Assembly (NCBI RefSeq): GCF_052324685.1 | Contig: NC_135220.1 | Coordinates: 6,145,843 to 6,209,842 of the forward strand | DNA length: 64,000 nucleotides | Origin: Brachyhypopomus gauderio | Lineage: Eukaryota > Chordata > Actinopteri > Gymnotiformes > Hypopomidae | Reading direction: 5' to 3' | Shown: piece by piece, positions 1 through 64,000 of the stretch | Position numbering within the stretch: position 1 is the first letter of the stretch | How the letters are laid out: each line of letters begins with the position of its first letter | Made by a program: the position numbers and the translations under genes | The notes under the pieces: model-generated | The model's input: the letters and a program-made list of their open reading frames with translations, nothing else | The model's database searches: none | Told to the model about the DNA's origin: nothing

Positions 1-67
1 CACAGAAGCACAGCAGCACAGACACCATGACTCCCCCCATGCCCTCTTCTCTCTCCTCGTCTTCATC

Positions 68-521
68 CGCTTTTACATTTACATTTATGGCATTTAGCAG
101 ACGCTCTTATCCAGAGCGACTTACAAAAGTGCTACATAGCTGCTTGGAATCTCCAAGGTAGTATAGATAGTCCTGAACACAAGGTACTCTAAGCTGGAAA
201 AACCACTAGACGAAAGTCATATGATACCTAAAAATTATGCCAAGTCATTATTATACCTGAATATACACATCGCCTGAGGAAAAGGACAGTAAGCAATTCC
301 TATAACCCAATTATGCACAATACATGAGAAAAAGACAGTAAGCAATACCTATAACAAACACCTGAGGAAGGAGACGATAAAGCACAGTAGATGAAAGCAT
401 AATTATGTAAAGTGCACTTGAAAGAGGTGGGTCTTCAGTCGGCGTCTGAAGACAGCAAGTGACTCCGATGTTCGGAAACACAAGGGAAGTTCATTCCACC
501 ACCTTGGAGCCAGGACACCTT
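68..521 (+). mobile_element. Interspersed teleost repeat (short non-coding element)
   Basis: The left end has the run TTTACATTTACATTTATGGC followed by GCAGACGCTCTTATCCAGAG. The right part contains GAGGTGGGTCTTCAGTCGGC and GGAAGTTCATTCCACCACCT. I recognise this combination as a high-copy interspersed repeat of otophysan fish genomes, but I cannot name the family with certainty. No open reading frame of note is present. The exact ends are approximate. A 38-bp piece of the same left end lies in the opposite orientation at 5267–5304. Confidence 0.6.
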
Positions 522-850
522 GGAGCTTTTATCTATTAGTCTTAATTGTAGCCCCGCCTCCACTCAGGCGAGCCTGCAAAATAAGAGTCACAAGCTGCAT
601 GCACACACAACCCATACCAGAAGGGCTTACCAGGTCTTGGCACGTAACAGTCAGAGTCTTTCGTTTATTCACACCCAACAGACAGTGGCCTTGGGGGAGT
701 TCAGAGGGGACGTCCATGCCTTTAATAGACACTTAAAACTTTTTCACCCATCGCAGGGTACAGTTCCACCACCATTTATAACACACTCTAATTGGACACC
801 CCATAATCAGGGTATTTCGACACCCATACTTCCACTTAGAAAAAAATAAA

Positions 851-1114
851 CCAATAACAGTATCACTAATCTCAAACCTCACACATCAAACAAAGACAAC
901 TTAACACCACAACATAGAGCAGCTTTGCATCAACTTAAGAAGAATAGTCCAGCAGACAAAGACTCCTCTATTGTAATCTTAAACAGCCAATAACAGTATC
1001 ACTAATCTCAAACCTCACACATCAAACAAAGACAACTTAACACCACAACATAGAGCAGCTTTGCATCAACTTAAGAAGAATAGTCCAGCAGACAAAGACT
1101 CCTCTATTGTAATC
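851..1114. repeat. Two-copy direct duplication, 128 bp each, period 136
   Basis: Positions 851–978 and 987–1114 are the same 128-bp sequence, both beginning CCAATAACAGTATCACTAAT and ending TCTATTGTAATC, separated by 8 bp. I saw no difference between the copies, so the duplication is recent. The surrounding 522–1276 stretch is AC-rich and holds no gene I can support. Confidence 0.85.
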
Positions 1115-1276
1115 AACAGCAGTATCTATTTGACATACAGCACCAACTCAACACCAAACACTATATTAAATTATCCCATAGTTTACAGGAACAAACACAG
1201 TCCCTACTTATCACCACTTTTCAAAGCATTGCACAGCAAAGCTACATCAATAATAAGCAGAAACTTTATTCAATAG

Positions 1277-1674
1277 TGTCACGGTGGGTCAGAGGGCGCG
1301 CACACACACTCCTTCCCTCTCACACACGCCCACTCCAACTCTGCGCACGCCCTCTCACTCCCAGATACTCCCTCACTCACAATCACCCGAGTATTAGCAC
1401 CTGCCACTAATTGGACTCGGGCTCGTTAAATCCCCACAGGTCGCGCCGTCCAGTGCTGCGCATACAGCCTGCACCCCCTCGCCTCGCTACATGGGACAGC
1501 CTGCTCTGTACCGGACCTGCCATACGCCTGTGGCTGCATTACTTACCTGCTTTACCTTGAGTATTCTATTGCGTTTGATCTACCTTGTGGCCCGAGTATT
1601 TCAGTTTGAGCTATGGATAATAAAGCCTTTTGCCCACAGCCTCTGCCTTCTGCTGCCTCTGACTCCGCATCACA
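1277..1674 (+). mobile_element. Solo LTR of an LTR retrotransposon (Gypsy-type)
   Basis: The 398-bp segment starts TGTCAC and ends ATCACA, so it has the TG...CA termini of an LTR. It is flanked by a perfect 5-bp target-site duplication AATAG at 1272–1276 and 1675–1679, the length typical of Gypsy (and many other) LTR elements. A polyadenylation signal AATAAA at 1619–1624 lies about 50 bp before the right end, which sets the + orientation. No gag or pol sequence is adjacent, so this is a solo LTR left by LTR–LTR recombination. Confidence 0.75.
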
Positions 1675-1932
1675 AATAGGCCCTAACCCACTGCAACCAT
1701 GTCAGTTTTATCTTTTACCTAAGATACACAAAGACCCAAAGCATTGACGGTCCCCTCAAGGCTGACCCATTGTGTTGGATTGTGGCAGCAATTGCATACC
1801 AGCTATCTCAAAGATACATATGACAGTGTGTTTAAAGATTAAAGACCTTCTCTAAAAGTTCCTTCCCTGAGCATGCTTTTCTTTTTACAGCATATATAGA
1901 GCCCCTATACAAAAATATAATGATAGAGGCAT

Positions 1933-3003
1933 TAGGGGTGACCTGCAATGGTCGCCAATTCGACTATATTCGACTATACCCCCTAGTCGACTATGAACGT
2001 TATAGTCAAATGTACCATTCAAACTGCATGGGGGTGCCCAAGGATGCTGCTAAGAATTAGTTGTTACATGAAATGTCTTTGTTTTCGTTATATATAGCCT
2101 TTTGTCAAATTAAATCATCCTAATTTCTGTTAATAAATATTTTTAAATGATGTGTATTATGATGTGCATTAACAATATGTGTGTTATGATGTGCATTAAC
2201 AATAGGCATCTTCCTTACTACACATTAATAAATCACACCCTGCAGTTGCACCATCCAAATGAGCGGAGCTGAACATGCTACAGGATAGTCAGCATCTGCC
2301 GTGATTATAATGGCTAGTAAAAAGACTTCAAAAGTATTTTGAAAAAGATAAAGATGAATCAAACAAAGTAAAGTGAATGAACGTTCGATTTATATAGCGC
2401 CTTATAGTTCGATTTATAAAGTGCAAGTTATGTCATCAACATCTTTTATTTCACAACAACCAACATGGCATACCATTTAAAACGCGTAAGGCGACAAAAA
2501 AACAGTTCAGCCGTCTGTCGTGTCGTCTCCTCGCGTCTCGGCAAGTAGGCCTATAAACATTTTTTGTTGTTGTTTGCTTTTTAAACCCCGTTACTTGAAC
2601 CTTTATTTGTATTTTTTTTGCTGTTGTGAGGCAATCTTTTTATATTTTCAGGCAGGCATATTTTATTTAAAATATTTTTGACATTTTGCACAGTGCATGT
2701 CTGACAGTTCGATATGCGCACTGTGCACTGACGGTGACTTTTTTTTGTTAATGTTCTCTAACGTTTCATTAAAAAATAAATAAGTATGTAAATAAATAAA
2801 AGCTGAATAAAGCCAACCTACCATGTTTATTCATTTATCTGAGTGTTTTAGGTTTTTACTTTGAAGTGGAAAAAAGTTCTGAATGACAACGGGATCCCGT
2901 TTAAGGTGCTCTAGATAAAAACCCAGATTCAACTATTAGTCGACTAAAGGGAAAATCTGACGAATCAGATTTGACTGAAAATCCTTAGTTGAAGACACCT
3001 CTA
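1933..3003. mobile_element. hAT-like non-autonomous DNA transposon (~1.07 kb)
   Basis: The left end begins TAGGGGTG and the right end finishes CACCTCTA, whose reverse complement TAGAGGTG matches at 7 of 8 positions. Just inside both ends is the palindromic core AGTCGACTA in inverted context (near 1986 and 2937). The flanking 8-mers AGAGGCAT (1925–1932) and AGACGTAT (3004–3011) match at 6 of 8 positions, consistent with an aged 8-bp hAT target-site duplication. The interior is AT-rich with no transposase reading frame, so the element would depend on a helper. Confidence 0.55.
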
Positions 3004-3099
3004 AGACGTATTAATGATAGAGGCAGTGAGGGAGATGTTTCGGTTACACCCAGACCCTGGACGTCCCAGCGAGTAGTGTAAAATGGAGACAAATTATGT

Positions 3100-3250
3100 C
3101 GCGATCGATTCTTAATGTTTAATTACTCCCGCGGTAACCCAAAAAACAACACTGCTGGTTTGTCGTTCGTCGGCGGGCCAAATTATTTATCAACCGGCGG
3201 GCCACAACGGAGGTGCCCGCGAGCCGCGGGCCGTATGTTGTGCACCCCTG
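3100..3250. mobile_element. Truncated hAT-like terminus
   Basis: The GC-rich run with CGGCGGGCC repeated twice and GAGCCGCGGGCC ends in GTTGTGCACCCCTG. Read in reverse this begins CAGGGGTGCACAAC, resembling hAT terminal repeats common in fish. I find no matching opposite end, so only one terminus appears to remain. The left boundary is arbitrary. Confidence 0.35.
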
Positions 3251-3415
3251 GTTTACCTGGAATTAGATTTAGAACCACAGTGAAGGTTTATTTCCCTGGT
3301 GCATATGTCTTGGCAGATGTACTGAAAGTTGAACATAAACAATTACAAATATAGCAACAACACTGTGTTGATTGATATTACTTAGTTAAAACATTAATGT
3401 TGTCATAATTGGAAT

Positions 3416-3591
3416 CAGGGTTGCCAACTTTTCAAGATCACTTGGAGTGAGATTTGAACCTGGGGGGTGTAGCGAGTGTATATTGTTGAGGGGGGGGGGG
3501 GGTGTTGGGGCGTTGCCTGGGTATGTAAAGATCTGGGGCTCAGCCCAATTATATATATATATATATTTTTTTTTTTACAATACGTACCCTG
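3416..3591. repeat. Possible small DNA-transposon relic with simple repeats
   Basis: The segment begins CAGGGTTGCCAACTTTTC and ends GTACCCTG, so the outer six bases are inverted (CAGGGT/ACCCTG). Between them lie a long G run (about 3489–3502), an (AT)n tract and a T run (about 3550–3576). There is no clear target-site duplication, so assignment to a transposon is weak. Confidence 0.3.
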
Positions 3592-4230
3592 ATATATAAT
3601 GTTTAACACTATAATATGGAGTTATATTTTTTTTATTCAACAGATTTAAAATTTAACAAAGGGTGCACAAATTCTGCAGAATGACTGTTGGTGACCTAAA
3701 GATAGTGTGCTTTTACTAAAGGACATGGACCAGGTATATTCCATCAGTAAATCCATTCCTCAATAAAGTATGCAAAACAGTATGTCAACAATGGATTTCA
3801 TGCAACTGTGTAATAATGTAAACAATTCACTTCTAAATTGTTCTTTTACCTTTTATGACACACTGAAACAAATTATTGAAAGAAATATTAATATTTATTA
3901 GTGCTAAGGGGTCTACACAATTATTACTCTTTAAGAATTACTTATTATCTATCCTATACGTCTTTCTTCTCCTAACCTGTTCTTTCTTTAGATCAGTCCA
4001 GTCCTGATCAGTTCAGTTCATTTCAGCTCTCTCCACCCTCTCTTCTACCCTGTTAAATAGTAATTCAGGAAAGCATGCTTAAAATAAAGCTGGAAACAAT
4101 ATTTTAAATACAAAAGACTGTGCTAAAACAAACTACATCTGGCATTATTTTGCTAGTCTTCGTACTAAAAACATGTATTTTATTAATAATGTGTTTATTA
4201 GGCATTGTTTTCCATACCGCTTGTATTGTC
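3592..4230. other. AT-rich non-genic stretch
   Basis: I see no coding exon, RNA gene or recognisable transposon here. Composition is AT-rich with several short pyrimidine runs that foreshadow the minisatellite to the right. Confidence 0.5.
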
Positions 4231-4655
4231 TTCTCCCATCTCCTCTCCTCTCCAGTTCTACTCTGTTCTCCTCTCCTGTTCTCTCCTCTTTCCTCTCCTG
4301 TTCTCTGCTCTTCTCTCCTGTTGTCTGTTCTCCTCTCCTGTTGTCTGTTCTCCTCTCTAATCCTCAGTTCTCCTCTCCTGTTGTCTGTTCTCCTCTCTAG
4401 TCCTCAGTTCTCCTCTCCTGTTGTCTGTTCTCTGCTCTCCTGTTGTCTGTTCTCTTCTCCTCTCCTCTCCTGTTGTCTGTTCTCCTCTCTAGTCCTCAGT
4501 TCTCCTCTCCTGTTGTCTGTTCTCTGCTCTCCTGTTGTCTGTTCTCTTCTCCTCTCATGTTCTCTCCTCTCCTCTCCAGGTCTCTGTTCTCCTGTCCTCT
4601 GCTCTGCTCTCCTGTTGTCTGTTCTCCTATCCAGTTCTCTGCTCTCAAGTTCTCT
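4231..4655. repeat. Pyrimidine-rich minisatellite (TCTCCTCTCCTGTTGTCTGT type)
   Basis: One strand is almost purely C/T. A ~20-bp module TCTCCTCTCCTGTTGTCTGT recurs many times, alone or as a ~40-bp higher-order unit ending CTAGTCCTCAGT (or CTAATCCTCAGT). The tract is open in several frames and therefore yields long serine/leucine/cysteine-rich translations. These are composition artefacts, not a gene. Such mirror-like polypyrimidine tracts can adopt triplex DNA. Confidence 0.85.
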
Positions 4656-4979
4656 TTGATTGTATTTGGAAATAAATTACACAATACTTGAGATTTGAAC
4701 AAACTCTAACAAACCCTAACCCTCAACTATTAAAAGTAAATTATTTTTAGCAACATTCATTCATTTATGCATATTTTAAAGTTTTCTTGTAAAAGCACTT
4801 GATAAAGTAAGTGGTGATATGCTGTACTGTGTAAACTCAATAAAGGATTGTTTATTAGCTGATCAGTTGGCTCCAGTGGAAAACACACAATTTTAGGGCA
4901 GTGACCAGGGTTAAGAAACTGTTTTAAACTACCATCATAAAGTATTGTACTAAATTCTGCCTATCCACAACGTCCACCT

Positions 4980-5245
4980 TCTAGCTAACTAGTTAACTGC
5001 TAGTTAACTAAATGGATTTTCATTCATTATAGCTTACAGTCATACAATCCTAAATTATTAAACACAGTTTGAAAATTAAATAGTTATTAGCTTATCAGGT
5101 ACATCAGGGCATGTTGAACATACTAACTATAACTAGCTATAACATAACTAGCTATATAAGTTTTTTTTCTTCAAACCTTCACTACCTAAGCTATCTAGGT
5201 TAACTAGCTAGATGGGTTAACTAACTAGGTTAGCTAACTAATTCC
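4980..5245. repeat. CTAG/TAGCTA-rich degenerate repeat patch
   Basis: The motifs CTAGCTAACTAG, AGTTAACT and ACTAGCTATA recur in loosely repeating, partly palindromic order (for example near 4982–5008, 5130–5155 and 5195–5240). No reading frame or known element is visible. It looks like a simple-sequence expansion rather than a regulatory array. Confidence 0.5.
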
Positions 5246-5266
5246 GAAGCTGACTAGTGACAAGCT

Positions 5267-5304
5267 GCATTTATGCTAAATGCCATAAACGTAAATGTAA
5301 ATGT
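5267..5304 (-). mobile_element. Fragment of the repeat at 68–521, opposite strand
   Basis: The reverse complement reads TTTATGGCATTTAGCA preceded by ACATTTACATTTACG, matching the left terminus of the element at 68–521. Only about 38 bp are present, so it is a truncated copy or a shared terminal motif. Confidence 0.5.
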
Positions 5305-5644
5305 ATTAATTACATAGTTAACTACCGTTACCTTTCTCCTTGAAAAAACGCCGTATATCCATTTTCTTTCACCGTCAGCTACCTGCAACCTGCTGCCAAA
5401 AATGGCCCCACGGGGGTGGGGGTGGGCTCTCCTCCGTGCCCGCAAAACCAGCAAGCTGATTGGCTGTTTCTCCTGAAAGGCGGAACTTAATCCTTAAAGC
5501 GGCACTATGATTGGCGTTAAGATATTTCCTATTCTCACAGCAGCATTGGCCTCCTCATTAATAATACAGCTGACCGAAAAGGTTCGGGGCTACTGGATAA
5601 TCATTCGGGGCTGCCCCGGAAGCCCACCCCAGGCGACGACCCTG
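5305..5644. other. GC-richer left flank of the tandem array, with two inverted CCAAT boxes
   Basis: This is the only place where the left edge of the repeat unit meets unrelated sequence. It contains ATTGG at 5459–5463 and 5510–5514 (CCAAT on the minus strand) and a G-rich patch CGGGGGTGGGGGTGGGC at 5411–5427. It could be an old promoter facing left, but I see no exon that would go with it. Confidence 0.4.
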
Positions 5645-5789
5645 CTACTTACAGTTTGACAATCGACATCTAAACAATGACAAAAATATAAGGAAATACA
5701 TTATTCAACCGTGTCTATTCAATCTGTGTTGGAAGGTGAGGGGTTAAGTGAAAGCCTGTGAGCCTGTGTCTCCCCCTATCAGGACTGTG

Positions 5790-5960
5790 ATGCCCGCTGT
5801 TCGTTTACAGACAGCAAAATTGACCAATCATGTCTTCCCTCTTAGTGGGCGGGCTTAACTGTATGATAATTTATGCCCGCTGTGGAGACTCTAGCTGTCG
5901 TTAGCGTACCACCGCTAGCTAGTTTCAATTCATCCCTTTGATGTATATATATAATATATA
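5790..5960 (+). promoter_or_regulatory. Putative promoter of the unit 1 gene
   Basis: A CCAAT box (5824–5828, GACCAATCA) is followed 19 bp later by a GC box GGGCGGG (5847–5853), a common TATA-less vertebrate arrangement. An AT run TATATATATAATATATA lies at about 5943–5959. A plausible donor CTG|GTATGA at 5969/5970 pairs with the acceptor at 6263, implying a non-coding first exon. Transcription start is inferred, not seen. Confidence 0.5.
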
Positions 5961-6270
5961 CGGTCTCTGGTATGAACCCTTTGGGTACAAGCCAGGCGGC
6001 ATCAGGTTATTGTAGCAGTCTGGCTGATTTGGTGTTTTGGTTAGAAAAACTGGAAATTGTGATATCACGTGCTACTCAACTTTGGAATGTTTGGTTTAGA
6101 ATGTTTGGTTGGGAAGGTGGAATGTTTGGATTCAGTTTTGATGCTGAAAAGCTCAGAACAAGTCGAAAGACATTTTGCTCTGTGAATTACAATACATACA
6201 AATCTAACAAATCTTTCTATTTCTTCTATATCTTTCTGTCTTTCTATTCTTTCTATTTTTCAGGTGGAGA

Positions 6271-9200
6271 ATGAGTTTTTTCCCCAGGAGAACTGACCAG
6301 CCTAGGCCTAGGCAGGAACAGAACCACTTCATATACACACCAGGTTTTACCACTCATGGTGAGAAAAATACATTTTCATATATACTGTAGATAATTTTAT
6401 ACTTCTATGTAAGACAGTATATTAATTCTTATGAGTATGGATTTCCATAGGCTTATTCATAATAATTAAAAGTTAAATATGTATACACATTTATATAATA
6501 GGTTTCTAAGGTTCAGAAAAATAACCTGTATATTTATTCTACAGATGACTGTCAAGCTCTTTATTTCATGTGTACAGGATAATATAATTAATGGAGCATG
6601 GGTTATTTCTTTGATTTCTTTGACTCAGCACAATTTTCATAAATCCCACCATGTTAACATTGTCCATGTGGCCATGGAAAAAGCAAATAAAAATAAACAT
6701 TTTTAAAAAGAAACAGATTTCTAACATGACCTCACAAATTCTTAAGCATTCTCCCCACATTCTAATGACATCACATGGCACCATAGCCCTTGTTATAATC
6801 ACTTGTTCATTGGGAAACACTTACAAGGCATTTGAGCCACACTGGGAGGCGTGCTGGGTTTCACTTTACCTGCTGTGGGATTTTCAGGTGTGCCCTACAA
6901 CCCCCAAGCGACAGTGATCCACACGGATCCCTGTGGACCAGCACCCTTCCCTCACGGAAGTACGGCGGGACCCTCAGATGTCGGCTATGTTAACATGCCT
7001 GTAGAAGGACCACTCCTCACTGGTACTGTGTAACACTGAAGATTACATGCATATTCAACAAACCAAATAACCATGCATGATGAAGTATTTATTACATTTG
7101 TTTGTAAGGTCTGGCAGAGGTGCAGAACCATCAGCTTTCTGCACATGACCTGACCAGTAAAACATCAGTTTTATCAGAAAATATGACATCACATATTCTT
7201 CAACATTGTAATGAATTCACATGGCACTGTAGCCCTTCTTATAAACCTGATGATCTTAACAGTACATGCTCATGCTTCCTCTGTGCCCTGGGTTGGTGTT
7301 TTGCATTTAGGCCCTGACATGGAGAGGCAGAGACACCTTGCTCAGCCCCATGTTCAAGGCAAGGTTCTGAGGCAGATGGATCCAGTCTACCTCCAGCCTG
7401 CTGGTGGCTTCTTCATCGATAACTGTCTTCTTTCATATAGACATTGATAAGATATTTTTACTAGGCACGCGGACTGTTTTTACAAACATTTGTGAATGGG
7501 TCACTCTCAGGAGCTCAGTGAATTCCAGCGTGGAACTGTGACAGTATGCCACCTGTGCAATAAATCCAGTCATGAAATTTCCTCGCTCCTAAAATTCGAC
7601 AGTCAGCTGTATTATAAGGAAATAGAAGTGTTTGCGATTAACAGCAACTCAGCCACTTGCTTGAATCATATTTCAGTGGCACTTTCAGATAAAGAAACAT
7701 ATGCAACGTAGTACTAAGGCACTGAGAAATGTTATGGTGAGGTCATTTCTGCTAATGGCCTTATTCGCCCATGCAGGTGAAGTTGGCTCCAGCAGGTGTC
7801 CCCCACTGCCTGTGCTCACTTCACGCACGACAGTCACCTCGTCAGGACTGATGAGGCCTTCTCCACCCACCTTCACAAGGTTGCCTCCACTCCCCAAACC
7901 TGCTGGCCGAGAGCCTCTCCGTGCCTTCAGGCCTGCCAAAGGTGAGCTCACTCTTTTGCTCTCCTGGAAATGGCATCCAAACCATTTGTTGCAGTAACAA
8001 AAAAAGTAAAAAAAAAATATTAAAAAAGTAAAAACTGCTTTGAAAACCCTACAGGGGAGACCGGGTATGGTTGTAACATGGGGAGAGTTGTAACACCATC
8101 AGTTCACTCATCTGCTAGGCGGTTGTGTTTAGTATAAGGTGATAATGCTTCGAATCATTGTTATACCAGCATAGTATAATACTGATAATACATGTATATG
8201 GATTACAGATGTCATTTATCACTATTTTAGTACACCCCCAAACAATCTAAACAAAACATTGTCGTGCTGCTTTGCTGGCTTCTGATACCTCATCTGGACT
8301 GCTGCTAAAGCGTATATCTATTAATCTTTGTAATCTATATAACATGGCTTCTTTAAGTATTGGGTATCACCTGGCCAGCGTCAAGCAGCAGCAGTCTGTG
8401 TGATATAAGGAGTTTGTGCTTTGTACCTACTTCTGTTGGCAAGGGCAATGTGAGCTTACAAGCAAGACTAGACTTGAAAGTTTTATTGCAGTCAGTTGAT
8501 TGTGCCAGCACCCCACTCCCCAGGCCTGCGCTGTTCCGATCCAGAGCTTTCCAGAACTCTCCCATAGCCACTTTTGCTCCTCACTGCCATCTGCAGATTT
8601 GATTATGAATAAAAGTTTTCTTAAATGTTATTCAAATTGCTCCTATTCATTAGCACATTTTGTTTATCCACTTAATGCTACTCTTGATATACATTTGAGC
8701 CATGCCAAAATATCGATTATTATAATCTACTATTGTTATTTAAAATGCAGTATGATCTGCAGGTCTTAATTTCATATGCTGGTCTGAAGATTGAACGTGT
8801 CCTCTACAGTTCTGCCTGTGTTTCATGTCCAGGTTCAGTGGAGCCTCCCCAGCTCCACTCTCCAGGGTGGAAGAGAGAGAGAGTGGGGAGACTTCACCGG
8901 AGCGGCAGACATCTTCAACCCTTGCTTCCAGACATATTCGAAGCAGCTAACCCCAGTGATGCTGGCAGAGGTGACTTATTGATGTTGGCTTTACTTTATA
9001 TGTCATTGAAATACCTGTACAAAATGTAGAATTTATAATGTTGCGTAATTTGTTTTGTGTTAAAATATTGCTAAATACGATATTTGGGAACAAGGAGATC
9101 AGTTAGTCAGAAACTTCACTCAGGTTTCAAGTGAACGGAGCTAAACTCATGATCATGGATGCCCTTTCCCATGCAGGTTTGCCCAAATCCAGCCGCTTGC

Positions 9201-12200
9201 TGTCTGGGAACCCCCCTGGGTCTTTCCTACTGCCCTCCTACCCTCTGGCCACTCTTCCGGGAGTGCAGCTCACTCCCACTCTGCATCGTAGACGACACAA
9301 GCGAGACACGAGCCCTCTGCGCAGAGACCCGGGTCCGTGGAGGGACAGTACTGGTGAGCGCATGGCTACGTTGCTAAGAACGTGCTAGGCACACACAGTG
9401 AGGCATGGCCGGTTATTTGGGTGCCCGGTTAAGTTAAGTTGGTCTTGCACTAAGCTTGTCTTGCACTTGTTCCCACGTCAGTGGTAAAGTGATGAGCAGA
9501 CCTAATTTTGTGGTGTCATACATACTACATGAATTTTATTTTAACCAAAAAATGTGCATATACTTGGATCATTTATAGTCACCACTTGTCAAATGTACAA
9601 AATACTCATACTGATGCTCTTCATCTGACATGATTTCACTCAGTAATGGAACAGTGTCTAGCAGAGGCGACATATGCTAGCCATTAGCAGAGCTAGGCGG
9701 TACTGTAGTTTGGCGCTTCAGTATCTACCAGTATCAGAATTAAAATAATTTTGAATTGTGCCGAAATAATTAAATTGAATCAAATTGTATTTAAATGTAA
9801 GACTTCATGATGCAATAAACTAAAAGAATCACAACTAAGCTAAACTAAAACTGGGTCATACATTTACTGAAGCTCTGATAAATGTCTTCCTGCTTCTGGG
9901 CTCACGGATGCCCTGCTTTCAGTTCTTCAGTACTAATTCATTGTGCTGCCATTACATGAATTGTAGCAAGATGCATATGAGATGTTGCCGTTCTCGGTCC
10001 ATCTTGCTTGAATCATATTTCAGTGGCACTTTCAGATAAAGAAACATATGCAACGTAGTACTAAGGCACTGAGAAATGTTATGGTGAGGTAATTTCTGCT
10101 AATGGCCTTATTCGCCCATGCAGGTGAAGTTGGCTCCAGCAGGTGTCCCCCACTGCCTGTGCTCGCTTCACGCACGACAGTCACCTCGTCAGGACTGATG
10201 AGGCCTTCTCCGCCCACATTCACAAGGTTGCCTCCACTCCCCAAACCTTCTGGCCGAGAGCCTCTCCGTGCCTTCAGGCCTGCCAAAGGTGAGCTCACTC
10301 TTTTGCTCTCCTGGAAATTGCATCCAAAATCATTTGCTGCACCAACAACAACAACAAAAAAGTAAAAAAAGTATTAAAAGAGTAAAAACTGCTTTGAAAG
10401 CCCTATACTACAAACAAAAAGCCCCTGCTGATCCTCTTGTACATTGCTATGCCTGCACCCATGGACATGTTTTTCTGCACCATGAAGAAACCACTATGAA
10501 ACCAGAAGTTATATTTGGGATTTTTGATGGAGTACGTGTTAATATGTATTGTGCTTTTCAGGATCTCAAGTGCAAAGCACCAGGGCAGTCCCTGCTGACG
10601 ACATGTGTGAAGGAGTAGTTGGCAGAGGTTGGAATTGCTTTGCTGTTAACACTGCATTACACAACAATGTTTTATATCTAGTTCTCCATGTTGAATAATG
10701 TTTTGCAGTCAGTTTTCAAGCTGATTTGAACCAAAGTTGAGCTGGTAGCCCTAAAAGTCCTAGTCAGTTTGTTTGGGTTCTGGTATTCCTCTCTAGATGA
10801 ACTCAAACCAGGAACTCCCAGGAAGGATCCCCATGAGCATCAGATTTTACAGCCCTTCTACAAACCAGACCTCGCTCTCGCTCAGAGCTTCAGACTGCTT
10901 AGCTCTGATGACTGGTAAGTCACACCTGCAAAATTCTGAAGCATATGGCTAGGGCAGGTTAAACAGCAAGTCATTTATGGTGTTCTGCATATATGGTATG
11001 TATGCATGTATTTAGTGAAGTTTTTTCCTCTTTGTCCCTTTTCTTGTAGCATTTTTTACTTTCAGTAGCCAATGGTTACAGTGTGTGTCTATGTCCAATA
11101 TCTTCATACAGGGAGAAGAAAATTGAAGGATTGATGTCAATCCGTAGATTGGCTCAGTATCACGCTGATGTGCTTGGCAGCAGGCTTCATGATGTCTGCA
11201 TTGTTCTTATTCAAGAGGTAAGCCACTATATTTGCTGACTGTGTATCTGTCTTCTGAATTCTAAAATTGGCAGCCATCAGCATGTACACATTACAGGTGA
11301 TGTTGCTGACAAACTCAAGTCAGAGTTAGCATAGTACTTTGAAATTCCTTTTTTATAAAAACATTTCTCATTTAATTGAAATTCAGATGGCATATCTAAC
11401 TGTAATTAGTGATTAATGTATTTAGGCCTACATAACACATTGCAGTGGTGGATTATACTTATTAAGATGGCGGTGGCAGTGTTGGATGTGGCTGAAACGA
11501 GCTGGAACGTCGTCTTTCCTGCAGGTGCTGCACCTGCGCTCTGCAGTGTCCCGCATGGCGGTGGTGTCCTTGAGGGAGTTGTACTCCAGCCTGCAGAAAG
11601 GGATGGACCAGGAAGTGGAGGCTACAGCTAAGGTCCTCCTCCACAAAGCAGCGGAGTCCAATGGCTTCATCAGGCAGGACGTGGACACAGCTCTGGACAG
11701 CATGGTGCAGAACTGCACCCCCATTCGGAGCATGAACGCCCTTCTTGCTGGAGGACTCTGGTCAGTTAGCATGCAGTGAGCTTTAAACTGTGGCTTTCAG
11801 ATAGCAACAACAGTAACAAGAAGCTAACACAACACTGATTATGGCTGCTGTTTTTACTTCTCCATTGTTCTTTCAAAATATTGCCACGACCTATATCAAT
11901 ATTTTTAGTTATTTATCCTCTTAAATATTTTTTTTTATTGAGTTCCATCTCCGCTCTGCTGATCCAAACTGCCCTTCACACCACTTAAAGAATAGGCTAG
12001 TTAGCTAGCTCACAGAGGACATACAAACATTTTCTGTTTAAAAAATACATATATACACTAACTGTTGCAAACTAAGCCATTGAATAGAATATGATCATTT
12101 GATTGTGCACGTAGATCATACATAAGGGTATTAAGTTTCTTTATAGAAGCAAAAAGTTGTACTGTATACATTGATTGGATGGATTAATAGTTATTACCTT

Positions 12201-15200
12201 CTTTTTTTGAATGCCCTAATTTTTTTCCTTCTGTTTTCCTCAAAAGTCATCTGAATGCTGCAGTAAGAAAGTGTACTGCTCGGCACTTGGCTACTTTGGT
12301 AGAGAAGATTGGTGCAGAGCGAATTATTCCTGCAGTCTCCAAGTTGGCACAGGACTCTTCCCAAGAAACCAGGTTAGTATTGTGATCAGAACGAGAATTC
12401 TACAAAGCTTATTCAATTTCCCAGATAGTAATAGATGCTGTGAGTCATGGATCCCTCACTCTCGGTTCTCTCCTGTTTTGGGGTCTGTTCCTCGTCTCAG
12501 GCGCTTGGGCCGGCGTATGCTGCTGTTCCTGTCCTCCCACCACGACTTTGATAAGATGGTGGAAAAGTACATCCCTGCCAAAGACCTGGCAACCATCAGG
12601 GACACTGTCCTCACTCTGAAATCCAAGGTGGCGATTCATGTTTGGATACATGATGAGGATTTTTTATCCCTTTCAGCAACTATGCCCCATGTTTACTCAC
12701 TAAACAAAGCTTATTCACAAAACTTCTAGGTGAAACAGACTGCAATAAAAAAACATCTAAACTGTCATGGTAGACATATATTGTAAACAAATAATAAAGT
12801 ACAGGACAGTGCGTGACACCACACATTGTATTTACAGTAGGACATGCACAGTGGTTGAGCATGGTTCAAAATGAACCGGTTTGAAACCTTTGGGATAGAA
12901 TCAAAGTATGAAGCAACATGTGGACTTCAATATCATCACTCCATGTTTTGTGGTGATTCGTACGTGTGTATTCCCAGAAGAGGACAAAGGTGTCTAGGAT
13001 TCCAAGATATAAGATGCGTCAGCCTCGTCTGGAGCAGCAAGAAGCTCCAGCCGCACAGACGGATCGGCAGAACACGCAGCGAATGAAGCGCAGCCTTAGG
13101 CACACGGTGAAGGACGTGAGCCCAGACGACGCGGCACCTCTGAAAGGTAACGGCTGACCTCGGCAAACGCTCCCCTCCTGTTTCCTGAGAACTTTACCTT
13201 ACCGCTTACCTATGAACCTCCTTCTCATCAGACCTGCAGCTGAACAGTAATGTTCCAGCCCAGACTAAGACCGATGTCCTCATGGATGATTTGCCCACGA
13301 GCCCCAGCAATGCACGCACCCCCAGAAGTCCCAGCCCCCCCACGGCTGTCCCTACTAAACACTTACTGCCACGACGCAGACGAGCTCCCAGTCTGATCAG
13401 AGCACGCCCGTCCCTTTCAAACAGTTCTGGTGAGTGTTGCCTGCTCTTCAGCTTCTTCATGTGTGATCACTGCGCTTGCACGTAAATTGCTTTGCTGTTA
13501 ACACTGCATTACACAACAATGTTTTAAATCTAGTTCTCCATGTTGAATAATGTTTTGCAGTTACAAGGATGTAACTTTTTTTGTTTCATGTAGTGAGCTT
13601 CACTTCACGTTACACTGCGGGACGTCTTCTGGGCACAGGAGGATTCGGCTCAGTGTATGCAGGAGTCCGCAAGGCTGATGGAAAACAGGTGAGCATCAGC
13701 ACACAATACAAGAATGATTGTGGGACCTAATTTCTATTTTAGATTGTGATTAGAACTTTGAGCTATGAGTTTTCCCTAGAGATCATTTGTTATTCACATG
13801 GCAATCAAGTGGTCAAGTCTAATGTACCTTGACCTTTTTCCACTTTTTGAACACAAAGATCCTGATTATACAATGTGATAAGCTTGGCAATCTGTGGATG
13901 AGTATTTATCAGACTCCAGATTTATGAGTTACCCGAGAAGCTGTGGCTACCATCTGAAAGCCCTTAGATATGTTAAATATACTGTCTGTTTTGTGTAAAC
14001 AACTTCACTTCCTGTGTTTTTTATGTGACCAGATCGCCATTAAATTTGTGCCAAAGTATCACGCAGAAAGGTTCATCACTGTTGTAAGTCCAATACCTTT
14101 ACTTATGTAATATTGCAACAATGTTTGGAACTTTTTAGATGGGTAAAACTGTAAAGGGACTATAAACGCAAAGCTGTTAATTTTCCATTCAGTGACTCCT
14201 CACAACACGAATGGAAAACAGTTCACATTTTAGATTCAGGTTTCATCTAATGATTGGTACCAATCCAGATCCCTTTCATGTTAACCTGCTAACCATAATT
14301 CCACTATAAATCTTCAAACCCATACTAACCAAGTCTTCCTTAATTTTAGCCCGGCAATACTCGCCGTCTCCCCTTAGAGGTGGCTTTAATGGAGATGGTG
14401 TGCAAGCCACCTCGTTGTGAGCATATTGTGGAGCTCCTAGAATGGTTTGAGTGCCACAAGTGCTTCATCTTGATTCTGGAGCGACCCGTCCCCTGCATAG
14501 ACCTGTTTGACTTCTTGAACTTGCACCAACGCCAACTGCCTGAGCCACTGGCACGACGGATCATGCGTCAGGTGGTTCAGGCTGTCCTTCACTGCCATGA
14601 CCGTGGAGTTCTGCATAGAGACATCAAGGGAAAGAACCTTCTGGTGAACCTGGACACCCTTGACGTCAAGTTGATCGACTTTGGCTGTGGCGATCTGCTT
14701 AAGACCGGACCCTACAGGCACTTTAGAGGTTATTCACCATAGGAATGAAATGTGCACCTCAAGTTAAAAAATGGGATCAAATTAGAGACTATTATAAACA
14801 TTTTATTTTGTTATTGATGATTCTCTCTCGTTGTCTCAGGCACCATGGTATACAGCCCACCTGAATGGCAGGTTGACAGGACGTATGAGGGCCGTCAAGC
14901 CACCATCTGGAGTCTGGGTGTGCTCCTCTACAGTATTATCTGTGGACATCTGCCCTTTGAGAAGGTGGAGGACATTGTTGAGGCACACCTGTGCTTCAGT
15001 GGAAACCCATCCAGAGGTGAAAAGGCAGAAGCATCTTCAAGATAACTAGAAAGTCTAAATTGCAAAATGATCATTTATGTAATTATTTAATCTGGTAATG
15101 TAATACACAACCACAGATTGATAAAATGGACTAATGAAGAATGGAGAATTGGCAATACAACATTTTGTAACCGTCTTAAAATGATAAAAAGTTTTGTTCA

Positions 15201-15446
15201 GTCTTTTTTGTTAGTGATGGAGGTTTCTGTACAGTTCTGTCATTTATAAACTTTGAATAAGCCATTAGAACAGTCAGATCAGAAGTTTCAGATGGTAATT
15301 GATTTTCTTTCTCAACTAATCCCGTTGCTACACACACAGACTGCCGCCATCTGATAACATGGTGTCTTCAAAAGGACCCTGCAAAACGTCCTGTGCTCGA
15401 GGATGTTCTTGCACATGAGTGGTTTTTAGAAGGACTTCAGAACTAA
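6271..15446 (+). CDS. TOGARAM–Pim chimera, copy 1: TOG-domain protein fused to Pim-like Ser/Thr kinase
   Basis: Exons: 6271–6358, 6888–7022, 7311–7403, 7777–7941, 8833–8970, 9177–9353, 10124–10288, 10562–10627, 10797–10914, 11112–11217, 11525–11760, 12247–12372, 12501–12627, 12978–13146, 13232–13429, 13594–13688, 14033–14083, 14350–14728, 14840–15016, 15340–15446. All introns are GT–AG and phases agree, giving 971 residues without a stop. Residues 1–381 are Pro/Arg-rich. Residues ~380–580 form a TOG domain of the TOGARAM (crescerin) family, known to bind tubulin in cilia; the helix with DDWEKKIEGLMSIRRLAQYH opens it. Residues 581–702 are a linker. Residues 703–971 are a Pim-type kinase: glycine loop GTGGFGSVY, Lys738, αC Glu761, Pim-like proline hinge ERPVP, HRD at 840–842, DFG at 861–863, PPE at 884–886. 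TOGARAM1 versus TOGARAM2 ancestry is unclear. Start chosen as the first ATG after a good acceptor. Alternative: a separate Pim gene from ATG 13014. Confidence 0.72.
6359..6887. other. Intron 1 (coding) of copy 1
   Basis: 529 bp, AT-rich, no additional exon supported. Its 3' half (about 6725–6800) resembles 7181–7245 in the next intron: both carry ATGACATCACA- and TCACATGGCAC-type motifs followed by TAGCCCTT, suggesting an old local duplication. Confidence 0.5.
7656..8050. repeat. Intragenic duplication, copy A, containing exon 4
   Basis: About 395 bp starting CTTGCTTGAATCATATTTCA and ending at GAAAACCCT. It includes the whole 165-nt exon 4 (7777–7941) with both splice sites, and it is repeated 2.35 kb downstream. 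Confidence 0.85.
7942..8832. other. Intron 4 of copy 1
   Basis: 891 bp. It holds A-rich runs, a GAGACCGGGTATGGTTGTAA motif at about 8057 that resembles the end of a fish repeat, and a C-rich stretch at 8510–8600 with exon-like composition but no usable donor. No exon is called. Confidence 0.45.
9354..10123. other. Intron 6 of copy 1
   Basis: 770 bp, AT-rich. The last ~120 bp belong to intragenic duplication copy B. No gene or transposon is recognised in the remainder. Confidence 0.45.
10003..10404. repeat. Intragenic duplication, copy B, containing exon 7
   Basis: Near-identical to 7656–8050. Exon 7 (10124–10288) differs from exon 4 at only four bases that I can see, changing Thr to Ala and Ala to Ser. 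Both exons are phase 1–1, so the duplication lengthens the protein by 55 residues in frame. Confidence 0.85.
10633..10709. repeat. 77-bp patch, TOGARAM intron copy
   Basis: Begins AATTGCTTTGCTGTTAACAC and ends TTTTGCAGT, in the intron after exon 8. It is matched with one mismatch at 13485–13561 inside the Pim part of the gene. Confidence 0.85.
11112..12627 (+). other. TOG-domain exons of copy 1 (exons 10–13)
   Basis: The four exons encode about 198 residues of alternating amphipathic helices typical of a HEAT-type TOG domain. Family-diagnostic stretches are AVSRMAVVSLRELYSSLQKG, SNGFIRQDVDTALDSMVQNC, ARHLATLVEKIGAERIIPAV and GRRMLLFLSSHHDFDKMVEK. I recognise these as TOGARAM (FAM179/crescerin) TOG sequence, matching the penultimate TOG domain of that family. 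The last exon ends ...LTLKSK in phase 0 with an unusual donor, GTGGCG. The equivalents in other copies are 24513–26028, 37902–39417 and 51335–52721. Confidence 0.75.
12637..12945. repeat. Left direct repeat flanking the Pim cassette, unit 1
   Basis: About 309 bp starting CATGTTTGGATACATGATGA, nearly repeated at 15476–15809. I count about 17 differences over ~305 aligned bases plus one ~25-bp indel. It lies in the intron that joins the TOG and linker exons. Confidence 0.85.
12793..12798 (+). promoter_or_regulatory. Intronic AATAAA downstream of the TOG exons
   Basis: A consensus AATAAA about 165 bp after exon 13, within the left direct repeat. If the weak donor GTGGCG at 12628 is not used, the frame continues for 34 codons (VAIHVWIHDEDF...) to a TAG at 12727–12729, before this signal. 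That would give a TOG-only protein. Confidence 0.35.
13485..13561. repeat. 77-bp patch, Pim-linker intron copy
   Basis: Same 77 bp as 10633–10709, with TTTTAAATC instead of TTTTATATC. It lies in the intron between linker exon 15 and the first kinase exon. Confidence 0.85.
13594..15446 (+). other. Pim-like kinase-domain exons of copy 1 (exons 16–20)
   Basis: Five exons encode a full-length kinase domain of about 268 residues ending ...WFLEGLQN and TAA at 15444–15446. Pim hallmarks are the proline-containing hinge ERPVPCIDLFDF, LHRDIKGKN, LIDFGCGDLLK, VYSPPEW and the ATIWSLGVLLY segment with Trp in the F-helix region. Pim kinases are constitutively active cytoplasmic/nuclear kinases that phosphorylate basic-site substrates. 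Teleosts carry large families of Pim-like genes. Because introns are present, the segment arrived as DNA, not as a retrocopy. Confidence 0.85.
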
Positions 15447-15475
15447 CTCAGGTTAGACAAGGAGTATAAATGGAA

Positions 15476-15809
15476 CATGTTTGCATACATGATGAGGATT
15501 TTTTATCCCATTCAGCCACTATGCCCCATGTTTACTCACTAAACAAAGCTTATTCACAAAACCTTTAGGTGAAACAGACTGCAAAAAAAAACCATCTAAA
15601 CTGTGATGGTAGACATATATTGTAAAAAAATATTAAAGTACAGGGCAGTGCGTGGCACCATACATTGTATTTACAGTAGGGCATGCACAGTGTAGTCCCA
15701 GACCCAGTAGTTAAAGGACAGAGCATGGTTCAAAATGAACCGGCTTGAAACCTTTGGGATATAACCAAAGTATGAAGCAACATGTGGACTTCAATATCAT
15801 CACTCCATG
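15476..15809. repeat. Right direct repeat flanking the Pim cassette, unit 1
   Basis: About 334 bp starting CATGTTTGCATACATGATGA. It is longer than the left copy because of an extra TAGTCCCAGACCCAGTAGTT region near 15692. It sits just upstream of the next TOGARAM exon acceptor (15827), so this copy probably occupies the original intron position. Confidence 0.85.
15632..15637 (+). promoter_or_regulatory. Candidate polyadenylation signal ATTAAA for the chimera
   Basis: ATTAAA about 190 bp after the kinase stop is the nearest standard-like signal. The equivalent base in the left direct repeat makes AATAAA instead (12793–12798). Use is inferred. Confidence 0.35.
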
Positions 15810-15827
15810 ATGTTGATGTGGCTTTAG

Positions 15828-17748
15828 GATCTGGGTGAGATGCCTCAGGATACACAGCTCGAGGCAGGCGCTCCATCCCAGCTGTGGAGTCATGCGTACC
15901 TCCTCCTCAGTTTGCCAGCAGGTGAATATTTAAAATCAAACAACAACAAAAATCAAAACAACAACAAAAAAGTGCATCCTGATTGGAACTGCTTTGATGT
16001 TTGCAATTTTGATGGTTTTGATGTTGGTTTAATTTGATTGCAGCCTTGTTCATTTTGTGTTTCAACACTATAACCCAATCCTTGTGTTTTCTCTCTTGTG
16101 TGTGTTCAGCAAAGACAGCAGCAGAGCACACATCCTTAGCATTGCAGACAAGACGGAGTACGTCAAGCAGCTCAAGGCCCTGCTGGGTTCAAAAGACTTC
16201 AGGGAGCGCATCAAGTGCATTGATCAGCTGGTGGTCGACTGCGAAGACAACCCATATATGGTCGTGGGCAACATGTTTCCGGTAACTCATTTGAACTGAA
16301 TTGATTTTTAATGTTTTCAGCAGCTTTCAGAAGTGATCTGTATAGGGGGTCATACGTTGGAGAACATTAAATGCTGGCACATTTTAAATGCTGGCACATC
16401 ACACTGCTCAGATGTGCCAGCACTGCTCAGAGACAACCTGGCCCAAGTGGTCTAGATCTTAGTCCCAGCTATAGTGGACAATCACCTCAACTCCAAGAAT
16501 AACGCCATCTACATGGCAACAATAGGTGCCATTCAAGCTCTCATCAATAACCTTGGTGGGTTCATTTCTCTCTTCACAAAACATCTTGAAGAACACATGC
16601 CACTGGGCTTTAGAAAAACAACAACAACAATGATTGTGTTCTGTTTTACCTTTGGGGAAAAGGTTCACACAAATCGGTAAAAGAATGTTCCTGCTCTTTG
16701 ACTAGATGTTTGTGGTGCAGATCAAATGGAAATTTCCTTTCATATTAAGGCACAGTCCAATATAAAGAGAAAAAAAAAGACTGACAGGAGATCTTGCGTT
16801 ATCTGACAGCAGATTGTTAAATAATGGAGTTTACAGTGGATGTGCTTAGGCTCTTTTGTTCTGCCTAATATGCACTCAAATAATTATGCATATGTGTTCC
16901 AAATGACCATTTGCAAACAGAGCTTTGTTCTCCTATCAGATACTGTTCATATATATTTAGTTAAAGTGTAACATTTTATGTGAATAATTAGTTGTTTTGA
17001 TAAAGCAGGACACGTTTCTAAAAAGAATTACCATACTGTAAATATTGCTGAACTTGACCAACACTGTCCTTGATCTATCTTTTTTCAGATAACACTACTT
17101 CTTCAACTGTTTTGCACAAAGGCTCGATTTCTCAGTGGAAAAGCTAAAGTGGATCTTGTTGATAAAGTTGCAGGTAAGTATACAATATACAGTGTCTAAT
17201 CTTTTGTGGTTGTGTATACAGAAATATTCTACAAATTCAAATACATTTATCAAAAAACAATTATTTCAGAAAGTCATTCCACTGATATGCTAAGAGATGC
17301 CAGAGATAAAAAAAAGATAAAAGATTTACCAGAAATACTATAATTCCTATATTTATTAATAATATTTATAATATTGATAATAATCATTCCAGAGAGTTAC
17401 CATAGTTACCAAATACTGTCACTTTAATTGAATTAAATCTTTCTAGGTTAAGAAAATGCTTCTGCAATAACCCAGTACTTTCCAGGGTTGATTTATTGAT
17501 CTTGTTCTTTTTATAGAGCTGGTTAGGGAACTCTTCCCCTGCAAGCCACAACTGGTTGAGCAGAAGGTGCTTCCTCTGCTCTGGTACCTCCTGGGGACCT
17601 CCAGCAACAGTGGTACAGTCCACGGGAGGGGTGGAAGCGTAAGGGGGGCCACTGTCCACCTATGCCAAGCCGCAAGAGCCTAAACGAGTTTGTGAAGAAC
17701 CTCTCGATCAACTGAGAGCTGCCAGCCAGACCTCCAGACCAAAATAAA
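15828..17748 (+). pseudogene. Decayed TOGARAM 3' exons (C-terminal TOG domain), unit 1
   Basis: Five exon remnants follow the kinase stop. 15828–15921 begins GEMPQDT in the ancestral phase 0 but is frameshifted before GRRSIPAVE. 16110–16281 is intact and encodes a TOG start (IADKTEYVKQLKALLGSKDF). About 16420–16555 lacks its 5' half and has an in-frame TAG at 16453–16455, upstream of ILVPAIVDNHLNSKN. 17089–17173 is intact (FCTKARFLSGKAKVDLVDKV). 17517–17715 reads to an in-frame TAA at 17681–17683, because an internal deletion put the terminal SLNEFVKNLSIN out of frame. An AATAAA at 17743–17748 follows. Since the fusion ends at 15446, these exons are free of coding constraint. Confidence 0.8.
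16389..16422. repeat. Perfect 12-bp inverted repeat at the truncated TOG exon
   Basis: TGCTGGCACATC (16389–16400), a 10-nt loop, then GATGTGCCAGCA (16411–16422). It abuts the point where the third TOGARAM remnant exon loses homology, so it may mark the deletion event. Present in the equivalent place in every complete unit. Confidence 0.8.
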
Positions 17749-18379
17749 CCCCAACATGGTTTCTACTTGAAGATGGAGATGTTTGTGCATTTCTTATTGT
17801 GCCTGCACTTTAAATGAAAGAGAGAGGAAGAAAGTCAAATTAGCAGAAAGCTAAATCATTCAACTCAGAAGTCCTTTTAAATAAGGAGCACAGATTTTAG
17901 CGAATCACATCAGGTTTAACATGCCTAGGAGCTCTGCTCTTTTTGCACTTTGAAATACTAACACTTATCATGATAACTGTTGTCATGGTGACTATAGATA
18001 TATATTGTTCTATGATTGTTATTTTCTGTTGACATATCTATCATATATATGACCTCAGTGACCCCTTGTCTCATGCCGCTGTTTGCGTTCCGGCATTGTT
18101 TGATTTACAAATTAAGCACTGTATAGCTAATAAGTGTAATGGCAGATTTTGCAGACCGGCCTCAGGGAGGACTTCAGCACAACACTAAGTGCTTGTGGGT
18201 TATATTGAACATTTGTTCTTGCTTTTTGTGTTTGTTTTTGGGACTTTTGTGAGGGAAATTAAATGACAGTAATATTAGCTAAAGCATTTAAATCAACTCC
18301 AAACACTCAAATAATAAGAGAGATTTCCCACATCCTGTGTGTGTGCCCGCTAATGACACTATATGCAAGAGGACGTGCT
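17749..18379. other. Non-genic spacer 3' of the TOGARAM remnant, unit 1
   Basis: AT-rich sequence with no exon visible. Unit 2 lacks 16 bp of the equivalent stretch. The spacer leads into the SINE-like repeat, and beyond it 18685–19048 is likewise AT-rich and empty up to the next unit. Confidence 0.5.
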
Positions 18380-18684
18380 GATGCTCCTACCTGAGGCTCA
18401 CCATCTACACCAAAGAGACTGTGACTACTTGGCCGGGGAACAAGGACCTTAAACATTATCTGTAGAACCATCCTGCGCACCACAGACTTGTGCTAACGGG
18501 CCGCCCAATGGAGGATGGGTTCCCTTTTGAGTCTTGGTCCTCCCAAGGTTTCTTCCTAATCCCCACCACCATAGGGAGTTTTTCCTTGCCACTGTCGCCT
18601 TGGCTTGCTCATTAGGGACCCATACGATTGTAAAGCTGCTTTGTGACATGTACTGTGAAAGCTATATAAATAAATTTGACTTTG
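18380..18684 (+). mobile_element. SINE/LINE-tail-like interspersed repeat, unit 1
   Basis: Contains GGATGGGTTCCCTTTTGAGT, CCACCATAGGGAGTTTTTCC and TTGCCACTGTCGCCTTGGCT, followed by AAAGCTGCTTTGTGACATGT and the AT-rich tail CTATATAAATAAATTTGACT. I recognise this as a high-copy teleost repeat whose 3' tail resembles LINE-mobilised SINEs. The family name is uncertain and the 5' end approximate. It occupies the same site in all units, so it predates the amplification. Confidence 0.6.
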
Positions 18685-19193
18685 ACTATACAACAAAAAT
18701 AACTTCTATGTTTAATTTACAGTAGAACTATAATCCACATACTTCTTTGAATGGTGTATTTTTAGGCACACTGAAACAGCATATATAATTTACTATAGCT
18801 ATAAATTATTATACATCTAAGCATTCCTGCTTTTAACCTAGTAATGGTGATTATGTGTATAATTTTATGCAATGTATGATTTTTTAAAAATAGTTTGTCA
18901 CTTGTACTACATCCCTATCCCACTAGTGGGCAGTATTTGACAGTGAGTTGTGTTGAGACCAGAGTGAGACCGTATGTACTCTCAGAGGGCCTAAAAATAT
19001 TCTTAAAACATAAATATATATAAAATAATTTATCCAAATTTATTTTATCTACTTACAGTTTGGCAATCGACATCTAAACAATGACAAAAATATAAGGAAA
19101 TACATTATTCAACCGTGTCTATTCAATCTGTGTTGGAAGGTGAGGGGTTAAGTGGAAGCCTGTGAGCCTGTGTCTCCCCCTATCAGGACTGTG

Positions 19194-19363
19194 ATGCCCG
19201 CTGTTCGTTTACAGACAGCAAAATTGACCAATCATGTCTTCCCTCTTAGTGGGCGGGCTTAACTGTATGATAATTTCCGCCCGCTGTTGAAACGCAGCTG
19301 TCGTTAGCGTACCACCGCTAGCTAGTTTCAATTCATTCCTTTGATGTATATATATAATATATA
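19194..19363 (+). promoter_or_regulatory. Putative promoter of the unit 2 gene
   Basis: Copy of the CCAAT (19228–19232) plus GGGCGGG (19251–19257) module. Downstream it reads TTTCCGCCCGCTGTTGAAAC, where unit 1 differs. Because each unit carries this module, each gene copy could be expressed independently. Confidence 0.5.
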
Positions 19364-19673
19364 CGGTCTCTGGTATGAACCCTTTGGGTACAAGCCAGGC
19401 GGCATCAGGTTATTGTAGCAGTCTGGCTGATTTGGTGTTTTGGTTAGAAAAACTGGAAATTGTGATATCACGTGCTACTCAACTTTGGAATGTTTGGTTT
19501 AGAATGTTTGGTTGGGAAGGTGGAATGTTTGGATTCAGTTTTGATGCTGAAAAGCTCAGAACAAGTCGAAAGACATTTTGCTCTGTGAATTACAATACAT
19601 ACAAATCTAACAAATCTTTCTATTTCTTCTATATCTTTCTGTCTTTCTATTCTTTCTATTTTTCAGGTGGAGA

Positions 19674-22600
19674 ATGAGTTTTTTCCCCAGGAGAACCGAC
19701 CAGCCTAGGCCTAGGCAGGAACAGAACCACTTCATATACACACCAGGTTTTACCACTCATGGTGAGAAAAATACATTTTCATATATACTGTACATAATTT
19801 TATACTTCTATGTAAGACAGTATATTAATTCTTATGAGTATGGATTTCCATAGGCTTATTCATAATAATTAAAAGTTAAATATGTATACACATTTATATA
19901 GTAGGTTTCTAAGGTTCAGAAAAATAACCTGTATATTTATTCTACAGATGACTGTCAAGCTCTTTATTTCATGTGTACAGGATAATATAATTAATGGAGC
20001 ATGGGTTATTTCTTTGATTTCTTTGACTCAGCACAATTTTCACAAATCCCACCATGTTAACATTGTCCATGTGGCCATGGAAAAAGCAAATAAAAATAAA
20101 CATTTTTAAAAAGAAACAGATTTCTAACATGACCTCACAAATTCTTAAGCATTCTCCCCACATTCTAATGACATCACATGGCACCATAGCCCTTGTTATA
20201 ATCACTTGTTCATTGGGAAACACTTACAAGGCATTTGAGCCTCACTGGGAGGCGTGCTGGGTTTCACTTTACCTGCTGTGGGATTTTCAGGTGTGCCCTA
20301 CAACCCCCAAGCGACAGTGATCCACACGGATCCCTGTGGACCAGCACCCTTCCCTCACGGAAGTACGGCGGGACCCTCAGATGTCGGCTATGTTAACATG
20401 CCTGTAGAAGGACCACTCCTCACTGGTACTGTGTAACACTGAAGATTACATGCGTATTCAACAAACCAAATAACCATGCATGATGAAGTATTTATTACAT
20501 TTGTTTGTAAGGTCTGGCAGAGGTGCAGAACCATCAGCTTTCTGCACATGACCTGACCAGTAAAACATCAGTTTTATCAGAAAATATGACATCACATATT
20601 CTTCAACATTGTAATGAATTCACATGGCACTGTAGCCCTTCTTATAAACCTGATGATCTTAACAGTACATGCTCATGCTTCCTCTGTGCCCTGCGTTGGT
20701 GTTTTGCATTTAGGCCCTGACATGGAGAGGCAGAGACACCTTGCTCAGCCCCATGTTCAAGGCAAGGTTCTGAGGCAGATGGATCCAGTCTACCTCCAGC
20801 CTGCTGGTGGGTTCTTCATCGATAACTGTCTTCTTTCATATAGACATTGATAAGATATTTTTACTAGGCACGCGGACTGTTTTTACAAACATTTGTGAAT
20901 GGGTCACTCTCAGGAGCTCAGTGAATTCCAGCGTGGAACTGTGACAGTATGCCACCTGTGCAGTAAATCCAGTCGTGAAATTTCCTCGCTCCTAAAATTC
21001 GACAGTCAGCTGTATTATAAGGAAATGGAAGTGTTTGCGATTAACAGCAACTCAGCCACTTGCTTGAATCATATTTCAGTGGCACTTTCAGATAAAGAAA
21101 CATATGCAACGTAGTACTAAGGCACTGAGAAATGTTATGGTGAGGTCATTTCTGCTAATGGCCTTATTCGCCCATGCAGGTGAAGTTGGCTCCAGCAGGT
21201 GTCCCCCACTGCCTGTGCTCACTTCACGCACGACAGTCACCTCGTCAGGACTGATGAGGCCTTCTCCACCCACCTTCACAAGGTTGCCTCCACTCCCCAA
21301 ACCTGCTGGCCGAGAGCCTCTCCGTGCCTTCAGGCCTGCCAAAGGTGAGCTCACTCTTTTGCTCTCCTGGAAATGGCATCCAAACCATTTGTTGCAGCAA
21401 CAAAAAAAGTAAAAAAAAAATATTTAAAAAGTAAAAACTGCTTTGAAAACCCTATAGGGGAGACCGGGTATAGTTGTAACATGGGGAGAGTTGTAACACC
21501 ATCAGTTCACTCATCTGCTAGGCGGTTGTGTTTAGTATAAGGTGATAATGCTTCGAATCATTGTTATACCAGCATAGTATAATACTGATAATACATGTAT
21601 ATGGATTACAGATGTCATTTATCACTATTTTAGTACACCCCCAAACAATCTAAACAAAACATTGTCGTGCTGCTTTGCTGGCTTCTGATACCTCATCTGG
21701 ACTGCTGCTAAAGCGTATATCTATTAATCTTTGTAATCTATATAACATGGCTTCTTTAAGTATTGGGTATCACCTGGCCAGCGTCAAGCAGCAGCAGTCT
21801 GTGTGATATAAGGAGTTTGTGCTTTGTACCTACTTCTGTTGGCAAGGGCAATGTGAGCTTACAAGCAAGACTAGACTTGAAAGTTTTATTGCAGTCAGTT
21901 GATTGTGCCAGCACCCCACTCCCCAGGCCTGCGCTGTTCCGATCCAGAGCTTTCCAGAACTCTCCCATAGCCACTTTTGCTCCTCACTGCCATCTGCAGA
22001 TTTGATTATGAATAAAAGTTTTCTTAAATGTTATTCAAATTGCTCCTATTCATTAGCACATTTCATTTATCCACTTAATGCTACTCTTGATATACATTTG
22101 AGCCATGCCAAAATATCGATTATTATAATCTACTATTGTTATTTAAAATGCAGTATGATCTGCAGGTCTTAATTTCATATGCTGGTCTGAAGATTGAACG
22201 TGTCCTCTACAGTTCTGCCTGTGTTTCATGTCCAGGTTCAGTGGAGCCTCCCCAGCTCCAATCTCCAGGGTGGAAGAGAGAGAGAGTGGGGAGACTTCAC
22301 CGGAGCGGCAGACATCTTCAACCCTTGCTTCCAGACATATTCGAAGCAGCTAACCCCAGTGATGCTGGCAGAGGTGACTTATTGATGTTGGCTTTACTTT
22401 ATGTCATTGAAATACCTGTACAAAATGTAGAATTTATAATGTTGCGTAATTTGTTTTGTGTTAAAATATTGCTAAATACGATATTTGGGAACAAGGAGAT
22501 CAGTTAGTCAGAAACTTCACTCAGGTGTCAAGTGAACGGAGCTAAACTCATGATCATGGATGCCCTTTCCCATGCAGGTTTGCCCAAATCCAGCCGCTTG

Positions 22601-25600
22601 CTGTCTGGGAACCCCCCTGGGTCTTTCCTACTGCCCTCCTACCCTCTGGCCACTCTTCCGGGAGTGCAGCTCACTCCCACTCTGCATCGTAGACGACACA
22701 AGCGAGACACGAGCCCTCTGCGCAGAGACCCGGGTCCGTGGAGGGACAGTACTGGTGAGCGCATGGCTACGTTGCTAAGAACGTGCTAGGCACACACAGT
22801 GAGGCATGGCCGGTTATTTGGGTGCCCGGTTAAGTTAAGTTCGTCTTGCACTAAGCTTGTCTTGCACTTGTTCCCACGTCAGTGGTAAAGTGATGAGCAG
22901 ACCTAATTTTGTGGTGTCATACATACTACATGAATTTTATTTTAACCAAAAAATGTGCATATACTTGGATCATTTATAGTCACCACTTGTCAAATGTACA
23001 AAATACTCATACTGATGCTCTTCATCTGACATGATTTCACTCAGTAATGGAACAGTGTCTAGCAGAGGCGACATGTGCTAGCCATTAGCAGAGCTAGGCG
23101 GTACTGTAGTTTGGCGCTTCAGTATCTACCAGTATCAGAATTAAAATAATTTTGAATTGTGCCGAAATAATTAAATTGAATCAAATTGTATTTAAATGTA
23201 AGACTTCATGATGCAATAAACTAAAAGAATCACAACTAAGCTAAACTAAAACTGGGTCATACATTTACTGAAGCTCTGATAAATGTCTTCCTGCTTCTGG
23301 GCTCACGGATGCCCTGCTTTCAGTTCTTCAGTACTAATTCATTGTGCTGCCATTGCATGAATTGTAGCAAGATGCATATGAGATGTTGCCGTTCTCGGTC
23401 CATCTTGCTTGAATCATATTTCAGTGGCACTTTCAGATAAAGAAACATATGCAACGTAGTACTAAGGCACTGAGAAATGTTATGGTGAGGTAATTTCTGC
23501 TAATGGCCTTATTCGCCCATGCAGGTGAAGTTGGCTCCAGCAGGTGTCCCCCACTGCCTGTGCTCGCTTCACGCACGACAGTCACCTCGTCAGGACTGAT
23601 GAGGCCTTCTCCGCCCACATTCACAAGGTTGCCTCCACTCCCCAAACCTTCTGGCCGAGAGCCTCTCCGTGCCTTCAGGCCTGCCAAAGGTGAGCTCACT
23701 CTTTTGCTCTCCTGGAAATTGCATCCAAAATCATTTGCTGCACCAACAACAACAACAAAAAAGTAAAAAAAGTATTAAAAGAGTAAAAACTGCTTTGAAA
23801 GCCCTATACTACAAACAAAAAGCCCCTGCTGATCCTCTTGTACATTGCTATGCCTGCACCCATGGACATGTTTTTCTGCACCATGAAGAAACCACTATGA
23901 AACCAGAAGTTATATTTGGGATTTTTGATGGAGTACGTGTTAATATGTATTGTGCTTTTCAGGATCTCAAGTGCAAAGCACCAGGGCAGTCCCTGCTGAC
24001 GACATGTGTGAAGGAGTAGTTGGCAGAGGTTGGAATTGCTTTGCTGTTAACACTGCATTACACAACAATGTTTTATATCTAGTTCTCCATGTTGAATAAT
24101 GTTTTGAAGTCAGTTTTCAAGCTGATTTGAACCAAAGTTGAGCTGGTAGCCCTAAAAGTCCTAGTCAGTTTGTTTGGGTTCTGGTATTCCTCTCTAGATG
24201 AACTCAAACCAGGAACTCCCAGGAAGGATCCCCATGAGCATCAGATTTTACAGCCCTTCTACAAACCAGACCTCGCTCTCGCTCAGAGCTTCAGACTGCT
24301 TAGCTCTGATGACTGGTAAGTCACACCTGCAAAATTCTGAAGCATTTGGCTAGGGCAGGTTAAACAGCAAGTCATTTATGGTGTTCTGCATATATGGTAT
24401 GTATGCATGTATTTAGTGAAGTTTTTTCCTCTTTGTCCCTTTTCTTGTAGCATTTTTTACTTTCAGTAGCCGATGGTTACAGTGTGTGTCTATGTCCAAT
24501 ATCTTCATACAGGGAGAAGAAAATTGAAGGATTGATGTCAATCCGTAGATTGGCTCGGTATCACGCTGATGTGCTTGGCAGCAGGCTTCATGATGTCTGC
24601 ATTGTTCTTATTCAAGAGGTAAGCCACTATATTTGCTGACTGTGTATCTGTCTTCTGAATTCTAAAATTGGCAGCCATCAGCATGTACACATTACAGGTG
24701 ATGTTGCTGACAAACTCAAGTCAGAGTTAGCATAGTACTGTGAAATTCCTTTTTTATAAAAACATTTCTCATTTAATTGAAATTCAGATGGCATATCTAA
24801 CTGTAATTAGTGATTAATGTATTTAGGCCTACATAACACATTGCAGTGGTGGATTATACTTATTAAGATGGCGGTGGCAGTGTTGGATGTGGCTGAAACG
24901 AGCTGGAACGTCGTCTTTCCTGCAGGTGCTGCACCTGCGCTCTGCAGTGTCCCGCATGGCGGTGGTGTCCTTGAGGGAGTTGTACTCCAGCCTGCAGAAA
25001 GGGATGGACCAGGAAGTGGAGGCTACAGCTAAGGTCCTCCTCCACAAAGCAGCGGAGTCCAATGGCTTCATCAGGCAGGACGTGGACACAGCTCTGGACA
25101 GCATGGTGCAGAACTGCACCCCCATTCGGAGCATGAACGCCCTTCTTGCTGGAGGACTCTGGTCAGTTAGCATGCAGTGAGCTTTAAACTGTGGCTTTCA
25201 GATAGCAACAACAGTAACAAGAAGCTAACACAACACTGATTATGGCTGCTGTTTTTACTTCTCCATTGTTCTTTCAAAATATTGCCACGACCTATATCAA
25301 TATTTTTAGTTATTTATCCTCTTAAATATTTTTTTTTATTGAGTTCCATCTCCGCTCTGCTGATCCAAACTGCCCTTCACACCACTTAAAGAATAGGCTA
25401 GTTAGCTAGCTCACAGAGGACATACAAACATTTTCTGTTTAAAAAATACATATATACACTAACTGTTGCAAACTAAGCCATTGAATAGAATATGATCATT
25501 TGATTGTGCACGTAGATCATACTTAAGGGTATTAAGTTTCTTTATAGAAGCAAAAAGTTGTACTGTATACATTGATTGGATGGATTAATAGTTATTACCT

Positions 25601-28600
25601 TCTTTTTTTGAATGCCCTAATTTTTTTCCTTCTGTTTTCCTCAAAAGTCATCTGAATGCTGCAGTAAGAAAGTGTACTGCTCGGCACTTGGCTACTTTGG
25701 TAGAGAAGATTGGTGCAGAGCGAATTATTCCTGCAGTCTCCAAGTTGGCACAGGACTCTTCCCAAGAAACCAGGTTAGTATTGTGATCAGAACGAGAATT
25801 CTACAAAGCTTATTCAATTTCCCAGATAGTAATAGATGCTGTGAGTCATGGATCCCTCACTCTCGGTTCTCTCCTGTTTTGGGGTCTGTTCCTTGTCTCA
25901 GGCGCTTGGGCCGGCGTATGCTGCTGTTCCTGTCCTCCCACCACGACTTTGATAAGATGGTGGAAAAGTACATCCCTGCCAAAGACCTGGCAACCATCAG
26001 GGACACTGTCCTCACTCTGAAATCCAAGGTGGCGATTCATGTTTGGATACATGATGAGGATTTTTTATCCCTTTCAGCAACTATGCCCCATGTTTACTCA
26101 CTAAACAAAGCTTATTCACAAAACTTCTAGGTGAAACAGACTGCAATAAAAAAACATCTAAACTGTCATGGTAGACATATATTGTAAACAAATAATAAAG
26201 TACAGGGCAGTGCGTGACACCACACATTGTATTTACAGTAGGGCATGCACAGTGGTTGAGCATGGTTCAAAATGAACCGGTTTGAAACCTTTGGGATAGA
26301 ATCAAAGTATGAAGCAACATGTGGACTTCAATATCATCACTCCATGTTTTGTGGTGATTCGTACGTGTGTATTCCCAGAAGAGGACAAAGGTGTCTAGGA
26401 TTCCAAGATATAAGATGCGTCAGCCTCGTCTGGAGCAGCAAGAAGCTCCAGCCGCACAGACGGATCGGCAGAACACGCAGCGAATGAAGCGCAGCCTTAG
26501 GCACACGGTGAGGGACGTGAGCCCAGACGACGCGGCACCTCTGAAAGGTAACGGCTGACCTCGGCAAACGCTCCCCTCCTGTTTCCTGAGAACTTTACCT
26601 TACCGCTTACCTATGAACCTCCTTCTCATCAGACCTGCAGCTGAACAGTAATGTTCCAGCCCAGACTAAGACCGATGTCCTCATGGATGATTTGCCCACG
26701 AGCCCCAGCAATGCACGCACCCCCAGAAGTCCCAGCCCCCCCACGGCTGTCCCTACTAAACACTTACTGCCACGACGCAGACGAGCTCCCAGTCTGATCA
26801 GAGCACGCCCGTCCCTTTCAAACAGTTCTGGTGAGTGTTGCCTGCTCTTCAGCTTCTTCATGTGTGATCACTGCGCTTGCACGTAAATTGCTTTGCTGTT
26901 AACACTGCATTACACAACAATGTTTTAAATCTAGTTCTCCATGTTGAATAATGTTTTGCAGTTACAAGGATGTAACTTTTTTTGTTTCATGTAGTGAGCT
27001 TCACTTCACGTTACACTGCGGGACGTCTTCTGGGCACAGGAGGATTCGGCTCAGTGTATGCAGGAGTCCGCAAGGCTGATGGAAAACAGGTGAGCATCAG
27101 CACACAATACAAGAATGATTGTGGGACCTAATTTCTATTTTAGATTGTGATTAGAACTTTGAGCTATGAGTTTTCCCTAGAGATCATTTGTTATTCACAT
27201 GGCAATCAAGTGGTCAAGTCTAATGTACCTTGACCTTTTTCCACTTTTTGAACACAAAGATCCTGATTATACAATGTGATAAGCTTGGCAATCTGTGGAT
27301 GAGTATTTATCAGACTCCAGATTTATGAGTTACCCGAGAAGCTGTGGCTACCATCTGAAAGCCCTTAGATATGTTAAATATACTGTCTGTTTTGTGTAAA
27401 CAACTTCACTTCCTGTGTTTTTTATGTGACCAGATCGCCATTAAATTTGTGCCAAAGTATCACGCAGAAAGGTTCATCACTGTTGTAAGTCCAATACCTT
27501 TACTTATGTAATATTGCAACAATGTTTGGAACTTTTTAGATGGGTAAAACTGTAAAGGGACTATAAACGCAAAGCTGTTAATTTTCCATTCAGTGACTCC
27601 TCACAACACGAATGGAAAACAGTTCACATTTTAGATTCAGGTTTCATCTAATGATTGGTACCAATCCAGATCCCTTTCATGTTAACCTGCTAACCATAAT
27701 TCCACTATAAATCTTCAAACCCATACTAACCAAGTCTTCCTTAATTTTAGCCCGGCAATACTCGCCGTCTCCCCTTAGAGGTGGCTTTAATGGAGATGGT
27801 GTGCAAGCCACCTCGTTGTGAGCATATTGTGGAGCTCCTAGAATGGTTTGAGTGCCACAAGTGCTTCATCTTGATTCTGGAGCGACCCGTCCCCTGCATA
27901 GACCTGTTTGACTTCTTGAACTTGCACCAACGCCAACTGCCTGAGCCACTGGCACGACGGATCATGCGTCAGGTGGTTCAGGCTGTCCTTCACTGCCATG
28001 ACCGTGGAGTTCTGCATAGAGACATCAAGGGAAAGAACCTTCTGGTGAACCTGGACACCCTTGACGTCAAGTTGATCGACTTTGGCTGTGGCGATCTGCT
28101 TAAGACCGGACCCTACAGGCACTTTAGAGGTTATTCACCATAGGAATGAAATGTGCACCTCAAGTTAAAAAATGGGATCAAATTAGAGACTATTATAAAC
28201 ATTTTATTTTGTTATTGATGATTCTCTCTCGTTGTCTCAGGCACCATGGTATACAGCCCACCTGAATGGCAGGTTGACAGGACGTATGAGGGCCGTCAAG
28301 CCACCATCTGGAGTCTGGGTGTGCTCCTCTACAGTATTATCTGTGGACATCTGCCCTTTGAGAAGGTGGAGGACATTGTTGAGGCACACCTGTGCTTCAG
28401 TGGAAACCCATCCAGAGGTGAAAAGGCAGAAGCATCTTCAAGATAACTAGAAAGTCTAAATTGCAAAATGATCATTTATGTAATTATTTAATCTGGTAAT
28501 GTAATACACAACCACAGATTGATAAAATGGACTAATGAAGAATGGAGAATTGGCAATACAACATTTTGTAACCGTCTTAAAATGATAAAAAGTTTTGTTC

Positions 28601-28847
28601 AGTCTTTTTTGTTAGTGATGGAGGTTTCTGTACAGTTCTGTCATTTATAAACTTTGAATAAGCCATTAGAACAGTCAGATCAGAAGTTTCAGATGGTAAT
28701 TGATTTTCTTTCTCAACTAATCCCGTTGCTACACACACAGACTGCCGCCATCTGATAACATGGTGTCTTCAAAAGGACCCTGCAAAACGTCCTGTGCTCG
28801 AGGATGTTCTTGCACATGAGTGGTTTTTAGAAGGACTTCAGAACTAA
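19674..28847 (+). CDS. TOGARAM–Pim chimera, copy 2
   Basis: Exons: 19674–19761, 20291–20425, 20714–20806, 21180–21344, 22236–22373, 22578–22754, 23525–23689, 23963–24028, 24198–24315, 24513–24618, 24926–25161, 25648–25773, 25902–26028, 26379–26547, 26633–26830, 26995–27089, 27434–27484, 27751–28129, 28241–28417, 28741–28847. The frame is open throughout (971 residues). Relative to copy 1 there are a few substitutions, for example His to Gln in exon 5 (CTCCAATCT), Gln to Arg in the first TOG exon (GCTCGGTAT) and Lys to Arg in the linker (GTGAGGGAC). The kinase exons from 27434 to 28847 show no change I could find, and all catalytic motifs are present. TOG exons span 24513–26028 and kinase exons span 26995–28847. 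Confidence 0.7.
26038..26346. repeat. Left direct repeat flanking the Pim cassette, unit 2
   Basis: Equivalent of 12637–12945. Pairs with 28877–29210. Confidence 0.8.
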
Positions 28848-28876
28848 CTCAGGTTAGACAAGGAGTATAAATGGAA

Positions 28877-29210
28877 CATGTTTGCATACATGATGAGGAT
28901 TTTTTATCCCATTCAGCCACTATGCCCCATGTTTACTCACTAAACAAAGCTTATTCACAAAACCTTTAGGTGAAACAGACTGCAAAAAAAAACCATCTAA
29001 ACTGTGATGGTAGACATATATTGTAAAAAAATATTAAAGTACAGGGCAGTGCGTGGCACCATACATTGTATTTACAGTAGGGCATGCACAGTGTAGTCCC
29101 AGACCCAGTAGTTAAAGGACAGAGCATGGTTCAAAATGAACCGGCTTGAAACCTTTGGGATAGAACCAAAGTATGAAGCAACATGTGGACTTCAATATCA
29201 TCACTCCATG
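28877..29210. repeat. Right direct repeat flanking the Pim cassette, unit 2
   Basis: Equivalent of 15476–15809. It reads GGGATAGAACC where units 1 and 4 have GGGATATAACC. Confidence 0.8.
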
Positions 29211-29228
29211 ATGTTGATGTGGCTTTAG

Positions 29229-31149
29229 GATCTGGGTGAGATGCCTCAGGATACACAGCTCGAGGCAGGCGCTCCATCCCAGCTGTGGAGTCATGCGTAC
29301 CTCCTCCTCAGTTTGCCAGCAGGTGAATATTTAAAATCAAACAACAACAAAAATCAAAACAACAACAAAAAAGTGCATCCTGATTGGAACTGCTTTGATG
29401 TTTGCAATTTTGATGGTTTTGATGTTGGTTTAATTTGATTGCAGCCTTGTTCATTTTGTGTTTCAACACTATAACCCAATCCTTGTGTTTTCTCTCTTGT
29501 GTGTGTTCAGCAAAGACAGCAGCAGAGCACACATCCTTAGCATTGCAGACAAGACGGAGTACGTCAAGCAGCTCAAGGCCCTGCTGGGTTCAAAAGACTT
29601 CAGGGAGCGCATCAAGTGCATTGATCAGCTGGTGGTCGACTGCGAAGACAACCCATATATGGTCGTGGGCAACATGTTCCCGGTAACTCATTTGAACTGA
29701 ATTGATTTTTAATGTTTTCAGCAGCTTTCAGAAGTGATCTGTATAGGGGGTCATACGTTGGAGAACATTAAATGCTGGCACATTTTAAATGCTGGCACAT
29801 CACACTGCTCAGATGTGCCAGCACTGCTCAGAGACAACCTGGCCCAAGTGGTCTAGATCTTAGTCCCAGCTATAGTGGACAATCACCTCAACTCCAAGAA
29901 TAACGCCATCTACATGGCAACAATAGGTGCCATTCAAGCTCTCATCAATAACCTTGGTGGGTTCATTTCTCTCTTCACAAAACATCTTGAAGAACACATG
30001 CCACTGGGCTTTAGAAAAACAACAACAACAATGATTGTGTTCTGTTTTACCTTTGGGGAAAAGGTTCACACAAATCGGTAAAAGAATGTTCCTGCTCTTT
30101 GGCTAGATGTTTGTGGTGCAGATCAAATGGAAATTTCCTTTCATATTAAGGCACAGTCCAATATAAAGAGAAAACAAAAGACTGACAGGAGATCTTGCGT
30201 TATCTGACAGCAGATTGTTAAATAATGGAGTTTACAGTGGATGTGCTTAGGCTCTTTTGTTCTGCCTAATATGCACTCAAATAATTATGCATATGTGTTC
30301 CAAATGACCATTTGCAAACAGAGCTTTGTTCTCCTATCAGATACTGTTCATATATATTTAGTTAAAGTGTAACATTTTATGTGAATAATTAGTTGTTTTG
30401 ATAAAGCAGGACACGTTTCTAAAAAGAATTACCATACTGTAAATATTGCTGAACTTGACCAACACTGTCCTTGATCTATCTTTTTTCAGATAACACTACT
30501 TCTTCAACTGTTTTGCACAAAGGCTCGATTTCTCAGTGGAAAAGCTAAAGTGGATCTTGTTGATAAAGTTGCAGGTAAGTATACAATATACAGTGTCTAA
30601 TCTTTTGTGGTTGTGTATACAGAAATATTCTACAAATTCAAATACATTTATCAAAAAACAATTATTTCAGAAAGTAATTCCACTGATATGCTAAGAGATG
30701 CCAGAGATAAAAAAAAGATAAAAGATTTACCAGAAATACTATAATTCCTATATTTATTAATAATATTTATAATATTGATAATAATCATTCCAGAGAGTTA
30801 CCATAGTTACCAAATACTGTCACTTTAATTGAATTAAATCTTTCTAGGTTAAGAAAATGCTTCTGCAATAACCCAGTACTTTCCAGGGTTGATTTATTTA
30901 TCTTGTTCTTTTTATAGAGCTGGTTAGGGAACTCTACCCCTGCAAGCCACAACTGGTTGAGCAGAAGGTGCTTCCTCTGCTCTGGTACCTCCTGGGGACC
31001 TCCAGCAACAGTGGTACAGTCCACGGGAGGGGTGGAAGCGTAAGGGGGGGCACTGTCCACCTATGCCAAGCCGCAAGAGCCTAAACGAGTTTGTGAAGAA
31101 CCTCTCGATCAACTGAGAGCTGCCAGCCAGACCTCCAGACCAAAATAAA
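29229..31149 (+). pseudogene. Decayed TOGARAM 3' exons, unit 2
   Basis: Same exon remnants and the same lesions as in unit 1: frameshifted first exon, TAG at 29854–29856, truncated third exon, and terminal frameshift. The last exon reads CTCTACCCC (Leu-Tyr-Pro) where unit 1 has CTCTTCCCC. Ends at AATAAA 31144–31149. Confidence 0.8.
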
Positions 31150-31766
31150 CCCCAACATGGTTTCTACTTGAAGATGGAGATGTTTGTGCATTTCTTATTG
31201 TGCCTGCACTTTAAATGAAAGAGAGAGGAAGAAAGTCAAATTAGCAGAAAGCTAAATCATTCAACTCAGAAGTCCTTTTAAATAAGGAGCACAGATTTTA
31301 GCGAATCACATCAGGTTTAACATGCCTTTTTGCACTTTGAAATACTAACACTTATCATGATAACTGTTGTCATGGTGACTATAGATATATATTGTTCTAT
31401 GATTGTTATTTTCTGTTGACATATCTATCATATATATGACCTCAGTGACCCCTTGTCTCATGCCGCTGTTTGCGTTCCGGCATTGTTTGATTTACAAATT
31501 AAGCACTGTATAGCTAATAAGTGTAATGGCAGATTTTGCAGACCGGCCTCAGGGAGGACTTCAGCACAACACTAAGTGCTTGTGGGTTATATTGAACATT
31601 TGTTCTTGCTTTTTGTGTTTGTTTTTGGGACTTTTGTGAGGGAAATTAAATGACAGTAATATTAGCTAAAGCATTTAAATCAACTCCAAACACTCAAATA
31701 ATAAGAGAGATTTCCCACATCCTGTGTGTGTGCCCGCTAATGACACTATATGCAAGAGGACGTGCT

Positions 31767-32071
31767 GATGCTCCTACCTGAGGCTCACCATCTACACCAA
31801 AGAGACTGTGACTACTTGGCCGGGGAACAAGGACCTTAAACATTATCTGTAGAACCATCCTGCGCACCACAGACTTGTGCTAACGGGCCGCCCAATGGAG
31901 GATGGGTTCCCTTTTGAGTCTTGGTCCTCCCAAGGTTTCTTCCTAATCCCCACCACCATAGGGAGTTTTTCCTTGCCACTGTCGCCTTGGCTTGCTCATT
32001 AGGGACCCATACGATTGTAAAGCTGCTTTGTGACATGTACTGTGAAAGCTATATAAATAAATTTGACTTTG
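31767..32071 (+). mobile_element. SINE/LINE-tail-like repeat, unit 2
   Basis: Same insertion as 18380–18684, at the same place within the unit. It has ACCACAGACTT as in unit 1. Confidence 0.6.
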
Positions 32072-32580
32072 ACTATACAACAAAAATAACTTCTATGTTT
32101 AATTTACAGTAGAACTATAATCCACATACTTCTTTGAATGGTGTATTTTTAGGCACACTGAAACAGCATATATAATTTACTATAGCTATAAATTATTATA
32201 CATCTAAGCATTCCTGCTTTTAACCTAGTAATGGTGATTATGTGTATAATTTTATGCAATGTATGATTTTTTAAAAATAGTTTGTCACTTGTACTACATC
32301 CCTATCCCACTAGTGGGCAGTATTTGACAGTGAGTTGTGTTGAGACCAGAGTGAGACCGTATGTACTCTCAGAGGGCCTAAAAATATTCTTAAAACATAA
32401 ATATATATAAAATAATTTATCCAAATTTATTTTATCTACTTACAGTTTGGCAATCGACATCTAAACAATGACAAAAATATAAGGAAATACATTATTCAAC
32501 CGTGTCTATTCAATCTGTGTTGGAAGGTGAGGGGTTAAGTGGAAGCCTGTGAGCCTGTGTCTCCCCCTATCAGGACTGTG

Positions 32581-32750
32581 ATGCCCGCTGTTCGTTTACA
32601 GACAGCAAAATTGACCAATCATGTCTTCCCTCTTAGTGGGCGGGCTTAACTGTATGATAATTTCCGCCCGCTGTTGAAACGCAGCTGTCGTTAGCGTACC
32701 ACCGCTAGCTAGTTTCAATTCATTCCTTTGATGTATATATATAATATATA
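32581..32750 (+). promoter_or_regulatory. Putative promoter of the unit 3 gene
   Basis: Same CCAAT (32615–32619) and GGGCGGG (32638–32644) pair, and the same non-coding exon donor, as in unit 2. Confidence 0.5.
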
Positions 32751-33060
32751 CGGTCTCTGGTATGAACCCTTTGGGTACAAGCCAGGCGGCATCAGGTTAT
32801 TGTAGCAGTCTGGCTGATTTGGTGTTTTGGTTAGAAAAACTGGAAATTGTGATATCACGTGCTACTCAACTTTGGAATGTTTGGTTTAGAATGTTTGGTT
32901 GGGAAGGTGGAATGTTTGGATTCAGTTTTGATGCTGAAAAGCTCAGAACAAGTCGAAAGACATTTTGCTCTGTGAATTACAATACATACAAATCTAACAA
33001 ATCTTTCTATTTCTTCTATATCTTTCTGTCTTTCTATTCTTTCTATTTTTCAGGTGGAGA

Positions 33061-36000
33061 ATGAGTTTTTTCCCCAGGAGAACCGACCAGCCTAGGCCTA
33101 GGCAGGAACAGAACCACTTCATATACACACCAGGTTTTACCACTCATGGTGAGAAAAATACATTTTCATATATACTGTACATAATTTTATACTTCTATGT
33201 AAGACAGTATATTAATTCTTATGAGTATGGATTTCCATAGGCTTATTCATAATAATTAAAAGTTAAATATGTATACACATTTATATAGTAGGTTTCTAAG
33301 GTTCAGAAAAATAACCTGTATATTTATTCTACAGATGACTGTCAAGCTCTTTATTTCATGTGTACAGGATAATATAATTAATGGAGCATGGGTTATTTCT
33401 TTGATTTCTTTGACTCAGCACAATTTTCACAAATCCCACCATGTTAACATTGTCCATGTGGCCATGGAAAAAGCAAATAAAAATAAACATTTTTAAAAAG
33501 AAACAGATTTCTAACATGACCTCACAAATTCTTAAGCATTCTCCCCACATTCTAATGACATCACATGGCACCATAGCCCTTGTTATAATCACTTGTTCAT
33601 TGGGAAACACTTACAAGGCATTTGAGCCTCACTGGGAGGCGTGCTGGGTTTCACTTTACCTGCTGTGGGATTTTCAGGTGTGCCCTACAACCCCCAAGCG
33701 ACAGTGATCCACACGGATCCCTGTGGACCAGCACCCTTCCCTCACGGAAGTACGGCGGGACCCTCAGATGTCGGCTATGTTAACATGCCTGTAGAAGGAC
33801 CACTCCTCACTGGTACTGTGTAACACTGAAGATTACATGCGTATTCAACAAACCAAATAACCATGCATGATGAAGTATTTATTACATTTGTTTGTAAGGT
33901 CTGGCAGAGGTGCAGAACCATCAGCTTTCTGCACATGACCTGACCAGTAAAACATCAGTTTTATCAGAAAATATGACATCACATATTCTTCAACATTGTA
34001 ATGAATTCACATGGCACTGTAGCCCTTCTTATAAACCTGATGATCTTAACAGTACATGCTCATGCTTCCTCTGTGCCCTGCGTTGGTGTTTTGCATTTAG
34101 GCCCTGACATGGAGAGGCAGAGACACCTTGCTCAGCCCCATGTTCAAGGCAAGGTTCTGAGGCAGATGGATCCAGTCTACCTCCAGCCTGCTGGTGGGTT
34201 CTTCATCGATAACTGTCTTCTTTCATATAGACATTGATAAGATATTTTTACTAGGCACGCGGACTGTTTTTACAAACATTTGTGAATGGGTCACTCTCAG
34301 GAGCTCAGTGAATTCCAGCGTGGAACTGTGACAGTATGCCACCTGTGCAGTAAATCCAGTCGTGAAATTTCCTCGCTCCTAAAATTCGACAGTCAGCTGT
34401 ATTATAAGGAAATGGAAGTGTTTGCGATTAACAGCAACTCAGCCACTTGCTTGAATCATATTTCAGTGGCACTTTCAGATAAAGAAACATATGCAACGTA
34501 GTACTAAGGCACTGAGAAATGTTATGGTGAGGTCATTTCTGCTAATGGCCTTATTCGCCCATGCAGGTGAAGTTGGCTCCAGCAGGTGTCCCCCACTGCC
34601 TGTGCTCACTTCACGCACGACAGTCACCTCGTCAGGACTGATGAGGCCTTCTCCACCCACCTTCACAAGGTTGCCTCCACTCCCCAAACCTGCTGGTCGA
34701 GAGCCTCTCCGTGCCTTCAGGCCTGCCAAAGGTGAGCTCACTCTTTTGCTCTCCTGGAAATGGCATCCAAACCATTTGTTGCAGCAACAAAAAAAGTAAA
34801 AAAAAAATATTTAAAAAGTAAAAACTGCTTTGAAAACCCTATAGGGGAGACCGGGTATAGTTGTAACATGGGGAGAGTTGTAACACCATCAGTTCACTCA
34901 TCTGCTAGGCGGTTGTGTTTAGTATAAGGTGATAATGCTTCGAATCATTGTTATACCAGCATAGTATAATACTGATAATACATGTATATGGATTACAGAT
35001 GTCATTTATCACTATTTTAGTACACCCCCAAACAATCTAAACAAAACATTGTCGTGCTGCTTTGCTGGCTTCTGATACCTCATCTGGACTGCTGCTAAAG
35101 CGTATATCTATTAATCTTTGTAATCTATATAACATGGCTTCTTTAAGTATTGGGTATCACCTGGCCAGCGTCAAGCAGCAGCAGTCTGTGTGATATAAGG
35201 AGTTTGTGCTTTGTACCTACTTCTGTTGGCAAGGGCAATGTGAGCTTACAAGCAAGACTAGACTTGAAAGTTTTATTGCAGTCAGTTGATTGTGCCAGCA
35301 CCCCACTCCCCAGGCCTGCGCTGTTCCGATCCAGAGCTTTCCAGAACTCTCCCATAGCCACTTTTGCTCCTCACTGCCATCTGCAGATTTGATTATGAAT
35401 AAAAGTTTTCTTAAATGTTATTCAAATTGCTCCTATTCATTAGCACATTTCATTTATCCACTTAATGCTACTCTTGATATACATTTGAGCCATGCCAAAA
35501 TATCGATTATTATAATCTACTATTGTTATTTAAAATGCAGTATGATCTGCAGGTCTTAATTTCATATGCTGGTCTGAAGATTGAACGTGTCCTCTACAGT
35601 TCTGCCTGTGTTTCATGTCCAGGTTCAGTGGAGCCTCCCCAGCTCCAATCTCCAGGGTGGAAGAGAGAGAGAGTGGGGAGACTTCACCGGAGCGGCAGAC
35701 ATCTTCAACCCTTGCTTCCAGACATATTCGAAGCAGCTAACCCCAGTGATGCTGGCAGAGGTGACTTATTGATGTTGGCTTTACTTTATATGTCATTGAA
35801 ATACCTGTACAAAATGTAGAATTTATAATGTTGCGTAATTTGTTTTGTGTTAAAATATTGCTAAATACGATATTTGGGAACAAGGAGATCAGTTAGTCAG
35901 AAACTTCACTCAGGTGTCAAGTGAACGGAGCTAAACTCATGATCATGGATGCCCTTTCCCATGCAGGTTTGCCCAAATCCAGCCGCTTGCTGTCTGGGAA

Positions 36001-39000
36001 CCCCCCTGGGTCTTTCCTACTGCCCTCCTACCCTCTGGCCACTCTTCCGGGAGTGCAGCTCACTCCCACTCTGCATCGTAGACGACACAAGCGAGACACG
36101 AGCCCTCTGCGCAGAGACCCGGGTCCGTGGAGGGACAGTACTGGTGAGCGCATGGCTACGTTGCTAAGAACGTGCTAGGCACACACAGTGAGGCATGGCC
36201 GGTTATTTGGGTGCCCGGTTAAGTTAAGTTCGTCTTGCACTAAGCTTGTCTTGCACTTGTTCCCACGTCAGTGGTAAAGTGATGAGCAGACCTAATTTTG
36301 TGGTGTCATACATACTACATGAATTTTATTTTAACCAAAAAATGTGCATATACTTGGATCATTTATAGTCACCACTTGTCAAATGTACAAAATACTCATA
36401 CTGATGCTCTTCATCTGACATGATTTCACTCAGTAATGGAACAGTGTCTAGCAGAGGCGACATGTGCTAGCCATTAGCAGAGCTAGGCGGTACTGTAGTT
36501 TGGCGCTTCAGTATCTACCAGTATCAGAATTAAAATAATTTTGAATTGTGCCGAAATAATTAAATTGAATCAAATTGTATTTAAATGTAAGACTTCATGA
36601 TGCAATAAACTAAAAGAATCACAACTAAGCTAAACTAAAACTGGGTCATACATTTACTGAAGCTCTGATAAATGTCTTCCTGCTTCTGGGCTCACGGATG
36701 CCCTGCTTTCAGTTCTTCAGTACTAATTCATTGTGCTGCCATTGCATGAATTGTAGCAAGATGCATATGAGATGTTGCCGTTCTCGGTCCATCTTGCTTG
36801 AATCATATTTCAGTGGCACTTTCAGATAAAGAAACATATGCAACGTAGTACTAAGGCACTGAGAAATGTTATGGTGAGGTAATTTCTGCTAATGGCCTTA
36901 TTCGCCCATGCAGGTGAAGTTGGCTCCAGCAGGTGTCCCCCACTGCCTGTGCTCGCTTCACGCACGACAGTCACCTCGTCAGGACTGATGAGGCCTTCTC
37001 CGCCCACATTCACAAGGTTGCCTCCACTCCCCAAACCTTCTGGCCGAGAGCCTCTCCGTGCCTTCAGGCCTGCCAAAGGTGAGCTCACTCTTTTGCTCTC
37101 CTGGAAATTGCATCCAAAATCATTTGCTGCACCAACAACAACAACAAAAAAGTAAAAAAAGTATTAAAAGAGTAAAAACTGCTTTGAAAGCCCTATACTA
37201 CAAACAAAAAGCCCCTGCTGATCCTCTTGTACATTGCTATGCCTGCACCCATGGACATGTTTTTCTGCACCATGAAGAAACCACTATGAAACCAGAAGTT
37301 ATATTTGGGATTTTTGATGGAGTACGTGTTAATATGTATTGTGCTTTTCAGGATCTCAAGTGCAAAGCACCAGGGCAGTCCCTGCTGACGACATGTGTGA
37401 AGGAGTAGTTGGCAGAGGTTGGAATTGCTTTGCTGTTAACACTGCATTACACAACAATGTTTTATATCTAGTTCTCCATGTTGAATAATGTTTTGCAGTC
37501 AGTTTTCAAGCTGATTTGAACCAAAGTTGAGCTGGTAGCCCTAAAAGTCCTAGTCAGTTTGTTTGGGTTCTGGTATTCCTCTCTAGATGAACTCAAACCA
37601 GGAACTCCCAGGAAGGATCCCCATGAGCATCAGATTTTACAGCCCTTCTACAAACCAGACCTCGCTCTCGCTCAGAGCTTCAGACTGCTTAGCTCTGATG
37701 ACTGGTAAGTCACACCTGCAAAATTCTGAAGCATTTGGCTAGGGCAGGTTAAACAGCAAGTCATTTATGGTGTTCTGCATATATGGTATGTATGCATGTA
37801 TTTAGTGAAGTTTTTTCCTCTTTGTCCCTTTTCTTGTAGCATTTTTTACTTTCAGTAGCCGATGGTTACAGTGTGTGTCTATGTCCAATATCTTCATACA
37901 GGGAGAAGAAAATTGAAGGATTGATGTCAATCCGTAGATTGGCTCGGTATCACGCTGATGTGCTTGGCAGCAGGCTTCATGATGTCTGCATTGTTCTTAT
38001 TCAAGAGGTAAGCCACTATATTTGCTGACTGTGTATCTGTCTTCTGAATTCTAAAATTGGCAGCCATCAGCATGTACACATTACAGGTGATGTTGCTGAC
38101 AAACTCAAGTCAGAGTTAGCATAGTACTGTGAAATTCCTTTTTTATAAAAACATTTCTCATTTAATTGAAATTCAGATGGCATATCTAACTGTAATTAGT
38201 GATTAATGTATTTAGGCCTACATAACACATTGCAGTGGTGGATTATACTTATTAAGATGGCGGTGGCAGTGTTGGATGTGGCTGAAACGAGCTGGAACGT
38301 CGTCTTTCCTGCAGGTGCTGCACCTGCGCTCTGCAGTGTCCCGCATGGCGGTGGTGTCCTTGAGGGAGTTGTACTCCAGCCTGCAGAAAGGGATGGACCA
38401 GGAAGTGGAGGCTACAGCTAAGGTCCTCCTCCACAAAGCAGCGGAGTCCAATGGCTTCATCAGGCAGGACGTGGACACAGCTCTGGACAGCATGGTGCAG
38501 AACTGCACCCCCATTCGGAGCATGAACGCCCTTCTTGCTGGAGGACTCTGGTCAGTTAGCATGCAGTGAGCTTTAAACTGTGGCTTTCAGATAGCAACAA
38601 CAGTAACAAGAAGCTAACACAACACTGATTATGGCTGCTGTTTTTACTTCTCCATTGTTCTTTCAAAATATTGCCACGACCTATATCAATATTTTTAGTT
38701 ATTTATCCTCTTAAATATTTTTTTTTATTGAGTTCCATCTCCGCTCTGCTGATCCAAACTGCCCTTCACACCACTTAAAGAATAGGCTAGTTAGCTAGCT
38801 CACAGAGGACATACAAACATTTTCTGTTTAAAAAATACATATATACACTAACTGTTGCAAACTAAGCCATTGAATAGAATATGATCATTTGATTGTGCAC
38901 GTAGATCATACTTAAGGGTATTAAGTTTCTTTATAGAAGCAAAAAGTTGTACTGTATACATTGATTGGATGGATTAATAGTTATTACCTTCTTTTTTTGA

Positions 39001-42000
39001 ATGCCCTAATTTTTTTCCTTCTGTTTTCCTCAAAAGTCATCTGAATGCTGCAGTAAGAAAGTGTACTGCTCGGCACTTGGCTACTTTGGTAGAGAAGATT
39101 GGTGCAGAGCGAATTATTCCTGCAGTCTCCAAGTTGGCACAGGACTCTTCCCAAGAAACCAGGTTAGTATTGTGATCAGAACGAGAATTCTACAAAGCTT
39201 ATTCAATTTCCCAGATAGTAATAGATGCTGTGAGTCATGGATCCCTCACTCTCGGTTCTCTCCTGTTTTGGGGTCTGTTCCTTGTCTCAGGCGCTTGGGC
39301 CGGCGTATGCTGCTGTTCCTGTCCTCCCACCACGACTTTGATAAGATGGTGGAAAAGTACATCCCTGCCAAAGACCTGGCAACCATCAGGGACACTGTCC
39401 TCACTCTGAAATCCAAGGTGGCGATTCATGTTTGGATACATGATGAGGATTTTTTATCCCTTTCAGCAACTATGCCCCATGTTTACTCACTAAACAAAGC
39501 TTATTCACAAAACTTCTAGGTGAAACAGACTGCAATAAAAAAACATCTAAACTGTCATGGTAGACATATATTGTAAACAAATAATAAAGTACAGGGCAGT
39601 GCGTGACACCACACATTGTATTTACAGTAGGGCATGCACAGTGGTTGAGCATGGTTCAAAATGAACCGGTTTGAAACCTTTGGGATAGAATCAAAGTATG
39701 AAGCAACATGTGGACTTCAATATCATCACTCCATGTTTTGTGGTGATTCGTACGTGTGTATTCCCAGAAGAGGACAAAGGTGTCTAGGATTCCAAGATAT
39801 AAGATGCGTCAGCCTCGTCTGGAGCAGCAAGAAGCTCCAGCCGCACAGACGGATCGGCAGAACACGCAGCGAATGAAGCGCAGCCTTAGGCACACGGTGA
39901 GGGACGTGAGCCCAGACGACGCGGCACCTCTGAAAGGTAACGGCTGACCTCGGCAAACGCTCCCCTCCTGTTTCCTGAGAACTTTACCTTACCGCTTACC
40001 TATGAACCTCCTTCTCATCAGACCTGCAGCTGAACAGTAATGTTCCAGCCCAGACTAAGACCGATGTCCTCATGGATGATTTGCCCACGAGCCCCAGCAA
40101 TGCACGCACCCCCAGAAGTCCCGTCAAAAGTTTGATTCCCCCGCTTCATCCCAGCCCCCCCACGGCTGTCCCTACTAAACACTTACTGCCACGACGCAGA
40201 CGAGCTCCCAGTCTGATCAGAGCACGCCCGTCCCTTTCAAACAGTTCTGGTGAGTGTTGCCTGCTCTTCAGCTTCTACATGTGTGATCACTGCGCTTGCA
40301 CGTAAATTGCTTTGCTGTTAACACTGCATTACACAACAATGTTTTAAATCTAGTTCTCCATGTTGAATAATGTTTTGCAGTTACAAGGATGTAACTTTTT
40401 TTGTTTCATGTAGTGAGCTTCACTTCACGTTACACTGCGGGACGTCTTCTGGGCACAGGAGGATTCGGCTCAGTGTATGCAGGAGTCCGCAAGGCTGATG
40501 GAAAACAGGTGAGCATCAGCACACAATACAAGAATGATTGTGGGACCTAATTTCTATTTTAGATTGTGATTAGAACTTTGAGCTATGAGTTTTCCCTAGA
40601 GATCCTTTGTTATTCACATGGCAATCAAGTGGTCAAGTCTAATGTACCTTGACCTTTTTCCACTTTTTGAACACAAAGATCCTGATTATACAATGTGATA
40701 AGCTTGGCAATCTGTGGATGAGTATTTATCAGACTCCAGATTTATGAGTTACCCGAGAAGCTGTGGCTACCATCTGAAAGCCCTTAGATATGTTAAATAT
40801 ACTGTCTGTTTTGTGTAAACAACTTCACTTCCTGTGTTTTTTATGTGACCAGATCGCCATTAAATTTGTGCCAAAGTATCACGCAGAAAGGTTCATCACT
40901 GTTGTAAGTCCAATACCTTTACTTATGTAATATTGCAACAATGTTTGGAACTTTTTAGATGGGTAAAACTGTAAAGGGACTATAAACGCAAAGCTGTTAA
41001 TTTTCCATTCAGTGACTCCTCACAACACGAATGGAAAACAGTTCACATTTTAGATTCAGGTTTCATCTAATGATTGGTACCAATCCAGATCCCTTTCATG
41101 TTAACCTGCTAACCATAATTCCACTATAAATCTTCAAACCCATACTAACCAAGTCTTCCTTAATTTTAGCCCGGCAATACTCGCCGTCTCCCCTTAGAGG
41201 TGGCTTTAATGGAGATGGTGTGCAAGCCACCTCGTTGTGAGCATATTGTGGAGCTCCTAGAATGGTTTGAGTGCCACAAGTGCTTCATCTTGATTCTGGA
41301 GCGACCCGTCCCCTGCATAGACCTGTTTGACTTCTTGAACTTGCACCAACGCCAACTGCCTGAGCCACTGGCACGACGGATCATGCGTCAGGTGGTTCAG
41401 GCTGTCCTTCACTGCCATGACCGTGGAGTTCTGCATAGAGACATCAAGGGAAAGAACCTTCTGGTGAACCTGGACACCCTTGACGTCAAGTTGATCGACT
41501 TTGGCTGTGGCGATCTGCTTAAGACCGGACCCTACAGGCACTTTAGAGGTTATTCACCATAGGAATGAAATGTGCACCTCAAGTTAAAAAATGGGATCAA
41601 ATTAGAGACTATTATAAACATTTTATTTTGTTATTGATGATTCTCTCTCGTTGTCTCAGGCACCATGGTATACAGCCCACCTGAATGGCAGGTTGACAGG
41701 ACGTATGAGGGCCGTCAAGCCACCATCTGGAGTCTGGGTGTGCTCCTCTACAGTATTATCTGTGGACATCTGCCCTTTGAGAAGGTGGAGGACATTGTTG
41801 AGGCACACCTGTGCTTCAGTGGAAACCCATCCAGAGGTGAAAAGGCAGAAGCATCTTCAAGATAACTAGAAAGTCTAAATTGCAAAATGATCATTTATGT
41901 AATTATTTAATCTGGTAATGTAATACACAACCACAGATTGATAAAATGGACTAATGAAGAATGGAGAATTGGCAATACAACATTTTGTAACCGTCTTAAA

Positions 42001-42266
42001 ATGATAAAAAGTTTTGTTCAGTCTTTTTTGTTAGTGATGGAGGTTTCTGTACAGTTCTGTCATTTATAAACTTTGAATAAGCCATTAGAACAGTCAGATC
42101 AGAAGTTTCAGATGGTAATTGATTTTCTTTCTCAACTAATCCCGTTGCTACACACACAGACTGCCGCCATCTGATAACATGGTGTCTTCAAAAGGACCCT
42201 GCAAAACGTCCTGTGCTCGAGGATGTTCTTGCACATGAGTGGTTTTTAGAAGGACTTCAGAACTAA
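33061..42266 (+). CDS. TOGARAM–Pim chimera, copy 3 (10-residue longer linker)
   Basis: Exons: 33061–33148, 33678–33812, 34101–34193, 34567–34731, 35623–35760, 35967–36143, 36914–37078, 37352–37417, 37587–37704, 37902–38007, 38315–38550, 39037–39162, 39291–39417, 39768–39936, 40022–40249, 40414–40508, 40853–40903, 41170–41548, 41660–41836, 42160–42266. The frame is open, 981 residues. Exon 15 carries 30 extra nucleotides (40123–40152) that add VKSLIPPLHP to the Pro/Ser-rich linker between the TOG domain and the kinase. The N-terminal and TOG exons match copy 2 (for example GTGAGGGAC at ~39898), whereas the linker insertion matches copy 4, so this copy is a recombinant. The catalytic motifs are unchanged. 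Confidence 0.7.
39427..39735. repeat. Left direct repeat flanking the Pim cassette, unit 3
   Basis: Equivalent of 12637–12945. Pairs with 42296–42630. Confidence 0.8.
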
Positions 42267-42295
42267 CTCAGGTTAGACAAGGAGTATAAATGGAA

Positions 42296-42630
42296 CATGT
42301 TTGCATACATGATGAGGATTTTTTATCCCATTCAGCCACTATGCCCCATGTTTACTCACTAAACAAAGCTTATTCACAAAACCTTTAGGTGAAACAGACT
42401 GCAAAAAAAAACCATCTAAACTGTGATGGTAGACATATATTGTAAAAAAAATATTAAAGTACAGGGCAGTGCGTGGCACCATACATTGTATTTACAGTAG
42501 GGCATGCACAGTGTAGTCCCAGACCCAGTAGTTAAAGGACAGAGCATGGTTCAAAATGAACCGGCTTGAAACCTTTGGGATAGAACCAAAGTATGAAGCA
42601 ACATGTGGACTTCAATATCATCACTCCATG
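42296..42630. repeat. Right direct repeat flanking the Pim cassette, unit 3
   Basis: Equivalent of 15476–15809 with one extra A. It keeps the unit-2 variant GGGATAGAACC even though the nearby linker exon is of unit-4 type. Confidence 0.8.
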
Positions 42631-42648
42631 ATGTTGATGTGGCTTTAG

Positions 42649-44570
42649 GATCTGGGTGAGATGCCTCAGGATACACAGCTCGAGGCAGGCGCTCCATCCC
42701 AGCTGTGGAGTCATGCGTACCTCCTCCTCAGTTTGCCAGCAGGTGAATATTTAAAATCAAACAACAACAAAAATCAAAACAACAACAAAAAAGTGCATCC
42801 TGATTGGAACTGCTTTGATGTTTGCAATTTTGATGGTTTTGATGTTGGTTTAATTTGATTGCAGCCTTGTTCATTTTGTGTTTCAACACTATAACCCAAT
42901 CCTTGTGTTTTCTCTCTTGTGTGTGTTCAGCAAAGACAGCAGCAGAGCACACATCCTTAGCATTGCAGACAAGACGGAGTACGTCAAGCAGCTCAAGGCC
43001 CTGCTGGGTTCAAAAGACTTCAGGGAGCGCATCAAGTGCATTGATCAGCTGGTGGTCGACTGCGAAGACAACCCATATATGGTCGTGGGCAACATGTTCC
43101 CGGTAACTCATTTGAACTGAATTGATTTTTAATGTTTTCAGCAGCTTTCAGAAGTGATCTGTATAGGGGGTCATACGTTGGAGAACATTAAATGCTGGCA
43201 CATTTTAAATGCTGGCACATCACACTGCTCAGATGTGCCAGCACTGCTCAGAGACAACCTGGCCCAAGTGGTCTAGATCTTAGTCCCAGCTATAGTGGAC
43301 AATCACCTCAACTCCAAGAATAACGCCATCTACATGGCAACAATAGATGCCATTCAAGCTCTCATCAATAACCTTGGTGGGTTCATTTCTCTCTTCACAA
43401 AACATCTTGAAGAACACATGCCACTGGGCTTTAGAAAAACAACAACAACAATGATTGTGTTCTGTTTTACCTTTGGGGAAAAGGTTCACACAAATCGGTA
43501 AAAGAATGTTCCTGCTCTTTGGCTAGATGTTTGTGGTGCAGATCAAATGGAAATTTCCTTTCATATTAAGGCACAGTCCAATGTAAAGAGAAAAAAAAAG
43601 ACTGACAGGAGATCTTGCGTTATCTGACAGCAGATTGTTAAATAATGGAGTTTACAGTGGATGTGCTTAGGCTCTTTTGTTCTGCCTAATATGCACTCAA
43701 ATAATTATGCATACGTGTTCCAAATGACCATTTGCAAACAGAGCTTTGTTCTCCTATCAGATACTGTTCATATATATTTAGTTAAAGTGTAACATTTTAT
43801 GTGAATAATTAGTTGTTTTGATAAAGCAGGACACGTTTCTAAAAAGAATTACCATACTGTAAATATTGCTGAACTTGACCAACACTGTCCTTGATCTATC
43901 TTTTTTCAGATAACACTACTTCTTCAACTGTTTTGCACAAAGGCTCGATTTCTCAGTGGAAAAGCTAAAGTGGATCTTGTTGATAAAGTTGCAGGTAAGT
44001 ATACAATATACAGTGTCTAATCTTTTGTGGTTGTGTATACAGAAATATTCTACAAATTCAAATACATTTATCAAAAAACAATTATTTCAGAAAGTCATTC
44101 CACTGATATGCTAAGAGATGCCAGAGATAAAAAAAAAGATAAAAGATTTACCAGAAATACTATAATTCCTATATTTATTAATAATATTTATAATATTGAT
44201 AATAATCATTCCAGAGAGTTACCATAGTTACCAAATACTGTCACTTTAATTGAATTAAATCTTTCTAGGTTAAGAAAATGCTTCTGCAATAACCCAGTAC
44301 TTTCCAGGGTTGATTTATTTATCTTGTTCTTTTTATAGAGCTGGTTAGGGAACTCTACCCCTGCAAGCCACAACTGGTTGAGCAGAAGGTGCTTCCTCTG
44401 CTCTGGTACCTCCTGGGGACCTCCAGCAACAGTGGTACAGTCCACGGGAGGGGTGGAAGCGTAAGGGGGGCCACTGTCCACCTATGCCAAGCCGCAAGAG
44501 CCTAAACGAGTTTGTGAAGAACCTCTCGATCAACTGAGAGCTGCCAGCCAGACCTCCAGACCAAAATAAA
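42649..44570 (+). pseudogene. Decayed TOGARAM 3' exons, unit 3
   Basis: Same lesions, with the TAG at 43274–43276 and AATAAA at 44565–44570. A private Gly to Asp change occurs in the third exon (ATAGATGCC). Confidence 0.8.
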
Positions 44571-45201
44571 CCCCAACATGGTTTCTACTTGAAGATGGAG
44601 ATGTTTGTGCATTTCTTATTGTGCCTGCACTTTAAATGAAAGAGAGAGGAAGAAAGTCAAATTAGCAGAAAGCTAAATCATTCAACTCAGAAGTCCTTTT
44701 AAATAAGGAGCACAGATTTTAGCGAATCACATCAGGTTTAACATGCCTAGGAGCTCTGCTCTTTTTGCACTTTGAAATACTAACACTTATCATGATAACT
44801 GTTGTCATGGTGACTATAGATATATATTGTTCTATGATTGTTATTTTCTGTTGACATATCTATCATATATATGACCTCAGTGACCCCTTGTCTCATGCCG
44901 CTGTTTGCGTTCCGGCATTGTTTGATTTACAAATTAAGCACTGTATAGCTAATAAGTGTAATGGCAGATTTTGCAGACCGGCCTCAGGGAGGACTTCAGC
45001 ACAACACTAAGTGCTTGTGGGTTATATTGAACATTTGTTCTTGCTTTTTGTGTTTGTTTTTGGGACTTTTGTGAGGGAAATTAAATGACAGTAATATTAG
45101 CTAAAGCATTTAAATCAACTCCAAACACTCAAATAATAAGAGAGATTTCCCACATCCTGTGTGTGTGCCCGCTAATGACACTATATGCAAGAGGACGTGC
45201 T

Positions 45202-45506
45202 GATGCTCCTACCTGAGGCTCACCATCTACACCAAAGAGACTGTGACTACTTGGCCGGGGAACAAGGACCTTAAACATTATCTGTAGAACCATCCTGCGC
45301 ACCACGGACTTGTGCTAACGGGCCGCCCAATGGAGGATGGGTTCCCTTTTGAGTCTTGGTCCTCCCAAGGTTTCTTCCTAATCCCCACCACCATAGGGAG
45401 TTTTTCCTTGCCACTGTCGCCTTGGCTTGCTCATTAGGGACCCATACGATTGTAAAGCTGCTTTGTGACATGTACTGTGAAAGCTATATAAATAAATTTG
45501 ACTTTG
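45202..45506 (+). mobile_element. SINE/LINE-tail-like repeat, unit 3
   Basis: Same insertion. It reads ACCACGGACTT as in unit 4. Confidence 0.6.
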
Positions 45507-46015
45507 ACTATACAACAAAAATAACTTCTATGTTTAATTTACAGTAGAACTATAATCCACATACTTCTTTGAATGGTGTATTTTTAGGCACACTGAAACA
45601 GCATATATAATTTACTATAGCTATAAATTATTATACATCTAAGCATTCCTGCTTTTAACCTAGTAATGGTGATTATGTGTATAATTTTATGCAATGTATG
45701 ATTTTTTAAAAATAGTTTGTCACTTGTACTACATCCCTATCCCACTAGTGGGCAGTATTTGACAGTGAGTTGTGTTGAGACCAGAGTGAGACCGTATGTA
45801 CTCTCGGAGGGCCTAAAAATATTCTTAAAACATAAATATATATAAAATAATTTATCCAAATTTATTTTATCTACTTACAGTTTGGCAATCGACATCTAAA
45901 CAATGACAAAAATATAAGGAAATACATTATTCAACCGTGTCTATTCAATCTGTGTTGGAAGGTGAGGGGTTAAGTGGAAGCCTGTGAGCCTGTGTCTCCC
46001 CCTATCAGGACTGTG

Positions 46016-46185
46016 ATGCCCGCTGTTCGTTTACAGACAGCAAAATTGACCAATCATGTCTTCCCTCTTAGTGGGCGGGCTTAACTGTATGATAATTTCC
46101 GCCCGCTGTTGAAACGCAGCTGTCGTTAGCGTACCACCGCTAGCTAGTTTCAATTCATTCCTTTGATGTATATATATAATATATA
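46016..46185 (+). promoter_or_regulatory. Putative promoter of the unit 4 gene
   Basis: Same CCAAT and GGGCGGG pair as in units 2 and 3. I saw no change in the boxes. Confidence 0.5.
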
Positions 46186-46495
46186 CGGTCTCTGGTATGA
46201 ACCCTTTGGGTACAAGCCAGGCGGCATCAGGTTATTGTAGCAGTCTGGCTGATTTGGTGTTTTGGTTAGAAAAACTGGAAATTGTGATATCACGTGCTAC
46301 TCAACTTTGGAATGTTTGGTTTAGAATGTTTGGTTGGGAAGGTGGAATGTTTGGATTCAGTTTTGATGCTGAAAAGCTCAGAACAAGTCGAAAGACATTT
46401 TGCTCTGTGAATTACAATACATACAAATCTAACAAATCTTTCTATTTCTTCTATATCTTTCTGTCTTTCTATTCTTTCTATTTTTCAGGTGGAGA

Positions 46496-49400
46496 ATGAG
46501 TTTTTTCCCCAGGAGAACCGACCAGCCTAGGCCTAGGCAGGAACAGAACCACTTCATATACACACCAGGTTTTACCACTCATGGTGAGAAAAATACATTT
46601 TCATATATACTGTACATAATTTTATACTTCTATGTAAGACAGTATATTAATTCTTATGAGTATGGATTTCCATAGGCTTATTCATAATAATTAAAAGTTA
46701 AATATGTATACACATTTATATAGTAGGTTTCTAAGGTTCAGAAAAATAACCTGTATATTTATTCTACAGATGACTGTCAAGCTCTTTATTTCATGTGTAC
46801 AGGATAATATAATTAATGGAGCATGGGTTATTTCTTTGATTTCTTTGACTCAGCACAATTTTCATAAATCCCACCATGTTAACATTGTCCATGTGGCCAT
46901 GGAAAAAGCAAATAAAAATAAACATTTTTAAAAAGAAACAGATTTCTAACATGACCTCACAAATTCTTAAGCATTCTCCCCACATTCTAATGACATCACA
47001 TGGCACCATAGCCCTTGTTATAATCACTTGTTCATTGGGAAACACTTACAAGGCATTTGAGCCTCACTGAGAGGCGTGCTGGGTTTCACTTTACCTGCTG
47101 TGGGATTTTCAGGTGTGCCCTACAACCCCCAAGCGACAGTGATCCACACGGATCCCTGTGGACCAGCACCCTTCCCTCACGGAAGTACGGCGGGACCCTC
47201 AGATGTCGGCTATGTTAACATGCCTGTAGAAGGACCACTCCTCACTGGTACTGTGTAACACTGAAGATTACATGCGTATTCAACAAACCAAATAACCATG
47301 CATGATGAAGTATTTATTACATTTGTTTGTAAGGTCTGGCAGAGGTGCAGAACCATCAGCTTTCTGCACATGACCTGACCAGTAAAACATCAGTTTTATC
47401 AGAAAATATGACATCACATATTCTTCAACATTGTAATGAATTCACATGGCACTGTAGCCCTTCTTATAAACCTGATGATCTTAACAGTACATGCTCATGC
47501 TTCCTCTGTGCCCTGCGTTGGTGTTTTGCATTTAGGCCCTGACATGGAGAGGCAGAGACACCTTGCTCAGCCCCATGTTCAAGGCAAGGTTCTGAGGCAG
47601 ATGGATCCAGTCTACCTCCAGCCTGCTGGTGGGTTCTTCATCGATAACTGTCTTCTTTCATATAGACATTGATAAGATATTTTTACTAGGCACGCGGACT
47701 GTTTTTACAAACATTTGTGAATGGGTCACTCTCAGGAGCTCAGTGAATTCCAGCGTGGAACTGTGACAGTATGCCACCTGTGCAATAAATCCAGTCGTGA
47801 AATTTCCTCGCTCCTAAAATTCGACAGTCAGCTGTATTATAAGGAAATGGAAGTGTTTGCGATTAACAGCAACTCAGCCACTTGCTTGAATCATATTTCA
47901 GTGGCACTTTCAGATAAAGAAACATATGCAACGTAGTACTAAGGCACTGAGAAATGTTATGGTGAGGTCATTTCTGCTAATGGCCTTATTCGCCCATGCA
48001 GGTGAAGTTGGCTCCAGCAGGTGTCCCCCACTGCCTGTGCTCACTTCACGCACGACAGTCACCTCGTCAGGACTGATGAGGCCTTCTCCACCCACCTTCA
48101 CAAGGTTGCCTCCACTCCCCAAACCTGCTGGCCGAGAGCCTCTCCGTGCCTTCAGGCCTGCCAAAGGTGAGCTCACTCTTTTGCTCTCCTGGAAATGGCA
48201 TCCAAACCGTTTGTTGCAGCAACAAAAAAAGTAAAAAAAAAATATTTAAAAAGTAAAAACTGCTTTGAAAACCCTATAGGGGAGACCGGGTATGGTTGTA
48301 ACATGGGGAGAGTTGTAACACCATCAGTTCACTCATCTGCTAGGCGGTTGTGTTTAGTATAAGGTGATAATGCTTCGAATCATTGTTATACCAGCATAGT
48401 ATAATACTAATAATACATGTATATGGATTACAGATGTCATTTATCACTATTTTAGTACACCCCCAAACAATCTAAACAAAACATTGTCATGCTGCTTTGC
48501 TGGCTTCTGATACCTCATCTGGACTGCTGCTAAAGCATATATCTATTAATCTTTGTAATCTATATAACATGGCTTCTTTAAGTATTGGGTATCACCTGGC
48601 CAGCGTCAAGCAGCAGCAGTCTGTGTGATATAAGGAGTTTGTGCTTTGTACCTACTTCTGTTGGCAAGGGCAATGTGAGCTTACAAGCAAGACTAGATTT
48701 GAAAGTTTTATTGCAGTCAGTTGATTGTGCCAGCACCCCACTCCCCAGGCCTGCGCTGTTCCGATCCAGAGCTTTCCAGAGCTCTCCCATAGCCACTTTT
48801 GCTCCTCACTGCCATCTGCAGATTTGATTATGAATAAAAGTTTTCTTAAATGTTATTCAAATTGCTCCTATTCATTAGCACATTTCGTTTATCCACTTAA
48901 TGCTACTCTTGATATACATTTGAGCCATGCCAAAATATCGATTATCATAATCTATTATTGTTATTTAAAATGCAGTATGATCTGCAGGTCTTAATTTCAT
49001 ATGCTGGTCTGAAGATTGAACGTGTCCTCTACATTTCTGCCTGTGTTTCATGTCCAGGTTCAGTGGAGCCTCCCCAGCTCCACTCTCCAGGGTGGAAGAG
49101 AGAGAGAGTGGGGAGACTTCACCGGAGCGGCAGACATCTTCAACCCTTGCTTCCAGACATATTCGAAGCAGCTAACCCCAGTGATGCTGGCAGAGGTGAC
49201 TTATTGATGTTGGCTTTACTTTATATGTCATTGAAATACCTGTACAAAATGTAGAATTTATAATGTTGCGTAATTTGTTTTGTGTTAAAATATTGCTAAA
49301 TACGATATTTGGGAACAAGGAGATCAGTTAGTCAGAAACTTCACTCAGGTGTCAAGTGAACGGAGCTAAACTCATGATCATGGATGCCCTTTCCCATGCA

Positions 49401-52400
49401 GGTTTGCCCAAATCCAGCCGCTTGCTGTCTGGGAACCCCCCCGGGTCTTTCCTACTGCCCTCCTACCCTCTGGCCACTCTTCCGGGAGTGCAGCTCACTC
49501 CCACTCTGCATCGTAGACGACACAAGCGAGACACGAGCCCTCGGCGCAGAGACCCGAGCCCGTGGAGGGACAGTACTGGTGAGCGCATGGCTACGTTGCT
49601 AAGAACGTGCTAGGCACACACAGTGAGGCATGGCCGGTTATTTGGGTGCCCGGTTAAGTTAAGTTCGTCTTGCACTAAGCTTGTCTTGCACTTGTTCCCA
49701 CGTCAGTGGTAAAGTGATGAGCAGACCTAATTTTGTGGTGTCATACATACTACATGAATTTTATTTTAACCAAAAAATGTGCATATACTTGGATCATTTA
49801 TAGTCACCACTTGTCAAATGTACAAAATACTCATACTGATGCTCTTCATCTGACATGGTTTCACTCAGTAATGGAACAGTGTCTAGCAGAGGCGACATGT
49901 GCTAGCCATTAGCAGAGCTAGGCGGTACTGTAGTTTGGCGCTTCAGTATCTACCAGTATCAGAATTAAAATAATTTTGAATTGTGCCGAAATAATTAAAT
50001 TGAATCAAATTGTATTTAAATGTAAGACTTCATGATGCAATAAACTAAAAGAATCACAACTAAGCTAAACTAAAACTGGGTCACACATTTACTGAAGCTC
50101 TGATAAATGTCTTCCTGCTTCTGGGCTCACGGATGCCCTGCTTTCAGTTCTTCAGTACTAATTCATTGTGCTGCCATTACATGAATTGTAGCAAGATGCA
50201 TATGAGATGTTGCCGTTCTCGGTCCATCTTGCTTGAATCATATTTCAGTGGCACTTTCAGATAAAGAAACATATGCAACGTAGTACTAAGGCACTGAGAA
50301 ATGTTATGGTGAGGTAATTTCTGCTAATGGCCTTATTCGCCCATGCAGGTGAAGTTGGCTCCAGCAGGTGTCCCCCACTGCCTGTGCTCGCTTCACGCAC
50401 GACAGTCACCTCGTCAGGACTGATGAGGCCTTCTCCGCCCACATTCACAAGGTTGCCTCCACTCCCCAAACCTTCTGGCCGAGAGCCTCTCCGTGCCTTC
50501 AGGCCTGCCAAAGGTGAGCTCACTCTTTTGCTCTCCTGGAAATTGCATCCAAAATCATTTGCTGCACCAACAACAACAAAAAAAGTAAAAAAAGTATTAA
50601 AAGAGTAAAAACTGCTTTGAAAGCCCTATACTACAAACAAAAAGCCCCTGCTGATCCTCTTGTACATTGCTATGCCTGCACCCATGGACATGTTTTTCTG
50701 CACCATGAAGAAACCACTATGAAACCAGAAGTTATATTTGGGATTTTTGATGGAGTACGTGTTAATATGTATTGTGCTTTTCAGGATCTCAAGTGCAAAG
50801 CACCAGGGCAGTCCCTGCTGACGACATGTGTGAAGGAGTAGTTGGCAGAGGTTGGAATTGCTTTGCTGTTAACACTGCATTACACAACAATGTTTTATAT
50901 CTAGTTCTCCATGTTGAATAATGTTTTGCAGTCAGTTTTCAAGCTGATTTGAACCAAAGTTGAGCTGGTAGCCCTAAAAGTCCTAGTCAGTTTGTTTGGG
51001 TTCTGGTATTCCTCTCTAGATGAACTCAAACCAGGAACACCCAGGGAGGATCCCCATGAGCATCAGATTTTACAGCCCTTCTACAAACCAGACCTCGCTC
51101 TCGCTCAGAGCTTCAGACTGCTTAGCTCTGATGACTGGTAAGTCACACCTGCAAAATTCTGAAGCATTTGGCTAGGGCAGGTTAAACAGCAAGTCATTTA
51201 TGGTGTTCTGCATATATGGTATGTATGCATGTATTTAGTGAAGTTTTTTCCTCTTTGTCCCTTTTCTTGTAGCATTTTTTACTTTCAGTAGCCGATGGTT
51301 ACAGTGTGTGTCTATGTCCAATATCTTCATACAGGGAGAAGAAAATTGAAGGATTGATGTCAATCCATAGATTGGCTCGGTATCACGCTGATGTGCTTGG
51401 CAGCAGGCTTCATGATGTCTGCATTGTTCTTATTCAAGAGGTAAGCCACTATATTTGCTGACTGTGTATCTGTAAATTCAGATGGCATATCTAACTGTAA
51501 TTAGTGATTAAGGTATTTAGGCCTACATAACACATTGCAGTGGTGGATTATACTTATTAAGATGGCGGTGGCAGTGTTGGATGTGGCTGAAACGAGCTGG
51601 AACGTCGTCTTTCCTGCAGGTGCTGCACCTGTGCTCTGCAGTGTCCCGCATGGCGGTGGTGTCCTTGAGGGAGTTGTACTCCAGCCTGCAGAAAGGGATG
51701 GACCAGGAAGTGGAGGCTACAGCTAAGGTCCTCCTCCACAAAGCAGCGGAGGCCAATGGCTTCATCAGGCAGGACGTGGACACAGCTCTGGACAGCATGG
51801 TGCAGAACTGCACCCCCATTCGGAGCATGAACGCCCTTCTTGCTGGAGGACTCTGGTCAGTTAGCATGCAGTGAGCTTTAAACTGTGGCTTTCAGATAGC
51901 AACAACAGTCACAAGAAGCTAACACAACACTGATTATGGCTGCTGTTTTTACTTCTCCATTGTTCTTTCAAAATATTGCCACGACCTATATCAATATTTT
52001 TAGTTATTTATCCTCTTAAATATTTTTTTTATTGAGTTCCATCTCCGCTCTGCTGATCCAAACTGCCCTTCACACCACTTAAAGAATAGGCTAGTTAGCT
52101 AGCTCACAGAGGACATACAAACATTTTCTGTTTAAAAAATACATATATACACTAACTGTTGCAAACTAAGCCATTGAATAGAATATGATCATTTGATTGT
52201 GCACGTAGATCATACATAAGGGCATTAAGTTTCTTTATAGAAGCAAAAAGTTGTACTGTATACATTGATTGGATGGATTAATAGTTATTACCTTCTTTTT
52301 TTGAATGCCCTAATTTTTTTCCTTCTGTTTTCCTCAAAAGTCATCTGAATGCTGCAGTAAGAAAGTGTACTGCTCGGCACTTGGCTACTTTGGTAGAGAA

Positions 52401-55400
52401 GATTGGTGCAGAGCGAATTATTCCTGCAGTCTCCAAGTTGGCACAGGACTCTTCCCAAGAAACCAGGTTAGTATTGTGATCAGAACGAGAATTCTACAAA
52501 GCTTATTCAATTTCCCAGATAGTAATAGATGCTGTGAGTCATGGATCCCTCACTCTCGGTTCTCTCCTGTTTTGGGGTCTGTTCCTTGTCTCAGGCGCTT
52601 GGGCCGGCGTATGCTGCTGTTCCTGTCCTCCCACCACGACTTTGATAAGATGGTGGAAAAGTACATCCCTGCCAAAGACCTGGCAACCATCAGGGACACT
52701 GTCCTCACTCTGAAATCCAAGGTGGCGATTCATGTTTGGATACATGATGAGGATTTTTTATCCCTTTCAGCAACTATGCCCCATGTTTACTCACTAAACA
52801 AAGCTTATTCACAAAACTTCTAGGTGAAACAGACTGCAATAAAAAAACATCTAAACTGTCATGGTAGACGTATATTGTAAACAAATAATAAAGTACAGGG
52901 CAGTGCGTGACATCACACATTGTATTTACAGTAGGACATGCACAGTGGTTGAGCATGGTTCAAAATGAACCGGTTTGAAACCTTTGGGATAGAATCAAAG
53001 TATGAAGCAACATGTGGACTTCAATATCATCACTCCATGTTTTGTGGTGATTCGTACGTGTGTATTCCCAGAAGAGGACAAAGGTGTCTAGGATTCCAAG
53101 ATATAAGATGCGTCAGCCTCGTCTGGAGCAGCAAGAAGCTCCAGCCGCACAGACGGATCGGCAGAACACGCAGCGAATGAAGCGCAGCCTTAGGCACACG
53201 GTGAAGGACGTGAGCCCAGACGACGCGGCACCTCTGAAAGGTAACGGCTGACCTCGGCAAACGCTCCCCTCCTGTTTCCTGAGAACTTTACCTTACCGCT
53301 TACCTATGAACCTCCTTCTCATCAGACCTGCAGCTGAACAGTAATGTTCCAGCCCAGACTAAGACCGATGTCCTCATGGATGATTTGCCCACGAGCCCCA
53401 GCAATGCACGCACCCCCAGAAGTCCCGTCAAAAGTTTGATTCCCCCGCTTCATCCCAGCCCCACCACGGCTGTCCCTACTAAACACTTACTGCCACGACG
53501 CAGACGAGCTCCCAGCCTGATCAGAGCACGCCCGTCCCTTTCAAACAGTTCTGGTGAGTGTTGTCTGCTCTTCAGCTTCTACATGTGTGATCACTGCGCT
53601 TGCACGTAAATTGCTTTGCTGTTAACACTGCATTACACAACAATGTTTTAAATCTAGTTCTCCATGTTGAATAATGTTTTGCAGTTACAAGGATGTAACT
53701 TTTTTTGTTTCATGTAGTGAGCTTCACTTCACGTTACACTGCGGGACGTCTTCTGGGCACAGGAGGATTCGGCTCAGTGTATGCAGGAGTCCGCAAGGCT
53801 GATGGAAAACAGGTGAGCATCAGCACACAATACAAGAATGATTGTGGGACCTAATTTCTATTTTAGATTGTGATTAGAACTTTGAGCTATGAGTTTTCCC
53901 TAGAGATCCATTGTTATTCACATGGCAATCAAGTGGTCAAGTCTAATGTACCTTGACCTTTTTCCACTTTTTGAACACAAAGATCCTGATTATACAATGT
54001 GATAAGCTTGGTAATCTGTGGATGAGTATTTATCAGACTCCAGATTTATGAGTTACCCGAGAAGCTGTGGCTACCATCTGAAAGCCCTTAGATATGTTAA
54101 ATATACTGTCTGTTTTGTGTAAATAACTTCACTTCCTGTGTTTTTTATGTGACCAGATCGCCATTAAATTTGTGCCAAAGTGTCACGCAGAAAGGTTCAT
54201 CACTGTTGTAAGTCCAATACCTTTACTTATGTAATATTGCAACAATGTTTGGAACTTTTTAGATGGGTAAAACTGTAAAGGGACTATAAACGCAAAGCTG
54301 TTAATTTTCCATTCAGTGACTCACAACACGAATGGAAAACAGTTCACATTTTAGATTCAGGTTTCATCTAATGATTGGTACCAATCCAGATCCCTTTCAT
54401 GTTAACCTGCTAACCATAATTCCACTATAAAACTTCAAACCCATACTAACCAAGTCTTCCTTAATTTTAGCCCGGCAATACTCGCCGTCTCCCCTTAGAG
54501 GTGGCTTTAATGGAGATGGTGTGCAAGCCACCTCGTTGTGAGCATATTGTGGAGCTCCTAGAATGGTTTGAGTGCCACAAGTGCTTCATCTTGATTCTGG
54601 AGCGACCCGTCCCCTGCATAGACCTGTTTGACTTCTTGAACTTGCACCAACGCCAACTGCCTGAGCCACTGGCACGACGGATCATGCGTCAGGTGGTTCA
54701 GGCTGTCCTTCACTGCCATGACCGTGGAGTTCTGCATAGAGACATCAAGGGAAAGAACCTTCTGGTGAACCTGGACACCCTTGACGTCAAGTTGATCGAC
54801 TTTGGCTGTGGCGATCTGCTTAAGACCGGACCCTACAGGCACTTTAGAGGTTATTCACCATAGGAATGAAATGTGCACCTCAAGTTAAAAAATGGGATCA
54901 AATTAGAGACTATTATAAACTTTTTATTTTGTTACTGATGATTCTCTCTCGTTGTCTCAGGCACCATGGTATACAGCCCACCTGAATGGCAGGTTGACAG
55001 GACGTATGAGGGCCGTCAAGCCACCATCTGGAGTCTGGGTGTGCTCCTCTACAGTATTATCTGTGGACATCTGCCCTTTGAGAAGGTGGAGGACATTGTT
55101 GAGGCTCACCTGTGCTTCAGTGGAAACCCATCCAGAGGTGAAAAGGCAGAAGCATCTTCAAGATAACTAGAAAGTCTAAATTGCAAAATGATCATTTATG
55201 TAATTATTTAATCTGGTAATGTAATACACAACCACAGATTGATAAAATGGACTAATGAAGAATGGAGAATTGGCAATACAACATTTTGTAACCATCTTAA
55301 AATGATAAAAAGTTTTGTTCAGTCTTTTTTGTTAGTGATGGAGGTTTCTGTACAGTTCTGTCATTTATAAACTTTGAATAAGCCATTAGAACAGTCAGAT

Positions 55401-55567
55401 CAGAAGTTTCAGATGGTAATTGATTTTCTTTCTCAACTAATCCCGTTGCTACACACACAGACTGCCGCCATCTGATAACATGGTGTCTTCAAAAGGACCC
55501 TGAAAAACGTCCTGTGCTCGAGGATGTTCTTACACATGAGTGGTTTTTAGAAGGACTTCAGAACTAA
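46496..55567 (+). CDS. TOGARAM–Pim chimera, copy 4
   Basis: Exons: 46496–46583, 47113–47247, 47536–47628, 48002–48166, 49058–49195, 49402–49578, 50349–50513, 50785–50850, 51020–51137, 51335–51440, 51620–51855, 52341–52466, 52595–52721, 53072–53240, 53326–53553, 53718–53812, 54157–54207, 54471–54849, 54961–55137, 55461–55567. The frame is open, 981 residues, with the same extra VKSLIPPLHP as copy 3. It has more private changes than the others: Arg to His in the first TOG exon (ATCCATAGA), Ser to Ala in exon 11 (GAGGCCAAT), Tyr to Cys four residues after the catalytic-lysine segment begins (AAGTGTCAC), and Ala to Glu and Ala to Thr in the last exon. None hits a catalytic residue. A 128-bp deletion shortens the intron before exon 11 without touching splice sites. 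Confidence 0.7.
52731..53039. repeat. Left direct repeat flanking the Pim cassette, unit 4
   Basis: Equivalent of 12637–12945. Pairs with 55597–55933. Confidence 0.8.
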
Positions 55568-55596
55568 CTCAGGTTAGACAAGGAGTATAAATGGAA

Positions 55597-55933
55597 CATG
55601 TTTGCATACACGATGAGGATTTTTTATCCCATTCAGCCACTATGCCCCATGTTTACTCACTAAACAAAGCTTATTCACAAAACCTTTAGGTGAAACAGAC
55701 TGCAAAAAAAAAAAACCATCTAAACTGTGATGGTAGACATATATTGTAAAAAAATATTAAAGTACAGGGCAGTGCGTGGCACCATACATTGTATTTACAG
55801 TAGGGCATGTACAGTGTAGTCCCAGACCCAGTAGTTAAAGGACAGAGCATGGTTCAAAATGAACCGGCTTGAAACCTTTGGGATATAACCAAAGTATGAA
55901 GCAACATGTGGACTTCAATATCATCACTCCATG
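55597..55933. repeat. Right direct repeat flanking the Pim cassette, unit 4
   Basis: Equivalent of 15476–15809 with a longer A run, otherwise of unit-1 type (GGGATATAACC). Confidence 0.8.
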
Positions 55934-55951
55934 ATGTTGATGTGGCTTTAG

Positions 55952-57875
55952 GATCTGGGTGAGATGCCTCAGGATACACAGCTCGAGGCAGGCGCTCCAT
56001 CCCAGCTGTGGAGTCATGCGTACCTCCTCCTCAGTTTGCCAGCAGGTGAATATTTAAAATCAAACAACAACAAAAATCAAAACAACAACAAAAAAGTGCA
56101 TCCTGATTGGAACTGCTTTGATGTTTGCAATTTTGATGGTTTTGATGTTGGTTTAATTTGATTGCATTGCCTTGTTCATTTTCTGTTTCGACACTATAAC
56201 CCAATCCTTGTGTTTTCTCTCTTGTGTGTGTTCAGCAAAGACAGCAGCAGAGCACACATTCTTAGCATTGCAGACAAGACGGAGTACGTCAAGCAGCTCA
56301 AGGCCCTGCTGGGTTCAAAAGACTTCAGGGAGCGCATCAAGTGCATTGATCAGCTGGTGGTCGACTGCGAAGACAACCCATATATGGTCGTGGGCAACAT
56401 GTTCCCGGTAACTCATTTGAACTGAATAGATTTTTAATGTTTTCAGCAGCTTTCAGAAGTGATCTGTATAGGGGGTCATACGTTGGAGAACATTAAATGC
56501 TGGCACATTTTAAATGCTGGCACATCACACTGCTCAGATGTGCCAGCACTGCTCAGAGACAACCTGGCCCAAGTGGTCTAGATCTTAGTCCCAGCTATAG
56601 TGGACAATCACCTCAACTCCAAGAATAACGCCATCTACATGGCAACAATAGGTGCCATTCAAGCTCTCATCAATAACCTTGGTGGGTTCATTTCTCTCTT
56701 CACAAAACATCTTGAAGAACACATGCCACTGGGCTTTAGAAAAACAACAACAACAATGATTGTGTTCTGTTTTACCTTTGGGGAAAAGGTTCACACAAAT
56801 CGGTAAAAGAATGTTCCTGCTCTTTGGCTAGATGTTTGTGGTGCAGATCAAATGGAAATTTCCTTTCATATTAAGGCACAGTCCAATATAAAGAGAAAAA
56901 AAAAGACTGACAGGAGATCTTGCGTTATCTGACAGCAGATTGTTAAATAATGGAGTTTACAGTGGATGTGCTTAGGCTCTTTTGTTCTGCCTAATATGCA
57001 CTCAAATAATTATGCATATGTGTTCCAAATGACCATTTGCAAACAGAGCTTTGTTCTCCTATCAGATACTGTTCATATATATTTAGTTAAAGTGTAACAT
57101 TTTATGTGAATAATTAGTTGTTTTGATAAAGCAGGACACGTTTCTAAAAAGAATTACCATACTGTAAATATTGCTGAACTTGACCAACACTGTCCTTGAT
57201 CTATCTTTTTTCAGATAACACTACTTCTTCAACTGTTTTGCACAAAGGCTCGATTTCTCAGTGGAAAAGCTAAAGTGGATCTTGTTGATAAAGTTGCAGG
57301 TAAGTATACAATATACAGTGTCTAATCTTTTGTGGTTGTGTATACAGAAATATTCTACAAATTCAAATACATTTATCAAAAAACAATTATTTCAGAAAGT
57401 CATTCCACTGATATGCTAAGAGATGCCAGAGATAAAAAAAAAGATAAAAGATTTACCAGAAATACTATAATTCCTATATTTATTAATAATATTTATAATA
57501 TTGATAATAATCATTCCAGAGAGTTACCATAGTTACCAAATACTGTCACTTTAATTGAATTAAATCTTTCTAGGTTAAGAAAATGCTTCTGCAATAACCC
57601 AGTACTTTCCAGGGTTGATTTATTTATCTTGTTCTTTTTATAGAGCTGGTTAGGGAACTCTACCCCTGCAAGCCACAACTGGTTGAGCAGAAGGTGCTTC
57701 CTCTGCTCTGGTACCTCCTGGGGACCTCCAGCAACAGTGGTACAGTCCACGGGAGGGGTGGAAGCGTAAGGGGGGCCACTGTCCACCTATGCCAAGCCGC
57801 AAGAGCCTAAACGAGTTTGTGAAGAACCTCTCGATCAACTGAGAGCTGCCAGCCAGACCTCCAGACCAAAATAAA
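55952..57875 (+). pseudogene. Decayed TOGARAM 3' exons, unit 4
   Basis: Same lesions, with the TAG at 56579–56581 and AATAAA at 57870–57875. The intron before the second remnant differs slightly (GATTGCATTGCCTTG). The second remnant itself, from 56236, is intact. Confidence 0.8.
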
Positions 57876-58506
57876 CCCCAACATGGTTTCTACTTGAAGA
57901 TGGAGATGTTTGTGCATTTCTTATTGTGCCTGCACTTTAAATGAAAGAGAGAGGAAGAAAGTCAAATTAGCAGAAAGCTAAATCATTCAACTCAGAAGTC
58001 CTTTTAAATAAGGAGCACAGATTTTAGCGAATCACATCAGGTTTAACATGCCTAGGAGCTCTGCTCTTTTTGCACTTTGAAATACTAACACTTATCATGA
58101 TAACTGTTGTCATGGTGACTATAGATATATATTGTTCTATGATTGTTATTTTCTGTTGACATATCTATCATATATATGACCTCAGTGACCCCTTGTCTCA
58201 TGCCGCTGTTTGCGTTCCGGCATTGTTTGATTTACAAATTAAGCACTGTATAGCTAATAAGTGTAATGGCAGATTTTGCAGACCGGCCTCAGGGAGGACT
58301 TCAGCACAACACTAAGTGCTTGTGGGTTATATTGAACATTTGTTCTTGCTTTTTGTGTTTGTTTTTGGGACTTTTGTGAGGGAAATTAAATGACAGTAAT
58401 ATTAGCTAAAGCATTTAAATCAACTCCAAACACTCAAATAATAAGAGAGATTTCCCACATCCTGTGTGTGTGCCCGCTAATGACACTATATGCAAGAGGA
58501 CGTGCT

Positions 58507-58811
58507 GATGCTCCTACCTGAGGCTCACCATCTACACCAAAGAGACTGTGACTACTTGGCCGGGGAACAAGGACCTTAAACATTATCTGTAGAACCATCC
58601 TGCGCACCACGGACTTGTGCTAACGGGCCGCCCAATGGAGGATGGGTTCCCTTTTGAGTCTTGGTCCTCCCAAGGTTTCTTCCTAATCCCCACCACCATA
58701 GGGAGTTTTTCCTTGCCACTGTCGCCTTGGCTTGCTCATTAGGGACCCATACGATTGTAAAGCTGCTTTGTGACATGTACTGTGAAAGCTATATAAATAA
58801 ATTTGACTTTG
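58507..58811 (+). mobile_element. SINE/LINE-tail-like repeat, unit 4
   Basis: Same insertion, with ACCACGGACTT as in unit 3. Confidence 0.6.
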
Positions 58812-59320
58812 ACTATACAACAAAAATAACTTCTATGTTTAATTTACAGTAGAACTATAATCCACATACTTCTTTGAATGGTGTATTTTTAGGCACACTG
58901 AAACAGCATATATAATTTACTATAGCTATAAATTATTATACATCTAAGCATTCCTGCTTTTAACCTAGTAATGGTGATTATGTGTATAATTTTATGCAAT
59001 GTATGATTTTTTAAAAATAGTTTGTCACTTGTACTACATCCCTATCCCACTAGTGGGCAGTATTTGACAGTGAGTTGTGTTGAGACCAGAGTGAGACCGT
59101 ATGTACTCTCGGAGGGCCTAAAAATATTCTTAAAACATAAATATATATAAAATAATTTATCCAAATTTATTTTATCTACTTACAGTTTGGCAATCGACAT
59201 CTAAACAATGACAAAAATATAAGGAAATACATTATTCAACCGTGTCTATTCAATCTGTGTTGGAAGGTGAGGGGTTAAGTGGAAGCCTGTGAGCCTGTGT
59301 CTCCCCCTATCAGGACTGTG

Positions 59321-59490
59321 ATGCCCGCTGTTCGTTTACAGACAGCAAAATTGACCAATCATGTCTTCCCTCTTAGTGGGCGGGCTTAACTGTATGATAA
59401 TTTCCGCCCGCTGTTGAAACGCAGCTGTCGTTAGCGTACCACCGCTAGCTAGTTTCAATTCATTCCTTTGATGTATATATATAATATATA
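59321..59490 (+). promoter_or_regulatory. Putative promoter of the unit 5 gene
   Basis: Same CCAAT and GGGCGGG pair as in units 2–4, so the damage in this unit is in an exon and introns rather than in the promoter-like region. Confidence 0.5.
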
Positions 59491-59800
59491 CGGTCTCTGG
59501 TATGAACCCTTTGGGTACAAGCCAGGCGGCATCAGGTTATTGTAGCAGTCTGGCTGATTTGGTGTTTTGGTTAGAAAAACTGGAAATTGTGATATCACGT
59601 GCTACTCAACTTTGGAATGTTTGGTTTAGAATGTTTGGTTGGGAAGGTGGAATGTTTGGATTCAGTTTTGATGCTGAAAAGCTCAGAACAAGTCGAAAGA
59701 CATTTTGCTCTGTGAATTACAATACATACAAATCTAACAAATCTTTCTATTTCTTCTATATCTTTCTGTCTTTCTATTCTTTCTATTTTTCAGGTGGAGA

Positions 59801-62800
59801 ATGAGTTTTTTCCCCAGGAGAACCGACCAGCCTAGGCCTAGGCAGGAACAGAACCACTTCATATACACACCAGGTTTTACCACTCATGGTGAGAAAAATA
59901 CATTTTCATATATACTGTACATAATTTTATACTTCTATGTAAGACAGTATATTAATTCTTATGAGTATGGATTTCCATAGGCTTATTCATAATAATTAAA
60001 AGTTAAATATGTATACACATTTATATAGTAGGTTTCTAAGGTTCAGAAAAATAACCTGTATATTTATTCTACAGATGACTGTCAAGCTCTTTATTTCATG
60101 TGTACAGGATAATATAATTAATGGAGCATGGGTTATTTCTTTGATTTCTTTGACTCAGCACAATTTTCATAAATCCCACCATGTTAACATTGTCCATGTG
60201 GCCATGGAAAAAGCAAATAAAAATAAACATTTTTAAAAAGAAACAGATTTCTAACATGACCTCACAAATTCTTAAGCATTCTCCCCACATTCTAATGACA
60301 TCACATGGCACCATAGCCCTTGTTATAATCACTTGTTCATTGGGAAACACTTACAAGGCATTTGAGCCTCACTGGGAGGCGTGCTGGGTTTCACTTTACC
60401 TGCTGTGGGATTTTCAGGTGTGCCCTACAACCCCCAAGCGACAGTGATCCACACGGATCCCTGTGGACCAGCACCCTTCCCTCACGGAAGGACGGCGGGA
60501 CCCTCAGATGTCGGCTATGTTAACATGCCTGTAGAAGGACCACTCCTCACTGGTACTGTGTAACACTGAAGATTACATGCGTATTCAACAAACCAAATAA
60601 CCATGCATGATGAAGTATTTATTACATTTGTTTGTAAGGTCTGGCAGAGGTGCAGAACCATCAGCTTTCTGCACATGACCTGACCAGTAAAACATCAGTT
60701 TTATCAGAAAATATGACATCACATATTCTTCAACATTGTAATGAATTCACATGGCACTGTAGCCCTTCTTATAAACCTGATGATCTTAACAGTACATGCT
60801 CATGCTTCCTCTGTGCCCTGCGTTGGTGTTTTGCATTTAGGCCCTGACATGGAGAGGCAGAGACACCTTGCTCAGCCCCATGTTCAAGGCAAGGTTCTGA
60901 GGCAGATGGATCCAGTCTACCTCCAGCCTCCAGTCGTGAAATTTCCTCGCTCCTAAAATTCGACAGTCAGCTGTATTATAAGGAAATGGAAGTGTTTGCG
61001 ATTAACAGCAACTCAGCCACTTGCTTGAATCATATTTCAGTGGCACTTTCAGATAAAGAAACATATGCAACGTAGTACTAAGGCACTGAGAAATGTTATG
61101 GTGAGGTCATTTCTGCTAATGGCCTTATTCGCCCATGCAGGTGAAGTTGGCTCCAGCAGGTGTCCCCCACTGCCTGTGCTCACTTCACGCACGACAGTCA
61201 CCTCGTCAGGACTGATGAGGCCTTCTCCACCCACCTTCACAAGGTTGCCTCCACTCCCCAAACCTGCTGGCCGAGAGCCTCTCCGTGCCTTCAGGCCTGC
61301 CAAAGGTGAGCTCACTCTTTTGCTCTCCTGGAAATGGCATCCAAACCGTTTGTTGCAGCAACAAAAAAAGTAAAAAAAAAATATTTAAAAAGTAAAAACT
61401 GCTTTGAAAACCCTATAGGGGAGACCGGGTATGGTTGTAACATGGGGAGAGTTGTAACACCATCAGTTCACTCATCTGCTAGGCGGTTGTGTTTAGTATA
61501 AGGTGATAATGCTTCGAATCATTGTTATACCAGCATAGTATAATACTAATAATACATGTATATGGATTACAGATGTCATTTATCACTATTTTAGTACACC
61601 CCCAAACAATCTAAACAAAACATTGTCATGCTGCTTTGCTGGCTTCTGATACCTCATCTGGACTGCTGCTAAAGCATATATCTATTAATCTTTGTAATCT
61701 ATATAACATGGCTTCTTTAAGTATTGGGTATCACCTGGCCAGCGTCAAGCAGCAGCAGTCTGTGTGATATAAGGAGTTTGTGCTTTGTACCTACTTCTGT
61801 TGGCAAGGGCAATGTGAGCTTACAAGCAAGACTAGATTTGAAAGTTTTATTGCAGTCAGTTGATTGTGCCAGCACCCCACTCCCCAGGCCTGCGCTGTTC
61901 CGATCCAGAGCTTTCCAGAGCTCTCCCATAGCCACTTTTGCTCCTCACTGCCATCTGCAGATTTGATTATGAATAAAAGTTTTCTTAAATGTTATTCAAA
62001 TTGCTCCTATTCATTAGCACATTTCGTTTATCCACTTAATGCTACTCTTGATATACATTTGAGCCATGCCAAAATATCGATTATCATAATCTATTATTGT
62101 TATTTAAAATGCAGTATGATCTGCAGGTCTTAATTTCATATGCTGGTCTGAAGATTGAACGTGTCCTCTACAGTTCTGCCTGTGTTTCATGTCCAGGTTC
62201 AGTGGAGCCTCCCCAGCTCCACTCTCCAGGGTGGAAGAGAGAGAGAGTGGGGAGACTTCACCGGAGCGGCAGACATCTTCAACCCTTGCTTCCAGACATA
62301 TTCGAAGCAGCTAACCCCAGTGATGCTGGCAGAGGTGACTTATTGATGTTGGCTTTACTTTATATGTCATTGAAATACCTGTACAAAATGTAGAATTTAT
62401 AATGTTGCGTAATTTGTTTTGTGTTAAAATATTGCTAAATACGATATTTGGGAACAAGGAGATCAGTTAGTCAGAAACTTCACTCAGGTGTCAAGTGAAC
62501 GGAGCTAAACTCATGATCATGGATGCCCTTTCCCATGCAGGTTTGCCCAAATCCAGCCGCTTGCTGTCTGGGAACCCCCCCGGGTCTTTCCTACTGCCCT
62601 CCTACCCTCTGGCCACTCTTCCGGGAGTGCAGCTCACTCCCACTCTGCATCGTAGACGACACAAGCGAGACACGAGCCCTCGGCGCAGAGACCCGAGCCC
62701 GTGGAGGGACAGTACTGGTGAGCGCATGGCTACGTTGCTAAGAACGTGCTAGGCACACACAGTGAGGCATGGCCGGTTATTTGGGTGCCCGGTTAAGTTA

Positions 62801-64000
62801 AGTTCGTCTTGCACTAAGCTTGTCTTGCACTTGTTCCCACGTCAGTGGTAAAGTGATGAGCAGACCTAATTTTGTGGTGTCATACATACTACATGAATTT
62901 TATTTTAACCAAAAAATGTGCATATACTTGGATCATTTATAGTCACCACTTGTCAAATGTACAAAATACTCATACTGATGCTCTTCATCTGACATGGTTT
63001 CACTCAGTAATGGAACAGTGTCTAGCAGAGGCGACATGTGCTAGCCATTAGCAGAGCTAGGCGGTACTGTAGTTTGGCGCTTCAGTATCTACCAGTATCA
63101 GAATTAAAATAATTTTGAATTGTGCCGAAATAATTAAATTGAATCAAATTGTATTTAAATGTAAGACTTCATAATGCAATAAACTAAAAGAATCACAACT
63201 AAGCTAAGTGGCACTTTCAGATAAAGAAACATATGCAACGTAGTACTAAGGCACTGAGAAATGTTATGGTGAGGTAATTTCTGCTAATGGCCTTATTCGC
63301 CCATGCAGGTGAAGTTGGCTCCAGCAGGTGTCCCCCACTGCCTGTGCTCGCTTCACGCACGACAGTCACCTCGTCAGGACTGATGAGGCCTTCTCCGCCC
63401 ACATTCACAAGGTTGCCTCCACTCCCCAAACCTTCTGGCCGAGAGCCTCTCCGTGCCTTCAGGCCTGCCAAAGGTGAGCTCACTCTTTTGCTCTCCTGGA
63501 AATTGCATCCAAAATCATTTGCTGCACCAACAACAACAAAAAAAGTAAAAAAAGTATTAAAAGAGTAAAAACTGCTTTGAAAGCCCTATACTACAAACAA
63601 AAAGCCCCTGCTGATCCTCTTGTACATTGCTATGCCTGCACCCATGGACATGTTTTTCTGCACCATGAAGAAACCACTATGAAACCAGAAGTTATATTTG
63701 GGATTTTTGATGGAGTACGTGTTAATATGTATTGTGCTTTTCAGGATCTCAAGTGCAAAGCACCAGGGCAGTCCCTGCTGACGACATGTGTGAAGGAGTA
63801 GTTGGCAGAGGTTGGAATTGCTTTGCTGTTAACACTGCATTACACAACAATGTTTTATATCTAGTTCTCCATGTTGAATAATGTTTTGCAGTCAGTTTTC
63901 AAGCTGATTTGAACCAAAGTTGAGCTGGTAGCCCTAAAAGTCCTAGTCAGTTTGTTTGGGTTCTGGTATTCCTCTCTAGATGAACTCAAACCAGGAACAC
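59801..64000 (+). CDS. TOGARAM–Pim chimera, copy 5 (partial at window end; exon-3 donor lost)
   Basis: Recognisable exons: 59801–59888, 60418–60552, 60841–60929 (damaged), 61141–61305, 62197–62334, 62541–62717, 63309–63473, 63745–63810 and the start of exon 9 at 63980–64000. A 166-bp deletion removes the last four bases of exon 3 and its splice donor. Reading through would add PVVKFPRS and then a TAA at about 60954, so that product would be truncated. Exon 3 is a symmetric phase 1–1 exon (93 nt), so skipping it keeps the frame and a slightly shorter protein remains possible. Exon 2 has a private Ser to Arg change (GGAAGGACG). Kinase exons, if present, lie beyond the window. Confidence 0.55.

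Follow-up and report, generated by a model that had tools for sequence, protein, structure and literature searches.

The window, by which we mean the whole 64,000-nucleotide stretch analysed, contains a gene that joins a TOG domain to a Pim-like kinase in one open frame. The initial annotation took this gene for a single chimera, and it is instead one member of a family that recurs across the genome. The best explanation, which we favor with moderate confidence, is that a TOGARAM2-like gene received a Pim-like kinase cassette and gave rise to a spreading family whose product would be a kinase held on tubulin. All features of the window described below lie on its forward (+) strand and are given in its positions.

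Gene model and tandem array

Twenty exons between 6271 and 15446 join with consistent phases into a frame of 971 residues, as the initial annotation had claimed; the frame spans 2916 nt with a single stop codon, GT-AG borders all 19 introns, and the splice sites quoted at 12627 and 12978 both match their earlier description. A search with Pfam located CLASP_N (residues 380-518, E = 1.5e-8) and Pkinase (residues 709-965, E = 3e-53) on the single chain of this copy, bearing out the claim that one frame encodes both a TOG domain and an entire kinase of the Pim type; further copies keep this frame. Exons 1-8 (6271..10627), separated by phase 1 introns, encode a proline-rich N-terminal part, where exon 4 (7777-7941) and exon 7 (10124-10288) arose by duplication, being contained in a repeat of 94.6% identity (7653-8051 and 9999-10405). 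In the exon model, exons 9-13 (10797..12627) encode the TOG domain found as CLASP_N, exons 14-15 (12978..13429) a basic Ser/Pro-rich linker, and exons 16-20 (13594..15446, with the stop codon at 15444-15446) the Pim-like kinase domain.

The window holds this fusion gene as a tandem array, which the initial annotation had missed, with units of ~13.4 kb that start at 5645, 19049, 32436, 45871 and 59176 and are about 99% identical. Open frames with GT-AG junctions are present in all four complete units, with 971 residues in the first and in unit 2 (19049..32435, coding exons 19674-28847), and 981 residues in unit 3 (32436..45870, coding exons 33061-42266) and unit 4 (45871..59175, coding exons 46496-55567). 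Unit 5 (59176..64000) is cut off by the end of the window and, compared with unit 4, has a gap of about 165 bases that removes the end of exon 3.

Location of the fusion seam

The initial annotation had placed the meeting point of TOG gene and kinase at 12627|12978. That junction, however, unites two pieces of the TOG gene, because exons 14-15 also occur in the kinase-less loci L029 and L031 and are thus native to the TOG gene family. As judged from sequence matches, the true fusion seam is the chimeric intron at 13430..13593, with its breakpoint at 13561|13562: locus L029 matches the window up to 13561, and loci L009, L011 and L022 match it starting at 13562-13564, giving a TOG-family intron on the left and a kinase-family intron on the right. 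The 5' breakpoint is identical in the window and in all four other fused loci compared (L013, L015, L018 and L019). The 3' border of the cassette is marked at 15476..15809, where the TOG intron next to exon 13 appears for a second time; this stretch is an 87% repeat of the first copy (12637-12945) and is 94-96% identical to the TOG introns of L029, L018, L015 and L013, with one L015 copy at 84%. Downstream of the kinase stop lie exons left over from the TOG4 part of the original gene (16111..17680); the first (16111-16281) is open and the second has an in-frame TAG (16453-16455), which recurs in all four window units. A transcript that skips the kinase and continues into TOG4 was considered and rejected, as a working TOG4 is unlikely there given this TAG.

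The position of the seam bears on whether two overlapping transcription units could account for the frame, with a TOG transcript that stops before the kinase and a kinase transcript that begins in the linker, for example at a Met near 13014. There is an in-frame Met close to the start of exon 14, and the same genome has kinase genes without TOG. However, the sequence to the left of 13562 matches the TOG family, the kinase's own upstream exons having been left behind by the fusion, and unfused kinase genes carry a linker of their own. Exon 16 starts in phase 1 and has no Met, and the linker duplicates alongside TOG exons and not alongside the kinase. We regard separate transcription as quite unlikely. 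That the assembly itself fused two genes is highly improbable: the array is repetitive and of a class in which assemblies can go wrong, and the near-identical copies on the high-numbered contigs C156, C181, C249, C476, C557, C625 and C751 may be alternative haplotypes, but nothing else was seen in its support, and contigs C2, C8, C10, C13 and C22 share one breakpoint with the window although their copies have their own substitutions.

The fusion family across the genome

The kinase exon has 76 genomic copies with at least 79% identity, none with a stop. Pairing the hit tables, with 150 of 178 linker candidates scored, we found linker exon 14 upstream and sequence of the first TOG4 exon downstream in 33 of the 76 copies, while the other 43 had no listed TOG linker. 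A TOG exon was looked for in ten linker-less copies, within the 10 kb fetched, and none was found. Outside the window, the same model is open in both copies tried, L026 and L027, with 981 residues each. Across exons 9-20, every junction consensus is present in seven of eight modeled copies, in a comparison that entered L016 at exon 13 in the first of its modules and left out L014, L019 and L021. Loci L017 and L018 have the order TOG-linker-TOG-linker-kinase, and Pfam found two CLASP_N stretches in L018 (E = 1.9e-17). In the kinase tree, a single clade (support 0.889) holds the 11 fused rows, and the 10 unfused rows stand apart. Because breakpoints are shared and the fused kinases form one clade, the comparison suggests a single fusion event, followed by spread.

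Of the 33 fused copies, 23 have an uninterrupted first TOG4 exon, and in the other 10 it is broken or partial. Matches to this exon are also broken or partial on contigs C15 and C25, for which the hit list has no kinase exon, and TOG4 decay is therefore not special to fused copies. Locus L030 (C17:4.76M) was considered as the ancestral TOG gene and rejected, because its TOG exons have stops.

Constraint on the reading frame

Segmental copies of amplified, non-functional DNA could look intact merely through youth. The window units are about 99% identical and dN/dS is near 1, and there are broken relatives, including the stops in L030 and deletions in the last linkers of L019 and L021 that cover exons 14-15 and may disrupt their frame across the seam. 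In contrast, among copies that are 4-8% apart in their TOG and kinase exons, no stops were seen where 9.9 were expected (ten aligned copies, P about 5e-5), and 7 of 7 indels within exons came in threes, compared with 15 of 50 in introns. Downstream, the TOG4 remnant did acquire its stops and breaks. We judge non-functional amplification unlikely. The TOG part alone had no stops against 3.1 expected (P = 0.04); the intactness of the kinase is partly selected, because the loci were found via kinase hits.

As a main test of constraint, dN/dS proved uninformative alone and gave way to the counts of stops and indels. Among copies dN/dS ranged from 0.39 to 1.24 in the TOG part, 0.90 to 2.83 in the linker and 0.48 to 1.35 in the kinase, and was low solely in the close pair W1-L026 (0.11 and 0), and coding sequence diverged at about the same speed as introns. 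Taken alone, a dN/dS near 1 would fit weak constraint. Caution is called for by this ratio, by the loss of a TOG tryptophan in four copies and by the TOG4 breaks that also occur away from any listed kinase.

That tryptophan lies in the HEAT-A loop, where in TOG domains it engages beta-tubulin, according to one study (PMC6641166). Its codon in the window copy is divided across the exon 9/10 junction. Considering the last TOG of each copy, it is kept in W1, L015-L018, L026 and L027, and is replaced by Gly in L013, L014 and L021 and by Arg in L019.

Identity of the TOG gene

When compared alone with PDB sequences, the TOG domain had no match at E 0.001 and only marginal, weak ones at E 10 (CLASP1, E = 0.49). 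The kinase-less L029 and L031 carry TOG exons plus further TOG4-like exons; in L031, a single TOG is accompanied by the linker and a TOG4-like part. The TOG4-like exons of kinase-less copies match CKAP5 chain 4qmi (E = 6e-4); Pfam gave VHS alone for the TOG4 part, below its cut-off. The TOG gene is probably TOGARAM2/Crescerin2-like, because the kinase-less copies have this two-TOG arrangement and because of a C-terminus that we take to resemble that of TOGARAM2.

Catalytic and substrate sites of the kinase

The closest solved structures are Pim-1 (E = 3e-77) and Pim-2 (E = 9e-70). Residues K67, E89, D167, N172 and D186 are conserved in all 21 kinase rows, and the hinge ERPxP is visible in the aligned rows. 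Kinase exons of the window family are 43-49% identical to the genome's nearest other kinase exons, which were taken for ordinary Pims. Pim1 is constitutively active according to PMC3729456, from which we drew seven Pim-1 peptide-contact sites. These sites have a mean of 3.29 residue types, compared with 1.69 across the domain, and 75 of 100000 random draws reach 3.29, in a test that was not blind, as the variable sites were known beforehand; contact sites are, moreover, surface sites. Among the acids that read the substrate arginines, D128 is present in 21 of 21 rows, D131 in 12, E171 in 14 and E243 in 14; D170 is present in none (Glu in 14), nor is D234, and the window copy has Lys at the Pim-1 E171 position. 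In the reading we favor, the family would consist of microtubule-directed, probably active kinases with a shifting substrate choice.

Proposed origin and function

In the favored explanation, the ancestor would be a TOGARAM2/Crescerin2-like gene in which the TOG repeat had been duplicated. Its second repeat, from the preceding intron through the tail of exon 13, would have been swapped for the five 3'-most exons of a gene for a Pim-like kinase, the phase 1 introns flanking both sides preserving the frame. The kinase stop would have become the new protein end, and the old TOG4 exons would then have decayed. The fusion was probably one event, and the fused gene would afterwards have spread and multiplied. 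The TOG domain or domains would anchor the protein on tubulin or microtubules, where a catalytically complete kinase of a constitutively active family would phosphorylate nearby proteins. Substrate choice is probably diversifying, because copies differ at substrate-reading residues. As a guess, the site of action may be cilia, sperm or the centrosome. More tentatively than the fusion itself, and as a rather doubtful extension, these dozens of copies may make up a lineage-specific family of kinases tethered to microtubules, some of them double-TOG, with diversifying selection on their substrate-reading residues, as in genetic or host-parasite conflict on microtubules of the sperm, spindle or cilium.

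If expressed, the family would be a natural case of a kinase acquiring a microtubule address through exon shuffling, in a genome where relatives of the two donors can still be seen, together with the seam and the TOG4 exons that were discarded. Its size and variable substrate sites would provide a test bed for kinase target change, and copies with TOG-TOG-kinase and single-TOG orders would allow a comparison of microtubule binding.

Comparison with known systems

We know of no described protein with a TOG plus Pim-like kinase architecture, and none appeared in the titles and abstract starts among the literature matches listed, a scope that mostly excludes subscription papers. Fish genomes show expansions of Pim-like kinases; the 43 copies without a listed TOG linker resemble these, whereas the 33 fused to the TOG gene do not. 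The fusion kinases resemble Pim-1/2/3 in their best PDB matches, in K67, E89, D167 and D186 and in the hinge, but are joined to TOG and have altered substrate-contact acids.

Crescerin2/TOGARAM2 (FAM179A) has two TOG domains similar to TOG3 and TOG4 of Crescerin1, according to PMC12203965. The kinase-less L031 may resemble it in layout; the fused copies differ in having a kinase for the second TOG repeat, a TOG4 remnant and dozens of copies. The TOGARAM2-ALK tumor fusion also joins part of TOGARAM2 to a kinase, as PMC12989054 describes. It is a fusion in a patient's tumor, whereas the present family of kinase genes is inherited. STK36/Fused and ULK4, both linked to cilia, likewise have a kinase and helical repeats on one chain, but their kinase is N-terminal and their repeats are not TOG domains of the present type.

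A tandem array of TOG-kinase genes

The initial annotation proposed a 20-exon gene at 6271-15446, and this model is upheld by our analysis: the exons form a single 971-residue frame with GT-AG borders at all introns. TOG domain and kinase do lie on a single chain, where Pfam assigns residues 380-518 to CLASP_N and residues 709-965 to a protein kinase domain. The solved structures nearest to the kinase part are Pim-1 and Pim-2. The window (G000:C10:6145843-6209842) is a tandem array of ~13.4 kb units, ~99% identical, that begin at 5645, 19049, 32436, 45871 and 59176. All four complete units have an open reading; an in-frame 30-nt indel in exon 15 separates units 3 and 4 from units 1 and 2. Compared with unit 4, unit 5 lacks ~165 bases at 60929, which removes the end of exon 3, and ~178 bases at 63207. 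Exons 4 and 7, a proline-rich phase-1 exon, lie in a 0.4 kb intragenic duplication (7653-8051 and 9999-10405), and a repeated CT-rich stretch with self-matches of 76-83% lies upstream of the array at 4226-4646.

Position and origin of the seam

The breakpoint between the TOG gene and the kinase gene had been placed at 12627|12978, a position that we now revise. L029 and L031, two loci elsewhere in the genome, are TOG genes with no kinase in the stretch read; they carry linker exons 14 and 15, followed by the C-terminal TOG-like exons of the original gene (TOG4 exons). Consequently, the linker is part of the TOG gene, and 12627|12978 joins two pieces of that gene. Alignments locate the true seam within the intron at 13430-13593, where the window's match to TOG-type introns ends at 13561 and its match to kinase-gene introns starts at 13562-13564. 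On the 3′ side, the kinase flank stops near 15475 and is followed by a second copy of the post-exon-13 intron; in the fused locus L018, a longer kinase flank leads into the final nucleotides of exon 13. The kinase cassette thus took the place of a second TOG repeat, between the post-exon-15 intron and the exon 13 tail.

Matches continue across the seam in all four other fused loci compared (L013, L015, L018 and L019), and in the kinase tree a single clade (support 0.889) unites the 11 fused rows and excludes the 10 unfused ones. Because seam and clade are shared, a single fusion event is the simplest account. Five unfused kinase genes (L011, L022, L023, L024 and L028) carry the fused gene's exons 1-3 and a sixth, L020, exon 1 only, so that 5′ ends have been swapped between fused and unfused kinase genes. 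The linker read in L011 and L022 differs from that of the fused gene.

Both boundaries of the exon 9-15 module are in phase 1, as is the start of kinase exon 16; therefore, the frame survived the fusion, and the same boundaries allow copies with a doubled TOG-linker module before the kinase. Such doubling, whole or partial, occurs in L014, L016, L017, L018, L019 and L021. Starting at exon 9, L017 and L018 each give 927 uninterrupted residues with consensus sequences at all junctions, and L018 has two CLASP_N stretches by Pfam. In L019 and L021, the last linker has suffered deletions that reach across exons 14-15.

Size and spread of the family

We searched 796.5 Mb of genome with the main kinase exon, scoring 150 of 274 candidates, so that all counts are lower bounds. 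There are at least 127 matches, at least 76 of them at ≥79% identity, and none of these 76 contains a stop codon; the identity of the next matches drops to 43-49%. Kinase, linker and TOG4a (the first TOG4 exon) were paired by reading match tables, with 150 of 178 linker exon 14 candidates and all 120 TOG4a candidates scored. At least 33 of the 76 copies have linker exon 14 upstream and TOG4a sequence downstream, ~1.8-2.0 kb from the start of the main kinase exon. Eleven of the 33 lie in this array on C10; ten further near-identical copies, some of which may be alternative haplotypes, lie on C1, C23, C156, C181 (two), C249, C476, C557, C625 and C751; and 12 diverged copies lie on C2, C7, C8, C10, C13 and C22. 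The other 43 kinase copies have no linker among the matches listed (150 of 178 candidates scored). Twenty loci were fetched around kinase exons, ten fused and ten unfused, and in the latter, which are among these 43, the 10 kb read contains no TOG exon.

TOG4 exons are still present downstream of the kinase stop. In 23 of the 33 fused copies the TOG4a match is unbroken; among the other ten, seven hold it in two pieces and three retain the later piece only. The second remnant exon carries the same TAG in all four complete window units, at a position where L029 and L031 encode Tyr. Broken or partial TOG4a also occurs at about sixteen places on C15 and C25, with no kinase exon nearby among the matches listed, and TOG4 decay is thus not confined to fused copies.

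With the TOG exon as query, all 150 scored candidates (of 760) match, 27 in fused loci and 123 elsewhere, the latter without a kinase exon among the matches listed. Since 123 of at least 150 matches fall away from listed kinase exons, the TOG family extends beyond the fused loci. Three TOG loci were fetched and read directly: L029, L031 and the broken L030 (C17:4757500-4767499), a relative with stop codons in its TOG exons and, from ~880 to 4560 of the locus, several long stretches that stay open. C9 17.55-19.0 and 22.5-23.2 Mb, the regions sampled by L029, hold dozens of TOG exon matches, many in pairs separated by ~3.28 kb, and none of the kinase exon matches listed for the fused family falls there; these clusters are a second large expansion within this genome.

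Evidence for coding constraint

Across exons 9-20 of ten aligned copies, we count at least 323 changes, from which 9.9 stop codons are expected under an assumed 4:1 transition weight (5.3 in TOG plus linker, 3.1 in TOG alone, 4.6 in the kinase) and none is observed. Gap runs are multiples of three in 7 of 7 cases inside exons versus 15 of 50 in introns; the exon count leaves out two runs spanning exon and intron (L019/L021) and two at cut slice ends, and includes one 108-nt run adjoining the spanning deletions of L019/L021. However, dN/dS is ~1 in most copy pairs, which runs counter to the stop and indel evidence. Eight diverged copies differ from the window by 4.6-6.0% in introns, 3.8-6.7% in TOG exons, 6.7-7.6% in the kinase and 6.6-11.7% in the linker. 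As exon dS also equals or exceeds the intron value for most pairs, a higher exon mutation rate could explain part of this divergence. A kept frame with freely changing residues fits either weak constraint with a recent origin or diversifying selection.

Predicted function

PMC3729456 describes Pim1 as a constitutively active kinase and lists the sites at which it contacts peptide. K67, E89, D167, N172 and D186 (Pim-1 numbering) are kept in all 21 kinase rows. The seven side-chain contact sites from that paper (128, 131, 134, 170, 171, 234 and 243) average 3.29 residue types versus 1.69 over 256 mapped sites, a diversity reached by 75 of 100000 random seven-site draws (63 of 100000 for fused rows alone) in a comparison that was not blind, the variable sites having been seen before the list was drawn. 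As contact sites are exposed, ordinary surface drift may account for part of this variability. With D170 replaced by Gly and E171 by Lys, the window copy probably has an altered preference for arginine-rich targets.

The HEAT-A tryptophan is present in the window copy, L015-L018, L026 and L027 but absent from the final TOG of L013, L014, L019 and L021, so that some copies may not bind tubulin. At the level of DNA, and of frames kept in the fully read copies, there is good support for this family of fused genes; its protein would be a microtubule-directed kinase. Taken whole, we lean toward this explanation, with doubt mostly on expression and mechanism. In Crescerin, TOG3 and TOG4 are reported to be necessary for microtubule lattice association (PMC12203965); the fused protein retains its first TOG domain and lacks TOG4.
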